This document shows, piece by piece, positions 1 through 64,000 of a stretch of 64,000 nt of DNA. The notes beneath the pieces were generated by a model. It was given only the letters and a program-made list of their open reading frames with translations, searched no databases and had not been told where the DNA came from. Location: contig NZ_CP077077.1 in the NCBI RefSeq assembly GCF_019139675.1, positions 4,774,001 to 4,838,000 of the forward strand. Reading direction: 5' to 3'. The DNA is from Pseudomonas maumuensis (GTDB lineage Bacteria; Pseudomonadota; Gammaproteobacteria; Pseudomonadales; Pseudomonadaceae). Each line of letters opens with the position of its first letter. Position 1 is the stretch's first letter. The position numbers were made by a program, and so were the translations under genes.

Positions 1-650
<650 letters not shown>

Positions 651-742
651 TTCTGTAGCCCACCCTGCATTGCACTACGCCGCGCCCGATTCTTGCATTA
701 CACTGCCCGGCGTACATTCCTTAACCAGTTGACGAGACGACC

Positions 743-2209
743 GTGCTCAAGGCACTCAAGAAAATTTTCGCCAAGGGAGACGCCGCGCCACAGGCCGCCG
801 AGCCCGTCGCCGCGACCCCGCCCGCGCCAGCCGCGCAACCGGTTGCCGCCAAGGCCCCGGCGCGCCAGTCCGCCAAGCCCAAGGCCGCCTCCAAGGCCCA
901 GTCCGAGCCGCAGCCAGCAGGCCAACCACGTGCCGAGCAAGCGCCCAAGGACAAACCGCGCCGCGAACGCAAGCCCAAACCCCAGGCCAGCCTGTGGAAG
1001 CCCGAGGACTTCGTGGTCGAGCCGCAGGAAGGCAAGACCCGCTTCCACGACTTCAAGCTCTCCAACGAGCTGATGCATGCCATCCACGACCTCGGCTTCC
1101 CCTATTGCACGCCGATCCAGGCCCAGGTCCTGGGCTACACCCTGCGCGGCCAGGACGCCATCGGCCGGGCCCAGACCGGCACCGGCAAGACCGCCGCGTT
1201 CCTGATCTCGATCATCTCGCAGCTGCAGCAGACCCCACCGCCCAAAGAGCGCTACATGGGCGAGCCGCGGGCGCTGATCATCGCCCCGACCCGCGAGCTG
1301 GTGGTGCAGATAGCCAAGGATGCCCAGGCCCTGACCAAGTACACCGGCCTGAATGTGATGAGCTTTGTCGGCGGCATGGACTTCGACAAGCAGCTCAAGT
1401 CACTGGAAGCACGCCATTGCGACATCCTGGTGGCCACCCCGGGCCGCCTGCTGGACTTCAACCAGCGCGGCGAGGTGCACCTGGACATGGTCGAGGTGAT
1501 GGTGCTGGACGAGGCCGACCGCATGCTCGACATGGGCTTCATCCCCCAGGTCCGCCAGATCATCCGCCAGACCCCGCCCAAGAGCGAGCGCCAGACCTTG
1601 CTGTTCTCCGCCACCTTCACCGACGATGTGATGAACCTGGCCAAGCAGTGGACCACCAACCCGGCCATCGTCGAGATCGAGCCGGAAAACGTCGCCAGCG
1701 AAACCGTCGAACAGCACGTCTATGCCGTGGCCGGCAGCGACAAGTACAAGCTGCTGTACAACCTGGTCACGCAGAACAAGTGGGAACGGGTGATGGTGTT
1801 CGCCAACCGCAAGGACGAGGTTCGGCGTATCGAGGAAAAGCTGGTGCGTGACGGCATCAACGCCGCCCAACTGTCGGGCGACGTGCCGCAGCACAAGCGG
1901 ATCCGCACCCTGGAAAGCTTCCGTGAAGGGCGTATCACCGTGCTGGTGGCCACCGACGTGGCCGGCCGTGGCATCCATATCGACGGCATCAGCCATGTGA
2001 TCAACTTCACCCTGCCGGAAGATCCGGACGACTACGTGCATCGCATCGGCCGCACCGGCCGCGCCGGTACCAGCGGCGTGTCGATCAGCTTTGCCGGTGA
2101 GGACGATTCGTACCAGTTGCCGGCGATCGAAGAGTTGCTGGGGCGCAAGATCAAGTGCGAGATGCCGCCGGACGAGCTATTGAAGCCCGTGCCGCGCAAG
2201 CATCACTGA
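743..2209 (+). CDS. rhlB: DEAD-box ATP-dependent RNA helicase RhlB
   Basis: A 488-residue protein. After a low-complexity Ala/Pro/Lys-rich tail (residues 10-85) comes a complete DEAD-box core: Q-motif region around TPIQAQ (123-128), Walker A AQTGTGKT (143-150), PTREL (182-186), DEAD (256-259), SAT (289-291) and HRIGRTGR (433-440). The GTG start is chosen because the N-terminal MLKALKKIF matches pseudomonad RhlB and upstream frames give no better start. RhlB unwinds structured RNA and in enterobacteria feeds the RNase E degradosome; degradosome membership here is inference. A REP palindrome follows directly. Confidence 0.92.
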
Positions 2210-2239
2210 ATGGCAGGATCGGGGCCGCTACGCTGCCCT

Positions 2240-2301
2240 ATCGCCGGCAAGCCGGCTCCCACAGAGATACGCGCTCCTGTGGGAGCCGGCTTGCCGGCGA
2301 T
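2240..2301. repeat. REP palindrome pair (BIME-like)
   Basis: Two inverted copies of the putida-group REP (core CGCCGGCAAGCCGGCTCCCAC), arms 2240-2264 and 2277-2301, sit between the converging rhlB and moaE genes. They could form a strong hairpin that acts as a bidirectional 3' barrier. Confidence 0.9.
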
Positions 2302-2333
2302 CCGGGGCGCCGCCCCGGCCAGCGAATAGAGCA

Positions 2334-2780
2334 TCACCAGCGGCCCGCCGCATCCTGGTCGCTCTGCTTGCCTTCCACCCAGCGCGGCCCTTCCTGGGTA
2401 TTCTCCTTCTTCCAGAACGGCGCCCGGGTCTTCAGGTAGTCCATGATGAAGTTGCAGGCATCGAACGCTGCCTGCCGATGCGCGCTGGCCACGCCGACAA
2501 AGACGATCGGCTCGCCCGGTTCCAGGGCGCCGATGCGGTGCAGTACCTCGACCTTGAGCAGCGGCCAGCGCCCTTCGGCCTCGACCACGATCTTGGCCAG
2601 GGCCTTCTCGGTCATGCCCGGATAGTGCTCGAGGAACATCCCCGCCACCTCCCGGCCATCGTTGAAGTCACGCACATAGCCGACAAAGCCGACCACCGCG
2701 CCCACGCCGACATTGGCGGCGTGCATGGCGTTGACTTCGGCGCCCGGGTCGAAGGCCGCCTCCTGAACGCGCACGGCCAT
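2334..2780 (-). CDS. moaE: Molybdopterin synthase catalytic subunit MoaE
   Basis: A 148-residue protein with the MoaE signature KTRAPFWKKE near the C-terminus, which supplies the catalytic lysines, and the conserved VGYVRDFN and ASAHR segments. The large subunit accepts sulfur from thiocarboxylated MoaD and converts cyclic pyranopterin monophosphate to molybdopterin. A TTG two codons upstream is in frame, but the ATG at 2780 is preferred, two bases after the moaD stop. It is the last gene of moaC-moaD-moaE. Confidence 0.93.
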   Translation of the reverse strand: MAVRVQEAAFDPGAEVNAMHAANVGVGAVVGFVGYVRDFNDGREVAGMFLEHYPGMTEKALAKIVVEAEGRWPLLKVEVLHRIGALEPGEPIVFVGVASAHRQAAFDACNFIMDYLKTRAPFWKKENTQEGPRWVEGKQSDQDAAGRW

Positions 2781-2782
2781 GG

Positions 2783-3028
2783 TCAACCTCCGGTCACGGG
2801 TGGGAAGAACGCGATCTCGTCACCCTCTTCCAATGGCTCATCGAGCCGGCACAGCTCTTCGTTGCGGGCACACATCAGGTTCTGCTCGGCCAGCACCGCG
2901 TAGTGCCCACCCTTGCCCGCCAAGGCCTGGCGCACGTCGTCCAGCACCTTGAAGTCGCCTTCCAGGCGCTCGGCGTCGATGCCCAACAACTCACGGTAGC
3001 GGGCGAAATACATGACCTTGACCTTCAT
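2783..3028 (-). CDS. moaD: Molybdopterin synthase sulfur-carrier subunit MoaD
   Basis: An 81-residue ubiquitin-like protein ending in the diagnostic Gly-Gly (PPVTGG), which is adenylated and thiocarboxylated to donate sulfur to MoaE. It starts [16 protein letters not shown]. Its ATG shares one base with the moaC stop (TGATG), which indicates translational coupling. It forms the heterotetrameric synthase with the adjacent MoaE. Confidence 0.93.
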   Translation of the reverse strand: MKVKVMYFARYRELLGIDAERLEGDFKVLDDVRQALAGKGGHYAVLAEQNLMCARNEELCRLDEPLEEGDEIAFFPPVTGG

Positions 3029-3498
3029 CACCCCTCCACCTTGTAGTGCCCGCTCTTGCCACCGGTCTTCTCCAGCAGGCGCACCTGCTCGATGACCATG
3101 CCTTTGTCCACTGCCTTGCACATGTCGTAGATCGTCAGCGCGGCGACGCTGGCGGCGGTGAGCGCCTCCATTTCAACGCCGGTCTGCCCGGCCAGCTTGC
3201 AGCGCGCGACGATATGCACCACGTCCTCGCCCTCGGCGGCCAGCTCGACCTTGACGCCGGTGAGCATCAGCGGATGGCACAGCGGGATCAGGTCGCTGGT
3301 CTTCTTCGCCGCCTGGATGCCGGCGATGCGCGCCACGGCGAACACGTCACCCTTGGGGTGTTGGCCATCGACGATCATGCGCAGGGTGTCCGGCAACATG
3401 CGCACCCGTGCCTCGGCAATCGCCTCGCGGGCGGTCACGGCCTTTTCAGTGACGTCGACCATGTTGGCGCGCCCCTGGGAATCAAGATGAGTCAGCAC
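3028..3498 (-). CDS. moaC: Cyclic pyranopterin monophosphate synthase MoaC
   Basis: A 156-residue protein, usual MoaC length, with the signatures [13 protein letters not shown] and [11 protein letters not shown] and the active-site segment CKAVDKGM. MoaC converts the MoaA product to cyclic pyranopterin monophosphate in molybdenum cofactor synthesis. The GTG at 3498 is chosen because it gives the family N-terminus [15 protein letters not shown]; the frame stays open another 32 codons upstream without family similarity. First gene of moaCDE. No moaA or moaB is in the window and I see no Moco riboswitch upstream. Confidence 0.92.
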
Positions 3499-3570
3499 TG
3501 CTCTGCTCCTGGGAAGGGATAACAGAGTGTAAACCTGCCGGTCAGCTTTGAGCAGAGGGCAGAACAGCGC

Positions 3571-3618
3571 ATCGCGGGGCAAGCCCGCTCCCACGGTGGG
3601 AACGGGCTTGCTGGCGAC
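3571..3618. repeat. Degenerate REP hairpin
   Basis: The arm TCGCGGGGCAAGCCCGCTCCC pairs imperfectly with 3596-3617. It lies immediately 3' of phoH and upstream of moaC, probably acting as a 3' hairpin of phoH. Confidence 0.7.
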
Positions 3619-3621
3619 AGG

Positions 3622-5016
3622 TTACAGGTGCGATTCGGCGTACTCGGCCAGTACCGAGCGTGGCACGCCCTGCAGGGTGATATGAACGCCGTGGGGGAAG
3701 TCCTTGAAGCGCTCGGTGAGGTAGGTCAGCCCGGAGCTGGTGGCCGACAGGTAGGGGGTGTCGATCTGTGCCAGGTTGCCCAGGCAAACCACCTTCGAGC
3801 CGGTCCCGGCACGGGTGATGATGGTCTTGATCTGGTGCGGCGTGAGGTTCTGGCACTCGTCGATGAGGATCAGGCTCTGCTGGAAGCTGCGCCCACGGAT
3901 GTAGTTCAGCGACTTGAACTGCAGCGGCACTCGCTCGAGGATGTACTCGACACTGCCGTGGGTGCTCTCGTCATCCATGTGCAAGGCTTCGAGGTTGTCG
4001 GTGATGGCGCCCAGCCAAGGCTCCATTTTCTCCGCCTCGGTGCCCGGCAGGAAGCCGATCTCCTGGTCCAGCCCCTGCACGCTGCGGGTGGCGATGATGC
4101 GCCGGTAGCGCTTGCTGACCATGGTCTGCTCGATGGCCGCGGCCAGCGCCAGGATGGTCTTGCCCGAGCCCGCCGCGCCGGTCAGGTTGACCAGGTGGAT
4201 ATCCGGGTCGAGCAAGGCGAACAGCGCCAGGCTCTGGTGGATATCACGTGGCTTGAGCCCCCAGGCCTCCTGGTGCAGCAGCGGTTCCTGGTGCAGGTCG
4301 AGCAGTAGCAGCTCGTCATTGCGGATGCCCTTGATCCAGCCGACGAAGCCCTGTTCGTCGATGATGAACTCGTTGACATGTACCGCCGGCAGGTTATCGA
4401 TCAATTGCACCCGATGCCAGGTACGGCCACGCTCCTGGCGAGTATCGACCTTGCTCACACGGTCCCAGAATGAGCCCGTGACCGAGTGGTAGCCCTTGGA
4501 CAGCAAGGACACATCGTCGACCAACTGGTCGGTGCTGTAGTCCTCGGCGGCGATGCCGCAGGCACGCGCCTTGAGGCGCATGTTGATGTCCTTGGTCACC
4601 AGCACCACGTCGAGGTCCTTGCGCTTGGCGCGCAGGTCCAGCAGCTGGTTGATGATGATGTTGTCGGCGAGGTTCTCGGGGAGCAGGCGGTTGGGCTCGT
4701 TGCGCGTGCTCATGAGGATGGACAGGAAGCCCTTGGGCCCGCTCTTGCCGCGCTGGATCGGCACGCCCTGCTCGACATCGCTGGGCGAGGCGTCGCCGAG
4801 GGTCTGGTCGATCAGGCGGATGGCCTGGCGACATTCGGCGGCGATCGTCTGTTTACCGGTCTTGAGCTTGTCGAGTTCCTCCAGCACCGTCATCGGTATG
4901 GCGACGTGGTGCTCCTCGAAGTTGAGCAGGGCGTTGGGGTCGTGAATCAGGACGTTGGTATCGAGCACATACAGGATTGGCTGGTTGGAGGAAGCGGTGC
5001 GTCCTTGGTCATCCAT
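3622..5016 (-). CDS. PhoH-family ATPase with N-terminal PIN domain
   Basis: A 464-residue protein in two parts. The N-terminal PIN nuclease-like domain (about 14-160) begins YVLDTNVLIHD with acidic residue Asp19 and further acidic residues in EELDKL and TKDIN. The C-terminal PhoH P-loop ATPase has Walker A GAAGSGKT (280-287) and Walker B LILIDE (382-387). This matches the PIN-PhoH (PhoH2/YlaK-type) family, for which ATP-dependent RNA unwinding and cleavage has been shown in mycobacterial relatives; an RNA role here is inference. Start ATG at 5016; length fits the family. It ends close to the moaC promoter region, same strand, separated by a REP hairpin, so co-transcription is uncertain. Confidence 0.88.
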   Translation of the reverse strand: MDDQGRTASSNQPILYVLDTNVLIHDPNALLNFEEHHVAIPMTVLEELDKLKTGKQTIAAECRQAIRLIDQTLGDASPSDVEQGVPIQRGKSGPKGFLSILMSTRNEPNRLLPENLADNIIINQLLDLRAKRKDLDVVLVTKDINMRLKARACGIAAEDYSTDQLVDDVSLLSKGYHSVTGSFWDRVSKVDTRQERGRTWHRVQLIDNLPAVHVNEFIIDEQGFVGWIKGIRNDELLLLDLHQEPLLHQEAWGLKPRDIHQSLALFALLDPDIHLVNLTGAAGSGKTILALAAAIEQTMVSKRYRRIIATRSVQGLDQEIGFLPGTEAEKMEPWLGAITDNLEALHMDDESTHGSVEYILERVPLQFKSLNYIRGRSFQQSLILIDECQNLTPHQIKTIITRAGTGSKVVCLGNLAQIDTPYLSATSSGLTYLTERFKDFPHGVHITLQGVPRSVLAEYAESHL

Positions 5017-5310
5017 ACTCGTTCACCTTATGTGAAAGCCACACGGCGCGAACGGCTGCGCCGCAGAGTGACTGCCGTTCTCCCCGTATCCGCGTCGTTA
5101 CGGGCGGGAAGCTCACCTGGCAAGGAGGGCGTGGATGACGCCACCTGTGCTGCAGGGTTCGGCTGTCTGGTTCCTTGATACCGCAAAAACCATGACCGAA
5201 AAAAGTCTTTTTACGCTCAGGTGAAGTTTATTTTTCGGATTGACGAACAGGGCTTGGCGTGGGCCTGGAGCAGGACTACAGTCAAAGATCAGGTGCCGCA
5301 ACAAGCCCAT
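5017..5310. other. Intergenic region between phoH and the ABC transporter
   Basis: Nearly 300 bases without a credible gene. It must hold the phoH promoter (minus strand). A T/A-rich stretch around 5205-5240 is the likeliest place, but I cannot assign -35/-10 boxes with confidence. Confidence 0.4.
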
Positions 5311-6078
5311 TCACGCGCGTACGAAACGCTGACGCAGCACGTCGCTCAGGGCATCCACCAACAGCACCAGCAGCAGCATGGCAACGATCACCGTGCTGGC
5401 CTGGGCCTCCTGGAACAAGCTCAAGGTCGCGTAGAGCATCTGCCCCAGCCCACCCGCGCCGACGAAGCCCAGCACGCTGGCCATGCGGATGTTGTTCTCC
5501 CAGCGATACAGGCTGTACGCCAGCAACTGCGGCCACAGGTTGGGCAAGGTGCCGAAGCAGAAGGCCGCCACTTGGCTGCCGCCCTGCAGGCGTATCGCTG
5601 CTGCCGGCTCGGGCGGTGCATTCTCCAGCGCCTCGGCGAACAGTCGCCCCAGTACCCCGGCGGTGTGCAGCGCCAGCGCCAAGGTGCCGGCATTCGGCCC
5701 CAGGCCTGCGGCCAGGACCGTGAGCGCCGCCCAGACCAGCTCCGGAACAGCCCGCAGCGCATTGAGCAGCAGCCGCGCCACGCCCTGCAACGGCCAACCG
5801 AAGCGACCGGCGGCGGGCAACGCCAGTAACAGGCCGAGCAGCATCGCCAGCAAAGTACCCAACCCAGACATCGCCAGGGTTTCCAGCGCGCCACGGCCTA
5901 CGGCGCGCAAGTGTTCGAAGGAAAGATCCGGCTGCAGGAAGCGTCCGGCGTACTCCGCCATCTGGCCGAGCCCGCCATTACCGATTACTCCGTGCAGGTC
6001 CAGTTCCAGGTAGGCGAACGAAGCGCTCACCGCCACCGCGATTCCCAGCAGCACCAGCAGGTTGATCGCCCGGTTCAT
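5311..6078 (-). CDS. Phosphonate-type ABC transporter permease (second)
   Basis: A 255-residue integral membrane protein with several hydrophobic segments and the PhnE-like EAA loop region ending GFVGAGGLGQMLY. ATG at 6078 overlaps the preceding permease stop by four bases (ATGA). Last gene of a four-gene importer transcribed binding protein, ATPase, permease, permease. Although homologous to phosphonate/phosphite permeases, its position beside selD points to selenium-oxyanion import; the substrate is inferred from context only. Confidence 0.85.
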   Translation of the reverse strand: MNRAINLLVLLGIAVAVSASFAYLELDLHGVIGNGGLGQMAEYAGRFLQPDLSFEHLRAVGRGALETLAMSGLGTLLAMLLGLLLALPAAGRFGWPLQGVARLLLNALRAVPELVWAALTVLAAGLGPNAGTLALALHTAGVLGRLFAEALENAPPEPAAAIRLQGGSQVAAFCFGTLPNLWPQLLAYSLYRWENNIRMASVLGFVGAGGLGQMLYATLSLFQEAQASTVIVAMLLLVLLVDALSDVLRQRFVRA

Positions 6079-6902
6079 GCCAGCCTCCCGCGCAGCAGGC
6101 GGCTGAGCAGGTCGGCCAGCACCACCAGCACCAGGAACGCCAGCAACATGCTCGCCACCTGGTCGCCAGCGAACATGCGCATCGACAGGTCGATCTGCTG
6201 CCCCAGGCCACCGGCACCGACGAAGCCCATCACCACGGAAGCCCGCACCGCGCACTCCCAGCGGTAGACGGTGTACGACACCACCTCCGCCGCGGCGTTG
6301 GGGAGGATGCCGTAGCAGAACGCCGACAAGCGACCGCTGCCGGCCTGCAGCAAGGCATGCGCCGGGCGCTGGTCCACCGACTCGAAGATTTCCGCGTAGA
6401 CCTTGCCGAGCATGCCGCTGTAGGTGATGGCGATGGCCAGCACCCCGGCGGTCGGCCCCAGGCCCACGGCGCGAACGAATAGCAGCGCCCAGACGATCTC
6501 CGGCACGCTGCGCAGGAACACCAGCAGGCCACGCACCGGCAGGCGCAAACCCCGTGACCAGAAGCCAGGGCGACCGCCCTGGGACGCCGCACGCAGTGAC
6601 AGCGCGCGGCTGGCCAGCAGACTGGCCGGCACCGCCAGCAACAGGGCCAGGGCCATGCCGGCAGTCGCCACGGCCAAGGTCTGCAACGTGGCAGCCCAAA
6701 GCAGAACGAGAAAATCCGCATCATGGGCCGGCGGCCAGAAGGCGCCGACGAAACTGGCCATCTGTTGACGGTTTTCCGCCTGCAGCAGCACGCCGGGGTT
6801 CAGCTCGCTCAGGTGAAGTCCCGGCCACAGCAGCGCCAGGCACAGCAGCGTCAGCAGCAGACGAGGCAGCGCCGCGGGGTCGCGGGCGTCAGCGTTCAGC
6901 AT
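6075..6902 (-). CDS. Phosphonate-type ABC transporter permease (first)
   Basis: A 275-residue PhnE-like permease with an N-terminal membrane helix (around 14-32) and the conserved cytoplasmic loop ending GFVGAGGLGQQID. It is a paralogue of the next gene, so the importer has a heterodimeric membrane part. ATG at 6902 lies inside the end of the ATPase gene (7-base overlap) and its own stop overlaps the next start, so all four genes are translationally coupled. Confidence 0.86.
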   Translation of the reverse strand: MLNADARDPAALPRLLLTLLCLALLWPGLHLSELNPGVLLQAENRQQMASFVGAFWPPAHDADFLVLLWAATLQTLAVATAGMALALLLAVPASLLASRALSLRAASQGGRPGFWSRGLRLPVRGLLVFLRSVPEIVWALLFVRAVGLGPTAGVLAIAITYSGMLGKVYAEIFESVDQRPAHALLQAGSGRLSAFCYGILPNAAAEVVSYTVYRWECAVRASVVMGFVGAGGLGQQIDLSMRMFAGDQVASMLLAFLVLVVLADLLSRLLRGRLA

Positions 6903-7690
6903 CGCGGAATCTGCACGCTAAGGGCCGCTCCCGCACTGACCGGCGAGGCCAACTGTTCATTGGCATACAGCGCCTCGAGCAGGCTTTCGCTCACCGCCTG
7001 GGCCGGGCAGTCGAAGGCCACCCGCCCTTCGCGGATACCAATGACCCGTGGGAAGTGCGCCAGCGCCAGCTCCACCGCATGCAGGCTGGCGACCAGCGTC
7101 ACGCCGTGCGCCTGGGCATGCCGGTTGAGCAGCGCCAGGCTATGATCGGCCAGGACCGGGTCCATCGCCGAAACGGGCTCATCGGCCAGCAGCACCTCCG
7201 GACGCTGGTACAGCGCCCGGGCGATGCCGACCCGCTGCAGCTGCCCTCCGGACAACTGCCCGCACTGGACGAACAGCTTGTCCGCCAGCCCCAGTTCAGC
7301 CAGGACCTGACGAGCCCCCGGCACATCGCCCGGATGCACCAGGTTGAGCAGGCCGCGCAACGTGCTCCATTGCCCCAGCCGACCGGCCAGCACCGCCGTC
7401 ACCACACGCTGACGCGGCGGCAACGGAGGCGCCTGATGCACCAGGCCGATACGCGCGCGCAGGTGCTGGCGCGCGCGCGCCGACAACGCCCACGGCTGCG
7501 CGTCGAGCACATCGAGCTGCCCGGCGCTGGGCCTGGTGGCGGTGGCCATCACGTGCAGTAGGCTGGATTTACCGGCCCCGGAGGGCCCGATGATCGCAAC
7601 CCGCTCACCCTTGTCGATACGCAGGTCGACAGCATTCAGGGCCTGTACCTTGCCGTGGCGCAGGCTGGCCTCGTGCAGACGAATACTCAC
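6896..7690 (-). CDS. Phosphonate-type ABC transporter ATP-binding protein (PhnC-like)
   Basis: A 264-residue ATPase with Walker A GPSGAGKS (35-42), ABC signature LSGGQLQR (146-153) and Walker B LLADEP (167-172) followed by the switch His in SLHAVEL. The GTG start at 7690 overlaps the binding-protein stop (GTGA). It energises import together with the two permeases. Closest to PhnC by layout; the selenium link comes from the neighbours. Confidence 0.88.
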   Translation of the reverse strand: MSIRLHEASLRHGKVQALNAVDLRIDKGERVAIIGPSGAGKSSLLHVMATATRPSAGQLDVLDAQPWALSARARQHLRARIGLVHQAPPLPPRQRVVTAVLAGRLGQWSTLRGLLNLVHPGDVPGARQVLAELGLADKLFVQCGQLSGGQLQRVGIARALYQRPEVLLADEPVSAMDPVLADHSLALLNRHAQAHGVTLVASLHAVELALAHFPRVIGIREGRVAFDCPAQAVSESLLEALYANEQLASPVSAGAALSVQIPRC

Positions 7691-8541
7691 TTCAGCAGGC
7701 CGGCCTCGCGTGCGGCCTGCTCGGTGCCCTGGTAGTTCTCAGGCTTGGTCTCGATGAAGCGGCTAGCGGCCTGCAGGTCGAGGATCGCCTTGTCCGAGGG
7801 TTTTGCCGGATCGAGGGCGAGGAAGGCTTGCTTGATCTTCTCTTTCAGCGCCGGGTCCAGATTGCCGCGCACGGTCCAGTTGTAGTCGTAGTAGGTCGGG
7901 GTGGTGGCGAATACCTTCACCTTGCCGGTATCGACCTTGCCAGCATCGACCAGTTTCTGCCATACGCTGGCGTTGAGTACGCCTGCATCGACCTTGCCCG
8001 CCGCCACCCAGGCCACGGTGGCGTCATGGGCACCGGAGTAGGCGACACGGCTGAAATAGCTCTCAGGCTTGATGTTGTCTTCCTTGAGCATGAAGTAGCG
8101 CGGCATCAGACTGCCGGAGGTGGACGAGATCGAGCCGAAGGCGAAAGTCTTGCCCTTCAGGTCGGCCAGACTCTTCACCTCCGGATTGGCGGTGATGAAC
8201 TTGGAGGTGAACTGGGCGTCCTGTTCGCGCTGCACCAGTGGCGTGGCGGTCGGGTCTTTCAGGTGTACCTGGACGAAGGTGAAGCCCCCCAGCCAGGCCA
8301 GGTCCAGGCGATTGCTGGCCAGCGACTCGACCACCGCCGGGTAGTCGGCGACCGGCACGAACTGCACCTTCATGCCCAGTTGCTGCTCGAGGTATTCACC
8401 CAGCGGCTTGAATTTGCGCAGCAGTTCGGTCGGCGCTTCATCAGGGATGGCGCTGACGCGCAGGACATCGGCGGCCTGGGCGACGACCGCGCAGCAGGAC
8501 AGGACGAGGCCGGCAGCGAGTGCCAGTGGGCGTTTGAGCAT
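7687..8541 (-). CDS. Periplasmic binding protein, putative selenate/selenite (phosphonate-like) ABC transporter
   Basis: A 284-residue protein with a clear Sec signal peptide (residues 1-24, ending AQAA) and a PhnD-like fold: [10 protein letters not shown] at the mature N-terminus, [20 protein letters not shown], and [15 protein letters not shown] in the ligand loop. ATG at 8541 is chosen because it starts the signal peptide. It is divergent from selD across 133 bases. A family of PhnD-like proteins found beside selD has been annotated as putative selenate-binding; this protein fits that description. No residue I can see proves the ligand, so phosphonate or phosphite remains possible. Confidence 0.78.
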
Positions 8542-8618
8542 GGGGGTTCTCCGGTTGCATAGCGGGGAAAGCAGCCTGAAGCCTGGGCTTGCGACTGATC
8601 GAGGGAAGTATAAGAGCC

Positions 8619-8647
8619 GAAGGCACAAAGGTCAGCTTTGCTACAAT
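8619..8647 (+). promoter_or_regulatory. Possible selD promoter
   Basis: A good -10 box TACAAT (8642-8647) lies 28 bases before the selD ATG. The hexamer 17 bases upstream (GAAGGC) is a poor -35. The interval to 8541 must also hold the opposite promoter for the ABC operon. Confidence 0.4.
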
Positions 8648-8674
8648 CGCGCATCACGAAAATCCGAGGTGCGT

Positions 8675-9709
8675 ATGAGCGAGCCGATTCGTCTGACACA
8701 GTACAGCCACGGCGCCGGCTGTGGCTGCAAGATTTCTCCCAAGGTGCTGGATGTAATCCTCGCCGAGAGCGGTACGCAGGCGCTGGACCCGAACCTCTGG
8801 GTCGGCAACGCTTCGCGCGACGATGCCGCGGTCTATGCCCTGGACGACGAACGCGGAGTAGTGTCGACCACCGATTTCTTCATGCCCATCGTCGATGACC
8901 CGTACGACTTCGGTCGCATCGCCGCCACCAACGCCATCAGCGACATCTACGCCATGGGCGGCGACCCGCTGATGGCCATCGCCATCCTCGGCTGGCCAGT
9001 CAACGTGCTGCCCCCGGAAGTGGCCCGCGAGGTGATTCGCGGTGGCCGCGCGGTCTGCGCCGAAGCCGGCATCCCGCTGGCCGGCGGCCACTCCATCGAC
9101 GCCCCCGAACCGATCTTCGGCCTGGCCGTCACCGGCGTGGTGAACAAGCGCCACCTCAAGCGCAACGACACCGCCAGCGTCGGTTGCCGCCTGTACCTGA
9201 CCAAGCCACTGGGCATCGGCATCCTCACCACCGCCGAGAAGAAGGCCAAGCTGCGCGACCAGGACCAGGGCCTGGCCCGCGACTGGATGTGTACCCTCAA
9301 CACCCCGGGCAGCCGCTTCGGCAAGCTCGACGGCGTGCAGGCGATGACCGACGTCACCGGCTTCGGCCTGCTCGGCCACCTGGTCGAAGTCGCCGAAGGC
9401 AGCGGCCTCACCGCACGCCTGCAATTCGCTGCGGTGCCGCGCCTGCCCAGCGTCGAGCATTACCTGGCCGAGGGCTGCATCCCCGGTGGTACCCTGCGCA
9501 ACTTCGACAGCTACGGCCATAAGATCGGCGCGCTGAGCGACCAGCAGAAGCACCTGCTGTGCGACCCGCAGACCAGCGGTGGCCTGCTGGTGGCGGTCAG
9601 CCCGCAAGGCGAGGCCGAGTTCCTCGCGGTGGCCCGAGAGCTCGGGCTCGAACTGGCGCCGATCGGCGAACTGGTCGAGCGACAGAGCCACGCAGTCGAG
9701 GTGATCTGA
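8675..9709 (+). CDS. selD: Selenide, water dikinase (selenophosphate synthetase) SelD
   Basis: A 344-residue protein making selenophosphate from selenide and ATP, the selenium donor for 2-selenouridine in tRNA and, where present, selenocysteine. The N-terminal active-site loop [10 protein letters not shown] carries Cys16, Cys18 and Lys19; the codons are TGT and TGC, so this is the Cys form, not a selenocysteine form. ATG at 8675 is chosen by the family N-terminus and the upstream CCGAGG. The stop overlaps the mnmH start by one base (TGATG), so the two are coupled. Confidence 0.95.
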
Positions 9710-10821
9710 TGCGTCCCGACTGCACCGAGCTGAAACAGCTGTTCCTCGACGACGTGCCGCTGATGGACATGCGCGCGCCGATCGAATTCACCAAGGGTGC
9801 CTTCCCCGGCGCGGTCAACCTCCCCCTGATGACCGACCAGGAACGGCAGAAAGTCGGCACCTGCTACAAGCAGCAGGGCCAGGCTGCCGCCATCACCCTG
9901 GGCCACCAGTTGGTCAACGGTGCGGTGAAGCAGCAACGCCTCGACGCCTGGGCGGCATTCGCCCAGGCTCATCCCGACGGCTACCTCTACTGCTTCCGTG
10001 GCGGCTTGCGCTCACAGATCGTCCAGGGCTGGCTGCAGGAAGCCGGTATCCAGTACCCCAAGGTGGTGGGCGGCTACAAGGCCATGCGCAGCGTGCTGCT
10101 GGAGACCACCCAGCAAGCGGTGCAGCACTGCGACTTCGTGCTGGTGGGCGGCCTGACCGGCACCGGCAAGACCGACGTGCTGCTCCAGCTGGACAACGTG
10201 CTGGACCTGGAAGGCCATGCCAACCACCGCGGCTCCAGCTTCGGCAAGCGCGCCACCGCGCAGCCGGCGCAGATCGATTTCGAGAATGCGCTGGCCATCG
10301 ACATTCTGAAAAAACGTGACCGGGGCATCGGCCAGTTCGTGCTCGAGGACGAAGGCCGTGTGGTCGGCAGCTGCGCGGTGCCGCTGGAGCTGTACCAGGG
10401 CATGCAGCGCTATCCGCTGGTGTGGCTTGAGGACAGCTTCGAGCATCGCGTGGAGCGCATCCTGCGCGACTACGTGATCAACCTGTGCGCCGAGTTCATC
10501 GCCGTGCATGGTGCAGAGGCCGGCGGCGCGCTGTTCGCCGAACGCATGCGCCAGAGCATGACCAACATCTACAAACGCCTGGGCGGCGAGCGCTTCCAGC
10601 GATTGTCGGCGTTGCTCGACCAGGCGCTGGACGAGCAGTTGCGCAGCGGCGACGTGAGCCTGCACCGAGGGTGGATAGAAGGGCTGCTCAAGGAATACTA
10701 CGACCCGATGTACGCCTACCAGCGTGCGGCCAAGGCGCAACGGATCGAGTTCGCCGGAGACGGGGTGCAAGTGCGTGAGTACCTGAAGGCCCGGGCGCTG
10801 CGTGAGCAACGCAGCACCTGA
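9709..10821 (+). CDS. mnmH: tRNA 2-selenouridine synthase MnmH (SelU)
   Basis: A 370-residue protein: N-terminal rhodanese domain with the catalytic Cys95 in [10 protein letters not shown], and a C-terminal P-loop domain with Walker A GLTGTGKT (148-155). It replaces sulfur by selenium in 5-substituted 2-thiouridine at the tRNA wobble position, using selenophosphate from SelD. Direct coupling to selD supports this. It makes the neighbouring ABC importer a plausible selenium source. Confidence 0.94.
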
Positions 10822-10836
10822 TTCGCGGATGGCACA

Positions 10837-11223
10837 TCACTGCCCCGGGCTGAGCACCCGTTCCAGCTCAGCCGCCCGGTCCTTGCTCATGTCCATCTCG
10901 CACATCGCACCTTCGATGCGGTAGATGCTGCCGTTGCTCAACTTGCCGTGGAACGCACAGTTGCCATCGCGGTATTTCATCCAGGTGCGCTGTACTTCGC
11001 GCAGGTCCTTCTGCTGCTGGCTGTCGAGCTTGGCCATGAGCTGCTTGTAGACCCGGTTCAGCCGGTCATCCTGCAACTGGGTTTCGGCCTGGATGCAGGC
11101 GCCCATGGCCAGGGTGCTGGAGGCCTTGTCCATGCACTGGGTGTAGGTGGGCGAATAGTCCTCGGCCTGGGCGCCGGCAACGATCAGCAGGGCGGCGGCG
11201 CCGACCAGGCAATGCTTGAACAT
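10837..11223 (-). CDS. LprI/DUF1311-family periplasmic protein (putative lysozyme inhibitor)
   Basis: A 128-residue secreted protein: signal peptide 1-20 (ends AGAQA), then four cysteines (Cys30, Cys43, and those in GNCAFHG and AMCEMD) that could form two disulfides. The central LNRVYKQLMAKLD and RTWMKYRDGNCAFH match the LprI (DUF1311) pattern. Some family members inhibit lysozyme; that function here is inference. Converges on mnmH with a gap of 15 bases. Confidence 0.75.
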   Translation of the reverse strand: MFKHCLVGAAALLIVAGAQAEDYSPTYTQCMDKASSTLAMGACIQAETQLQDDRLNRVYKQLMAKLDSQQQKDLREVQRTWMKYRDGNCAFHGKLSNGSIYRIEGAMCEMDMSKDRAAELERVLSPGQ

Positions 11224-11257
11224 GGGCTTTCCTTTTCGCGGATGAGTGCGGCACAGC

Positions 11258-12178
11258 CTAGCACCCTGCCGCGTCGTCGTTCACGCACAGCGCCTGGATT
11301 TGCGTCCGCAGCCAGCGGTGCCCGGCATCGCCGTCGCGCCGCGAGTGCCAGGCCTGGGCGAAGGCGAACGGCGAGATCGCCAGGGGCGGCGCGAACTGGC
11401 GCAGGGCGGGGTCCAGGCGAGCACCGGCGAGGCTGCGCCGGGCCACGGTGAGCACCAGGTCGGTCCCGGCAATGACACTTTGGGCCACGCCCCAATGCGG
11501 CAGGGTCAAGGCGATGCGCCGACGCGCGCCCAAGGTGGCCAGAGCCTGGTCGATCTCGTTGTCGATGCCGGGGCGCACCGCCACCAGCACGTGGGGCCGC
11601 GCCAGCCACGAGTCCAGCGCCAGGCCGCCACGGGACGGCAGGCTGGCGCGGTCGGCCAGGCAGACGAAGGACTCCTCGAACAGCACCTGCTGGGCCATTT
11701 CCGTCGGCAGCTCGGGAAACACACCCAACGCCAGGTCCGTCTCACCGTCGATCAGTTGGCCGAGCATCGCTTCGCGGCTGCCCTGGGACACCACCAGGTC
11801 GATACCTGGCGCTTCGCGGCGCAGCTGGCGCATCAGCGTCGGCAACACCACGCGGGCTCCGTAGTCGGACATGGCCAGGCGAAAGGTACGCCGAGCCCGC
11901 GCCGGCTCGAAGCCCGGCGTGCCGAGCAATCCGTCGAGTTGCTGCAAAGCCTCCTGCAAAGGTGCGTGCAGGGATTCGGCGCGGGCAGTCAGTTGCAGGC
12001 GGCCACCGCGTCGCACCAGCAGCGGATCGGCGAAGATCTCGCGCAACTGCGCCAACGCATGGCTGACCGCCGGTTGGCTGCGGTGCAGGCGCAATGCCGC
12101 ACGCGAGACATGCTGCTCGCTGAGCAGGGCGTGCAGGGTCAGCAGTAGATTGAGGTCGATACGGCGCAAATCATCCAT
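11258..12178 (-). CDS. LysR-family transcriptional regulator
   Basis: A 306-residue regulator. The N-terminal winged helix-turn-helix includes RIDLNLLLTLHALLSEQHVS and RSQPAVSHALAQLREIF (about 5-52), followed by a LysR effector-binding domain. It is divergent from the small DMT-type transporter gene at 12270 with 91 bases between starts, the usual arrangement for a LysR regulator and its target. The effector is unknown. Confidence 0.85.
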   Translation of the reverse strand: MDDLRRIDLNLLLTLHALLSEQHVSRAALRLHRSQPAVSHALAQLREIFADPLLVRRGGRLQLTARAESLHAPLQEALQQLDGLLGTPGFEPARARRTFRLAMSDYGARVVLPTLMRQLRREAPGIDLVVSQGSREAMLGQLIDGETDLALGVFPELPTEMAQQVLFEESFVCLADRASLPSRGGLALDSWLARPHVLVAVRPGIDNEIDQALATLGARRRIALTLPHWGVAQSVIAGTDLVLTVARRSLAGARLDPALRQFAPPLAISPFAFAQAWHSRRDGDAGHRWLRTQIQALCVNDDAAGC

Positions 12179-12269
12179 GCTACGAATACAGCCTGTGCAA
12201 AATTCGAATTTCCATCATTGAAGTGCATAGCGAAGACTAAGGCCAGTGTTTTGATCAGGAGTAGACACC

Positions 12270-12737
12270 ATGCCCGCCAACCTCTTCGCCACCCTCCCCT
12301 TGCTCATCGCCCTGCTCGCCGGGGCGGCCGTGCCGTTTCAGGCGGGCAGCAATGCCGCGCTCGGGCGCCTGCTCGGCCATCCGCTATGGGCGGCCGGGGT
12401 GTCGTTGCTGGTCAGCCTGCTGATGCTGGTGCCGGCCCTGCTGCTGATGCGCGCGCCTCTGCCACAGGTGCAGCAACTGGCCCATGCGCCCTGGTGGGCC
12501 TGGTTCGGCGGGGTTGCCGGGGTGCTCTACATCACCGCCGCGCTGGTGCTGACGCCACGGCTGGGAGCCGCGGGGTTCATCGTTTGCGTGGTGGCCGGGC
12601 AGGTGCTGTCGTCGCTGTTGATCGACCAATTCGGCTTGATGGGGTTGCCGGAACGGCCGGTCAACCTGCTGCGGTTGGCCGGGGTGGGGATGATCGTGCT
12701 GGGAATGATCGTGGTGCAGTGGGGGACGGCGCGCTAA
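12270..12737 (+). CDS. DMT-superfamily small membrane protein (DUF606/YdcZ type)
   Basis: A 155-residue protein with five hydrophobic segments (about 7-27, 39-59, 72-90, 96-118, 134-151). VPFQAGSNAALGRL near the N-terminus and the AGVLYITAALVL segment are typical of the DUF606/YdcZ half-size transporters. ATG preceded by CAGGAG. Probably under control of the divergent LysR gene. Substrate unknown. Confidence 0.8.
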   Translation: MPANLFATLPLLIALLAGAAVPFQAGSNAALGRLLGHPLWAAGVSLLVSLLMLVPALLLMRAPLPQVQQLAHAPWWAWFGGVAGVLYITAALVLTPRLGAAGFIVCVVAGQVLSSLLIDQFGLMGLPERPVNLLRLAGVGMIVLGMIVVQWGTAR

Positions 12738-12742
12738 GACCA

Positions 12743-13291
12743 TCACAAGGTTTGCGGCTGCTCCGGGGGCACGATCACCTTGTGCGGCTCGAAGCGCAGC
12801 GACGGCATCTGCGTACCGGCATACAGCGTCACGCTCAGCGCCGCGATCAACGCCACATCGAGCCAGCCCCAGCCCGGTACATCCGCCGCCGAACGGGCCT
12901 TCCAGCACCACCAGAGCTGCCCCAGGCAGAACAACAGAATCGCCAACAACCACAGGTAGAAACCCGCTCCGAAGCCCGTCACATCCTGGAAGGCATAACT
13001 CTGGTTATCCGGCAGCCGTTCGATGGTAAAGCTGCTAACCGCCAGGTACAACGCCAGCAAGCCGCAGCCCAGCGCCAGGCGCCGGAACCGCCGGTGGGCG
13101 AGGATCGCCAGTGCCAGCAGGGGGTTGGCCAACCACTGGTAGAGCCCGAAGGCGATGCCCCAAGGGCCGTAGAGCAGCATCTGCAAGGCCGGCACATGCC
13201 GCCCGGCGCCCGTCAGGGCGCCGTCGAAGGCCAGGCTCAGCAGGTACAGGGCGAGGCTGGTGGTCAGGTAGAAAGCGGGCAAGTCAGGCAC
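12743..13291 (-). CDS. Conserved integral membrane protein, paralogue of its upstream neighbour
   Basis: A 182-residue protein with about five membrane segments, not recognised as a named family. It shares blocks with the gene at 13318-13923: YGPWGIAFGLYQW, ANPLLALAILA, RRFRRLALG, ERLPDNQSY and LAILLFCLGQ. The GTG start at 13291 lies 26 bases after the neighbour's stop, so the two are probably co-transcribed from upstream. Function unknown. Confidence 0.72.
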   Translation of the reverse strand: MPDLPAFYLTTSLALYLLSLAFDGALTGAGRHVPALQMLLYGPWGIAFGLYQWLANPLLALAILAHRRFRRLALGCGLLALYLAVSSFTIERLPDNQSYAFQDVTGFGAGFYLWLLAILLFCLGQLWWCWKARSAADVPGWGWLDVALIAALSVTLYAGTQMPSLRFEPHKVIVPPEQPQTL

Positions 13292-13317
13292 CTGCTGAAA
13301 GCGGACGAGATGCGACC

Positions 13318-13923
13318 TTAACCCAGCACCTGCTGGCTTTCCAAACCCAAGACTGCCTGTGCCTGCTCCATCGGCTCATCGGAACTGCGAATTTGCACGC
13401 CTAGGCTGGGCATCTTGGTCGCCACGTAGATCGTGGTCATGAGCACCGCGATCAACAGCACATCGAACCAGCGCCAGCGCGGCATATCCTGCGCCGTTTG
13501 CGCCTTGCGGCACCACCACCCCTGCCCCAGGCAGAACAGCAGGATTGCCAGTGTCCACAGGTAGTAGCCGGGGCCGAAACCGGTCAGCGGCAGGAATTCA
13601 TAGCTGCGGTTGTCCGGCAGCCGCTCGATACCCAGGCAACTGAGCGCCAGGCCCAGGGCGATCAGGCCAGCGCCAAGCGCCACCCGGCGAAAACGCCGAC
13701 GGGCGAGGATCGCCAGCCCCAGCAACGGATTGGCAAACCACTGGTACAACCCGAAGGCAATGCCCCATGGGCCCATGACCAGTATCTGCAACGCCGGCAT
13801 ATGCCCGTCGACGCCCATCAGCAGGCCATCGAAACACAGGCAAAGCAGGAACAGCACAAGGGTGAACAGCACATACAAAGCAGGCACGCGCAGGCTCCAT
13901 CCAGCAGCGAAAGGCGCGACCAT
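13318..13923 (-). CDS. Conserved integral membrane protein, tandem paralogue
   Basis: A 201-residue protein with about five membrane segments; the paralogous blocks are MGPWGIAFGLYQWFANPL, RRFRRVALGAG, ERLPDNRSYEF and LAILLFCLGQGWWC. Compared with the next gene it carries a longer hydrophilic C-terminus. ATG at 13923, 14 bases after the stop of the acetyltransferase gene. Function unknown; the ERLPDN motif following a membrane helix is the most conserved hydrophilic feature. Confidence 0.74.
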   Translation of the reverse strand: MVAPFAAGWSLRVPALYVLFTLVLFLLCLCFDGLLMGVDGHMPALQILVMGPWGIAFGLYQWFANPLLGLAILARRRFRRVALGAGLIALGLALSCLGIERLPDNRSYEFLPLTGFGPGYYLWTLAILLFCLGQGWWCRKAQTAQDMPRWRWFDVLLIAVLMTTIYVATKMPSLGVQIRSSDEPMEQAQAVLGLESQQVLG

Positions 13924-13937
13924 AGCGCAAGCGGGCG

Positions 13938-14501
13938 TCAGGCGACAGGCGGCTCGAGCAGCAGACCATAAAGCCCCGAGTCAGACAGCTCACCGGCCAC
14001 GCACCAGCGCGCACGCAAAGTGCCTTCCAACACGAAACCCTGGCGCTCCAAGGTGCGCGCCGAGCCCTGGTTACGCGGGTCGATTTCCGCCTCCAGGCGG
14101 CGCAGGTGCAGGGTGTGGGCGAGGTAGTCGATGAAGCAGGTCAGCGCTTCGTCCATGTAGCCCCGGCCCTGGGCGGACTTGGCCAGGCAGTAGCCGATCT
14201 CGCCCCGGCGCGAGCCCTCTTCGAGGTTGAACAGCTGGACCATGCCGATCAACTCGCCGTTGTCTCGGCGGTACATGCCCAGCTTGAGCAACTGGCCGGC
14301 GGCATAGGCCTCGCGGTCGGCGGCCAGGGCGCTCTCGGCCTCGGCCAGGGTCTGCCAGGGGGCGTGGTACCAGTAACGCATCACTTCCGGGTCGGCCATG
14401 ATGGTCAGCCACTGCTGCGCATCGCCATGGCGCATGGGGCGCAGCTGCAGGCGTGGGCTGTCGAGGCACAGGTCGCTGGGGAAACTGCGGGGGTCGGGCA
14501 C
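13938..14501 (-). CDS. GNAT-family N-acetyltransferase (RimJ/RimL-like)
   Basis: A 187-residue protein with N-terminal SPRLQLRPMRHGDAQQW typical of RimJ/RimL-type GNATs, the central IGYCLAKSAQGRGYMDEAL containing the acetyl-CoA pyrophosphate-binding Q-G-R-G-Y signature (Q/RxxGxG/A type), and DPRNQGSARTLERQGFVLEG. GTG start at 14501. Acceptor could be a small molecule or a protein N-terminus; not determinable. First gene of a likely operon with the two membrane-protein paralogues. Confidence 0.83.
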   Translation of the reverse strand: MPDPRSFPSDLCLDSPRLQLRPMRHGDAQQWLTIMADPEVMRYWYHAPWQTLAEAESALAADREAYAAGQLLKLGMYRRDNGELIGMVQLFNLEEGSRRGEIGYCLAKSAQGRGYMDEALTCFIDYLAHTLHLRRLEAEIDPRNQGSARTLERQGFVLEGTLRARWCVAGELSDSGLYGLLLEPPVA

Positions 14502-14582
14502 GCCGGGACTCCTGTCCGGTGGTGAGGAGATGACAGTCTAACGACAGTGGCTCGGTCTGGCATCCCTGGGGCCGCTTTGCGG

Positions 14583-14655
14583 CCCTTTCGCCGGCAAGCC
14601 GGCTCCCACAGGCATTACACAAAACCCGGTGGGAGCCGGCTTGCCGGCGAAAGGG
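14583..14655. repeat. REP palindrome pair
   Basis: Perfect inverted REP arms, 14583-14609 and 14629-14655, lie between the acetyltransferase start and the small-gene module stop. Confidence 0.9.
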
Positions 14656-14673
14656 CTGCGCAGCAGCCCCCAT

Positions 14674-14925
14674 TCACCGCGCTCGATTCAACCCCAATTC
14701 CATGTCATCGATCAGCCCCTTGGCCAGCCCACTGAGAATCCGTGCGGCACTGCCGGCCATGAGGTCCCCTTCCATCTCCGCCTCGGTGGTGAAATGCGCC
14801 ACGCAGCCGAGCAACACCGACAGGTCGCCGAAGGCGTGGTCGAACGGGATGCCGGGCTGGATACAGAAGATCGCGAGGCAGGTGGTCTTGCCCTGGGTCG
14901 GGCCGGGTTTGAAGTCGTCGCTCAT
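14674..14925 (-). CDS. Small protein, second gene of module A (DUF3077-like)
   Basis: An 83-residue protein without signal peptide or membrane segment. It is clearly homologous to 55510-55761: shared PG(I/V)P...AF.(D/E)LSVL..C and H(F/L)TTEAEMEGDL, then GSAAR(I/M)LS..AK.LI.D.E.GL. The pattern resembles small pseudomonad proteins grouped as DUF3077; that assignment is from memory. Mostly helical by composition. Its ATG overlaps the stop of the upstream gene by four bases, as in the second copy. Function unknown. Confidence 0.72.
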   Translation of the reverse strand: MSDDFKPGPTQGKTTCLAIFCIQPGIPFDHAFGDLSVLLGCVAHFTTEAEMEGDLMAGSAARILSGLAKGLIDDMELGLNRAR

Positions 14926-15167
14926 ACCGGCGCCCCCTTGGCCCGGGCGTGGCGGACCAGCGAGATGACCAGTTGGCCGAGGATCTCGATGCTGTCCATC
15001 ATCACGTCGAGGCGCGCGTCGCGCTGGCAGACGGTGTAGGCGTGGACGGTGTCGCTGAGGATGTGCATCAGCTTGTTGGCATGGGCCATGGCGTCCTCGG
15101 GGTCGAGGTCGCTGATGATGGTGACGAAGGGGATTGGATAGGGTGGGTCGGGTACAAGTTTTTTCAT
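14922..15167 (-). CDS. Small protein, first gene of module A (MKKLVPDPP family)
   Basis: An 81-residue protein starting MKKLVPDPPYPIPFVTII, with a downstream helical region (HANKLMHILSDTVHAYTV, then EILGQLVISLVRHARA). The N-terminal MKKLVPDPP is identical to the protein at 55758-55997 and the helical C-terminus aligns. The ATG at 15167 is preferred to upstream starts because a clear GAGGAG lies 6 bases before it. No catalytic motif visible. Resembles pseudomonad DUF3077/DUF6124-type small proteins of unknown function. Preceded by a long conserved leader. Confidence 0.74.
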   Translation of the reverse strand: MKKLVPDPPYPIPFVTIISDLDPEDAMAHANKLMHILSDTVHAYTVCQRDARLDVMMDSIEILGQLVISLVRHARAKGAPV

Positions 15168-15494
15168 GGTTACTCCTCGAAATTGAAATTCAGGAACAAC
15201 CACCTTGATCCTTCTCACAGATTAGGGTGGCAGTCGTACGCATGGTGAGAAGCCCGTGTGTAACCATGAATCCACGGTCAGGCCAAAGCCTGCACGCGCA
15301 CGACCGCCATTGACGAAATCGACATGGTTCACACAACGGGCTTCTCACACCCGGTCGCCATATGTGACGACCCAGTGACGGTACCCCTGATGTATTTCCC
15401 GGCCAATTCAGAGCCTTCCGGCAGGCGCGAAGGATAGGTCCGAAGCGCTGGCTGGCTGAAGGATTTGGTTTCAAATTCGGAAATGTCTTACGGG
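15168..15494 (-). promoter_or_regulatory. Conserved structured leader of module A (candidate cis-regulatory RNA)
   Basis: About 325 noncoding bases, reading leftward into the small genes. Structure seen: a long stem whose arms are 15244-15268 and 15323-15351; an inner hairpin CAGGC-CAAA-GCCTG (15279-15292); a short hairpin made by GGTCGCCA and TGACGACC around 15353-15372; and a distal block (15380-15490) strongly conserved with the second copy at 56202-56312. The 7-mer TTCTCAC occurs at 15212-15218 and 15342-15348 and its complement at 15245-15251, allowing two alternative stems. The promoter is expected in the distal block but no boxes can be fixed. Confidence 0.6.
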
Positions 15495-15505
15495 TGTGGG
15501 TCGAG

Positions 15506-15869
15506 GTTTTGATCGCGTTATGGCGGCCAGGTGCTTGACGATGGCCTTGCAGCGCCTATGAGACCGAGCGCCGCCCGCGCGGCGCATCGCTGGCAAGCCA
15601 GCTCCCACATTTGTTTCCGGCCAGTCTGTCCTGTGAAGTTGTCGCTGTCCGCCTTGGTGCATGTCTTGAGACAGGTGGGACACCAGTGGCGCCCACACTG
15701 AAACCGCGTCGTACCCACAAGGCGTACAGCCGCGGCAGCGCAGGCATAACTGGCCCGAAACAAATGTGGGAGCTGGCTTGCCAGCGATGCGCCGCGCGGG
15801 CGGCGCTCGATCTTGTAGGCGCTGCAAGATTTGCGGCGAACACCTGGTGGCCCTGATGCGGTCAACAAC
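15506..15869. repeat. Large inverted repeat with extended REP-type arms
   Basis: The arms, 15506-15625 and 15749-15869, are about 120 bases each. The inner 60 bases are almost identical (core CATCGCTGGCAAGCCAGCTC preceded by CGCCGCCCGCGCGGCG) and the outer parts similar. They enclose 123 bases that encode nothing I can recognise. The arms look like an extended REP-family unit. The element sits upstream of module A and 3' of the giant autotransporter gene. Confidence 0.85.
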
Positions 15870-15944
15870 CCCCGCAGCCAAAAACCAGGAAAAGGCCGAA
15901 CTTGAGGTCGCCGGGGACTACAAAGCAGCCCCCCGCAAACTACC

Positions 15945-18900
15945 TCAGAACCCCATGCTGAAGCTCACCACCACGCCATGGTCACGGTTCTCGCTGGACA
16001 GCTGCCCGGAGTACCCGACCCCGAGCTTGCCGCTCGCGCCCACCGACAGGTCCACCCCGGCCTCGACCACCGCCGCGTCCTTGGCAATCGGCACACCCTC
16101 GGTGCTGAAACCGTCGCCGCCACCGATGAAGCGCAGATCGGCATCGGGCTTGTCGTCACCGAAGGCATGACGCCAGCCCACCGACAACCGCGGCGTGATG
16201 GTGCTGCCGTTGTCGAGCAGGATGCGCTTGCCAGCCCGCACGCCCAGGGTGGAGAAGGTCACATCCTGGTCGACCTTGCCCTCCAGCCGCCCTGCCCCGC
16301 CCTTCTCATGGGCGGTGTCGCTGTCGTAGTTGACATACGCCAGCCCGGCGAACGGCTCCAGGGCAATGCCGCCGGCATCGATGGCGTAACCCACCTCACC
16401 GAACACCTGGGCGCTGCGCGCCTTGTACTTGGCCTTGAGGCGGTCGTCGTAGCTGCCGACGGTGACATCGCGCTTGGTGTCGATGTCGTGCCAGCTGTAG
16501 GCCACGCCCAGGCGAGCGGCGAAGGCATCCAGCTGGTAACCGAGATAGGTGGTCAGGTGGTAGCTGTCCACCGTGGCGTCCGAGCGGCGACGGTGCGCGT
16601 CGATGCTCGAGCGGGTGTAGCCGGCGGCGGCACCCACTTTCCACTCATCGTCCAGCGCGCGGTCCACACCGAGCATGAAGCCCGACAGGTCGCGGTCGAC
16701 GCTGGCATGGCTGCTGCTGCCGTCGTAGGTGCCCCAGCCGCCGATGGCACGGATCCAGCCCACGGCCTGGCCCTGGCAGCCTTCGCTGGTCAGTTGCTGG
16801 TTGGCGGTCGGCGCCAGGGTGCGACGCGGGTCGTCCTGGTTGGTGCAATCGGCCTGACGCAGGCGGTCATTGACCGCGTCGCGGACGTAGCGTGAGTCCT
16901 CGATCAGCACGGTCGCGGTGCTGGCGTGGATCTCGCCGGACAGGCTGTCGAACGCCGCCTGGGCGCCCTGGCGGTCCAGCGGCAGCAGGTTGTTGACCAG
17001 TTCGGCCGGCGCTCCGGCACTGGCCAGCGCGGTGGCCACGCCACGCTGGTTGCCAGTAGCGGCGACATCGGCGAAGGAGTTGCCGTTGCGGCTGACGGAC
17101 AGGGTCACCTGGTTGGCGCCGTAGTTCAGCGAGCTGTTGAGGAACGCCGAGTTGGCCAGGTTGGTGGTGGCGAAGGTGCCGTTCACCCCACCCGCCGCGC
17201 TGACCACGGTGTACTGGCCGTTGCCACTGGCCAGGTTGGCGACCATCAGGCTGCCGCCGAGGTTGGCGGTGCCGCCCACATTCAGGTAGTTCACCGGCGA
17301 GGTGCCGAGGTCGATCACCAGGGTGCCGGTGGCGCCGTTGGTGAAGTTGCCCGACACGTTCAGGTTACCGGCAGGCCCTGGCAGCACGGTGCCGTTGTTG
17401 GTCAGGCCGGCGACGGTGCCGTTGCCGGTCAGTGCGGCGCCATTGGCCACTGTGACCTGGGCTGCGAGGTTGCTGCCCGGATTGGCCGCATCGCCCACCT
17501 GCAACACGCCTTGGTTGACGTTGAAGGCGCCACTGAACGGCTGGTTGCCAGTCAGCAGCAAGGTACCACCGCCCTGCTTGGTGGTGGTGCCAGTACCGCT
17601 GAGAGTGCCGTTGAAGGTGCCATTGCTGCCTTGGGCGAAGACCAGGTTGGCATTGTTGAGGATGCTGCCCTGCAGGCTGGTGGTGTTGCCGACCAGGGTA
17701 CCGCCACTGACGGTGGTGCCACCGCTGTAGGTGTTGGCGCCCGAGAGGATCAGAGTGCCAGCGTCGAGTTTCTCGATGCCGCCGCTACCGACCAGCGGCA
17801 CGCTGACGGTGGCGGTGGCACCAGCGTTGACACGCACCGACGCCAGGCTGCCATCGGCACCGTTGACCGGCGTCAGGCTACCGCCAGCGCCAGGCACGAC
17901 CTGGTAGCCGTTGCTGAGGAACTGCAAGCCCTCGAACGACTGGTTGCCGACCACGGTGACGGTGCCAGAGGTACCGCCGAAGACCGCGTAGCCACCACTC
18001 CAACCTTCGCTGCTGGTGCCACCGGCGTTGGTCCACCCGGTATTCGGCCCCCAGGTTCCGCTGCCACCGCCGATGCTGCCGTCGGGATTGATCTTGCCGC
18101 CATTCCAGAACTGCAGCTCTTCGCCGGCGTTCTGTACCACCAGGTTGATCTGGTTGGCGATGGCAGTCTGCAGGCTCAGGTCACCCAGAACCACGCTGCC
18201 CGGAATCGCACCGAACACCAGGCCGTTGTCGGTGAGCGTGCCGCCGTAGCTGAACAGTTGGTAGACACCGGTGCCGAAGCCACCGGCATCAGTGATGTTC
18301 AGCGTGCCGTCCAGCACCAGGTTGCCGTTGACCTTGACCACGGTGGTGGAGGCCGCCGGGGCGCCGAGGCTGAAGTCCAGGGCGCTGCCCGACGCCAGGT
18401 CGAGGCTGCCGACGGTGAGCGGCGTGGCGCTCTGGCCGGCGGCCAGGGTGGCGCCATTGGCGATCTGCACCGCGCCGCCATAGGTACCGCTGCCGCCCAG
18501 GCGGGCGCCGGTGGCGACCTGCACGGTGGCACTGTCGAGGCGGCCATTGACCAGCAGGCTGCCGGCGTTGACCTGGGTCGCGCCGGTCAGGCCATTGATG
18601 CCGGTCAGCAGCAGTTCGCCAGTGCCGTTCTTGGTCAGGGTGCCAGTACCGGTGAGGTTGCCGGTGTAGCTGCCGTTGGCGTTCTGCTCGAAGGTCAGGG
18701 CCGCGTTGTTGAGGATCGCGCCTTGCAGGCTGGTGGTATTGCCCACCACGCCGCCTGCGTTGACCTGGGTGCCGCCGGTGTAGGTGTTGGCACCGTTCAG
18801 TGTCAACAGGCCAGCGCCATTCTTGATCAGCCCACCGGTGCCGCTGACCACGCCGTTGAGGGTCAGGGCGTTGCTGCCGCCGATGGCCAGGGCGCCGTTG

Positions 18901-21900
18901 AGCACGGCATTGTTGGCCAGGGTCACGGCGGTGTTGCTGTCCAGCGTGGTGCCGCCCGCGGCCGTCAGGGCGCCACTGCCCAGCGCGCTATCGTTGCCTA
19001 GCACCAGAGTGCCGCCGTTGAGGGCGGTACCGCCGCTGTAGCCATTGGCAGCGTTGAGCACCAGGGTGCCGCCGTCTTGCTTGGCGACGCTGCCGGTGCC
19101 GTTGAGGGCGACGTTGAGGGTGGCGGTGACGCCGCTGTCGACCCGCAGGTTGGTGGTGCCGTTGCCCAGCAGTTCACCGGCCGTCCCTGCATTGAGCACG
19201 TAGCCGTCGGTGACGAACTGCAGGCCGGTGATGTTGTGGCTGCCGTTCACGGTGACGGTGCCGGGGGCGCCCTGGAACACGGCGAAGGTGTCGTTCCAGG
19301 TGCCGTTGAGCACGCCGTTGGCGTCGGTCCAGTTGGTGTTGGTGGCATCCCAGACGCCGCTGCCGCCCTCGATCACACCGTTGGCCACGGTCTGGCTGCC
19401 GTCCCAGAACAACACGTTGCTGGCGCCACCGACCACCAGGTTGACCTGGTTGGCCACGGCGGTCTGCACCGTCAGGTCGGTGACCGGCACCGGCGTGGTG
19501 CCGAAGCTCATGCCGTTGTTGGTGAGGCTGCCGCCGTAGGCGAACAGTCGATACACGCCGGCGCCGAAGCCGCCGATGTCGGTGACGTTGAGGGTGCCGC
19601 CCAGGGTCAGGTCGTTGGCCACGTTGACCAGCGGTGTGCTGCCAGCCGACGGTGCGCCCAGCGAAGCGTTGAAGTTGGCGCCGCTGTCGAGCACCAGGCT
19701 GCCGGCATTCAGGGTGCTGCCGCCGATGGCCGCCAGGTTGCCGCCATTGGCCACGGTCACCGCACCACCGAGGCTGCCGGCACCGCTGAGGGTGGCGCCG
19801 CTGGCGACGTTGACCGTGCCGCTGGCCAGGGACCCATCCACCTTCAGCCCGCCGCCTTGCACGTTGGTATTGCCGGTGTGGCTGTTGGCGCTGCGCAGCG
19901 CCAGGGTGCCGGCGCCGAGTTTGTTCAGGGTGCCAGTGCCACCGATATTGCCATCGAAGGTGCCGCCTTCGACGTTCAGGCTGTTGCCAGCGGCGATGGC
20001 GATCGCACCAGTGCCTCCTATGTCACCCAGTGTGGTGTTGCCGTCGAGGTTGAGGCTGGCGCCACTGCTGACGTTCAGCTCGCTCTGGGTGCCCAGGGCG
20101 GTGGTGCCGACGGTGCTCAGGCTGCCGGACAGGATATTGAGGATGCCGCTGAAGGTGTTGTTGCCCGACAGCGTCAGGTCAGCCAGGCCGCTCTTGTTCA
20201 AGGTACCTGCACCACTGAGCACGCCGGCCAGGTGCAGGTCGTTGCTGCCCAGCACGTTGAGCACGTCGCTGACATTCACCGAGTTGGCCAAGGTGACGGC
20301 ACTGGCACTGTCGAGGTTGGCGTTACCGGTGACGTCCAGGCCACCGCTGCCAAGGGCGGCATCGTTGCCCACCACCAAGGTGCCGGCCTGCAGCTCGGTA
20401 CCACCGCTGTAGGTGTTGGCGCCCATCAGCGCGAAGCGGGCGACGCCGGCCTTGAGCAGGCGGCCGCTGCCGCCGACGGTGCCGCCGAGGGTCAGGTCGT
20501 TGCTGCCCAGGATCGTCAGGTCACCGGTGGCGTTGACGTTGTTGGCCAAGGTCACGGCCTGGCTGCTGTCCAGGCTGGTGCCGGCCACGGTGTTCAGGCT
20601 GCCGCTGCCCAGTGCGGTATTGGAGCCCAGCACCAGGGTGCCGCCGTTGAGCGCGGTGTTGCCGGCATAGGTGTTGTTGCCAGCCAGCGCCAGCCGGGCG
20701 CTGCCAGCCTTGACCAGGCCACCGGCGCCGCCGATGTTGCCGCCCAGCGCCAAGTCGTTGCTGCCGGCGATGTTCAGCGGCCCCGCCAGGGTGATGGCAT
20801 TGGCCAGCGTGACCGAGGCATTGCTGTCGAGGGTGGTACCCGCCGCGGTTTCAAGCGCACCGCTGCCCAGGGCCGTGTTGCTGCCGACGATCAAGGTACC
20901 GCCACTGAGCACGGTACCGCCGCTGTAGCTGTTGCTGCCGTTGAGCACCAGGGTACCGCTGTCGAGCTTGTTGAGCTTGCCGACGCCGGTCAGGCCGACA
21001 TCGAGGGTCGCCGTGGCGCCCGGATCGACCCGCACGCTGGTGTCGCCACTCGCGCCGTTGATCAGGTCGAGCGCACCGGCGGTGCCCGCCAGCAGGCGGT
21101 AGCCATCGCTGACGAACTGCAGGCCGTTGACCGTCTGGCTGCCGTCGACGGTGACATCGCCGGCAGTGCCCTGGAACACCGCGAAGGTGCTGCCCCAGGT
21201 GGTGTTGGTCAGGCCGTTGAGGTCGGTCCAGTTGGTATTGCCGGCGTTCCACACGCCGGCACCGCCGTCGACCTGACCGTTGGCCACGTTCTGGCTGCCA
21301 TCCCAGAACTGGATATTGAGCCCCGCAGCGCTGACCAGCAGGTTGACCTGGTTGGCCAGGGCGGTCTGCAAGCTCACGTCGCCCAGGCCCACACCCAGCG
21401 GCAGGCTGCCGAAGTCCAGACCGTTGTCGGTGAGGGCGCCGGTGTAGTCGAAGACGCGGTACACACCGTTGCCGAAGCCGCCGATACTGCTCACGTTGAG
21501 CGTGCCGTCGAGGGTCAGGTTGCCACCGACGTTGAATAGCGCGGTGCCGCCAGTGGACGGCGAGCCGAGGCCGATATCGACGATCGAACCGCTGTTGAGC
21601 ACCAGGCTGCCGAGGCCCAGGGTCGCGCCGCTCTGCCCGGCCAGGTGGCCACCGTTGTCGATCACCACCGAGGAATTGGCGGTGCCGCTGCCGGTGAGGG
21701 TCGCACCACTGGCCACGGTCAGCAGGTTGCTGCCCAAGGTGCCATCGACCTTCAAGGTACCGGCGTTGACCAGCGTGTTGTCGGCCAGGTTGCTGGTGCC
21801 GGTCAGGGTCAGGGTGCCGCTGCCGACCTTGGTCAGGCCGCCCAGGCCGTTGAGACCACCGGCGAAGGTGCTGCTGAGGTTGTTGCCGCCCAGGCTCAGG

Positions 21901-24900
21901 ACGCTGCCGCCCCCAACATCGACCAGGCCGCTGCCGGTCAGGCTGCCGAGGCTGGCGTTGCCGTTGAGTTTGAGCTGGCCGCTGGCGCCGACGTTGAGGG
22001 TGTCGACGTTGGCCAGCACACCGCTGCCGAGGGTGGTGAGGGAGCCCGCCTGGATGTCGACGTTGCCGGTGAAGGTCTTGACGCCGACCAGGGTGAGGTC
22101 GGCGACGCCGGTCTTGACCAGGTTGCCACCGCCGCCAAGGTCGCCGCTGAGGATCAGCGCATTGGCGGCTTCGATAGTCAGGTTGGCACCGTTGCTCAGG
22201 GCGATGGTGTTGCCCAAGGCCATGGCCGAGCTGTTGGCCAGGGTGGCGTCGGCGGTGACCGCCAGGGTGCCGGTACCCAGTGCGCCGCTGCTGCCCAGGG
22301 TCAGGCGCCCGGCGTTGAGCTGGGTGCCGCCCTGGTAGCCGTTGTTGCCATTGAGGGTCAGGTTGCCGCTGCCGTTCTTGGTCAGGCCTGCCGTGCCGTT
22401 GATCACGCCGTTGAGGGTCAGGTCATTGCTGCCATCGACTGTCAGGCCAGCGTTGAGGGTGACGTTGTTGGCCAGGGTGGTGCTGGCGCCGCTGCTGAGG
22501 GACGAGACCCCGGCGACGGTCAGGGCGCCCTGCCCCAGCGCGTTGTCGTTGCCGACCACCAGCCGGCCTGCACCGAGGGTGGTGCCGCCCAGGTAGCTGT
22601 TGGCGCCGTTGAGGGTCAGGGTGCTGGCACCGGCCTTGTTCAGGCCGCCGACGCCATCCACCACGCCGGTGAGGGTCAGGTCGGCGCTGCCCGGCAGGTT
22701 GAGGGTGCCGCCCAGGTGCACGTTGTTGGCCAGGGTAGCGCCCGCACCGCCAGCATCGAGGCTGGTGTTGGCGCCGGTGCTGAGGTCGCCGCTACCCAGC
22801 GCGGTGTTGCTGCCGACCACCAAGGTGCCGGCGTTGAGGGTGGTGCCGCCGCTGTAGGTGTTGTTGCCGTTGAGGGTCAGGCTGGCGGCGCCGTTCTTGA
22901 CCAGGCCATTGCTGCCGGAGACCACGCCGTTGAGGGTCAGCGCCTGGCTGCCGCCGAGGGTCAGGTTGCCACCGGCGAGATTGACGGCATTGGCCAGTGC
23001 CAGTGCCTGGCTCGCGTCGAGGCCGGCTGCGCCGGTGACGGTCAGGGCGCCGCTGCCCAGGGCGCCGGCGTTGCCCAGCAGCAGGCTGCCGGCCTGCAGC
23101 GAGGTGCCGCCGGCGTAGGTGTTGCTGCCATTGAGCACCAGTTGCCCGGCACCCAGCTTGTTCAGCGCACCGGCACCGCTGATGACACCATCGAGGGTCA
23201 GGGCCTGGGTGTTGTTGACGCCGAGAGTGGTACCGGCGCCGAGGCCGATGGCGTTGGTCACCTGCAGCACGCCGGTGGTGGCCAGGGTGCTGTTACCGGT
23301 CACCGACAGGCTGCCCGTGCCCAGGGCGGTATTGTTGCCCAGCGTCAGGGTGCCAGCGCCTAGTGTGGTGGTGCCTTGGTAGGTGTTGGCGGCGCCGAGG
23401 GTCAAGTTACCGGTACCGGTCTTGGTCAGGCCGCCGGTACCGCTGATCACGCCGTTCAATGTCAGGTCGTTGGTGCCGGTCAGGCTCAGGGTGTCGTTCA
23501 GCGCCACCTGGTTGGCCAAGGTCAGGGCGCCGGTGGTGGCCAGGTTGCTGGCGCCGCCGACGGTCAGGCTGCCGGTACCCAGGGCCTGGTTGTTGCCCAG
23601 GGTGAGCGTGCCGGCATTGAGGGTCACGCCGCCAACCAAGGTGTTGGCGCCACTGAGGGTGAGGTTGCCGGCACCGTTCTTGGTCAGGCTGCCGGCCCCC
23701 GTGACCAGCCCGCCCAGGCCCAGGTCGTTGCTGCCGGCGATGGTGAGGTTGCCCCCCAGGTTGACGGTGTTGCCGATAGTGATCGTCGAGGCGCTGTCCA
23801 GGGTGGTCCCGGCAGCCGCGTTGAGCTGGCCGAGGCCGAGGGCGCTGGAGCTGCCGAGCACCAGGGTGCCGGCATTGAGATTGGTGTTGCCCAGATTGCC
23901 ATTGGTGCCGTTCAGGGTCAGGGTGCCGCTGCCGGTCTTGGTCAGGCCGCCGACGCCGGTGACGTTGCCGCCCAGGGTCAGGTTCTGCGCCCCGGCGACG
24001 GTCAGGTTACCGGCCAGGTTGATCAGGTTGGCCAGGGTGACGTTGGCATTGCTGCTCAGGGTAGTGCCGCCGGCTGCGTTCAGGGCACCCGTGCCCAGCG
24101 CCGTGTTGCTGCCGACCACAAGGGTTCCGCCGTTCAGGCTGGTAATGCCCTGCTGGCTGTTGCTGCCGTTGAGGGTGAGCGTGCCGGCACCGCCCTTGAT
24201 CAGGCCACCGGTGCCGCTCAGCGCACCGTTGAGGGTAAGGTCGTTGCTCCCCGGCAGGGTGAGGTTGGCGTTCAGGGCGATAGTATTGCCCAGCGCCAGG
24301 TTGCCGGTGGTGGCCAGGCTGGCGGCGCCGGTCACGGTGAGGCCGCCAGTGCCCAGGGCCTGGGCGTTGCCCAGGGTCAGGGTGCCGGCACCCAGGCTGG
24401 TGCCGCCGCTGTAGGTGTTGGCATTGCCCAGGGTCAGGTTGGCGCCGCCGTTCTTGATCAGGCTGCCAAGCCCCGAGACCACACCGGACAGGCCCAGATC
24501 GGCGGAGCCGGCGACGGTCAGGGCACCGCTGAGGCTGAAGGCGTTGCCGAGGGTGACGGATGTATTGCTGTCCAGGGTAGTGCCGTTGGCGGTGCTGACC
24601 GCGCCGGTACCGAAGGCGGTGTTGTTGCCGACCACCAGCGTGCCGCCATTGAACAGGGTGCCGCCGGTATAGCTGTTGGCGCCATTGAGCACCAGCGTGC
24701 CACTGTCGAGCTTGGCCAGTTGGCCGCTGCCAGAGAGGCCGACGTTGAGGGTCGCGGTGACACCCGGGTCGACACGCACGGCAAAGGCGCCGTTGCTGCC
24801 GTTGACCAGGTCCAGGCCACCAGCGCCGATCAGGCGATAGCCGTTGGTGACGAACTGCAGGCCAGTGACGGCCTGGGTGCCGACCACGGTGACATCGCCC

Positions 24901-27900
24901 GCAGTACCCTGGAATACCGCAAAATCGCTAGCCCAGCTGCCGTTGAGCACGCCGTTGACATCGGTCCAGTTGGTGTTGCCACCGTTCCAGGTACCGGAAC
25001 CGCCATCGATCACGCCATTGGGCACGGTCTGCGCGCCATCCCAGAACTGCACGGTGCCACTGGCGCCGCCGACCAGCAGGTTGATCTGACTGCCAATGGA
25101 GGTCTGCACCTGAAGGTCGCCGGGCAACATGACGCCCGGCACGTTGCCGATCAGCAGGCCGTTGTCGACCAGCGCGCCAGTGTAGTCGAACAGGCGGTAG
25201 ATACCGGTGCCGAAGCCGCCGAGGTCGGTGACGTTGAGAGTGCCGTCCAGGGTCAGGTTGCCATTGACGTTGACCAACGCGGTGCCGCCGGTGGCCGGCG
25301 ATGCCAAGCCGAAGTCGAGGATCGAGCCGCTGTGCAGGGTCAGCGCACCGGTGCCGAGGGTCGCGCCGCTGTTGGCCAGCAGGTGCGCGCCGTCGGCGAT
25401 GTCGACCGCGCCCAGCAAGCTACCGGTGCCGCCGAGGCTGGCGCCGCTGTTGACCTGCACGTTGGCGCTGGCCAGCGAGCCGGTGACGTTGAGCAGGCCG
25501 GCATTGACCGTGGTATTGCCGCCGAGCACGTTGACGCCGGACAGTTCGAAGCTGCCGGTACCGGTCTTGACCAGCCCGCCACTGCCGGCCAGGGCACCGC
25601 TGAACACGCTGTTGAGGTTGTTGCCGCCCAGGGTCAGGGCACCGCCGCCGGCGATGTTCACCGTGCCGGCCCCGCTCAGGCCACCGATGGTGGCGCTGGC
25701 GCCGAGATTGAGGCTGGTGCCGGCGCCGACGCTGACCGCCGAGGTATTGCCCAGGGCCGTGCTGCCGACCGTGGTGATGCTGCCGCCGAGCAGGTCGATG
25801 GCGCCGCTGAAGGTGTTGTTGCCAGTGAGTGTCAGGTCGGACACGCCGTTCTTGATCAACCCGCCGGTACCACTGAGCACACCGCCCAGGGTCAGGTTGT
25901 TGCTGCCGCCGAGGGTCAGGTTGGCGCCGAGGTTGACGTCGTTGCCCAGGGTCATCGCCACGCTGTTGGCCAGTGTCGAGGCGCTGCCGACGTTCAATGC
26001 GCCGGTGCCCAGCGCGGCGGCGTTGGCCAAGGTCAGGGTGCCGGCATTGAGGTTCAGGCCACCGCTGAAGGTATTGGCGCCGCTCAGGGTCAGATTGCTG
26101 CTGCCGTTCTTGGTCAAGGCCCCGGCACCGCTGATTACGCCGCCCAAGGTCGTGGTGTTGTTGCCTGGCAGGGTCAGGGTAGCGCCGTTGCCAAGGGCGA
26201 TGGCGTTGCCGAGGTTGAGGGTGGCGCTGGAGTCGAGGCTGGCATTGCCGCCCACGCTCAAGGCGCCACCACCGATGGCGTTGTTGTTACCCAGGACCAG
26301 GGTGCCGGCATTTAGGGTGGTACCACCGCTGTAGGTGTTGTTGCCGTTGAGGGTCAGCGCGGCGCTGCCGTTCTTGACCAGCGCACCGCTACCGCTGATG
26401 AGACCGCCGAGGGTGGTGGCGTTGCTGCCCAGCACGGTCAGGGTATTGGCGCCGAGGTTGATGCCGTTGGTCACGGCGACGGCGGTGCTGGCGTCGAGGT
26501 TGGCGTTGCCGCCCACGGTCAGGGCGCCGATGCCCAGCGCGGTGTTGCTGCCCAGGGTCAAGGTGCCGGCATTGAGCTGGGTGCCGTTGGTGTAGAGGTT
26601 GTTGCCGCTCAGGGTCAGGTTGGCGTTGCCATTCTTGACCAGCGAACCGATGCCGCTGACCACGCCGCTCAGGCCCAGGTCGGCGCTGCCATCGATGGTC
26701 AACGGGCCGGCGATGTTCACGTCGTTGGCCAGGCTCACCGCCGTATTGGCATCCAGGTGGGTACCGGCCAGGGTACTGAGGGTACCGGTACCCAGCGCAG
26801 TGTTGCTGCCGACCACCAGGGTACCGGCGTTCAGGCGGGTGATGCCGCTGTTGCTGTTGTTGCCGGTCAGGGTCAGTGTGGTGCCGCCATTCTTGGTGAT
26901 GCCGCCGGCACCGGCGATGACGCCGCTCAGGGTCAAATCGTTGCTGCCGGGCAGGATGAAGTTGCCCGCCAGGTTGAGCGCGTTGCCAAGGTTCAGCCCG
27001 GCCACGCTGGTGTCCAGCGTGGTGTTGTTGGCGGCGTTGAGCGCACCGGTGCCCAGTGCGGTGTTGCTGCCGACCACCAGGGTGCCGGCGTTGAGGGTGG
27101 TGGCGCCACTATGGGTGTTGTTGCCGCTCAGGGTCAGGGTGGCGCTGCCATTCTTGACCAGGCCGCCAGTGCCGCTGAGGGTGCCGGCCAGGGTGAGGTT
27201 GCTGGTGGTCGGCAAGGTCAGGTCGGCACCGAGGTTGACGGCGTTGTTCAGGGTCATCGCCGCCGAGTTGGCCAGGGTCGACGCACCACCGACCGTCAAC
27301 GCGCCGGTTCCCAACGCGGCGGCGCTGGCCAGGGTCAAGGTACCGGCATTGAGCGTGAGGCCGCCGCTGAAGGTGTTGGCGCCGCTCAGGGTCAGGTTGG
27401 TGGCGCCGTTCTTGACCAGTGCGCCGGTACCGCTGATCACACCGCCCAAGGTGGTGGTGTTGCTGCCTGGCAGGGTCAGGGTGTTGCCGGCGAGGTTGAT
27501 GGCGTTGCCCAGGTTCAGGGTGCCGCTGCCGTCGAGGCTGGCATTGCCGCCCAGGGTCAGGCCGCCGGTGCCCAGGGCATTGCTGTTGCCCAGGGTCAGC
27601 AGCCCAGCGTTCAGGGTGGTGCCGCCACTGAAGGTATTGTTGCCATTGAGCGTCAGGCTGGCACTACCGCTCTTGACCAGGGCGCCGGTGCCGCTGATCT
27701 GCCCGGTCAGGGTGGTGGCGTTGCTGCCCAGCACGGTCAAGGTGTTGCCGCCCAGGCTGATGCTGTTGGTCGCCGAAACGGCGGTACTGGTGTCCAGGTT
27801 GGCGTTGCCGCCCAGGGTCAGGCCGCCGATGCCCAGTGCGGTGTTGCTGCCGAGAATCAAGGTACCGGCATTGAGCTGGGTGCCGTTGGTGAAGGTGTTG

Positions 27901-30900
27901 CTGCCACTCAGGGTCAGGCTGGCATTGCCGTTCTTGACCAGCGAGCCGATGCCGCTGATCACGCCGCTCAGCCCGAGGTTGGCAGTGCCGTCGATGGTCA
28001 GGGGGCCGGCGGCAATGACGTCGTTGGCCAGGCTGACCGCGGTGCTGGCATCCAGGTGGGTACCCACGGCGGTGTTGAGGATGCCGGTACCGAGCGCCGT
28101 GTTGTTGCCGACCACCAGAGTGCCGCCGTTGAGGAAGGTGGAACCGCTGTTGGTGTTGGCGCCGGTCAAGGTCAGCGTGGTGTTGCCGGCCTTGGTCAGG
28201 CCGCCGCTGCCGGCGATGACGCCACTCAGGGTCAGGTCGTTGCTGCCGGGCAGGTTGAGGTTGCCGGCCAGGTTCAGGCCGTTGCCGATGTTCAGCCCGG
28301 CGACGCTGGTGTCCAGGCTGGTGTTGGCCGCGGCGTTGAGCACGCCGGTGCCCAGCGCGGTGTTGCTGCCCAGCACCAGGGTGCCGGCGTTGAGCGCGGT
28401 GGCGCCGCTGTGGGTGTTGTTGCCGCTGAGGGTCAGGCTGGCGCTGCCGTTCTTGACCAGGCCGCCGGTGCCGCTGAGGGTCCCGGCCAGGTTGAGGTTG
28501 TTGGCGCCTGTCAGGGTCAGGTTGCCGCCCAGGTTGACGGCGTTGCCCAGGGTCAGCGCCGCCGTGTTGGCCAACGTCGACGCGCCGCCTACGGTCAGAG
28601 CGCCGGTACCCAGCGCCGTGGCGCTGGCCAGGGTCAGGGTGCCGGCGTTGAGGGTGAGGCCACCGCTGAAGGTGTTGGCGCCGCCCAGGGTGAGATTGGT
28701 GCTGCCGTTCTTGACCAGCGCGCCGGTGCCGCTGATCACACCACCCAGGGTGGTTGCGCTGGTGCCAGGCAAGGTCAGGGTGTTTCCGGCCAGGTCGATG
28801 GCATTGCCGAGGTTCACCGCCACGCCCGCGTCGAGGCTGGCGTTGCCGCCCAGGGTGAGGCCGCCGGTGCCCAGGGCGTTGTTGTTGCCCACGGTGAGGA
28901 CACCGCTGTTGAGGGTCGTGCCACCGCTGAAGGTGTTGCTGCCGTTCAGGGTCAACCCGGCGCTGCCGTTCTTCACCAGCGCGCCGGTGCCGCTGATCAC
29001 GCCGCCCAGCGTGGTGCTGCTGGTGCCCAGCAGGTTCAGGGTATTGGCGCCGAGGTTGACGGCGTTGCCCAGGCTCACGGCGGTGCTGGCGTCCAGGCTG
29101 GCGTTTGCGCCAAGGGTAAGAGCGCCGGTGCCCAGGGCGTTGCTGTTGCCGACGGTGAGCTTGCCGGCATTGAGGGTGAGGCCACCGCTGAAGGTGTTGT
29201 TGCCGTTCAGCGCCAGGTCCCCTGCCCCGCTCTTGACCAATGCACCGGTACCGCTGATCACGCCACCCAGGGTGGTGGCACTGGTGCCGAGCAGGTTCAG
29301 GGTGTTGGCGCCAAGGCTGATGGCGTTGCCCAGGCTTACCGCGCTGCTGGCATCGAGGCTGGCGTTGCCACCCAGGGTCAGCGCGCCAGTGCCCAGCGCA
29401 CTGCTGTTGCCGACGGTAAGCTTGCCACCCGCCAGGCTGGTACCGCCGCTGTAGGTATTGACGCCATTGAGGGTAAGGTCGGCGACGCCAGCTTTGGCCA
29501 ACGCACCGGCGCCGCTGATGATGCCGCCCAGGGTGGTGGCATTGTTGCCGGCGAGGGTAAGCGTGCCGGCACTCAGGGCAATCGCGTTGCCCAGGTTGAG
29601 CGCCGAGGTGCTGTCCAGGGTGCCGCTACCGGTCACGGTCAGGGCACCACTGCCCAGGGCCGTGTCGCTGCCCAGGATCAGCGTCCCGCCATTCAAGGTG
29701 GTACCGCCGCTGAAGGTGTTGACGCCGTTCAAGGTCAGGTCACCGGTACCGCTCTTGACCAGTGAGCCGGCGCCGCTGAGCACGCCGCCAAGGGTCAGCG
29801 CGTTGCTGCCGGGCAGCGTCAGGGCCGCGTTCAGCGCTACCGCATTGTTCAACACCAGCGGCACGCTGCCTTGCAGGCTGCCGGCGCCACTGACCGTGAG
29901 CCCACCGCTGCCGAGCGCCGCGGCGCTGGTCAGGTTGAGGCCGCCGGCGGCCAGGGTGGTGCCGCCACTGTAGGTGTTGCTGGCGCCAAGGGTGAGCAGC
30001 CCGGCACCGGTCTTGGTCAAGCCGCCGACACCCGAGACCACGCCATTGAGGGCCATGTCGGTGGCGCCGCCCACGTTCAGGCCGGCATTCAAGGTCAGCG
30101 CGTTGTTCAGGCCCAGGCCTGCCACTGTGCCCGCGAGACCACCGCCGTTCACCGTGATGCCACCGCTACCGAAGGCACTGGCGTTGTCGAAATTGAGCAA
30201 GCCACCGTTGAGGGTGGTCTGGGTGGTGCCGTTGAGCAATTGCCCGATCAGCGACCAGGTACCGCTGTCGACGATCAGGCGGTTGAAGTTGATGTAGTTC
30301 GAGGCGTTGATGGTGCCGCTGCCCGTGGTGCCACTGCCGCCACCGATGGCGTTCTGCAGCGCCAGGGTGTTGGTGCCGCCGGCACCGCCGTCGACCACGC
30401 CAGCAGGCGCGAAGCCCAGGTTGGGGTTACTGGTGACCAACAGCGACACACCAACACCCGCCCCCGCGCTTAGGCTGGAGCCAGTGATGGCGTTGAAGCG
30501 GTTGGTGCTGCCCGCGCCCATGGACAGGCTGCCGGTCAGGCTCCCGGCGTTGGTGAAGGTGTTACCGGCCGCGGACGCCTGAAATGCCGTGCGCCCCAGC
30601 ACGGTGCCGGTGTTGGTGAAGTTCACCGTGCCGCCACCGCTCACGGCGATGACCGGGGTGTCTTCGCTCACGATCGTCAGGCTGGCCAATGCCGTGGAGC
30701 CGATGCTGCCGGCGTTGCTGATGGTGGTGACACCACCGGCTGCGTTACGCACGTCCATCGCCATGCCGGTGAGGTTCAACAGGCTCGCGCCGAGCACCGC
30801 GCCGGTGCCGCGGATCACGCCCGTGGCATTGTTGGTGATGTTGATGGTACTGGCAGTGCTGGTGTTGCCAATCACGGCACCGGTGGACTGGATACTCAGG

Positions 30901-31229
30901 ATCCCCAGCAATGACGGGTTGACGGTACCGGAGTTGTTCAACGTGATGTTGTTGCCGGTGAGCGACAGCGCGGTGCCGCCCACGCCCAGCAGCACGCCCA
31001 GGGAAGCACCGGTGTTGACGTTGACGGTAAGGCCACTGCCGCTGTTGGAATAGCTCGGCGCGAGCGGGTTGGCCGCGCCGCTACAGGTCACCGTGGAACC
31101 GGCCAGGCTGCAGGCGGCCAGCGCCTGTTCACCGTGCAGACCAAAGGCCATGGCAGTCACGGCCAGGCTGACGGCCAGTGACAGTTGCGAGAAACGGGCG
31201 GGCGAACGGGGGGCGGCACATCTGTCCAC
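15945..31229 (-). CDS. Giant autotransporter (type Va) with PATR beta-strand repeats
   Basis: One uninterrupted frame of 5094 codons. GTG start at 31229, seven bases after AAGGAG, opens a long signal peptide (about 1-39, ending EQALA). The passenger is low-complexity Gly/Asn/Thr/Leu sequence made of several dozen autotransporter-associated beta-strand repeats (pattern SG.G.L.K.G...LTL.G.NT(F/Y)SGGT.LN.GTL..G...ALG.G), expected to form a very long beta-helix. Four non-PATR modules starting near QFWDG lie at about residues 2055, 3305, 3938 and 4370. The C-terminal barrel (about 4821-5094; DNA 15948-16769) ends in MGF with terminal Phe, as needed for outer-membrane insertion. Mature cysteines are only a pair near the N-terminus and a pair just before the barrel. 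A surface adhesin or biofilm role is likely; no catalytic motif seen. Confidence 0.95.
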   Translation of the reverse strand: MDRCAAPRSPARFSQLSLAVSLAVTAMAFGLHGEQALAACSLAGSTVTCSGAANPLAPSYSNSGSGLTVNVNTGASLGVLLGVGGTALSLTGNNITLNNSGTVNPSLLGILSIQSTGAVIGNTSTASTINITNNATGVIRGTGAVLGASLLNLTGMAMDVRNAAGGVTTISNAGSIGSTALASLTIVSEDTPVIAVSGGGTVNFTNTGTVLGRTAFQASAAGNTFTNAGSLTGSLSMGAGSTNRFNAITGSSLSAGAGVGVSLLVTSNPNLGFAPAGVVDGGAGGTNTLALQNAIGGGSGTTGSGTINASNYINFNRLIVDSGTWSLIGQLLNGTTQTTLNGGLLNFDNASAFGSGGITVNGGGLAGTVAGLGLNNALTLNAGLNVGGATDMALNGVVSGVGGLTKTGAGLLTLGASNTYSGGTTLAAGGLNLTSAAALGSGGLTVSGAGSLQGSVPLVLNNAVALNAALTLPGSNALTLGGVLSGAGSLVKSGTGDLTLNGVNTFSGGTTLNGGTLILGSDTALGSGALTVTGSGTLDSTSALNLGNAIALSAGTLTLAGNNATTLGGIISGAGALAKAGVADLTLNGVNTYSGGTSLAGGKLTVGNSSALGTGALTLGGNASLDASSAVSLGNAISLGANTLNLLGTSATTLGGVISGTGALVKSGAGDLALNGNNTFSGGLTLNAGKLTVGNSNALGTGALTLGANASLDASTAVSLGNAVNLGANTLNLLGTSSTTLGGVISGTGALVKNGSAGLTLNGSNTFSGGTTLNSGVLTVGNNNALGTGGLTLGGNASLDAGVAVNLGNAIDLAGNTLTLPGTSATTLGGVISGTGALVKNGSTNLTLGGANTFSGGLTLNAGTLTLASATALGTGALTVGGASTLANTAALTLGNAVNLGGNLTLTGANNLNLAGTLSGTGGLVKNGSASLTLSGNNTHSGATALNAGTLVLGSNTALGTGVLNAAANTSLDTSVAGLNIGNGLNLAGNLNLPGSNDLTLSGVIAGSGGLTKAGNTTLTLTGANTNSGSTFLNGGTLVVGNNTALGTGILNTAVGTHLDASTAVSLANDVIAAGPLTIDGTANLGLSGVISGIGSLVKNGNASLTLSGSNTFTNGTQLNAGTLILGSNTALGIGGLTLGGNANLDTSTAVSATNSISLGGNTLTVLGSNATTLTGQISGTGALVKSGSASLTLNGNNTFSGGTTLNAGLLTLGNSNALGTGGLTLGGNASLDGSGTLNLGNAINLAGNTLTLPGSNTTTLGGVISGTGALVKNGATNLTLSGANTFSGGLTLNAGTLTLASAAALGTGALTVGGASTLANSAAMTLNNAVNLGADLTLPTTSNLTLAGTLSGTGGLVKNGSATLTLSGNNTHSGATTLNAGTLVVGSNTALGTGALNAANNTTLDTSVAGLNLGNALNLAGNFILPGSNDLTLSGVIAGAGGITKNGGTTLTLTGNNSNSGITRLNAGTLVVGSNTALGTGTLSTLAGTHLDANTAVSLANDVNIAGPLTIDGSADLGLSGVVSGIGSLVKNGNANLTLSGNNLYTNGTQLNAGTLTLGSNTALGIGALTVGGNANLDASTAVAVTNGINLGANTLTVLGSNATTLGGLISGSGALVKNGSAALTLNGNNTYSGGTTLNAGTLVLGNNNAIGGGALSVGGNASLDSSATLNLGNAIALGNGATLTLPGNNTTTLGGVISGAGALTKNGSSNLTLSGANTFSGGLNLNAGTLTLANAAALGTGALNVGSASTLANSVAMTLGNDVNLGANLTLGGSNNLTLGGVLSGTGGLIKNGVSDLTLTGNNTFSGAIDLLGGSITTVGSTALGNTSAVSVGAGTSLNLGASATIGGLSGAGTVNIAGGGALTLGGNNLNSVFSGALAGSGGLVKTGTGSFELSGVNVLGGNTTVNAGLLNVTGSLASANVQVNSGASLGGTGSLLGAVDIADGAHLLANSGATLGTGALTLHSGSILDFGLASPATGGTALVNVNGNLTLDGTLNVTDLGGFGTGIYRLFDYTGALVDNGLLIGNVPGVMLPGDLQVQTSIGSQINLLVGGASGTVQFWDGAQTVPNGVIDGGSGTWNGGNTNWTDVNGVLNGSWASDFAVFQGTAGDVTVVGTQAVTGLQFVTNGYRLIGAGGLDLVNGSNGAFAVRVDPGVTATLNVGLSGSGQLAKLDSGTLVLNGANSYTGGTLFNGGTLVVGNNTAFGTGAVSTANGTTLDSNTSVTLGNAFSLSGALTVAGSADLGLSGVVSGLGSLIKNGGANLTLGNANTYSGGTSLGAGTLTLGNAQALGTGGLTVTGAASLATTGNLALGNTIALNANLTLPGSNDLTLNGALSGTGGLIKGGAGTLTLNGSNSQQGITSLNGGTLVVGSNTALGTGALNAAGGTTLSSNANVTLANLINLAGNLTVAGAQNLTLGGNVTGVGGLTKTGSGTLTLNGTNGNLGNTNLNAGTLVLGSSSALGLGQLNAAAGTTLDSASTITIGNTVNLGGNLTIAGSNDLGLGGLVTGAGSLTKNGAGNLTLSGANTLVGGVTLNAGTLTLGNNQALGTGSLTVGGASNLATTGALTLANQVALNDTLSLTGTNDLTLNGVISGTGGLTKTGTGNLTLGAANTYQGTTTLGAGTLTLGNNTALGTGSLSVTGNSTLATTGVLQVTNAIGLGAGTTLGVNNTQALTLDGVISGAGALNKLGAGQLVLNGSNTYAGGTSLQAGSLLLGNAGALGSGALTVTGAAGLDASQALALANAVNLAGGNLTLGGSQALTLNGVVSGSNGLVKNGAASLTLNGNNTYSGGTTLNAGTLVVGSNTALGSGDLSTGANTSLDAGGAGATLANNVHLGGTLNLPGSADLTLTGVVDGVGGLNKAGASTLTLNGANSYLGGTTLGAGRLVVGNDNALGQGALTVAGVSSLSSGASTTLANNVTLNAGLTVDGSNDLTLNGVINGTAGLTKNGSGNLTLNGNNGYQGGTQLNAGRLTLGSSGALGTGTLAVTADATLANSSAMALGNTIALSNGANLTIEAANALILSGDLGGGGNLVKTGVADLTLVGVKTFTGNVDIQAGSLTTLGSGVLANVDTLNVGASGQLKLNGNASLGSLTGSGLVDVGGGSVLSLGGNNLSSTFAGGLNGLGGLTKVGSGTLTLTGTSNLADNTLVNAGTLKVDGTLGSNLLTVASGATLTGSGTANSSVVIDNGGHLAGQSGATLGLGSLVLNSGSIVDIGLGSPSTGGTALFNVGGNLTLDGTLNVSSIGGFGNGVYRVFDYTGALTDNGLDFGSLPLGVGLGDVSLQTALANQVNLLVSAAGLNIQFWDGSQNVANGQVDGGAGVWNAGNTNWTDLNGLTNTTWGSTFAVFQGTAGDVTVDGSQTVNGLQFVSDGYRLLAGTAGALDLINGASGDTSVRVDPGATATLDVGLTGVGKLNKLDSGTLVLNGSNSYSGGTVLSGGTLIVGSNTALGSGALETAAGTTLDSNASVTLANAITLAGPLNIAGSNDLALGGNIGGAGGLVKAGSARLALAGNNTYAGNTALNGGTLVLGSNTALGSGSLNTVAGTSLDSSQAVTLANNVNATGDLTILGSNDLTLGGTVGGSGRLLKAGVARFALMGANTYSGGTELQAGTLVVGNDAALGSGGLDVTGNANLDSASAVTLANSVNVSDVLNVLGSNDLHLAGVLSGAGTLNKSGLADLTLSGNNTFSGILNILSGSLSTVGTTALGTQSELNVSSGASLNLDGNTTLGDIGGTGAIAIAAGNSLNVEGGTFDGNIGGTGTLNKLGAGTLALRSANSHTGNTNVQGGGLKVDGSLASGTVNVASGATLSGAGSLGGAVTVANGGNLAAIGGSTLNAGSLVLDSGANFNASLGAPSAGSTPLVNVANDLTLGGTLNVTDIGGFGAGVYRLFAYGGSLTNNGMSFGTTPVPVTDLTVQTAVANQVNLVVGGASNVLFWDGSQTVANGVIEGGSGVWDATNTNWTDANGVLNGTWNDTFAVFQGAPGTVTVNGSHNITGLQFVTDGYVLNAGTAGELLGNGTTNLRVDSGVTATLNVALNGTGSVAKQDGGTLVLNAANGYSGGTALNGGTLVLGNDSALGSGALTAAGGTTLDSNTAVTLANNAVLNGALAIGGSNALTLNGVVSGTGGLIKNGAGLLTLNGANTYTGGTQVNAGGVVGNTTSLQGAILNNAALTFEQNANGSYTGNLTGTGTLTKNGTGELLLTGINGLTGATQVNAGSLLVNGRLDSATVQVATGARLGGSGTYGGAVQIANGATLAAGQSATPLTVGSLDLASGSALDFSLGAPAASTTVVKVNGNLVLDGTLNITDAGGFGTGVYQLFSYGGTLTDNGLVFGAIPGSVVLGDLSLQTAIANQINLVVQNAGEELQFWNGGKINPDGSIGGGSGTWGPNTGWTNAGGTSSEGWSGGYAVFGGTSGTVTVVGNQSFEGLQFLSNGYQVVPGAGGSLTPVNGADGSLASVRVNAGATATVSVPLVGSGGIEKLDAGTLILSGANTYSGGTTVSGGTLVGNTTSLQGSILNNANLVFAQGSNGTFNGTLSGTGTTTKQGGGTLLLTGNQPFSGAFNVNQGVLQVGDAANPGSNLAAQVTVANGAALTGNGTVAGLTNNGTVLPGPAGNLNVSGNFTNGATGTLVIDLGTSPVNYLNVGGTANLGGSLMVANLASGNGQYTVVSAAGGVNGTFATTNLANSAFLNSSLNYGANQVTLSVSRNGNSFADVAATGNQRGVATALASAGAPAELVNNLLPLDRQGAQAAFDSLSGEIHASTATVLIEDSRYVRDAVNDRLRQADCTNQDDPRRTLAPTANQQLTSEGCQGQAVGWIRAIGGWGTYDGSSSHASVDRDLSGFMLGVDRALDDEWKVGAAAGYTRSSIDAHRRRSDATVDSYHLTTYLGYQLDAFAARLGVAYSWHDIDTKRDVTVGSYDDRLKAKYKARSAQVFGEVGYAIDAGGIALEPFAGLAYVNYDSDTAHEKGGAGRLEGKVDQDVTFSTLGVRAGKRILLDNGSTITPRLSVGWRHAFGDDKPDADLRFIGGGDGFSTEGVPIAKDAAVVEAGVDLSVGASGKLGVGYSGQLSSENRDHGVVVSFSMGF
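25700..28900 (-). repeat. Higher-order repeat inside the autotransporter passenger (about 1.3 kb period)
   Basis: Within the passenger, successive PATR units recur in the same order. The HSGAT unit occurs near 28400 and again near 27105, and a diverged counterpart (FSGAI) near 25806, so the period is about 1.30 kb or 432 residues (about five 86-residue units). The units between (NSG, TNGTQ, SGGTT, SGGLT variants) also recur in order. Boundaries are approximate. Confidence 0.75.
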
Positions 31230-31541
31230 GGAGAGCTCCTTCGTGGATCAGGCACTTCAGTCCTTGAATGCGTGCACAGCGGGCGAAGAAAGAGCAGTGG
31301 AACACGCGACGGCCGAAACGCCTGATCTATGGCTACGAATATCCTTTGAGGAAATGTGTAGCCGCTCAGGCGCGGGCGGTAGGGCGCATGGCACGGTCAA
31401 ATGGTGTTAATACTTTGTCGAGGCGGCACGTGTTTAGCGGGTTTCAGCCGCTTGCCCATTGGATCCAACCGACGAACGGTCATAGCCAATGGCCAGAATG
31501 CACGCCCAGGCCTTTTGCAGGCCTGGATGGCAGATCCCTCC
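31230..31541. promoter_or_regulatory. Upstream region of the giant autotransporter gene
   Basis: 312 bases without a gene. Adjacent to the start is the ribosome site AAGGAG (minus strand). A small hairpin CCAGGCC/GGCCTGG (31507-31528) lies 3' of the cysteine-cluster gene and may be its terminator, although no T-run follows. A longer pairing CCATTGG/CCAATGG is near 31456-31492. No -35/-10 can be assigned with confidence. Confidence 0.45.
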
Positions 31542-31925
31542 TCAGGCGACCTCTGCTCCCTCGTTTGGCCAATGCGGCTCGTTAGCGCCCGGCGGCGTCA
31601 ACGGTGGCAGGCCGTAGGCCGCCCGAGCAGCGTCACAGCTGGGGTTGTGTTCACCGTTCTCCCAGGATGCCTCGAACTCGCGGCACGGGCTTGAACGATT
31701 TTCGTAGATCGAGCACGCCACTTGCGTGCCGATCTCGCCGCCGAGGCTTACGCAACGGCAGGGCTTGGCGTCGGTGCCGATCATGGCGACGCGGGTCGGA
31801 TTGATCTGCACGACCAGGTCGTCGGGCACCAGGCCACCGGCGGACTGGCACTCACCCCAGAAGAAAGACACACGAAAGTAGCCGCAGCAGGCGCCGCAGG
31901 TCAGGCAAGGGTTCTGTTCGGACAT
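31542..31925 (-). CDS. YkgJ-type cysteine-cluster protein
   Basis: A 127-residue protein beginning CLTCGACCGYFRVSF, with later cysteines in PCRCVSLGG, ACSIYENRSSPCREF and NPSCDAAR: the eight-Cys layout of the YkgJ/Fe-S or Zn-binding family (UPF0153). Molecular role is unknown. It is a small member of the same broad family as the gene at 44515. No operon partner; upstream gene alaC is separated by two REP copies. Confidence 0.85.
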   Translation of the reverse strand: MSEQNPCLTCGACCGYFRVSFFWGECQSAGGLVPDDLVVQINPTRVAMIGTDAKPCRCVSLGGEIGTQVACSIYENRSSPCREFEASWENGEHNPSCDAARAAYGLPPLTPPGANEPHWPNEGAEVA

Positions 31926-32078
31926 GATGGCCAGGGAAGGAGGTTGTTGTTATCGGGGCGAGCGCCCGCGGCGCTATTTGTAATCCAGGCGCGAACGGCT
32001 GAGAAGAGGGGTGACGCAAAAAAAGATCGCCGCTGATCGGCGCTCTGCAAGTCGTGATCGATATCGCCTGTACCGACC

Positions 32079-32145
32079 CATCGCCGGCAAGCCGGCTCCC
32101 ACAGGGTCCGCTGCCATCCTGCGGGAGCCGGCTTGCCGGCGATGA
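32079..32145. repeat. REP palindrome pair
   Basis: Inverted REP arms 32079-32103 and 32120-32144 lie immediately 3' of alaC. Confidence 0.9.
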
Positions 32146-32157
32146 GGTCGGACCTGC

Positions 32158-33366
32158 TTACCTGCTGGTCAGTCCATCGCTCCTGAACATCTGGCGGATC
32201 CCGCGAATAGCCTGGCGGATACGGTCCTGGTTCTCGATCAGGGCAAATCGCACATGATCATCGCCGTAGTCGCCAAAGCCGATCCCCGGCGACACGCAAA
32301 CCTTGGCCTCGGCCAGCAGCTTCTTGGAAAACTCCAGCGACCCCAGGTGAGCGTACTGCTCAGGGATCTTCGCCCACACGTACATCGAGGCCTTGGGGTT
32401 CTCGACCATCCAACCCAGTTCATGCAGCCCCTTGACCAGCAAGTTGCGGCGCTGGCGGTACTGCTCGGCGATATCGCGCACGCACTGCTGGTCGCCTTCC
32501 AGGGCGGCGATGGCCGCCACCTGCAGCGGGGTGAAGGTGCCGTAGTCGTGGTAGCTCTTGATCCGCGCCAGGGCGCTGACCAGCTCGGGATTGCCGACCA
32601 TGAAGCCGATCCGCCAGCCGGCCATGTTGTAGCTCTTGGACAGGGTGAAGAACTCCACCGCAATGTCCTTGGCGCCTGGCACCTGCATGATCGACGGTGC
32701 CTTCCAGCCGTCGTAGACGATATCGGCATAGGCCAGGTCGTGGACCACCAGCACATCGTACTGCTTGGCCAAGGCCACCACGCGCTCGAAGAAGTCCAGC
32801 TCGACGCACTGGGCGGTGGGGTTGGACGGGAAGCCGAGGATCATCATCTTCGGCTTGGGGATCGATTCGCGGATCGCCCGCTCCAGCTCGTTGAAGAAGT
32901 CCACGCCCGGTACCAGCGGCACGGAGCGTACCTGGGCGCCGGCGATCACCGCGCCGTAGATGTGGATCGGGTAGCTGGGGTTGGGCACCAGGACCGTATC
33001 ACCGTGGTCGAGGGTGCCGAGCATCAGGTGCGCCAGGCCTTCCTTCGAGCCGATGGTGACAATGGCTTCGCTTTCCGGGTCGATGTCGACCTCGTAGCGC
33101 TCCTTGTACCAGTTGGAAATGGCGCGGCGCAGGCGCGGAATGCCACGTGAGGTGGAATAGCCATGGGTGTCTTCACGCTGGGCGACCTGCACCAGCTTCT
33201 CGACGATGTGCGGCGGGGTGGCACCGTCGGGGTTGCCCATGCTCAGGTCGATGATGTCCTCGCCACGGCGGCGGGCGGCCATCTTGAGCTCGGCGGTGAT
33301 GTTGAAGACGTAAGGGGGGAGACGATCGATGCGCGCGAAGCGGCGCGGCGAACCTGGGTTGGCCAT
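32158..33366 (-). CDS. alaC: Alanine transaminase AlaC (PLP aminotransferase, class I)
   Basis: A 402-residue fold-type I aminotransferase. The PLP-binding lysine is Lys244 in [14 protein letters not shown]; the Asn of FPSNPTAQ (182) and Asp/Tyr of HDLAYADI are conserved cofactor contacts. It is closest to AlaC/YfdZ, which interconverts pyruvate plus glutamate with alanine plus 2-oxoglutarate. Start ATG at 33366 gives the family N-terminus [15 protein letters not shown]. Flanked by REP pairs, so probably monocistronic. Confidence 0.9.
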
Positions 33367-33543
33367 GGTTTCCTCTGAAGACGTAAGCGCCCGGAACCGT
33401 CCGAGCGACGCTGGCCGCTGCGGCGGCCGAAACAGAAGATAGTGCCGAAATAGTATTCTCGTAAAGGATAATTTCCTGTTTTGTTAGATCGTTTCAGATT
33501 GATTACTCGAAAATACAGAATTTATATTTTTCAGGCCCGACCC

Positions 33544-33608
33544 TATCGCCGGCAAGCCGGCTCCCACAGGGTTTTGCGATCCCTTGTGGTAGCCGGCTTG
33601 CCGGCGAT
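33544..33608. repeat. REP palindrome pair
   Basis: Inverted REP arms, one with a GTGGTAGCC variant instead of GTGGGAGCC, lie between the cyo operon terminator and the alaC start. Confidence 0.88.
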
Positions 33609-33652
33609 GAGGCCAGACCAGGCAACCCAGCCGCAGGCCGGAACACAGGCAT

Positions 33653-33678
33653 AAAAAAACCCCGGCACATGGCCGGGG
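33653..33678 (-). terminator. Rho-independent terminator of the cyo operon
   Basis: Minus strand: stem CCCCGGC-CATGT-GCCGGGG (33660-33678) followed by seven Ts (33659-33653), 25 bases after the cyoE stop. Confidence 0.92.
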
Positions 33679-33702
33679 TTCTTGGTGTAACAGCCCGCTG
33701 TA

Positions 33703-34590
33703 TCAGCGTGCGTAGGTCATCAGCACGTCGGCCGCGGTCTGGCTGTCCACGCCCATCATCACGCTCAGGGCAGTGACGGTGAGGATGGAGAAGCCGAACA
33801 CCTTGCGCGCCCACTTGCTGTCGTCCTCGGCCTTGTAGCCGCCCCAGGCCATGTACAGCCAGTACAGGCCCATGGCGGCCGCCACGGCGAGATAACCCAG
33901 GCCGGCGTAACCGCCGAGGGTCAGCATCAGGGTGGCGAGGACGAAGGCCAGCACGTACAGCACGATCTGCTTCTTCGCCGCGAGGATACCGCGCGCCACC
34001 GGCAGGACCGGGATGTTGGCGGCGCTGTAGTCCTTGAAGCGGAAGATGGCGATGGCGAAGCTGTGCGGCATCTGCCACAGGCTGAACATCACCAGCAGGG
34101 TGAACGCGGCCAGGTCGAAGCTGTTGCTCACCGCGCAGTAGCCGATCACCGGAGGCATGGCACCGGACAGGCTGCCGACCAGGGTGCCATGCACCGATTT
34201 GCGCTTGAGCCACAGGCTGTAGAAGCCGACGTAGACCACGAAGCCAACCAGGGCGCAGAACGCCGACAGCGGGTTGGCCTGGACATACAGCAAGCTGAAA
34301 CCCGCCACCCCGAGCAGGGTGGCGTAGATCAGCGCCAGGGGCAGCGACATGCCGCCCTGGACCATGACGCGGTTCTTGGTGCGCTCCATCTTGTGGTCGA
34401 TGTCACGGTCGATGCAGTTGTTGAACACGCATCCGGACGCGACCACCAGGGACGTACCGATCACCACCGCCAGGAACAGGGCGAAATCCACATGCCCCTT
34501 GGCGGCAAGGAAGAAACCGCCTGCCACGGAAAGCACGTTACCGAAAATGATCCCCGGTTTGGTGATTTGGATAAAGTGCTTCACGGACAT
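33703..34590 (-). CDS. cyoE: Protohaem IX farnesyltransferase (haem O synthase) CyoE
   Basis: A 295-residue polytopic UbiA-family prenyltransferase. The first Asp-rich motif [15 protein letters not shown] binds farnesyl diphosphate-Mg; several membrane helices follow. It makes haem O for the binuclear centre of the adjacent bo3 oxidase. Last gene of cyoABCDE, 11 bases after cyoD. Confidence 0.95.
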
Positions 34591-34601
34591 GCAGTCTTAC
34601 C

Positions 34602-34934
34602 TCACTTGGCCAGCATTTCGAAGTGGATGCTGAACATGATCCACAGCGACAGGCCGACCAGCAGTGCAATTACCAGAACGGTGAACAGGAACGTCGACAC
34701 GTTGGAGCGCTGCTCTTTCGAGCGGTCCATGTGCAGGAAGTACACGAGGTGTACCACCACCTGGATGACGGCCATGGCCACCACGATCAGGACGGTCAGG
34801 TTCTTCGGCAGGCTTGGGTACATCACCAGGCCGAACGGGATCGCGGTCAGGATGATCGACAGTACGAAGCCGATCATGTAGGACTTCACGCTACCGTGAT
34901 TGCCTTCGTGATGAGTGTCGTGTGCGCTAGCCAT
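34602..34934 (-). CDS. cyoD: Cytochrome bo3 ubiquinol oxidase subunit IV (CyoD)
   Basis: A 110-residue protein with three membrane helices (about 21-40, 48-68, 81-104) and the HMDRSKEQRSN loop typical of CyoD. Small accessory subunit assisting copper-site assembly. ATG shares a base with the cyoC stop (TAATG). Confidence 0.94.
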   Translation of the reverse strand: MASAHDTHHEGNHGSVKSYMIGFVLSIILTAIPFGLVMYPSLPKNLTVLIVVAMAVIQVVVHLVYFLHMDRSKEQRSNVSTFLFTVLVIALLVGLSLWIMFSIHFEMLAK

Positions 34935-35557
34935 TACAGAACCCCCAGCAGGTAGACGACGGTGAACACGCAGATCCAGACCACGTCGAGGAAGTGCCAG
35001 AACAGGCTCAGGCAGCTCATGCGGGTCTTGGCGGTCGGCGTGATGCCGTGCTTGTTGATCTGGTACATCATGATTGCCATCCAGATCAGACCGGCGGTCA
35101 CGTGCAGGCCGTGGGTACCGACCAGCGCGAAGAACGCCGACAGGAAGCCACTGCGCTGCGGGCCGTAGCCTTCGGCGATCAGGTGATGGAACTCATAGAT
35201 TTCCATCGCGATGAAGCCTGCACCGAACAGGAAGGTCACAGCCAACCAGCCCAGTACACCTGCCTTGTTGCCGGCGAACATCTTCAGCATGGCGAAGCCG
35301 AAGGTGATCGAGGACAGCAGCAGGAACGCGGTTTCGACCAGCACGAAGTCGAGCTGGAAGATGTCGTGACCCGACGGGCCGCCGGCGAAACCGCCGGACA
35401 GCACCGCGTAGGTGGCGAAGAGCGACGCAAACAGGATGCAGTCGGTCATCAGGTACAGCCAGAAACCGAGTACGGTCATCTGGCCCGAGTCGTGGTGGTG
35501 GTCATCGTGCGCATGGTCATGACCATGCGCGCCACCGTGGATTACTTGACTGGACAT
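34934..35557 (-). CDS. cyoC: Cytochrome bo3 ubiquinol oxidase subunit III (CyoC)
   Basis: A 207-residue protein with a His/Asp-rich N-terminus ([17 protein letters not shown]) and five membrane helices of the haem-copper oxidase subunit III family ([14 protein letters not shown] and [11 protein letters not shown] conserved). The His-rich tail could bind metal but is common in pseudomonad CyoC. Three bases after cyoB. Confidence 0.95.
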
Positions 35558-35560
35558 TGA

Positions 35561-37582
35561 TTACACCCGTTCAAACGATTCGACACGTGCGCCGCCGGCA
35601 GGCAGTGCACCAGCGTTGGCCAGCGCTTTCATGCGCTCGCCTTCGATGCGCGCCACTTCTTCGGCCGGCACCATGTAGCCCTGGTCGTCACGCGCGGCGT
35701 GGCGAACGAAGACAGCGATGGTCGCAACCAGGCTCGCACCCACCAGCCACCAGATGTGCCAGATGAAGGCGAAGCCGAACACGGTCAGCAACAGACCCAT
35801 GAACAGACCGGTGGAGGTGTTGCTCGGCATGTGGATCGCTTCGTACTTGGCCGGAGCCTTGTAGGCGGCGCCGGCTTGCTTGGCTTCGTGCCAGGCGTCC
35901 AGGCCAACGTGCTCAGGCATGTGGGCGAAGTTGTAGAACGGAGGTGGCGACGAGGTCGACCATTCCAGAGTACGGCCGCCCCATGGGTCGCCGGTGACGT
36001 CCATGTTGTCCTTGCGATCGCGAACCGAGACGTAGATCTGGATCAGCTGGCAAGCGATACCGAACAGGATCAGCACGGCGCCGACCACGGCTACGTACAG
36101 GTAGGGTTCCCACAGCGGGTTGTCGGAGTGGTTCAGACGACGGGTCATGCCCATGAAGCCCAGGGCGTACAGCGGCATGAACGCTACGTAGAAGCCGGAG
36201 ATCCAGAACCAGAAGGCAGCCTTGCCCCACTTCTCGTTCAGGGTGAAACCGAAGGCTTTCGGGAACCAGAAGGCGAAGCCGGCGATGTAGCCGAATACCG
36301 CGCCACCGATGATCACGTTGTGGAAGTGGGCGATCACGAACAGGCTGTTGTGCAGAACGAAGTCGGCACCTGGAACAGCCAGCAGAACGCCGGTCATGCC
36401 ACCGATGGAGAAGGTGACCATGAAGCCCAGGGTCCACATGATCGGCGCGGTGAAGCGCAGACGGCCCTGGTAGATGGTGAACAGCCAGTTGAACAGCTTC
36501 ACACCGGTCGGAATGGAGATCAGCATCGTCGCCAGGCCGAAGAAGGTGTTGACGCTGGCGCCGGCACCCATGGTGAAGAAGTGGTGCAGCCAGACCGCGA
36601 AGCCCAGGATGGCGATCGCGCCCGATGCGTAGATCATCGAGTGGTGACCGAACAGGCGCTTGCCTGCGAAGGTCGAGGTGACTTCCGAGAACACGCCGAA
36701 GGCCGGCAGGATCAGGATGTAGACCTCAGGGTGACCCCACGCCCAGAACAGGTTGACGTACATCATCGGGTTCCCACCAAGCTCGTTGGTGAAGATGTGG
36801 AAGTCCAGATAACGGTCAACAGTCAGCAGTGCGAGTGCGGCGGTCAGGATCGGGAACGAAGCGACGATCAGCACGTTGGCCCAGGTGCAGGTCCAGGTGA
36901 AGATCGGCATGTCCATCAGCTTCATGCCAGGGGCGCGCATCTTCATCACGGTGACGAGGAAGTTCACGCCGGTAAGCGTCGTACCCAGACCTGATAGCTG
37001 TAGCGCCCAGATGTAGTAGTCGACACCCACCCCAGGGCTGTACTGGATACCCGCGAGCGGCGGATAGGCAACCCAGCCGGTCTTGGCGAATTCACCAACG
37101 CCCAGCGAGATGTTGACCAGCAGCACGCCTGCCAGCAGCAGGTAGAAGCTCAGGGAGTTCAGGAACGGGAAGGCAACGTCACGTGCACCGATCTGCAGAG
37201 GAACCGCAAGGTTCATCAGGCCGGTGAAGAACGGCATCGCCATGAAGATGATCATGATCACACCGTGGGCGGTGAAGATCTGGTCATAGTGTTCAGGCGG
37301 CAGATAGCCTTCGGAGCCACCGGTGGCGGCGGCCAGCTGGGTACGCATCATGATGGCGTCGGCGAAGCCGCGCAGCAGCATGACCATAGCGACGATGATG
37401 TACATCACGCCGATTTTCTTGTGGTCGACCGTGGTCAGCCACTCGGTCCACAAGTAGGTCCACTTGCGGAAATAGGTGATGGCACCAACGACAGCGATAC
37501 CACCGAGCGCGATCATGGCAAGCGTCACCATGACTATCGGCTCGTGATACGGTATCGCCTCCAGAGTTAATTTACCGAACAT
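35561..37582 (-). CDS. cyoB: Cytochrome bo3 ubiquinol oxidase subunit I (CyoB)
   Basis: A 673-residue haem-copper oxidase catalytic subunit: about 15 membrane helices. [15 protein letters not shown] carries the low-spin haem His, [17 protein letters not shown] the CuB His and cross-linked Tyr, and [14 protein letters not shown] the further haem ligands. It reduces O2 to water with quinol electrons and pumps protons. Three bases after the cyoA stop. Confidence 0.97.
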
Positions 37583-37585
37583 CTC

Positions 37586-38530
37586 TTACTCCTCTGCACC
37601 GGCAGCTGGTTGCATACTCGATTCCACACCCTTGGTAGTGGCCAGGTCTTTGCTGCCTGCTTCTTCGTGGTTCGGACGACCGCGGTTCATGCCTTCGTAC
37701 TTGTCGACGATGCGCTGGAACTGGTCAGCCTGAGCCTCGCTGTACAGCGCGACTGGGTTGTTTTCGCTTGCTTTGGCCAAGGCGTCATATTCGGCCTGGT
37801 CCAGTTTCTTCGGCGAAGCCTTCACCTCGGCGACCCATGCATCGAAGTCGGCCTGGGAGGTGGCAACAGCCTTGAATTTCATACCGGTGAAGCCGGCGCC
37901 GCTGTAGTTGGCGGAGATACCGTCGAACTCACCGTTCTCGTTGGCGATCAGGTGCAGTTTGGTGGTCATGCCAGCCATGGCGTAGATCTGGCCACCCAGG
38001 CCCGGGATGAAGAACGAGTTCATCACGGCGTCGGAGGTGACACGGAAGTTGACCGGGGTGTTGGCCGGGAAGACGATCTTGTTGACCGTGGCGATGCCCT
38101 GTTCCGGGTAGATGAACAGCCATTTCCAGTCCAGCGCGACCACGTCGATCTGCACCGGCTTCACATCGGAATCCAGTGGACGGTACGGGTCCAGCTTGTG
38201 GGTGGAGTGGTAGGTGAAGTAACCCAGGGCGATGATGATCAGGATCGGGATGATCCACACCGCGGCCTCGATCTTGGTCGAGTGCGACCAGTCGGGGGTA
38301 TAGGTGGCGGCCTTGTTGGACGCGCGATACTTCCAGGCGAACGCCAGGGTCATGATGATCACGGGCACGACCACCAGCAGCATCAGGCCGGTGGCGATCA
38401 GGATCAGGTTCTTCTGCTCAATGCCGACCTGGCCCTTCGGATCGAGCAGGGTCCAGTTGCACCCACTGAGTAAAAGCATGCCTAAAAAGGGCAATATGCC
38501 AAACAGTCTGGGGTAACGCTTTTTACTCAT
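37586..38530 (-). CDS. cyoA: Cytochrome bo3 ubiquinol oxidase subunit II (CyoA)
   Basis: A 314-residue lipoprotein: lipobox LLSGC with Cys24, two membrane helices (about 40-65 and 88-108), then a cupredoxin domain ([36 protein letters not shown]) lacking the CuA ligands, as expected for a quinol rather than cytochrome c oxidase. First gene of cyoABCDE. Confidence 0.96.
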
Positions 38531-39090
38531 CTCACGACCTCTAGATCAGCTTGCTTCAATGCAATTTGTGTTTTGGTAGCCAACACTTCGTCCTGCCAAG
38601 TGCGGCAATTGGCGCCCGTACTCGCCCCTGCCAGGGATCCGACTGCTGGATCTTGGCGTCAAGCGGGTTGGCGGTGCTTATGGTTTCGTAGGCAACAGGC
38701 CTGTACTTCAGACCAAGTCCATTTGGTGCGGGAAAACGCGGAGGGGTGTCCGCCCGGTATCGCCGTTGGGCGAAACTTGTCGAAGTCAGCAAATGGAAAG
38801 CGCTGCGGCTCCCATCAATCCTGCGACTCGCAAGCAGTGCCGAACGGAAATTGGGGGCGATTGTAGATAGGTCGCCCCACGATGACTATGACTTATTGAG
38901 CAACAGTCTTTTACAGGATTCGCAACAATACTGGTCAAAAAATCAACTTCGCGACAGTTTGTCGCACCCCGCCTAGTAGCCCTGAAACCCTTGTCGCGCA
39001 AGGGTTGGTGGCTGACCTGGATCAATCATCCGGAGCGTTTGGCAGCTTATCCAACCGCGCAATAGACCCAGGTCAATTCGGGACTTTGGT
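38531..39090. promoter_or_regulatory. Upstream region of the cyo operon
   Basis: 560 bases with no convincing gene; short frames here lack ribosome sites and family similarity. It must carry the cyo promoter. Two palindromes stand out: GCGACA-GTT-TGTCGC (38951-38965) and AACCCTTG-TCGCG-CAAGGGTT (38986-39006). TTGATCCAGGTCAG on the minus strand (39016-39029) resembles an FNR/ANR half-conserved box but is nearly 490 bases from cyoA, so I do not call it. Confidence 0.45.
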
Positions 39091-39597
39091 CTAAGCGCGA
39101 CGACGGTTTCGGTAGATTCCCAGAGGCACCAGAACCGCCGTCAGCACGAACGCCACCAGCGCCCACTGCGCGAGGGACAGGCCGAGAATCGGTGGGTAGG
39201 GCGTGGAGCAGAAACCATCGACCTGGAATGCCAGCGGCCAGAGCTTGGCCAGCGGCAGGTCGTCGACGATGGGCTGCAAGGTGTCGATACCGCAGCTGAC
39301 CATCGGGTTGGCGAGTATATACACATGATTGCCGGCGGCAACGATGCCACCGATGGCGCTGAGCACCACCAGCGCCTCGAAGAACGTCAGGCTGCGGCGC
39401 CCGGGCATGGCGGCGGCGATGAAGGCGAAGATGGCGATGAACAGCAAGGCATAGCGCTGCAGGATGCACAGTGGGCAGGGGGCCTCGCCCAGCACCACCT
39501 GCATGTACAGGGCGCCGCCGATCAGCGCCAGGCAGATCACGCCGAGGAGCACCAGAAAGCGCCGTTCCCGATTCAGGCGCGATGAGAGTTCGTTCAT
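39091..39597 (-). CDS. dsbB: Disulfide bond formation protein DsbB
   Basis: A 168-residue inner-membrane protein with four helices and both periplasmic cysteine pairs: CPLC (Cys41/Cys44) and Cys102 (SCGID) / Cys130 (GFCST). It reoxidises DsbA and passes electrons to quinone, linking it functionally to the adjacent quinol oxidase. Start ATG at 39597. Usual family length. Confidence 0.93.
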   Translation of the reverse strand: MNELSSRLNRERRFLVLLGVICLALIGGALYMQVVLGEAPCPLCILQRYALLFIAIFAFIAAAMPGRRSLTFFEALVVLSAIGGIVAAGNHVYILANPMVSCGIDTLQPIVDDLPLAKLWPLAFQVDGFCSTPYPPILGLSLAQWALVAFVLTAVLVPLGIYRNRRRA

Positions 39598-39842
39598 TGC
39601 CGATTCCTTCGATGGAGAGTGGCAGCGCGGGCTGCCCGAGGGGCGCCCAGTCTACACGCTGGAGATGACCTTTGAATGCATCGAGGAGGGGCGTGCGCGG
39701 CTATCCACTGATGACCTAGGACCGAGCGGGTCGGTTTCGGTTCACTGGCCGACATGAAAAATGCGCCAGCCCGAGCGCCAGACAGGGGCAAGCCCCTCGA
39801 CACCCGGGAGTGAAGGATACAGTGATTAAAGGAGGATTAAAG

Positions 39843-40010
39843 ATGAAAGCGGGTGTAACCGCATTCATCTCTTCCTTATATAGAAGATCGGCTTTGGGCC
39901 CAATCGCTGCGGTTCGGCGCTCGGCCAGGCCAACAGCACCGAATGCCATCGTCCGCTTCGTTCTCGATTACCCACGGCCGGGAGCATCCGTGTGCTGGCG
40001 GCCCGACTGA
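39843..40010 (+). CDS. Possible small ORF (55 codons) with strong ribosome site
   Basis: An ATG preceded at good spacing by AAAGGAGG, an almost perfect Shine-Dalgarno sequence. It would encode MKAGVTAFISSLYRRSALG and an Arg/Pro-rich remainder ending CWRPD. No family recognised, and the left arm of the inverted repeat lies inside it. The ribosome site is the only positive evidence; the tail may be fortuitous. Confidence 0.25.
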   Translation: MKAGVTAFISSLYRRSALGPIAAVRRSARPTAPNAIVRFVLDYPRPGASVCWRPD

Positions 40011-40032
40011 ACGCCGAACCGCAGCGATTGGG
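39899..40032. repeat. 21-base perfect inverted repeat
   Basis: Arm 39899-39919 (starts CCCAATCGCTGCGGTTCGG) is exactly complementary to 40012-40032; 92 bases lie between. Unlike REP. Could be the ends of a miniature element or a regulatory RNA. Confidence 0.8.
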
Positions 40033-40056
40033 ATGAATTACTCGTGGCCTGTCCCG

Positions 40057-40128
40057 GCCCCATCGCCGGCAAGCCGGCCCCACAGGTATCGCTGAACCCT
40101 GTGGAGCCGGCTTGCCGGCGATGGGGCC
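40057..40128. repeat. REP palindrome pair
   Basis: Inverted REP copies (variant CCGGCCCCACAGG on the left arm) lie directly 3' of hmp. Confidence 0.88.
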
Positions 40129-40143
40129 CGCCAGGCCTATCGC

Positions 40144-41322
40144 TTACTCCAGCGCCGCAGCCGGCCCGAAGAACTCGTAGCGGCTCTGCCCTTCCGGCAC
40201 ACCCAGGCCCTTGAGCTGACGTTTGATCGCCGCCATGAAGCCCTTGGGCCCGAGGAAGTAGGCGTCGATATCGCGCTCACGCGGCAGCCATTCGGCCAGC
40301 AGCTCCTGGTCCAGCAGGCCCACCGCATCGGCGGCCTGGCTGCCATCCTCCTCGGCGTAGCAGTAGAAGCGCTTGAGTTGCGGGTGGCGCGCCGCCAGGC
40401 CATCGATCCAGTCGCGGAAGGCATGCACCGCGCCGTTGCGCGCGCAATGGATGAAATGCACCGGGCGTTCTGTCTCGAGCGCCGCTTCAAGCATGGCCAG
40501 GGTCGGCGTGATGCCCACGCCGCCGCTGATCAGCACCAGCGGCTTTTCGCTGGCGACCAGGGTGAAATCACCGGAAGGCGGGAACAGTTGCAGGGTATCG
40601 CCGACCATCAAGCCATCATGCAGGTAGTTGGAGACCTTGCCGCCCGCCTCGCGCTTGACGCTGATGCGGTACTGCTCACCGTCGCACAGGGCCGACAGCG
40701 AATAGTTGCGGCGCTGCTCCTGGCCATCGATCTCCAGCTTCAAGCCGATGTACTGGCCCGGCTCGGCCTTGAGCACCGGCTTGCCATCGACCGGAGCGAA
40801 GTAGAACGAGACGATCTCGCGGCTTTCCTGCTCGCGGCGCACCAGGCGGAATTCGCGAGTGCCGCGCCAGCCGCCGGCGGCCTCTTCCTTCTGCTTGTAC
40901 AGGTTCTCCTCGGCGCCGATGAGGATCTCGGCAAGCTGGCCGTAGGCCGCCGCCCAGGCGGCGATCACCTCGGCGGTGGCGATCTCTTTGCCCAGCACTT
41001 CCTCGATCGCGCGCAGCAGGCAGCTGCCGACGATCGGGTAGTGTTCAGGGAGAATCTGCAAGGCGACGTGCTTGTTGATGATCTGCCCGACCAGGCCACC
41101 CAGCTGCTCGAGCTGGTCGATATGCCGGGCGTACATCAGCACGCCGTTGGCCAGGGCACGCGGCTGGTCGCCGCTGGCCTGGTGGGCCTGGTTGAACAGC
41201 GGGCGTACCTCGGGGTACTCGCTGAGCATCAGTTTGTAGAAGTGGGTGGTCAGGGCCTCGCCACCGCTTTCCAGCAGGGGCACGGTGGCTTTGATGATTG
41301 CACGCTGTTCGGCATTGAGCAT
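40144..41322 (-). CDS. hmp: Flavohaemoglobin / nitric oxide dioxygenase Hmp
   Basis: A 392-residue protein: N-terminal globin (1-140) with proximal His85 in IINKHVAL, then an FAD domain (RRNYSLSALCDG) and an NAD(P) domain (GGVGITPTLAML). It oxidises NO to nitrate under air. The ATG at 41322 is chosen because it starts the canonical MLNAEQRAIIKATVPLL. Divergent from its NorR-type activator. On the minus strand, TTGGCAC near 41382 resembles a sigma-54 -24 element, but the -12 match is imperfect. Confidence 0.95.
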   Translation of the reverse strand: MLNAEQRAIIKATVPLLESGGEALTTHFYKLMLSEYPEVRPLFNQAHQASGDQPRALANGVLMYARHIDQLEQLGGLVGQIINKHVALQILPEHYPIVGSCLLRAIEEVLGKEIATAEVIAAWAAAYGQLAEILIGAEENLYKQKEEAAGGWRGTREFRLVRREQESREIVSFYFAPVDGKPVLKAEPGQYIGLKLEIDGQEQRRNYSLSALCDGEQYRISVKREAGGKVSNYLHDGLMVGDTLQLFPPSGDFTLVASEKPLVLISGGVGITPTLAMLEAALETERPVHFIHCARNGAVHAFRDWIDGLAARHPQLKRFYCYAEEDGSQAADAVGLLDQELLAEWLPRERDIDAYFLGPKGFMAAIKRQLKGLGVPEGQSRYEFFGPAAALE

Positions 41323-41424
41323 TACGACAACTCCTGAGCCTGTGGCTTCGAATGGTTGCGTAGACCATTTCAGCAATCGTGCCAACTTCGAACCTCAGTA
41401 AAACCGGGGGTTTTCATTGATCGA

Positions 41425-41437
41425 TGTCAAAAGGACA
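41425..41437. promoter_or_regulatory. Putative NorR/FhpR binding site
   Basis: The palindrome TGTC-AAAAG-GACA lies in the 154 bases between hmp and its regulator. It fits the GT-N7-AC core of NorR operators. Only one good copy is seen. Confidence 0.45.
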
Positions 41438-41476
41438 CACTCAGGCGTATAGTCATTCCGACCAACAGGAGTCCAT

Positions 41477-43027
41477 ATGACTGCAAAGCCCCTGCTCACC
41501 GCCCTCCTCCCCCTGGTGAGCGACTTGTCCCGCGACCTCCCCGACCAGGAACGCTACCGCCGGCTACTGCAGGCCATGCGCGGCCTGCTGCCGTGCGATG
41601 CCGCGGCGCTACTGCGCCTGGACGGTGAATGGCTGGTGCCGCTGGCGGTGGATGGCTTGTCGGCGGACACCCTGGGCCGACGCTTCCGGGTCAGCGAGCA
41701 CCCGCGCTTCCAGGCCCTGCTCAGCCGCCCCGAACCCACCCGCTTTCCCAGCGACAGCCCGCTGCCCGACCCTTACGACGGCTTGGTCGACGCCGCCCAT
41801 GTGGATCTCGAGGTCCACGACTGCATGGGTTGCCCGCTGATGGTCGACGAACGCCCGTGGGGCCTGCTGACCCTCGACGCGCTCGCCGCCGGCCAGTTCC
41901 AGAGCCTCGAACTCGACGCCCTGCAGGCCTTCGCCAGCCTCGCCGCCGCCACGGTGACCGTGGCCGAGCGCATCGAGCACCTGGCCCTGCGCGCCGAGGA
42001 CGAACACCAGCGCGCCGAGGTATATCGCCAGGCCAGCGGCCAAGACCGCGAGCTGATCGGCCAGAGCAAGGCGCACAAGCGCTTGGTCGAGGAAATCCGC
42101 CTGGTCGGCGGCAGCGACCTGACCGTGCTGATCACCGGCGAGACCGGTGTGGGCAAAGAGTTGGTGGCCCAGGCTTTGCACCATGCCAGCCAGCGCGCCA
42201 GCAAGCCGATGGTCAGCCTCAATTGCGCCGCCCTGCCCGACACCTTGGTGGAAAGCGAACTGTTTGGCCATGTGCGCGGCGCCTTCACCGGCGCCCACGG
42301 CGAACGCCGCGGCAAGTTCGAGCTGGCCAACGGTGGCACGCTGTTCCTCGACGAGGTCGGCGAGCTGCCCTTGGCGGTGCAGGCCAAGCTGTTGCGGGTG
42401 CTGCAGAGCGGGCAGTTGCAACGCCTGGGGTCGGACCGCGACCATCAGGTCGATGTGCGCCTGATCGCCGCGACCAACCGCGACCTGGCCGAAGAGGTGC
42501 GCAATGGCAACTTCCGCGCCGACTTCTACCACCGGCTGAGCGTCTACCCGCTGCAGGTTCCGCCCCTGCGCGAGCGAGGCCGCGACGTGCTGTTGCTGGC
42601 GGGTTTTTTCCTCGAACAGAACCGCGCGCGCCTGGGCCTGGGCAGCCTGCGCCTGTCCACCGATGCCCAGGCCGCCCTGCTGGCGTACGGCTGGCCGGGC
42701 AACGTGCGCGAACTGGAACATCTGATCGGTCGCTCGGCCCTCAAGGCGCTGGGGCAGCACGGGCGGCGGCCGAAGATCCTCACTTTGGAGGCGGCTGACC
42801 TCGATCTACGCAATGTGGCACCGACTACTCGGGTAGAAACCGAGGCACCGTCGGCTGACGCGCCATTGCCCGAGGGTGGGCTGCGCGAGGCGGTGGATGA
42901 TTATCAACGGCAGATCGTCGAAGCGTGCCTGGATCGTCACCAGGACAACTGGGCAGCCGCAGCTCGCGAGTTGGGGTTGGATCGGGCCAACCTGAGTCGG
43001 TTGGCCAAACGATTGGGGCTGCGCTGA
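41477..43027 (+). CDS. norR: NO-responsive sigma-54 activator NorR/FhpR
   Basis: A 516-residue protein: N-terminal GAF domain (about 20-165) with the non-haem iron environment (Cys116 in HDCMGCPL, Asp134), AAA+ domain with Walker A GETGVGKE (221-228) and the sigma-54 contact GAFTGA (268-273), and a C-terminal Fis-type helix-turn-helix (NWAAAARELGLDRANLSRLA). It senses NO and activates hmp; in P. aeruginosa the equivalent beside fhp is called FhpR. ATG preceded by CAGGAG. Confidence 0.93.
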   Translation: MTAKPLLTALLPLVSDLSRDLPDQERYRRLLQAMRGLLPCDAAALLRLDGEWLVPLAVDGLSADTLGRRFRVSEHPRFQALLSRPEPTRFPSDSPLPDPYDGLVDAAHVDLEVHDCMGCPLMVDERPWGLLTLDALAAGQFQSLELDALQAFASLAAATVTVAERIEHLALRAEDEHQRAEVYRQASGQDRELIGQSKAHKRLVEEIRLVGGSDLTVLITGETGVGKELVAQALHHASQRASKPMVSLNCAALPDTLVESELFGHVRGAFTGAHGERRGKFELANGGTLFLDEVGELPLAVQAKLLRVLQSGQLQRLGSDRDHQVDVRLIAATNRDLAEEVRNGNFRADFYHRLSVYPLQVPPLRERGRDVLLLAGFFLEQNRARLGLGSLRLSTDAQAALLAYGWPGNVRELEHLIGRSALKALGQHGRRPKILTLEAADLDLRNVAPTTRVETEAPSADAPLPEGGLREAVDDYQRQIVEACLDRHQDNWAAAARELGLDRANLSRLAKRLGLR

Positions 43028-43028
43028 T

Positions 43029-43128
43029 GGGGCCGCTTCGCAGCCCATTCGCCGGCAAGCCGGCTCCCACAGGGATGGCGCTTGGCTGAGCTCAGCACAG
43101 CCGGCGAAAGGGTCGCAAAGCGACCCCA
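43029..43128. repeat. REP copy plus GGGTCGC hairpin after norR
   Basis: A REP (43048-43073) with a degenerate partner is followed by the perfect hairpin GGGTCGC-AAA-GCGACCC (43110-43126). Probable norR 3' end. Confidence 0.75.
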
Positions 43129-43218
43129 CTGCAGATCCAATAGCAAACTAAGCTAAAGCCTGGCGCCAGAAAGCCGATAACCCGGCATCCTCCCCCTCAT
43201 TCATAGCGAAGGTTGTCC

Positions 43219-44118
43219 ATGGCCACGCAAAAAGCCCGCGCGGACTCGCTGTCCCTGCTGCTGTTCACCCTGCGCAGCGGCAAGCTGATGGCTATCAACC
43301 TGCTCAAGGTCAGCGAGATCATCCCCTGCCCGCCGCTGACCAAGCTGCCGGAGTCCCACCCGCACGTCAAAGGCGTCGCCACCCTGCGCGGCAACTCGCT
43401 GTCGGTGATCGACCTGTCCCGCGCCATCGGCGAAATGCCCCTGGCCGACCCCGACGGCGGCTGCCTGATCGTCACCGAGATCAGCCGCTCGCGCCAGGGC
43501 CTGCACGTGCAAGCGGTGAGCCGTATCGTCCATTGCCTGAGCACCGACATCAAGCCGCCGCCCTACGGCTCGGGCAATCGCTCGTTCATTACCGGCGTCA
43601 CCCGGGTCGACAACACCCTGGTGCAGGTGCTGGATATCGAGAAGGTCATCCATGGCATCGCCCCGCCGCCCCACGAACCACACCCAGGGGAAGTCAGCGA
43701 AGAAGATGCGAGCCTGCTGGCCGCCGCCAACATCCTGGTGGTGGACGACAGCCAGGTCGCGCTGCAGCAGTCGGTGCATACCCTGCGCAACCTTGGCATC
43801 GAGTGCCACACCGCGCGCAGCGCCAAGGATGCGATCAATGTGCTGCTGGAGCTGCAAGGCACCGAAAGAGAGATCAACATCATCGTCTCCGACATCGAGA
43901 TGTCCGAGATGGATGGCTTCGCCTTCACTCGCACCCTGCGCGAAACACCGGATTTCCAGCATCTCTATATTTTGCTGCACACCTCGCTGGACAGCGCGAT
44001 GAGCGGTGACAAGGCCAAACTGGCCGGGGCCAATGCCATCCTCACCAAGTTCTCCTCGCCGGAGCTGACCAACTGCCTGGTGACGGCAGCGCGGGCGGTG
44101 GTGTTTGCCGAGCACTGA
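43219..44118 (+). CDS. cheV: Chemotaxis coupling protein CheV
   Basis: A 299-residue protein: CheW-like domain (about 10-150; VATLRGNSLSVIDLSRAIG) joined to a response-regulator receiver domain (ILVVDDSQVA, phosphoacceptor Asp225 in VSDIEMSEMDG, Thr/Lys near the end). It couples receptors to CheA, with coupling modulated by phosphorylation. A TTG six bases upstream is in frame; the ATG at 43219 behind GAAGG is preferred. Stands apart from a chemotaxis cluster. Confidence 0.93.
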   Translation: MATQKARADSLSLLLFTLRSGKLMAINLLKVSEIIPCPPLTKLPESHPHVKGVATLRGNSLSVIDLSRAIGEMPLADPDGGCLIVTEISRSRQGLHVQAVSRIVHCLSTDIKPPPYGSGNRSFITGVTRVDNTLVQVLDIEKVIHGIAPPPHEPHPGEVSEEDASLLAAANILVVDDSQVALQQSVHTLRNLGIECHTARSAKDAINVLLELQGTEREINIIVSDIEMSEMDGFAFTRTLRETPDFQHLYILLHTSLDSAMSGDKAKLAGANAILTKFSSPELTNCLVTAARAVVFAEH

Positions 44119-44121
44119 CAT

Positions 44122-44148
44122 ATCAAGTCAGGATTTTCCTGACTTGAT
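44122..44148. terminator. Terminator-like hairpin after cheV
   Basis: A perfect 12-base stem ATCAAGTCAGGA / TCCTGACTTGAT with loop TTT, four bases past the cheV stop. No T-run follows on the plus strand, so efficiency is uncertain. Confidence 0.65.
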
Positions 44149-44206
44149 GAAGAAAAGGGTTCGGGCATAATTCGCGCCCTTCGCAGGTCCATTGCCGGTG
44201 TCGCGT

Positions 44207-44518
44207 ATGAAAGTTCTCAATTCGCTCCTGATCCTTTGCGCCCTCGCCAGCGGCGCAGCCCACGCTTCGAGCAACCAGGCCTGGAGCGACCAGCGCCAGC
44301 ACATGCTCAAGGCCTGCCTGGCCGCCAGCCAGTTCAAGGATGCCCATGCCTTGGGCAAGCCCGCCGAATTCGACGACCAGGTCGGTTACAGTGCGCTGCT
44401 GATCGAGGGCAGCTACCCCCAGAAGCACATGCAGAACCGCACCGGCACCGAGTTGTGCCTCTATGACCGCCAGCGTCAGCAAGCCTTCGTCACCGAATGG
44501 GAAGCCGGCAAGCGATGA
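44207..44518 (+). CDS. Small exported protein of unknown function
   Basis: A 103-residue protein with a signal peptide (about 1-20, ending GAAHA) and two mature cysteines (LKACLAASQ, ELCLYDR) that could form a disulfide. Not recognised as a named family. The GSYPQKHMQNRTGTELCLYD segment is the most structured-looking part. Its stop overlaps the next start by four bases (ATGA), so it is coupled to the cysteine-cluster gene. Confidence 0.75.
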   Translation: MKVLNSLLILCALASGAAHASSNQAWSDQRQHMLKACLAASQFKDAHALGKPAEFDDQVGYSALLIEGSYPQKHMQNRTGTELCLYDRQRQQAFVTEWEAGKR

Positions 44519-45249
44519 GCGACAGCATTCGATTCGCCTGCACGGGTTGCGGCAAATGCTGCACCGGCCATCACGTACCGCTGACCCTTGCCGAGGCCCA
44601 GCAGTGGGCGATCTCCGGCGGCCAGGTGGTGGTGCTGATCGAAGGTTTTCTCGCCGATGGCCCCGGCATGCCGACCGACCAGCGTGAGCATGTGCTGCGC
44701 CGTTCGCACCCGGTGCCGTGCGGCGCCGGACAGTTGCAGGTGTCGATAACCTTCGCCGCATTCAACCCCGGGCGCTGCCGCAACCTCGATGACAATGACC
44801 TGTGCGGCATCTATGAAAGCCGACCGCTGGTCTGTCGCATCTACCCGGCGGAGATCAACCCACACCTGCCGTTGCGCCCGGAAAACAAGGACTGTCCGCC
44901 CGAAGCCTGGACGCAAGGGCCGCAGCTGATTCACGGCAGTCTGCCGGTGGATGAGGCGCTGCGTGCCCTGATCGAGGCCTCACGCCAGGCGGACCGCGAC
45001 GATATCGCGGCCAAGGTGGCGATCTGTCAGGCGCTGGGGATGACCACCAGTGCGCTGAAGGGCAATGGGTTTACTGCCTGGTTGCCGGACATGGCGGCAT
45101 TTGCCTCGGTGCTGGAGCAGGCGCCACAGGCGGTCGATGGACCGTGGGCGGTGCATGTACAGGACGAGGCGCTTGCGGCCGGTCTACAGGAACATCGGCT
45201 ACAGGTGACGGGCGAAGCGCCGGTCTACTATGCGTTCATCGGTTTCTAA
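44515..45249 (+). CDS. YkgJ-family cysteine-cluster protein
   Basis: A 244-residue protein starting FACTGCGKCCTGHHVPLT, with further cysteines in PGRCRNLDDNDLCGIYESRPLVCRIYP and NKDCPPEAW: the YkgJ (UPF0153) metal-binding cluster pattern. The extra C-terminal 100 residues are unassigned. ATG at 44515 overlaps the upstream stop. Function unknown; distant relative of 31542-31925. Confidence 0.85.
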   Translation: MSDSIRFACTGCGKCCTGHHVPLTLAEAQQWAISGGQVVVLIEGFLADGPGMPTDQREHVLRRSHPVPCGAGQLQVSITFAAFNPGRCRNLDDNDLCGIYESRPLVCRIYPAEINPHLPLRPENKDCPPEAWTQGPQLIHGSLPVDEALRALIEASRQADRDDIAAKVAICQALGMTTSALKGNGFTAWLPDMAAFASVLEQAPQAVDGPWAVHVQDEALAAGLQEHRLQVTGEAPVYYAFIGF

Positions 45250-45254
45250 GCCAT

Positions 45255-45340
45255 TTGTAGGAGCGGCTTCAGCCGCGATCACCCGCGAAGCGGGTGCCAC
45301 AACGGCGTTGCCCGCATCGCGGCTAAAGCCGCTCCTACAA
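45255..45340. repeat. Second-type REP inverted pair (TGTAGGAGCGGC class)
   Basis: The arms TTGTAGGAGCGGCTTCAGCC and its complement at 45316-45340 form a stem with an inner hairpin CCCGCGAAGCGGG. It belongs to a different REP class from the others in the window, at the converging ends of 44515-45249 and the receptor gene. Confidence 0.88.
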
Positions 45341-46915
45341 GCGCCGCCAGAACTCATCCGCCAGACGCCTTAGGTCCTTGGCCAGGTCCGCCACATCACT
45401 GGCGCTGCTGTGGCTGCGCTGCCCGACGCTCACCGTCGCCTCGCTGGCCTGGCGGATGCTGGTGATGTTGCGGTTGATGTTCTCGCTGACCTGGCTCTGC
45501 TGCTCCACCGCCGCGGCGATCTGCAGGCTCATCTCGTTGATCTGGTTGACCCGCACGCTGATGCTGTCCAGCGCATCGCTGGCCAGTTGCGCCTGCTCGA
45601 CGCTGTGCCCGGCATGGGCGCTGCTCTGCTGCATCACCTGCACCGCCGCGCGGGCACCGTCCTGCAGGGCGCCGATCATGCGCTGGATATCGTGGGTCGA
45701 CTGCGCGGTGCGCTGGGCCAGGCCACGCACCTCGTCGGCGACCACCGCGAACCCCCGCCCCTGGTCGCCCGCACGCGCCGCCTCGATGGCGGCGTTGAGG
45801 GCCAGCAGGTTGGTCTGCTCGGCGATGCCGCGGATCACGTCGAGCACCCCGGAAATCTCGCTGCTGTGGTTCTCCAGTTGCTGGATCACCTCGCTGGCCT
45901 CCACCAGCGAGCCGGCCAGGTCCTGGATCGCGCAGCGATTGCGGTCGACCAGTCGGTGCCCGGACTGGGTCTCGTCCTCGGCCTGGTCGGCCGCCATCGC
46001 CGCCATCTGCGCGCTGCTGGCCACCTGGGCGACACTGGCGCTCATCTGGTGGATCGCCGTGGCCACCTGGTCGGCTTCGCTCTGTTGCTCGAGGCTGTTG
46101 GCGTGGCTGCTGTGCAAGGCCTCGACCAACGAGCCCGAGTGCCCGGCCAGGCGCGAGGAGGTGTCACCGATACGCCCGACCACCGCGCCCAACTGTGCCT
46201 TGAGCATGCGCATGGCGAACTCGATCTGCCCCAGGCCGTCACGCCGACCGGTATACAGTCGCTGGCTGAGTGGGTTGTCGGCGATCGCCTGGGCTTGCTG
46301 GCGCAGCCGCTCATACGGGCGCAGCAACAACATGATCGCCAGGCTGCTCAAACCAATCGCCGCCGCCACCTCCAGCACCGACTCCAACAGCGGCGCGTCC
46401 AGCCACCACTGCCCAGCGCCCATCACCAACGCCAGCACCGAACCGACCGCCAACGACAGGCGGGTACCCAAGCCGAGCACCGGCAGGCGCTCGAGCCAAC
46501 CACGCCGACCTTCACGCAAACGCGCATAGGCACGTTCGGCCGCCGCTACCTGTTCGGCGGCGGGCTTGGTCCGCACCGACTGGTACTCCAGCACCTGCCC
46601 ACCGCTGCTGATCGGCGAGACGAACGCGCTCACCCAATAGTGGTCACCGTTCTTGCAGCGGTTCTTCACCAAGCCCATCCACGAACGCCCGGCCTTGAGC
46701 GTCTGCCACATCTGGGCGAAGGCCTGGGAAGGCATATCGGGGTGGCGGACGATGTGGTGGGCATTGCCCAGCAGTTCCTCGCGCACGAAACCGCTGACCC
46801 GCAGGAAATCTTCGTTGGCATAGGTGATGCGGCTGTCCAGGTCGGTGGTGGACAGGATATTGGCATCACCGGGGTAATCCACTTCGCGACCGGTAACAGG
46901 CATATTGCACTTCAT
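45335..46915 (-). CDS. aer: Aerotaxis receptor Aer (PAS plus MCP signalling domain)
   Basis: A 526-residue protein. The N-terminal PAS domain (about 20-120: [35 protein letters not shown]) matches FAD-binding Aer; a hydrophobic pair of segments (about 155-200) anchors it; then HAMP-like [12 protein letters not shown] and a full MCP hairpin ([31 protein letters not shown]). It senses redox or oxygen and signals to CheA. The start at 46915 gives the Aer-like N-terminus ([10 protein letters not shown]); MPVTG at 46903 is possible. Its 3' end overlaps the REP pair. Confidence 0.9.
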
Positions 46916-47137
46916 CGGAGGCACTCGTTGTTGTTCGGGAGAATCGGCAGGGCGTACGACTCTAGGGGTAAACACCCGCGAACTATTGATCCACGGCAGG
47001 GTATTGGCACTTGGCCACCAACCCATCGAAACTGACAGCCATGACAGCCTGGCGTCACGCTGGTGACCCGGTCCGCGCGCTATAACCCTTTCACACCCGA
47101 CTACCTTCCCTGCCCTCTCGGCCACGGTGCCCGCCCG

Positions 47138-48301
47138 ATGCGACGTCCATCCCGCCTCCTCGTCCTTACCGCCCTTGTCCTCGTTCTGTTGGTCGCCATC
47201 GGCACCTGGCTGGGACAGCGCCGCGAAGCGCCGGCCAACCGCGGCGCCAGCGCCATACCGGTGCGCGTGGTGGCGGTGGCCCAGCAAGACGTTCCACGCT
47301 ATTTGAGTGCCATCGGCTCGGTGCTGTCGCTGCACAGCGTCGAGGTGCGTCCCCAGGTCGAGGGCGTACTGACCCAGGTGCTGGTCAAGGAAGGCCAGTG
47401 GGTCAGGCAAGGCGACCTGCTGGCCACCCTCGATGACCGGGCGATCCGCGCCAACCTCGACCAGGCCCGCGCCCAACTCGGCCAGACCCAGGCGCAGTTG
47501 CAGGTGGGCAACGTCAATCTCAAGCGCTACCAACTGCTGAGCACCGATGACGGCGTATCCAAGCAGACCCTCGACCAGCAGCAGGCGCTGGTGAACCAGT
47601 TGCAGGCGACGATCAAGGGCAACCAGGCGGCCATCGACAATGCCGCGGTGCAACTCAGCTACACGCAGATCCGCTCGCCGGTGACCGGCCGCGTTGGCAT
47701 CCGCAACGTCGACCCCGGCAATCTGGTGCGCACCAGCGACACCCAGAGCCTGTTCAGCGTTACCCAGATCGACCCTATCGCCGTGGCATTCGCCCTGCCC
47801 CAACAACAACTCCCGGTCCTGCAGGGTCTGCTGAAATCACCCACACCCGCCGAAGTCGAGACCTACCTGGACGCCGACGGCGAACGCAGTCTGCTCGCCA
47901 GGGGCCACTTGACGTTGATCGACAACCAGGTATCGGCCACCACGGGCACGGTGCGGGTCAAGGCCGAGTTCGACAACAAGGACGGCCGCCTGTGGCCCGG
48001 CCAACTGGTCAGTGTGCGCCTGCGCACCGCCGTGGACGAAAGCGCTCTGGTGGTGCCACCACCGGTGGTGCAACGCGGCCTCGACGGCCACTTCGTCTAC
48101 CGCCTGGAGGGCGACAAGGTCACGGCAGTGCCGGTCAAGCTGGTGTACCAGGACAGCACATTGAACGTCATCGCCGGGGTCAAGGCCGGGGACCGCCTGG
48201 TACTCGATGGCCAATCGCGGCTCAAACCCGGTTCGACGGTGGAAGTCGTGCCCGATGCCGCAGCCCCCGCCGAAGTCGCCGACAGCAGGAGCCAGCCATG
48301 A
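47138..48301 (+). CDS. RND efflux periplasmic adaptor (membrane fusion protein)
   Basis: A 387-residue HlyD/MdtA-type protein: N-terminal signal-anchor (about 5-22), lipoyl halves around [20 protein letters not shown] and [18 protein letters not shown], coiled-coil hairpin between them, then a beta-barrel domain. ATG at 47138 is chosen to begin at [10 protein letters not shown]. It links the inner-membrane pump to an outer-membrane channel, which is not in this cluster. Stop overlaps the pump start (ATGA). Confidence 0.9.
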
Positions 48302-51300
48302 ACACCCGCAACGGCGTCTCGGCCTGGTGCATAGACCACCCCATCGCCACCCTGCTGCTGACCTTCGCCCTGGTACTGGTGGGGGCCATCGCCTTCCCGC
48401 GCCTGCCAGTGGCGCCGCTGCCCGAGGCTGACTTCCCGACCATCCAGGTCACCGCCCAGTTGCCAGGCGCCAGCCCTGAAACCATGGCCTCTTCGGTCGC
48501 CACCCCGCTGGAGGTGCAGTTCAGCGCCATCCCCGGCATGACCCAGATGACCAGCAGCAGCGCCCTGGGCTCGACCAACCTGATCCTGCAATTCACCCTC
48601 GACAAGAACATCGACACCGCCGCCCAGGAAGTCCAGGCAGCCATCAACACCGCCACCGCCCGGCTGCCCCAGGACATGCCCAGTCCGCCGACCTGGCGTA
48701 AGGTCAACCCGGCCGACAGCCCGGTGCTGGTACTGACGGTCAGTTCAACACAGATGCCCAGCAACGAATTGAGCGACTATGCCGAAACCTTGCTGGCTCG
48801 CCAGCTCAGTCAGATCGACGGCGTGGGTCTGATCAACATCACTGGGCAGCTGCGTCCGGCGATCCGCGTGCAAGCCCAACCAGAGAAGCTCGCCGCCATC
48901 GGCCTGACACTGGCCGACATCCGCCAGGCGGTGCAACAGACCAGCCTTAACCTGGCCAAGGGCGCGTTGTATGGCGAGCACAGCGTCTCGACGATCGCCG
49001 CCAACGACCAGTTGTTCCACGCCGAGGACTACGCCAGGCTCATCGTCAGCTACCGTAACGGCGCCCCGGTACACCTTTCCGACGTGGCCACGGTGATCTA
49101 CGACGCCGAGAACGCCTACGCCAAGGCCTGGTCCGGCGACAAACCGGCGCTTAACCTGGTGATCTTCCGCCAGCCCGGCGCCAACATCGTCGACACCGTG
49201 GACCGGATGATGGACGCCCTGCCACGCCTGCAGGAGATGCTACCGGCGTCGGTTGAGGTGTCAGTGCTCAACGACCGTACCCAGACCATCCGCTCCTCGC
49301 TGCACGAAGTAGAGCTGACGCTGATCATCGCCGTGGTACTGGTGATTGGGGTGATGGCGCTGTTCCTGCGCCAACTGTCGGCGACCTTCATCGTTTCCAG
49401 CGTGCTCGGCGTATCGCTGATCGCCACTTGCGCCTTGATGTACGTTTTCGGCTTCAGCCTCAACAACCTGACCCTGGTGGCCATCGTCATCGCCGTGGGC
49501 TTCGTGGTCGACGACGCCATCGTGGTGGTAGAGAACATCCACCGTCACCTGGAGGCGGGGGACGACAGTCGCACCGCGGCGCTCAAAGGCGCCGGCGAAA
49601 TCGGCTTCACCGTGGTATCCATCAGCCTCTCGCTGATCGCCGCTTTCATTCCGCTGCTGTTCATGGGCGGCGTGGTAGGCAGGCTGTTCAAGGAGTTCGC
49701 CCTGACCGCCACCGCCACCATCCTGATTTCGGTGGTGGTTTCGCTGACTCTGGCCCCGACCCTTGCCGCCCTGTTCATGCGCCGTCCGCAGCATGAACAC
49801 AAGGATGGCCTCGGTCAGCGCCTGGTGCGCTGGTACGAGAAAGGCTTGGACCGCGCCCTGGCGCACCAGCGCATCACCCTAGGCGTGTTCGGAGTCACCC
49901 TGGCCCTGACGGTTGCAGGCTACATCGCCATTCCCAAAGGTTTCTTCCCCATGCAGGACACCGGTTTCATCCTCGGCACCACCGAGGCCGCGGCGGATGT
50001 GTCCTATTCATCGATGATCGAGAAACACCAGGCGCTGGCGAAAATCGTCGGCGCCGACCCGGCGGTGCGCGCCTTCTCCCATGCGGTCGGCGTCACCGGC
50101 AGCAACCAGACCATCGCCAACGGCCGCTTCTGGATTTCCCTCAAGCCCCGAGGTGATCGCGATGTGTCGGTCAGCGAATGGATCGACCGCATGCGCCCCC
50201 AACTCGCCCAGGTCCCGGGCATCGTCCTGTACTTGCGCGCCGGCCAAGACATCAACCTCAGCTCCGGCCCCACGCGCACCCAGTACCAGTACGTGCTCAA
50301 GAGCAACGATGGCGAGGCGCTGAACCTGTGGACCCAGCGCCTGACCGAGCGCCTGCGCGAAAGCCCGGCGTTACGCGACCTGTCCAACGACCTGCAGCTG
50401 GGCGCCAGCGTCACCCACATCGACATCGACCGCCAGGCCGCCGCGCGCTTCGGCCTGACCACCACCGACGTCGACCAGGCGCTGTACGATGCCTTCGGCC
50501 AGCGGCAGATCAGCGAGTTCCAGACCGAGACCAACCAGTACAAGGTGATCCTCGAACTGGACGCCCGTCAGCGCGGCAAGGCCGAGAGCCTCAACTACTT
50601 CTACCTGCGCTCGCCGCTGTCCGGCGAGATGGTGCCGCTGTCGGCCCTGGCCCATGTCGCGCCGCCCAGCACCGGGCCCCTGTCGATCAGCCACGACGGC
50701 CTGTTCCCAGCGGCCAACCTGTCATTCAACCTGGCGCCCGGCGTGGCCCTGGGCGATGCGGTGCGGATCCTCGAACGCACCCAGCGCGAACTGGGCATGC
50801 CCGACTCCATCGCCGGCAACTTCCAGGGCGCCGCCCAGGCGTTCCAGAGCTCGCTGTCGAGCCAACCGTACCTGATTCTTGCCGCGCTGGTGGCGGTGTA
50901 TATCATCCTCGGCGTGCTCTACGAGAGCTTCGTACACCCACTAACCATCATCTCCACCCTGCCCTCGGCGGGCCTGGGCGCGCTGATCCTGCTCTGGGCC
51001 ATGGGCCAGGACTTCACCATCATGGGCCTGATCGGCGTGGTGCTACTGATCGGCATCGTCAAGAAGAACGGCATCCTGCTCATCGACTTCGCCCTCGAAG
51101 CCCAACGCAACCACGGCATGACGCCCGAGCAGGCCATCCACCAGGCGTGCCTGGTGCGCTTCCGCCCGATCATCATGACCACCCTGGCCGCACTGCTTGG
51201 CGCGGTACCGCTGATGTTCGGCTTCGGCGCCGGTGCCGAGCTACGCCAACCGCTGGGCATCGCCGTGGTCGGTGGTCTGCTGGTGAGCCAGGCCCTGACG

Positions 51301-51390
51301 CTGTTCACCACCCCGGTCATATACTTGGCCCTGGAGCGTCTGTTCCACCGCCGCCAGGCCTCCGTCGCCCCCGCGCCGACCGCCAGTTGA
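48298..51390 (+). CDS. RND multidrug efflux pump, inner-membrane (MdtB/C-like)
   Basis: A 1030-residue pump, normal RND length, with twelve membrane helices and the proton-relay motif GFVVDDAIVVVENIHRH in TM4. N-terminal CIDHPIATLLLTFALVLVG and the substrate-entry PLPEADFPTIQV are typical of the MdtABC/HAE1 group rather than heavy-metal HME pumps. Drug or solvent export is likely; substrates cannot be read. ATG at 48298 overlaps the adaptor stop. Confidence 0.92.
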   Translation: MNTRNGVSAWCIDHPIATLLLTFALVLVGAIAFPRLPVAPLPEADFPTIQVTAQLPGASPETMASSVATPLEVQFSAIPGMTQMTSSSALGSTNLILQFTLDKNIDTAAQEVQAAINTATARLPQDMPSPPTWRKVNPADSPVLVLTVSSTQMPSNELSDYAETLLARQLSQIDGVGLINITGQLRPAIRVQAQPEKLAAIGLTLADIRQAVQQTSLNLAKGALYGEHSVSTIAANDQLFHAEDYARLIVSYRNGAPVHLSDVATVIYDAENAYAKAWSGDKPALNLVIFRQPGANIVDTVDRMMDALPRLQEMLPASVEVSVLNDRTQTIRSSLHEVELTLIIAVVLVIGVMALFLRQLSATFIVSSVLGVSLIATCALMYVFGFSLNNLTLVAIVIAVGFVVDDAIVVVENIHRHLEAGDDSRTAALKGAGEIGFTVVSISLSLIAAFIPLLFMGGVVGRLFKEFALTATATILISVVVSLTLAPTLAALFMRRPQHEHKDGLGQRLVRWYEKGLDRALAHQRITLGVFGVTLALTVAGYIAIPKGFFPMQDTGFILGTTEAAADVSYSSMIEKHQALAKIVGADPAVRAFSHAVGVTGSNQTIANGRFWISLKPRGDRDVSVSEWIDRMRPQLAQVPGIVLYLRAGQDINLSSGPTRTQYQYVLKSNDGEALNLWTQRLTERLRESPALRDLSNDLQLGASVTHIDIDRQAAARFGLTTTDVDQALYDAFGQRQISEFQTETNQYKVILELDARQRGKAESLNYFYLRSPLSGEMVPLSALAHVAPPSTGPLSISHDGLFPAANLSFNLAPGVALGDAVRILERTQRELGMPDSIAGNFQGAAQAFQSSLSSQPYLILAALVAVYIILGVLYESFVHPLTIISTLPSAGLGALILLWAMGQDFTIMGLIGVVLLIGIVKKNGILLIDFALEAQRNHGMTPEQAIHQACLVRFRPIIMTTLAALLGAVPLMFGFGAGAELRQPLGIAVVGGLLVSQALTLFTTPVIYLALERLFHRRQASVAPAPTAS

Positions 51391-51399
51391 GACAAGACC

Positions 51400-52071
51400 A
51401 TGCGTGTGCTGATCATCGAAGACGAAGAAAAAACCGCCGACTACCTGCACCGTGGCCTCACCGAGCAGGGCTTCACCGTCGACCTGGCGCGCGACGGCGT
51501 CGACGGCCTTCACCTGGCGCTCGAAGGCGACTACGCGGTGATCGTGCTCGACGTGATGCTGCCCGGCCTCGATGGTTACGGCGTGCTGCGCGCGCTGCGG
51601 GCGCGCAAGCAGACGCCGGTGATCATGCTCACCGCCCGCGAGCGGGTCGAGGACCGCATCCACGGCCTGCGCGAAGGTGCCGACGATTACCTGGGCAAGC
51701 CGTTTTCGTTCCTCGAACTGGTCGCCAGGCTGCAGGCCCTGACCCGGCGCAGCGCCATTCATGAACCGTTGCAGATCCAGGTCGCCGACCTGTGGATCGA
51801 CCTGATGGCGCGCAAGGCCAGCCGGGCCGGCCAGCGCCTGGACCTGACCGCCAAGGAGTTCTCGCTGCTCAGCGTGCTGGCGCGGCGCCAGGGCGAGATC
51901 CTGTCCAAGACCGCCATCGCCGAGCTGGTCTGGGACATCAATTTCGACAGTGACGCCAATGTCGTCGAAGTGGCGATCAAGCGCCTGCGCGCCAAGCTCG
52001 ACGGGCCGTTCGACACCAAGCTGCTGCATACCATTCGAGGCATGGGCTATGTCCTGGAAAACCGTGGGTAG
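51400..52071 (+). CDS. OmpR-family response regulator
   Basis: A 223-residue protein: receiver domain with acidic pocket Glu/Asp at 7-9, phosphoacceptor Asp51 in VLDVMLPGLDGY, and KPF; winged-helix DNA-binding domain (DLTAKEFSLLSVLARRQGEI; VVEVAIKRLRAKLD). Closest to the CusR/CopR/IrlR branch. ATG nine bases after the pump stop, so it is in the same operon and probably regulates it. Confidence 0.92.
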   Translation: MRVLIIEDEEKTADYLHRGLTEQGFTVDLARDGVDGLHLALEGDYAVIVLDVMLPGLDGYGVLRALRARKQTPVIMLTARERVEDRIHGLREGADDYLGKPFSFLELVARLQALTRRSAIHEPLQIQVADLWIDLMARKASRAGQRLDLTAKEFSLLSVLARRQGEILSKTAIAELVWDINFDSDANVVEVAIKRLRAKLDGPFDTKLLHTIRGMGYVLENRG

Positions 52072-52117
52072 AGCGCGCGACATTACCCGCCCCCGCAATT
52101 GCGAAGGGCAATCGGAG

Positions 52118-53533
52118 ATGACGCATTTGCGCACAACCCCCTGCAACTCCATTGCCCTGCGCCTGTCGGCCCTGTTCGCCCTGGTGGCTCTGGCCGTGTT
52201 CGTGCTGATCGGCAGCGCACTGTACCGCCAGGTCGACCACAGCCTCGACCTGCTGCCGGCGGCCGAGCTGGACGCGCGCTTCAGCGTGCTCGAGTCCACC
52301 CTCAACCGCTATGGCACTCCTGAGCATTGGGCCAAGATCAACAACAAGCTCAACCTGCTCGGCGAGGAAGACCGACGTATCCGCTTCTGGGTGGTGAGCG
52401 GCAATCCGGCCTTCGAGTATGGCCACCCCAGCGAGCAAGTCCGGGGTTTGGCCAAGGGCCCGGTGGGCATGCGCGACCTGCGACTGGCCGATAGCCCCTA
52501 TCCGTACAAGGTACTGGTCAGCGCCCTGCCGGCACAGGGTGAGCGCCCGCCACTGCGTTTCCTGATCGGCATCGACACCGAGACGTTCTGGCATGCCCAG
52601 CACAGCCTGTTGGTGGCCATCGTCGGCCTGGCGGCCTTTGGCGTGGTACTGGCTTCGCTACTTGGCTATTGGGTGGCGCGCATTGGCCTGCGGCCACTGC
52701 GCGCCCTCTCCGACGAAGCCCAGGCCCTGGCCCCGCCGCGCCTGGACGGCCGCCTGCAGACCCGCGACCTGCCACCCGAGCTGGCCCGCTTTGCCGACGC
52801 CTTCAACGCAGCCCTGGACCGGGTCAGCCAGGCCTATTCACAGCTGGAAGCCTTCAACGCCGACGTCGCCCACGAACTGCGCTCGCCGCTGACCAACCTG
52901 ATCGGCCAGACCCAGGTCGCCCTCACCCGCGGGCGCAGCGCCGAGCACTACTTCGAGGTGCTGCAATCGAACCTCGAAGAACTCGAGCGTTTGCGCAGCA
53001 TCATCAACGACATGCTGTTCCTGGCCAGCGCCGACCAGGGCAGCAAGGCCACCGCCCTGACCCAGGCCTCACTGGCCGAGGAAGTGGCCACCACCCTCGA
53101 CTACCTCGACTACATCCTCGAAGACGCCCACGTCAGCGTCACCGTCAGCGGCGATGCCCAGGCCTGCATCGAAAAGGCCCAGTTGCGCCGGGCACTGATC
53201 AACCTGCTGAACAACGCCGTGCAGCACACCGCGCCGCACCAGGCGATCCAGGTGCGCATCGAGGCGGATGACGAGCAGGTCAGCATCGCCGTGAGCAACC
53301 CGGGGCCGGCGATCGACGACGAACACCTGCCGATGCTGTTCGAACGCTTCTATCGGGTCGACGCGGCCCGTGCCAACAGTGGCGGCGGCAACCACGGACT
53401 GGGCCTGGCCATCGTCAAGGCAATCGCCTTGATGCACGGCGGCAGTGTTTTCGTGCATAGCGAGGCCGGGGCCAATACCTTCGGTATCAACTTGCCGAGC
53501 GCTCAACTACGCGGGTTTTCGGTAAAGGTCTGA
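52118..53533 (+). CDS. Sensor histidine kinase (heavy-metal-sensor type)
   Basis: A 471-residue kinase: TM1 about 13-34, periplasmic domain about 40-160, TM2 about 163-184, HAMP, H-box with His252 in FNADVAHELRSPLTNL, N-box NLLNNAVQHT, and G-boxes HGLGLAIVKAI. The layout fits the CusS/IrlS class; the signal is unknown. ATG at 52118 follows CGGAG and is 46 bases past the regulator stop. Upstream in-frame starts overlap the regulator and are unlikely. Confidence 0.9.
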   Translation: MTHLRTTPCNSIALRLSALFALVALAVFVLIGSALYRQVDHSLDLLPAAELDARFSVLESTLNRYGTPEHWAKINNKLNLLGEEDRRIRFWVVSGNPAFEYGHPSEQVRGLAKGPVGMRDLRLADSPYPYKVLVSALPAQGERPPLRFLIGIDTETFWHAQHSLLVAIVGLAAFGVVLASLLGYWVARIGLRPLRALSDEAQALAPPRLDGRLQTRDLPPELARFADAFNAALDRVSQAYSQLEAFNADVAHELRSPLTNLIGQTQVALTRGRSAEHYFEVLQSNLEELERLRSIINDMLFLASADQGSKATALTQASLAEEVATTLDYLDYILEDAHVSVTVSGDAQACIEKAQLRRALINLLNNAVQHTAPHQAIQVRIEADDEQVSIAVSNPGPAIDDEHLPMLFERFYRVDAARANSGGGNHGLGLAIVKAIALMHGGSVFVHSEAGANTFGINLPSAQLRGFSVKV

Positions 53534-53663
53534 GTGTTTTTGTTGCGATAATTACTTTTTACGCAACAGTGCTTATCTGAACAGCCTCTGTTTCCCCGCT
53601 GTTTACAGGACTAACTTCAGCCCTGTCTCCATTAGCACTTGCCCCGCAAGAAGGTTGTTTCAA

Positions 53664-53888
53664 ATGTCCAACAGTATGGGTATTGCCAGCGTCTTCGTCC
53701 TGTCTTCCCTGTTGTTGTCGCCCCTGGCCATGGCGGAAGAATCCCCGGCCTTCGTCGCCCGCAACGCCGAACTCGCCGCGGTTCACCAGGAGGCGCGTGA
53801 CGCCTACGCCGCGCAGCAGTCCGATGCGGCTAAAGACGCACAGCAGACCGCTTCCAAGGTATCTGTCGAAACCGATGCCGATAGTTGA
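53664..53888 (+). CDS. Small exported protein of unknown function
   Basis: A 74-residue protein with a signal peptide (about 1-24, ending SPLAMA) and a 50-residue mature part rich in Ala, Gln, Asp and Glu (EARDAYAAQQSDAAKDAQQ), predicted helical. No cysteines. ATG at 53664 follows AAGG; a TTG three codons earlier is less likely. Lies 130 bases after the sensor kinase and before a terminator. Family not recognised. Confidence 0.72.
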   Translation: MSNSMGIASVFVLSSLLLSPLAMAEESPAFVARNAELAAVHQEARDAYAAQQSDAAKDAQQTASKVSVETDADS

Positions 53889-53963
53889 CCGGCCACGTCA
53901 GCTGTTTCCAGTTTTCCCTGGGCTACACCATGGGCACTGCCTGTGACGATATGTTAGCCTTTC

Positions 53964-53992
53964 AAAGCCGCTGCCTTTCAGCGGCTTTTTTT
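53964..53992 (+). terminator. Rho-independent terminator
   Basis: The stem AAAGCCGCTG / CAGCGGCTTT (53964-53988) is followed by a T-run, 75 bases past the small exported protein. It separates that gene from the porin. Confidence 0.92.
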
Positions 53993-54093
53993 ATGCGTCG
54001 AAAATCTCAGCCTGGCTGTTACGTCTCTAATAAGAACTTGCAGACACGACAATAAAAAACTGCCCCATCGCTTGACCAAAGGAGTTTGTACCG

Positions 54094-55404
54094 GTGTCTT
54101 TCGCGTTTCGTTTCACCCCGTTGTTCGTTGCATTGGCCGCAACGATGCCCGTGGCCGCACAGGCCGATGAAGACAAGGCTGATGGCTTCATCGAAGGCTC
54201 CACACTGAACCTGCATTTGCGTAATGCCTACTTCAACCGCAACGAGAAGAATGCCTCGACCAAGGACAAGCGCGAGTGGGGCCAAGGCGCCGTGGCGCGC
54301 TTCGAGTCCGGCTACACGCCAGGCGTGATCGGTTTCGGGCTCGACGCCCACGCCATGATCGGCCTCAAGCTCGACGGCGGTGGCGGCCGCGCCGGCACCT
54401 CGATCCTGCCGAGCGCACCGGAAGACAAGGCCCGTCACGCCTTCTCCACCGCCGGCGGAGCGATCAAGCTCAAGGGCTTCGACACCGAGTTCAAGGCCGG
54501 TGACCTGTTCCTCACCAACCCGGTGATCGCCGGTGGCGAAAGCCGCATGCTGCCGCAGACCTTCCGCGGCGTCGCGCTGACCAACAACAGCATCGACGGG
54601 CTGATGCTCGAAGGCGGCAAGGTCAGCTTCACCAAGCCGTACAACCAGAGCGGCCACCGCCGCATCAACACCTACTACAGCAACCAGACGCCCGAGCAGG
54701 ACAGCCAGAACCTGAGCTGGGCCGGCGCGTCGTGGAGCGGCACCGAGGGCGTCACCGCCAACCTCTACGCCGCCGAGCTGAAGGACATCTGGAACCAGTA
54801 CTACGCCGACTTCGACTACACCTACGCGGTCAACGACCTGGTCAGCCTGAACCCGGGCGTGCATTTCTATCACACCCAGGACACCGGGCAATCGAAGCTG
54901 GGCAGCATCGACAACAACACCTGGAGCGTGCATTTCACCGTCGCCGCCGGGTACCACAGCGTCACCGCCGCCTACCAGCGGGTCAACGGCGACACGCCGT
55001 TCGACTACATCAACCTGGGCGACAGCATCTTCCTCGACAACTCACGCATGTACTCGGACTTCAACGCGCCGAACGAGCGTTCGTGGAAGCTGCAGTACGA
55101 CTACGACTTCGCCGGCCTCGGCATCCCAGGCCTGAGCACCTCGCTGTCGTACTCGCGCGGCAAGGCCGACCTGACCAAGGCCAGCCAGGACACCGAGTTC
55201 TATACCTTCTACAACGCGGACGGCAAGAATGCCCGGCACTGGGAACGTGACTTCGACCTGAAGTATGTGTTCCAGGAGGGTCAGATGAAGGACCTGTCGG
55301 TGCTGCTGCGCTATGCCACGCATCGGGCCAACGCGGCGTACTCGGGTGAGCAGGACAACAACGAATTCCGCGTGATCGTGGATTACCCGCTGAACGTGTT
55401 CTGA
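54094..55404 (+). CDS. OprD-family outer-membrane porin
   Basis: A 436-residue protein with a signal peptide (about 1-24, ending AAQA) and OprD features: [18 protein letters not shown] at the mature N-terminus, [20 protein letters not shown], alternating amphipathic strands and a C-terminal aromatic ([10 protein letters not shown]). GTG at 54094 follows AAAGGAG at nine bases. A substrate-specific channel for small carboxylates or amino acids is expected; the substrate is not assignable. Confidence 0.9.
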
Positions 55405-55437
55405 TCCATCATCGCGGGCGAGGGCTACGCCCTCGTT

Positions 55438-55501
55438 TCGCCGGCAAGCCGGCTCCCACAGGTACAGCGCTATTTTTTGTGGGAGCCGGCTTGCCGGCGA
55501 T
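55438..55501. repeat. REP palindrome pair
   Basis: Inverted REP copies separated by a T-rich loop (TATTTTTTGT) lie between the converging porin gene and small-gene module B. The T-run in the loop does not make a standard terminator. Confidence 0.9.
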
Positions 55502-55509
55502 GCTCTGCT

Positions 55510-55761
55510 TCAACTGTTTCTTTTCAGTCCTGTTTCCAGGTCATTGATCAGCGCCTTGGCCATGGCACTGAGCATCCGCGCCGCACTCCCTGCTTTCAGG
55601 TCCCCTTCCATTTCCGCCTCGGTGGTCAGGTGCAGGATGCAATCCTGCAATACCGACAGCTCATCGAATGCCCGGCTCAAGGGCACACCCGGCAGCACGC
55701 GATAACATTCCAGGAAGGTCTCGTCGCCAGCGGTGACGGGCATATCGGGCTGCTCGCTCAT
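55510..55761 (-). CDS. Small protein, second gene of module B (DUF3077-like)
   Basis: An 83-residue protein homologous to 14674-14925. The closest stretch is TTEAEMEGDLKAGSAARMLS and the LSVL..C block. Same length, same position, same four-base overlap with the gene before it. No localisation signal. Function unknown. Confidence 0.72.
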   Translation of the reverse strand: MSEQPDMPVTAGDETFLECYRVLPGVPLSRAFDELSVLQDCILHLTTEAEMEGDLKAGSAARMLSAMAKALINDLETGLKRNS

Positions 55762-55997
55762 GGCTGCACCTCCAGCGACCTGGCGTGAGCCATCAGGCAG
55801 CTCAGCAGCCGGCTGAGGATGGAAATGTTCTCCACCAGGATCTCGGGACGCTCATCCACGGGAAAGGCCATGTAGACATCGCAGGTGCGGGTCATCATGG
55901 TCATCAGGACTGCGGCATGCTCCCAGACTTCGGCGAGGGGCAGATGGTCGATGATGGAGATGTAGGGGATGGGTGGGTCAGGTACCAGCTTTTTCAT
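55758..55997 (-). CDS. Small protein, first gene of module B (MKKLVPDPP family)
   Basis: A 79-residue protein with N-terminal MKKLVPDPPIPYISIIDHL and helical C-terminus (ILSRLLSCLMAHARS). The first nine residues are identical to the module A partner; the middle has diverged. It lacks an obvious GAGGAG of the module A kind directly before the ATG, the sequence there being AT-rich, so translation may depend on the leader. Function unknown. Confidence 0.74.
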   Translation of the reverse strand: MKKLVPDPPIPYISIIDHLPLAEVWEHAAVLMTMMTRTCDVYMAFPVDERPEILVENISILSRLLSCLMAHARSLEVQP

Positions 55998-56316
55998 TTT
56001 GAATGGCTCATGTCGATTGAGGAAATCGCCACTTGAACCTTTCTCACGGGATTAGGTGGCAACCGTGCACGGGGTGAGAAACCGAGGACATGGAACCCGG
56101 CCAGACCAAAGGTCTGCCCGAACACGGCTGCCATTGAGTGGCCGAAAGACATATCGTCAGGTTCTCACACCCGGTCACCAAATTTGGCGACCCAACGACG
56201 TTAGCCCTGATGCATTTCCCGGCCTATCCAGCTCCTTCTGGCAGCCGCGTAGGATAGGTCGCAAGCACAGCGCGACTGAAGCACTTGGTTTCAGATTCGG
56301 AAATGTCGTACGCCGT
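55998..56316 (-). promoter_or_regulatory. Conserved structured leader of module B (candidate cis-regulatory RNA)
   Basis: Aligns with 15168-15494 over its length. Equivalent elements: long stem arms 56072-56091 and 56149-56170; inner hairpin CAGACC-AAA-GGTCTG (56102-56116); short stem around 56173-56192 (GGTCACCAAATTTGGCGACC); distal block 56202-56312. The 7-mer TTCTCAC at 56041-56047 and 56162-56168 flanks its complement GTGAGAA at 56074-56080, as in module A. Conserved GCCATTGA lies in the central loop. Confidence 0.6.
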
Positions 56317-56322
56317 ATGGAA

Positions 56323-56343
56323 GCCGGCTTGCCGGCGATGGGC
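56323..56343. repeat. Solitary REP
   Basis: A single GCCGGCTTGCCGGCGATGGG unit without inverted partner, between the module B leader and the GGDEF gene. Confidence 0.75.
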
Positions 56344-56472
56344 CGCAAAGCGGCGCCTGATACCCGAAATAAATCCCCCACTGAATCAATTCCGTCGGGC
56401 AAATCCGCTTTGATCTTGTCCGACAATCCCGCCTTGCCTAAAATACCGCCGCCGCTTTCCGGCCCACTCCCC

Positions 56473-58005
56473 ATGGATCCCGGGGCTTATGCAGTTGCGA
56501 GCATGACGTTGCCCACCCGATCACCACGATCCGCCCTGTACAAGTCGCACCCCGAGCTGGTCCTCAACCTGGGCAGCTGCCTTGCCGTGCTCGCCATCGT
56601 GGCCATCGTCAGCTACCTGCTGGCCCGCGAGCGCGACAGCGTCGAGCAATCAGCGATGCGCTCGTCGAGCAACATCGTGCAGCTGATCGAAAGCGACATC
56701 CTGCGCAACGTCGAACTCTACGATCAGTCGCTCAAGGGCCTGATCTGGGCCGTGCAACACCCCGAGCTGCTCAACGTGCCGACCAAACTGCGCCAGCAGA
56801 TCCTGTTCAACCAGGCCTTCTCCGCCCCGGTGCGCGGCGACATCCTCTGGCTCGATGCCAAGGGCGACGTGCTCGGCGACTCCACCAGCGCGGTGCCGCG
56901 CCAGGCCAACTTCGCCGACACCGTGGCCTTCCAGGCCCACCGCGACCGCCCGGGCCTGGGCCTGCTGATCAGCCCGCCGTTCAAGGCGCGGCTGGGCAAC
57001 CTGGACTGGTGCATCAGCTTCAGCCGGCGCATCTCCGGCGCCAACGGCGAGTTCCAGGGCCTGGCCGCCGGTGCTCTGCGCCTGTCCTATTTCAATGAAC
57101 TGTTCCAGCGCCTGGACATCGGCGTGGACAGCAGCATCAACCTGCTCAACACCGATGGCCAGCTGCTGGCGCGCCAGCCGACCCGGCCACAGGATCCACT
57201 GATCGGCACCAGCTTCAGCCAACGCCCCAACTTCAAGCGCATCCTCGGCGAGCGCAGCGGCAGTTTCACCGCCCGCTCGACGGTCTATGAAGGCCAACGC
57301 ATCTACACCTTCGCGCGGGTCGCCGACCTGCCGCTGATCGTCCTGGTGGCCCATTCGGCCGATGAAGTGTTCCAGTCATGGCGGCGCACCGCGATCGTGG
57401 TCAGCGTAGCCACCAGCGTGTTGTGCATCGCCATCCTGTGGCTGACCTTGCTGCTGGGCCGCGAACTGCGTCGGCGCCACGATGCCGAACTGGGTTTGGC
57501 CACCCTAGCCGCCACCGACAGCCTCACCGGCCTTGCCAACCGCCGCCGCCTGGATCAGGTACTGCGCCAGGAATGGGCGCGCGCCCAGCGCAACCGCAAG
57601 CCGCTGGCGGTGCTGATGGTGGATGTGGACCACTTCAAGGCGTTCAACCAGCGCCATGGCCATGCCGGCGGCGACCATGTGCTGCGCGAGGTGGCCACCA
57701 CCATCGAGCGGTGTATCCGCCGCCCCGCAGACTTGGCGGCGCGCTATGGTGGGGAGGAGTTCCAGGTAGTCCTGCCGGAAACCGAGCTGGCTGGCGCGCG
57801 TTTGCTGGCCGAGCGCATTCGCGCCAGTGTCGAGGCGATGCCGCCGTTCGGCGATGACGAGCGGTCGGTGACAGTCAGTGTGGGGATTGGTCTGCACACT
57901 CCAGGCAGCCATCAAGACCTGACGGCGCTGCTGGGTGATGCGGACGAGGCGTTGTACCGGGCCAAGGCCAATGGCCGGAATCGAGTGGAAGGGCCTGAGG
58001 GTTGA
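56473..58005 (+). CDS. Membrane-bound diguanylate cyclase (GGDEF)
   Basis: About 510 residues from the ATG at 56473 (or 500 from the ATG at 56503; neither has a good ribosome site). TM1 about 35-57, a periplasmic sensor domain (Cache/dCache-like, about 60-310) and TM2 about 318-340 precede a GGDEF domain with the active signature RYGGEEFQVVLPE, plus DSLTGLANRR and MVDVDHFKAFNQRHGH. It should make cyclic di-GMP. No EAL domain. The local ligand is unknown. No RxxD inhibitory site is evident before GGEEF. Confidence 0.9.
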   Translation: MDPGAYAVASMTLPTRSPRSALYKSHPELVLNLGSCLAVLAIVAIVSYLLARERDSVEQSAMRSSSNIVQLIESDILRNVELYDQSLKGLIWAVQHPELLNVPTKLRQQILFNQAFSAPVRGDILWLDAKGDVLGDSTSAVPRQANFADTVAFQAHRDRPGLGLLISPPFKARLGNLDWCISFSRRISGANGEFQGLAAGALRLSYFNELFQRLDIGVDSSINLLNTDGQLLARQPTRPQDPLIGTSFSQRPNFKRILGERSGSFTARSTVYEGQRIYTFARVADLPLIVLVAHSADEVFQSWRRTAIVVSVATSVLCIAILWLTLLLGRELRRRHDAELGLATLAATDSLTGLANRRRLDQVLRQEWARAQRNRKPLAVLMVDVDHFKAFNQRHGHAGGDHVLREVATTIERCIRRPADLAARYGGEEFQVVLPETELAGARLLAERIRASVEAMPPFGDDERSVTVSVGIGLHTPGSHQDLTALLGDADEALYRAKANGRNRVEGPEG

Positions 58006-58010
58006 GTCAT

Positions 58011-58144
58011 GGGGCCGTTACACGGCCCTTTCGCCGCGGTTCGTCGCCACGACAAGCCGGCTCCCACAGGGTTCGCTCCAGCTTCCAGCCATGCGCGATC
58101 CTGTGGGAGCCGGCTTGCCGGCGAAAGGGCCGCTCAGCGGCCCC
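58011..58144. repeat. REP pair with interrupted left copy
   Basis: The right REP (58100-58127) is normal. The left REP is broken between CGCCG (58032-58036) and CAAGCC by a 16-base insert CGGTTCGTCGCCACGA. Outer arms GGGGCCG/CGGCCCC extend the palindrome. Confidence 0.85.
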
Positions 58145-58151
58145 TTGCTAC

Positions 58152-58628
58152 TTACGACCGAGCGCGGGCTGCGTTACGCAGAGCCTTCACCTGGTCATGA
58201 TTGCGCTGCACGCCCTGCAGCTGTTTCTCCACCAAGGCATACGAAGTGTCATTGGCCGAGCGCCCCAGTTTGACCAGCTTCTCGCGGGCTTCCTTGTAGG
58301 CCTTCAGCGCATGGTCTTCACCACGCTCCACTTCATTGAGCACCGCTTCTTCATCCTTGCCGGTTACCATCGACTTGAGGTTGACCCAGCCACGGTGCAG
58401 GTCGCCACTGATGCTGGTGCTGGTTTCCGGATCGCCGCCCAGTCGGCGCACTTCACTTTGCAGCTCGGCTGCGGCGCTGGCGCACTCGCTGGCGCGCTGC
58501 ACGAAGAACGCTTTCAGTTCAGGGTTCTTCACATCCTCGGCAGAGGTCTTGAAGCCTTTCTCACCATCCTTGCTGTACTCGATAAGGTCGTTGAGTACGT
58601 CGATCGTGTCTTTGTTGGGATTACTCAT
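58152..58628 (-). CDS. PA2169-family four-helix-bundle protein (DUF2383)
   Basis: A 158-residue protein with MSNPNKDTIDVLNDLIEYSKDG at the N-terminus, and helices ELKAFFVQRASECASAAAELQSE and DHALKAYKEAREKLVK, typical of the DUF2383 ferritin-like family of stress- or stationary-phase pseudomonad proteins. A biochemical function is not established. Monocistronic. Confidence 0.88.
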   Translation of the reverse strand: MSNPNKDTIDVLNDLIEYSKDGEKGFKTSAEDVKNPELKAFFVQRASECASAAAELQSEVRRLGGDPETSTSISGDLHRGWVNLKSMVTGKDEEAVLNEVERGEDHALKAYKEAREKLVKLGRSANDTSYALVEKQLQGVQRNHDQVKALRNAARARS

Positions 58629-58832
58629 GGCAACAAACTCCTTGGCAGGTGATAGTCACCTTGATCGGAGCAGGCTTCGTGCCAGGCCTAGTAAATAAAA
58701 ATAATTCATGTAAATCAGTAACTTGAGGATTTCATAAACATGCCGTTCAACGGCGTTCTGCATGATCGCCGCTTGGGTCGTCGTGCAGTTTGCAGTAAGG
58801 TCGCGCTTCAACCGCCACAGGCCACCGCCCCG

Positions 58833-59057
58833 ATGAAACCCGAAACCCTGCAACTGCTGGTCACCCGCACCATGCCTTTTGGCAAGTACCAGGGGCGGAT
58901 CATCGCCGACCTGCCCGGGGACTACCTGGCATGGTTTGCCCGTAAAGGTTTCCCGCCCGGGGAGCTGGGCGGGTTGCTGGCGCTGATGCACGAGATCGAC
59001 CACAACGGCCTGGGCGACCTGCTGGTGCCGCTGCGGGCAAAGATGCCACGCCGCTGA
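58833..59057 (+). CDS. DUF3820-family small protein
   Basis: A 74-residue protein with MPFGKYQGRIIADLPGDYLAWFARKGFPPG, the DUF3820 core (putative quorum-sensing-regulated or nucleic-acid-related small protein; function unproven). The ATG at 58833 is chosen because the family starts there; an upstream start at 58740 would add an unrelated Arg-rich stretch. Divergent from the DUF2383 gene. Confidence 0.82.
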   Translation: MKPETLQLLVTRTMPFGKYQGRIIADLPGDYLAWFARKGFPPGELGGLLALMHEIDHNGLGDLLVPLRAKMPRR

Positions 59058-59124
59058 ACGATCAAGAGCCCACGCCACCTGCCGAAACAATTAACATCGT
59101 TAACTCAAGGACGAACCACCGCTC

Positions 59125-59901
59125 ATGCAAGCTCGCCAATCCGCCTCCTCGGCTTTCGTCATCTCGCTGCTCGTCGCCGGGTGGGGGCTTTACTACGTGG
59201 GCCGGCTGCGTTGGGCATTGATACTGCTGGGCCTGATCCTCACCGACTTTTTGCTGATCGGCCTGTTCGCCACGCCCAGGGCATTGATCGTCGGCCTGGG
59301 AGTCGCTCTGGCGCTGAAGTTCGGCTCGGCGTGCCTGGCCGCAGGCCTTGTGTGGCGCGGCCGCGCTGGGGCTGAACCCGCCGGCGCACGCCTGGTTGCC
59401 TACGCTGCGGCGGTGATAGGCGTGGCCGCCCTGCTGCTGGTGCTACGCGGGCCACTGTTCGGTTACCAACTCAGCCAGATCCCTTCGGGTTCGATGGAGC
59501 CGACGCTGCAGATCGGCGATCACATCATCAGCGACACGCGCTTGAGCGCAGCGCCCAAGGTGGGGGATATCGTGCTGTACCGCTATCGCAATGGCGAGGC
59601 ATTCAAGCGTGTGGCGGGGGTTGCCGGCGACCGGCTGGAGATCGTCAATGGCGAATTGATCGTCAATGGGCGCAACCTGGGGCTGTTCCATGCAGCGCCC
59701 GAGCATGTACGCCGTCCTGAGTCGCTGAGCCTGGCGCCGACGGTGATCGAGCCCGGGCACATCTACCTGCTGGGTGACCGCCGCGACAACAGCAACGACA
59801 GTCGCTATGACGGCCAGGTAGCGGTAGCAGACGTGACGGCAAAAATCACCGGGATCTGGTACTCGAAGAACCGCCAGCGTATCGGCACCACCTTCGAGTA
59901 A
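59125..59901 (+). CDS. lepB: Signal peptidase I (accessory LepB-type)
   Basis: A 258-residue S26 peptidase. Four membrane segments in the first 110 residues; catalytic Ser in PSGSMEPTL and the general-base Lys in AFKRVAGVAGDRLE; box E GDRRDNSNDSR near the C-terminus. It is not next to lepA or rnc, where the housekeeping enzyme usually sits, so it is likely an additional peptidase. The extended multi-spanning N-terminus differs from the two-helix E. coli enzyme. Confidence 0.9.
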   Translation: MQARQSASSAFVISLLVAGWGLYYVGRLRWALILLGLILTDFLLIGLFATPRALIVGLGVALALKFGSACLAAGLVWRGRAGAEPAGARLVAYAAAVIGVAALLLVLRGPLFGYQLSQIPSGSMEPTLQIGDHIISDTRLSAAPKVGDIVLYRYRNGEAFKRVAGVAGDRLEIVNGELIVNGRNLGLFHAAPEHVRRPESLSLAPTVIEPGHIYLLGDRRDNSNDSRYDGQVAVADVTAKITGIWYSKNRQRIGTTFE

Positions 59902-59922
59902 CCATCGCGGGGCCCTGCCGGA

Positions 59923-61638
59923 TTAGCCCTTGGCCGGCGCCACGACCATCTCCACCTGCTCGCTCTTCTTGATCAGCGCGTACACCACCGCCGTCAGCAG
60001 GCTGCCGGCGACGATGGCCAGCAGGTACAACAGCGCATGGTTGATCGCGTTGGGGATCAACAGCACGAACAGCCCGCCATGGGGCGCCATCAGCTTGCAG
60101 CCGAAATACATCGACAAGGCCCCGGTCAGCGCGCCCCCGGCGATGCTCGCCGGAATCACCCGCAGCGGGTCCTTGGCGGCGAACGGGATCGCGCCCTCGG
60201 AGATGAAGCACAGGCCCAGCGCCAGCGCCGCCTTGCCGGCCTCGCGTTCGCTCTGGGCGAACTTGCGCCGGGCCAGGAAGGTGGCGATGCCCAGGCCGAT
60301 CGGCGGCACCATGCCGGCGGCCATGGTCGCGGCCATCGGCGCGTAGCTCGACGAGGCCAGCAGCCCCACCGAGAAGGCATAGGCGGCCTTGTTGATCGGC
60401 CCGCCGAGGTCGACGCACATCATGCCGCCGAGCAGCAGCCCGAGCAGGATGGCGTTGGTGGTGCCCATGCTGTCGAGGAAATGGGTCAGTCCCTCGAGCA
60501 TGGCCGCCACGGGCTGGCCGACCACGTAGATCATCACCAGGCCGGTGAACAGGCTGGCCAGCAGCGGGATGATGAGGATCGGCTTGAGCGCGTCGAGGCT
60601 GCTGGGCAGGCGTACCCAGCGGGCGATGGCCTTGGCGCTGTAGCCGGCCAGGAAACCGGCGACGATACCGCCGATGAAGCCGGCCCCAAGCGTGCTCGCC
60701 AACAGGCCGCCGATCATCCCGGGCGCCAGGCCCGGGCGGTCGGCAATGGACCAGGCGATATAGCCGGCAAGCAGCGGCACCATCAACTTGAACGCCGCCT
60801 CGCCGCCGATCTGCATCAAGGCGGCGGGCAGCGTGCCGGGTTCCTTGTAGGCCTCGATGCCGAACACGAACGACAAGGCGATCAGCAAACCGCCGGCCAC
60901 CACCATCGGCAGCATGAACGACACCCCGGTCAGCAGGTGCTTGTAGACGCCGGTCTTCTCGGCCGGCGGCACTGCGCCGGTCGTCCCCGTCGCCTCCACC
61001 TTGCCCTCGGCCAAGGCCTTGTCCAGCGTAACGCGGGCCTGCTTGAGGGCGATGCCGGTGCCGCAGCGGTAGATGCGCTTGCCGGCGAAGCGCGCAGCCG
61101 GTACTTCGATATCAGCGGCCAGCAACACCACATCGGCTGCGGCGATAGCCTCGGCCGGCAGCGGATTGCGCGCGCCGACCGAGCCCTGGGTTTCCACGGT
61201 GAGCTGGTAGCCCATGGCCTGCGCCGCTTGTTGCAGGGCTTCGGCGGCCATGAAGGTGTGGGCCACGCCGGTCGGACAGGCGGTTACCGCGACAATCTTC
61301 GGCGCACCCTGCACCGGGGTTTGCGCCACTTGCACCTGGGCGCCAGCAGCGGCCTCGTCGAGGAAGCCTTCACGGTCGGCCAGCGCCTGGGCCGGCGTGC
61401 TCTGGTACAGGCGCTTGCCGGCAAAGCGCGCCAGGTCCACCGGCCCGGTGCTGACCACCAGCACCCAGTCGGCCTCGGCGATCTGCGTTGGCGTCAGGCG
61501 CAGCTCCGGGTGTTCGGCGTCATGCACCTCGACGCAGGTTTTCCAGCCCCGACGCTGGGCAGCGGCGGCCAACAAGCGGGCGCTGAGCACGCTGGACACC
61601 TGGCCGTTGGGGCAGGCGGTGACAATGGCAATGTTCAT
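59923..61638 (-). CDS. fruA: PTS fructose transporter EIIB'BC (FruA)
   Basis: A 571-residue protein: duplicated EIIB-type domain at the N-terminus (Cys9 in TACPNG) and a second EIIB with the phosphorylated Cys121 in TACPTGVAHTF, then the EIIC membrane channel with about eight helices. It imports and phosphorylates fructose to fructose 1-phosphate. Coupled to fruK by TGATG. Phosphate comes from FruB. Confidence 0.94.
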   Translation of the reverse strand: MNIAIVTACPNGQVSSVLSARLLAAAAQRRGWKTCVEVHDAEHPELRLTPTQIAEADWVLVVSTGPVDLARFAGKRLYQSTPAQALADREGFLDEAAAGAQVQVAQTPVQGAPKIVAVTACPTGVAHTFMAAEALQQAAQAMGYQLTVETQGSVGARNPLPAEAIAAADVVLLAADIEVPAARFAGKRIYRCGTGIALKQARVTLDKALAEGKVEATGTTGAVPPAEKTGVYKHLLTGVSFMLPMVVAGGLLIALSFVFGIEAYKEPGTLPAALMQIGGEAAFKLMVPLLAGYIAWSIADRPGLAPGMIGGLLASTLGAGFIGGIVAGFLAGYSAKAIARWVRLPSSLDALKPILIIPLLASLFTGLVMIYVVGQPVAAMLEGLTHFLDSMGTTNAILLGLLLGGMMCVDLGGPINKAAYAFSVGLLASSSYAPMAATMAAGMVPPIGLGIATFLARRKFAQSEREAGKAALALGLCFISEGAIPFAAKDPLRVIPASIAGGALTGALSMYFGCKLMAPHGGLFVLLIPNAINHALLYLLAIVAGSLLTAVVYALIKKSEQVEMVVAPAKG

Positions 61639-62585
61639 CAGCAGCCCTCTTCTTGTTGTTCTGTAAGGCGCACGGCGGCTTCCAGGCGCTCCAGTTGCTC
61701 ACGGTCGTGAATGCCGAAGCCGACCTGGGTGACTGCCTGGGCGGCGATGGCGGTGGCGCGGCGCAAGGTAGCGGCGGGCGCTTCGGCCTGGAGCAGGCCA
61801 TGGACCATGCCGGCAACCAGCGAATCACCGGCGCCGACGGTACTGGCGATGCGCACTTTCGACGGTTGCGCATGCAGCGCCAGGCCAGCGGCGAACCAGT
61901 TCACGCCCTGCTCGCCCTGGGACACCACCACATGCTCGACTCCAGTGGCGAGCAGCCGCCGTGCGGCCGCGCGTTGCTCGTCCGCGGCCTGCACCGGCAG
62001 CCCGAGGACTTCACCCAGCTCCTCGGTGTTGGGCTTGACCAGCCAGGGTGCGGCCTGCAGGCCTGCGCGCAAGGCTTCGCCGCTGCTGTCCAGGGCCACC
62101 TTCAGGCCCTGCGCCTTGAGCATCAGCAGCAGCTCGCGCAACCACTCGGGGCTGATCCCCCGTGGCAGGCTGCCGGCCACCACCACGGCGTCATGCCCCG
62201 GGGCCACGTGGGCCAGACGTTGCAGCAAGGCGTCGCGGGCGGCCTCGTCGACCTGCGGCCCTGGCCCGTTGATATCGGTGACCTGGCCATCGGCCTCGAC
62301 CAGCTTGATGTTGCTGCGGGTCTCGCCCGGCACGCGGACGAAGCAATCGGCGAACCCGCGCCAGGCAATCAGCGCCTCGAACGGCGCCAGGTTGTCCTGC
62401 CCCAGGAAACCGCCGACGGTGACGCTGTGGCCCAGGTCGGCCAGCACCTGGGCGACGTTCAGCCCCTTGCCGGCGGCATGGCTGTGCTGGGCCTCGCTGC
62501 GGTTGACCGCGCCGGCTCGCAGGCGGTCGAGGCTGATGGTGATATCCAGCGCCGGGTTGAGGGTGAGGGTGAGGATCTTGGCCAT
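61638..62585 (-). CDS. fruK: 1-phosphofructokinase FruK
   Basis: A 315-residue PfkB-family kinase: N-terminal TLTLNPALDITISLDRLRAG, substrate site AAGKGLNVAQVLADLG, and the C-terminal anion-hole/catalytic TVGAGDSLVAGM (Asp). It phosphorylates fructose 1-phosphate to the 1,6-bisphosphate. The ATG at 62585 is preferred over the preceding TTG. It shares one base with the fruB stop. Confidence 0.94.
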   Translation of the reverse strand: MAKILTLTLNPALDITISLDRLRAGAVNRSEAQHSHAAGKGLNVAQVLADLGHSVTVGGFLGQDNLAPFEALIAWRGFADCFVRVPGETRSNIKLVEADGQVTDINGPGPQVDEAARDALLQRLAHVAPGHDAVVVAGSLPRGISPEWLRELLLMLKAQGLKVALDSSGEALRAGLQAAPWLVKPNTEELGEVLGLPVQAADEQRAAARRLLATGVEHVVVSQGEQGVNWFAAGLALHAQPSKVRIASTVGAGDSLVAGMVHGLLQAEAPAATLRRATAIAAQAVTQVGFGIHDREQLERLEAAVRLTEQQEEGC

Positions 62586-64000
62586 CAATAACGCTCCACC
62601 AGCGCCCGGACTGCCTCGGCGCTGTCTTGTTGCAGGGCCTCGCGCGCCAGGGCGCGGGCCGTCGAAAGATCGGCCTGGCGCACCAGGGCCTTGACTTCAG
62701 GAATGCTGCGGGCGGCGACGCTCAGTTCGTCCACCTCCAGGCCCAGCAGCACGGCGACCGCCTGCGGGTCGGCCGCCAGCTCGCCGCACACGCCCACCCA
62801 CTTGCCCTGGGCATGGGCGGCGCGCACGGTCATGTCGATCAGGTTCAGCACTGCCGGGTGCAGGCCGTCGGCCTGGGCCGACAGGCTCGGGTGACCGCGG
62901 TCGATGGCCAGGGTGTACTGGGTCAGGTCGTTGGTGCCGATGCTGAAGAAGTCCACTTCACGGGCCAGCTGCGGTGCCAGCAAGGCGGCCGACGGCACTT
63001 CGACCATGATGCCTACCTGCAAGTCGGCCACCGGGATCTCCTGACGCAGGCGCTCGACCATGGCCTTGGCGGCGCGCCACTCATGGAGCTGACCGACCAT
63101 GGGGAACATGATGCGCAGCGGGCGGTTGTCCGCGGCACGCAGCAAGGCGCGCAGTTGGTCTTCCATCACCTGCGGGCGTTGCAGGGTCAGGCGCACGCCG
63201 CGCACGCCGAGGAAGGGGTTTTCCTCAGCCGCAATCGGCCAGTACGGCAAGGGCTTGTCGCCCCCGACGTCGAGGGTGCGCACCACCAGTGGCCGTCCGT
63301 CCAGGCCATCGAGCACCCGGCGGTACTCGGCTTCCTGGGTCGCCACATCGGGCAGTTGCGGGTGGGCCATGAAGATCAGTTCGGTGCGTAACAGGCCGAT
63401 GCCTTCGGCGCCTTGCTCCACCACCTTGTCGATGCCGTTGCTCTGGCCGATGTTGGCGAACACTTCGACGGCATGGCCGTCGCGCGTCCGCGCGGGCTCA
63501 TGGCGGTTGGCCCAGGCGATCTGCAGCCGGCGCTCGCGGGCGTCACGCTCTGCCAGGGCTCGTTGCAACTCGACCTCGGCTGGCGCAACCACGACCCGCC
63601 CGCGCTGACCATCGAGCAGCAGCGGCGTGCCGGTCTCCAACAACAGCACGGCCGCCCCGGCCCCGACCACCGACGGGATGCCCAGGGCGCGGGCAACGAT
63701 GGCGCTGTGTGCGGTGGCGCCGCCCTGGGCGGTGACGATACCGGCGACCCGTGCCGGGTCCAGGCGCGCCACGTCCGAAGGGCCGACTTCGGCCATCACC
63801 AGCACATAGGGCTGCTCGGGCTCGGCGCTGTCCTTGACGCCGCACAGTTGCGCCAGCACCCGCCGACCGATGTCGCGCAAATCGGCGGCCCGCTCGGCCA
63901 GCAACGCATCGTGCAGTGCTTCCTGCTGACGGGCGGCGGCTTCGATCACCGCCATCCACGCAGCGGCGGCGCTTTCGCCCTGGGCCAGGCGCAGCTCGAC
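62585..64000 (-). CDS. fruB: PTS multiphosphoryl transfer protein FruB (C-terminal part; start beyond window)
   Basis: The visible 471 residues are the EI half of FruB: the phosphorylated His is in GGATAHSAIVARALG, followed by the PEP-binding domain with FMAHPQLPD, GGDKPLPYWP, MFPMVGQ and FFSIGTNDLTQY, ending VRALVERY. The frame stays open to the window edge, so the HPr and EIIA domains lie beyond. It feeds phosphate to FruA. First gene of fruBKA. Confidence 0.93.
   Translation of the reverse strand, partial: VELRLAQGESAAAAWMAVIEAAARQQEALHDALLAERAADLRDIGRRVLAQLCGVKDSAEPEQPYVLVMAEVGPSDVARLDPARVAGIVTAQGGATAHSAIVARALGIPSVVGAGAAVLLLETGTPLLLDGQRGRVVVAPAEVELQRALAERDARERRLQIAWANRHEPARTRDGHAVEVFANIGQSNGIDKVVEQGAEGIGLLRTELIFMAHPQLPDVATQEAEYRRVLDGLDGRPLVVRTLDVGGDKPLPYWPIAAEENPFLGVRGVRLTLQRPQVMEDQLRALLRAADNRPLRIMFPMVGQLHEWRAAKAMVERLRQEIPVADLQVGIMVEVPSAALLAPQLAREVDFFSIGTNDLTQYTLAIDRGHPSLSAQADGLHPAVLNLIDMTVRAAHAQGKWVGVCGELAADPQAVAVLLGLEVDELSVAARSIPEVKALVRQADLSTARALAREALQQDSAEAVRALVERY

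Follow-up and report, generated by a model that had tools for sequence, protein, structure and literature searches.

Why should two very small genes be preceded by a stretch of noncoding DNA longer than either of them? The question arises twice within the window (the whole 64,000-nt stretch of Pseudomonas maumuensis DNA that was analysed), in modules referred to here as copies A and B. The original prediction described two small genes with an ATGA overlap behind about 325 noncoding bases, and this is true of copy A (81 and 83 codons) and of copy B (79 and 83 codons), in each of which gene 1 and gene 2 share the 4-nt overlap. The coding parts are as follows.

14922..15167, minus strand: gene 1 of copy A, MKKLVPDPP protein, 81 aa; no Pfam match over cut-off
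14674..14925, minus strand: gene 2 of copy A, DUF3077 protein, 83 aa; PF11275, 30.7 bits (gathering cut-off 21)
55758..55997, minus strand: gene 1 of copy B, MKKLVPDPP protein, 79 aa; no Pfam match over cut-off
55510..55761, minus strand: gene 2 of copy B, DUF3077 protein, 83 aa; PF11275, 34.3 bits (gathering cut-off 21)

The leader is indeed the longer part, as homology to the relatives with species names starts at window positions 15491-15493 in seven of the nine aligned (15494 in the earlier account). A degenerate DNA pattern for MKKLVPDPP, with up to 3 mismatches allowed, hits the window at exactly these 2 places, and 100 shuffles gave no hit. The nine codons differ between the copies by three silent changes (AAA/AAG, CTT/CTG, CCC/CCT), and these silent-only differences indicate that the peptide itself is kept.

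At curated cut-offs, Rfam finds 2 RNA matches in the 64-kb window, both to C4 (RF01695) and one in each leader. We therefore predict that both leaders hold a C4 antisense RNA, of the family known from phages P1 and P7; the scores, both over the cut-off of 45 bits, place the conservation of the leader beyond chance. The view of the module as a duplicated one holds for the window, which has two copies, but falls short for the whole genome, where 16 C4 loci lie over the cut-off and 1 below it. The C4 elements and their predicted pairing sites are listed below; the coordinates of C4 in copy A are those of the Rfam match and are somewhat longer than the expected mature RNA.

15336..15348, minus strand: a1 site of copy A, upstream of C4, GTGAGAAGCCCGT; 13-nt complement of C4
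15323..15334, minus strand: b1 site of copy A, GTGTGAACCATG; nearly complementary to CATGGTTACAC of C4 (one base extra), paired in the leader fold
15223..15314, minus strand: predicted C4 antisense RNA of copy A; RF01695, 58.0 bits
15260..15270, minus strand: b' address loop of C4 in copy A, TTCATGGTTAC; exact 11-nt complement of b2
15245..15252, minus strand: a' address loop of C4 in copy A, CTTCTCAC; reverse complement of a2
15211..15218, minus strand: predicted a2 target site of copy A, GTGAGAAG; 8-nt complement of a', 4 nt past the Rfam match
15163..15173, minus strand: predicted b2 target site of copy A, GTAACCATGAA; 11-nt complement of b', covering the start codon of gene 1
56052..56138, minus strand: predicted C4 antisense RNA of copy B; RF01695, 65.9 bits
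56074..56081, minus strand: a' of C4 in copy B, TTTCTCAC; pairs over 8 nt with a2
56040..56047, minus strand: predicted a2 of copy B, GTGAGAAA; 8-nt complement of a'
56009..56014, minus strand: weak and short candidate for b2 in copy B, GACATG; pairs with b' over 6 nt only, some 11 nt before the start

The combined a2...b2 pattern of copy A occurs a single time in the genome, and its a1 site lies inside a match to c4-a1b1 (RF03163) of 27 bits, below the cut-off of 46.7. Compared with copy A, copy B has a C-G to U-A change on both sides of the a'/a2 pairing (TTTCTCAC/GTGAGAAA vs CTTCTCAC/GTGAGAAG). The b arm of copy B is less clear: the pairing-score script favoured a stretch other than 56009..56014, and two relatives (L378 and L392) have 8 nt paired at the candidate site, with one G-U. 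Given a full a' arm and a b arm of 6 nt only, silencing of copy B may be weakened.

Both C4 RNAs fold far better than their shuffles (z of -4.65 for copy A and -5.60 for copy B, with -4.66 for C4 of P1). The minimum-energy structure of the copy A C4 folded by itself has the long outer stem, yet parts of the a' and b' loops are paired in it. In the fold of the longer leader (z -4.34), these loops are taken up by the a1b1 stretch further upstream, so that two competing states are possible.

This arrangement resembles the immI region of phages P1 and P7 in the RNA family itself, the upstream a1b1, the a2 site right after C4, the b2 site at the ribosome-binding site or start codon, a first ORF about 50 nt after C4 and the ATGA overlap that leads to a second gene. 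The phage P1 record has a1 at 48255-48261, b1 at 48269-48276, c4 at 48343-48419, a2 at 48423-48429 and b2 at 48452-48459; a2 lies 3 nt after the mature c4 and directly after its Rfam match, and icd 50 nt after c4. Since icd (48470-48691) ends beyond the start of ant1 (from 48688), P1 has the same 4-nt overlap as the window copies. The window modules differ in being chromosomal and multi-copy and in having DUF3077 as gene 2; in copy A, gene 1 has no alignment to Icd, and gene 2 reaches E 0.16 against Ant1 in a single comparison. C4 of P1 is described as a trans-acting RNA that represses Ant synthesis (PMC8546580; PMC8198154) and, as told in PMC5320573, is processed by RNase P. We also noticed that the a' heptamer of P1 (L202), CTGTCAA, is present at three loci of the source genome (G000 3891850, 3918002 and 2588739).

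Each copy is thus very probably an operon of the chromosome that is built like c4-icd-ant of P1 immI and kept silent by a C4-type antisense RNA of its own. This reading draws on four features that can be read from the DNA, namely the match of the leaders to the C4 family, the order of the elements, complementarities that co-vary and the conserved position of the gene; processing, action in trans, repression and coupling are the steps that we infer. A single transcript would carry a1b1, C4 and both genes, and RNase P would excise C4 at the conserved AUGG site, a step known for P1. Once free, C4 would bind its own mRNA at two sites, a2 through a' and b2 through b', and thereby cover the ribosome-binding site or start codon of gene 1; translation of gene 2, tied to that of gene 1 by the ATGA overlap, would stop as well. 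The a1b1 stretch can engage these C4 loops while they are still part of the precursor, and would serve as a decoy or a folding brake. Expression of the genes would be confined to times when there is little C4 or a1b1 sequesters it. The RNA-based control that was suggested originally is strongly supported on sequence grounds, with the leader identified as a putative C4 antisense RNA whose matched targets fall at the ribosome-binding site or start codon. Weighing against the reading are the short b arm of copy B, the c4-a1b1 score below its cut-off, the partly paired loops of C4 in copy A, the promoter and terminator scan with no match and, in the larger set of loci that follows, the modest b1 pairing, the loci with no ORF at the expected place, the C4s of this genome that miss the arm thresholds and the poor ranking by duplex energies.

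The layout and the pairing were followed across 146 C4 loci tabulated from 8 genomes, including the source genome (a partial match, G176:338638 or L186, was left out of 147); without two duplicates, 144 loci are unique. In 124 of the 146 loci C4 is followed, at a distance of 38-62 nt (a range set after seeing the data), by the start of an ORF of 40 aa or more, compared with 32-48 of 146 for seven shifted windows, and the other 22 loci have no ORF at the expected place. A leader found mostly without genes, which the original prediction had named as evidence against itself, is therefore not what these loci present. The motif P[DN]PP falls within the first 12 residues of the ORF in 68/146 loci, and ATGG stands at the 5' end of C4 in 132/144.

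The covariation that had been proposed as a check proves to be strong between address and target across the C4 loci. The a' loop complements a2 over at least 6 nt in 136/144 loci, and in 113 of these 136 the address recurs exactly upstream as a1 (mean 7.3 and maximum 15 with random partners). The b' strings hardly repeat, with 131 distinct ones among 144 loci, yet their mean pairing score with their own b2 is 20.2, against 14.8 for permuted partners (standard deviation of the permuted means 0.18). Among the 111 loci with a b2 score of at least 16, b2 touches positions -14 to +2 of the start codon in 104, a count given without a control for position. By ungapped pairing of a' and b' together, a locus ranks its own target strictly first in 89/146 cases, with 7 more tied, where about 8 are expected. 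At arm thresholds set after seeing the data (a 15, b 18), the a' arm passes in 133/144 own pairs and 363/3342 foreign pairs, and both arms pass in 105/144 own pairs and 43/3342 foreign pairs. Within the source genome, 13 of the 16 C4s match their own target by both arms and 3 miss the threshold, with 0/240 foreign pairs matching. The b1 site pairs modestly better than permuted partners overall (19.4 vs 17.3). Duplex energies that allow bulges separate own from foreign targets poorly (own target best or tied in 43/146 by a' and b' together, 46/146 by b' and 9/146 by a', the last at chance level), so ungapped pairing was used afterwards. A third complementarity was observed in the 144 leaders and in P1, between a GGTGGCAGCT-like segment and the 3' strand of C4; it reaches at least 7 bp in 119/144 leaders (controls 32-63) and hardly co-varies by locus (18.3 vs 17.7 permuted).

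The converse test started from gene 2. A scan of 84,980 GTDB species genomes found 90 relatives, of which 80 loci were kept, all from records named Pseudomonas. In 73 of the 80 (60/60 and 13/20), the strand of the gene has a C4 over the cut-off upstream of it. The seven loci without it (L342, L344, L349, L355, L359, L369 and L406) have at most 305 bases upstream of the gene, because the contig ends there. Of the 73 loci that have C4 upstream, the first 60 were scored for arm pairing; the a arm reaches at least 7 nt in 59 of them and the b score at least 16 in 54, counts that stand without a permuted control. At the level of whole genomes, DUF3077 is found in 155/199 and in none of the 15 without any C4 match, which, with genomes treated as independent, would have a probability of 1.7e-11. 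Here the converse has exceptions, as 29 of the 199 genomes have C4 but no DUF3077, and in G037 DUF3077 is present with a sole C4 match below the cut-off. Nine of the 80 DUF3077 loci (L355, L363, L367, L369, L370, L373, L377, L384 and L403) are close to tmRNA (ssrA), a common integration neighbourhood.

Closer relatives of copy A allow the b arm to be compared letter by letter. Among those that also align to flanking DNA of the window, on one side or both, are P. soli (L327) and P. mosselii (L328), both with b'/b2 of TTCATGGTTAC/GTAACCATGAA, Pseudomonas sp. GD03858 (L329) with TGGTTGGAA/TTCCAACCG, P. sichuanensis (L333) with TGATTGGAG/TTCCAATCG and UFMG81 (L334) with TTTCATGGTGTTT/GAACACCATGAAA. 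In P. entomophila (L330), where the module alone aligned, the pair is TGTTCGGGA/TTCCGAACG. Some of these pairs include G-U pairs. The predicted b'/b2 pairing is kept in the copy A relatives while the letters change on both sides.

The proteins under this control are less well defined. Pfam describes both DUF3077 (PF11275) and DUF6124 (PF19619) as families of unknown function; DUF3077 is mentioned for a frameshift change in P. putida (PMC9630843). Among the open-access papers searched, none was found that ties C4 to DUF3077 or DUF6124 genes in Pseudomonas. Genes 1 and 2 were first taken as paralogues, with a profile comparison that included intermediate C4-linked proteins giving a probability of 96.4% and E 1.2e-9; the stricter comparison of close relatives alone did not bear this out (probability 1.2%, E 0.045, same register). 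AlphaFold2 predicts two long helices each for gene 1 (pLDDT 83.5) and gene 2 (pLDDT 88.3) of copy A, and Foldseek returned no match at E of 0.001 or below for gene 1 in PDB or for gene 2 in PDB and the viral set. By analogy with Ant, we would guess that such two-helix products bind and antagonise other proteins.

A wider scan at E 0.01 covered 54 proteins, the four of the window plus 50 encoded at other C4 loci. It took in 52 of 68 protein clusters together with the two window gene 2 proteins; the 16 remaining clusters are mostly short or out-of-frame-looking ORFs. The scan gave 22 DUF6124, 13 DUF3077 and 3 Bro-N matches, with some proteins matching both DUFs. The three Bro-N proteins are all in genome G005; one stands behind a C4 below the cut-off, and one begins with MIKVTPNPP, the start typical of many C4-linked small proteins. 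Three C4-linked proteins match phage anti-repressor families in PHROGs and are presumably these same three. Across 65 loci chosen because P[DN]PP occupies residues 6-9, the codons used for proline are not constant, which points to the N-terminal peptide being kept; translation might conceivably pause at this early run of prolines. The claim that the leader is the selected part is half right, since conservation is seen in the family's proteins too.

If the small proteins were harmful and the antisense RNA were their antidote, each unit would be a type I toxin-antitoxin or addiction module, a role close to the toxin-antitoxin-like pair raised in the original prediction. This alternative concerns the role of the proteins and is compatible with control by C4. 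In its favour, an antisense RNA would mask translation of a small gene, and the units are multi-copy, with numbers that differ greatly between genomes. Type I toxins are small proteins, usually with one membrane helix, whereas none of the four window proteins has a membrane-type hydrophobic stretch (highest 19-residue mean 1.53). The icd product of P1 inhibits cell division (PMC8198154), but gene 1 of copy A has no similarity to P1 Icd, and overall we regard a toxin-antitoxin role as unlikely.

The complementarities could also fold within one transcript as a purely cis-acting attenuator or translational switch that releases no free antisense RNA. The a1b1, C4 and a2b2 stretches do lie on one RNA, the longer fold of copy A does pair a1b1 with C4, and the conserved leader segment can pair with the 3' strand of C4 in most leaders. 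On the other hand, the C4 fold and the AUGG site are kept, some tandem C4s lack a gene of their own, C4 of P1 is described as trans-acting (PMC8546580), and the C4 homologues of Acinetobacter baumannii look processed in RNA-seq (PMC5320573). We consider a leader of this kind quite improbable, and favor silencing by a released C4.

A third alternative sees the chromosomal C4s as a bank of antisense immunity against incoming phages or satellites that have C4-controlled operons. Phage sequences were also searched for the modules themselves. Among 50,697 phage records, two DUF3077 queries gave no match and a DUF6124 query gave one, L324 (EU982300). This DVM-2008 record from P. fluorescens Q8r1-96 has a C4-linked DUF6124 gene beside a prtR repressor gene. 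Part of a C4 leader has counterparts of 69-78% DNA identity in four Pseudomonas phage records. When IMG/VR was scanned with a pattern, at least 84 sites in 80 loci came up, many of them followed by TPNPP-type ORFs; among the sites listed, one precedes a DUF3077-like ORF and a few are clearly not C4. With matches on the phage side and on the chromosome side, the modules occur in both worlds. The four phage records, the action of C4 in trans in P1 (PMC8546580) and the recurrence of the P1 a' heptamer at three loci of the source genome are all consistent with an immunity bank. However, most C4s have their own gene and a target in cis, and nearly all b' arms differ, which leaves this alternative a slim chance at best. 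That the modules are prophage remnants with no present function is highly improbable: C4 is a phage element, three C4-linked genes of G005 encode Bro-N antirepressor-type proteins, gene-less C4 copies exist and gene 2 matches the virus family phrog_36471, but of 10 ORFs near copies A and B seven match ordinary chromosomal families (LysR, YdcZ-type exporter, GNAT, OprD, GGDEF, aminotransferase and signal peptidase) and three match none, close paralogues keep at least 80% protein identity while fourfold sites fall to about 0.69, and changes on both sides maintain the pairing.

Chromosomal operons silenced by their own C4 appear to extend through the genus. C4 is found in 184/199 genomes drawn from the same genus, over the cut-off in 183, with 20 candidates scored per genome, so that counts per genome are minimum values. 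In 7 genomes with 150 candidates scored each, there are 10, 42, 15, 24, 20, 4 and 15 C4 matches, 39 of the 42 being over the cut-off. Among genomes drawn from the order, C4 is found in 20/145, the source genome among them. In loci that were read in detail, matching sites also follow C4 in many cases, and some of the ORFs look like KilA-N or Bro-N from their translations. Tandem C4s, some of them gene-less, were observed at G000 C1 4898424-4897937, L147, L176 and L345, and are possibly trans-acting or decaying. When trans-targets were sought for two gene-less C4s of this genome, one gave 1 match (3 for the reversed control) and the other none.

Weinberg et al. 2010 list C4 for Proteobacteria and phages (PMC2864571). 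The window leaders match the same RNA family as this Rfam C4 / c4-a1b1 motif, and the passages on C4 in that survey (PMC2864571) name no Pseudomonas gene family, copy number or address system. A closer parallel is A. baumannii AB5075, with 21 related Group 1 C4-like sRNAs, 15 of them full-length, which are C4-like in all folded but three, apparently processed and variable in a' (PMC5320573). Its authors weighed incoming phages or bacterial transcripts as targets; the passages of PMC5320573 on these sRNAs leave the targets open and name no linked gene. Unlike in that account, most Pseudomonas C4s come with a matched target and are followed after about 50 nt by a small gene, which suggests that the Acinetobacter C4-like RNAs merit a re-check for matched targets just downstream. 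A known RNA family thus appears, from these sequence comparisons, in a much expanded chromosomal role in Pseudomonas: C4, known from phage immunity, emerges as a putative genus-wide chromosomal control system with a few to dozens of units per genome. The units would amount to a ready-made natural collection of two-part antisense switches, largely orthogonal to one another, and they give a first handle on DUF3077 and DUF6124, predicted to be silenced by default and freed when C4 is lost.

How a new copy comes to have an address of its own was approached through 35 paralogue pairs within genomes, with protein identity of at least 80% and with members shared between pairs. Their b' identity is 0.67, against 0.65 between unrelated loci, while fourfold codon sites keep a memory of common origin (0.69 vs 0.41), as do the stems (0.79-0.81 vs 0.69-0.75) and the a' region (0.83 vs 0.71). 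The a' core itself differs in 22 pairs, is identical in 10 and differs in length only in 3. Of 21 non-overlapping pairs (protein identity at least 0.7), only 9 have a raw b' identity lower than that of their fourfold sites. Because of this and of the shared members, selection for private addresses is held as a hypothesis and not as a result, and gene conversion of the coding parts is a possible alternative to fast address change. With somewhat less than even confidence, we suggest that Pseudomonas chromosomes carry a large, partly orthogonal set of antisense-silenced units in which new or duplicated copies must change address to escape a resident C4, and that addresses would then diversify by selection faster than the genes under their control. 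Such a change of address to escape resident silencing can be likened to phage heteroimmunity, and rapid re-addressing after duplication becomes directly testable.

Some features around copy A are recorded here in their own right. A scan of 14560-15700 gave no sigma-70-like promoter or terminator. Beside the leader, a long imperfect inverted repeat spans window positions 15546-15828, with similar stretches around the copy A relatives L329, L331 and L333-L335, and it triggers sub-threshold Rfam miRNA matches. The Rfam matches to MIR918, mir-2290, gntR-DTE, MIR2619, CRISPR-DR28, KCNQ1OT1_1 and AS-pc02 within 14500-15950 are all below their cut-offs and were taken as chance. Directly upstream of copy A lies a single repetitive ORF of 5094 aa (15945-31229, minus strand), which is autotransporter-like by reading of its sequence.
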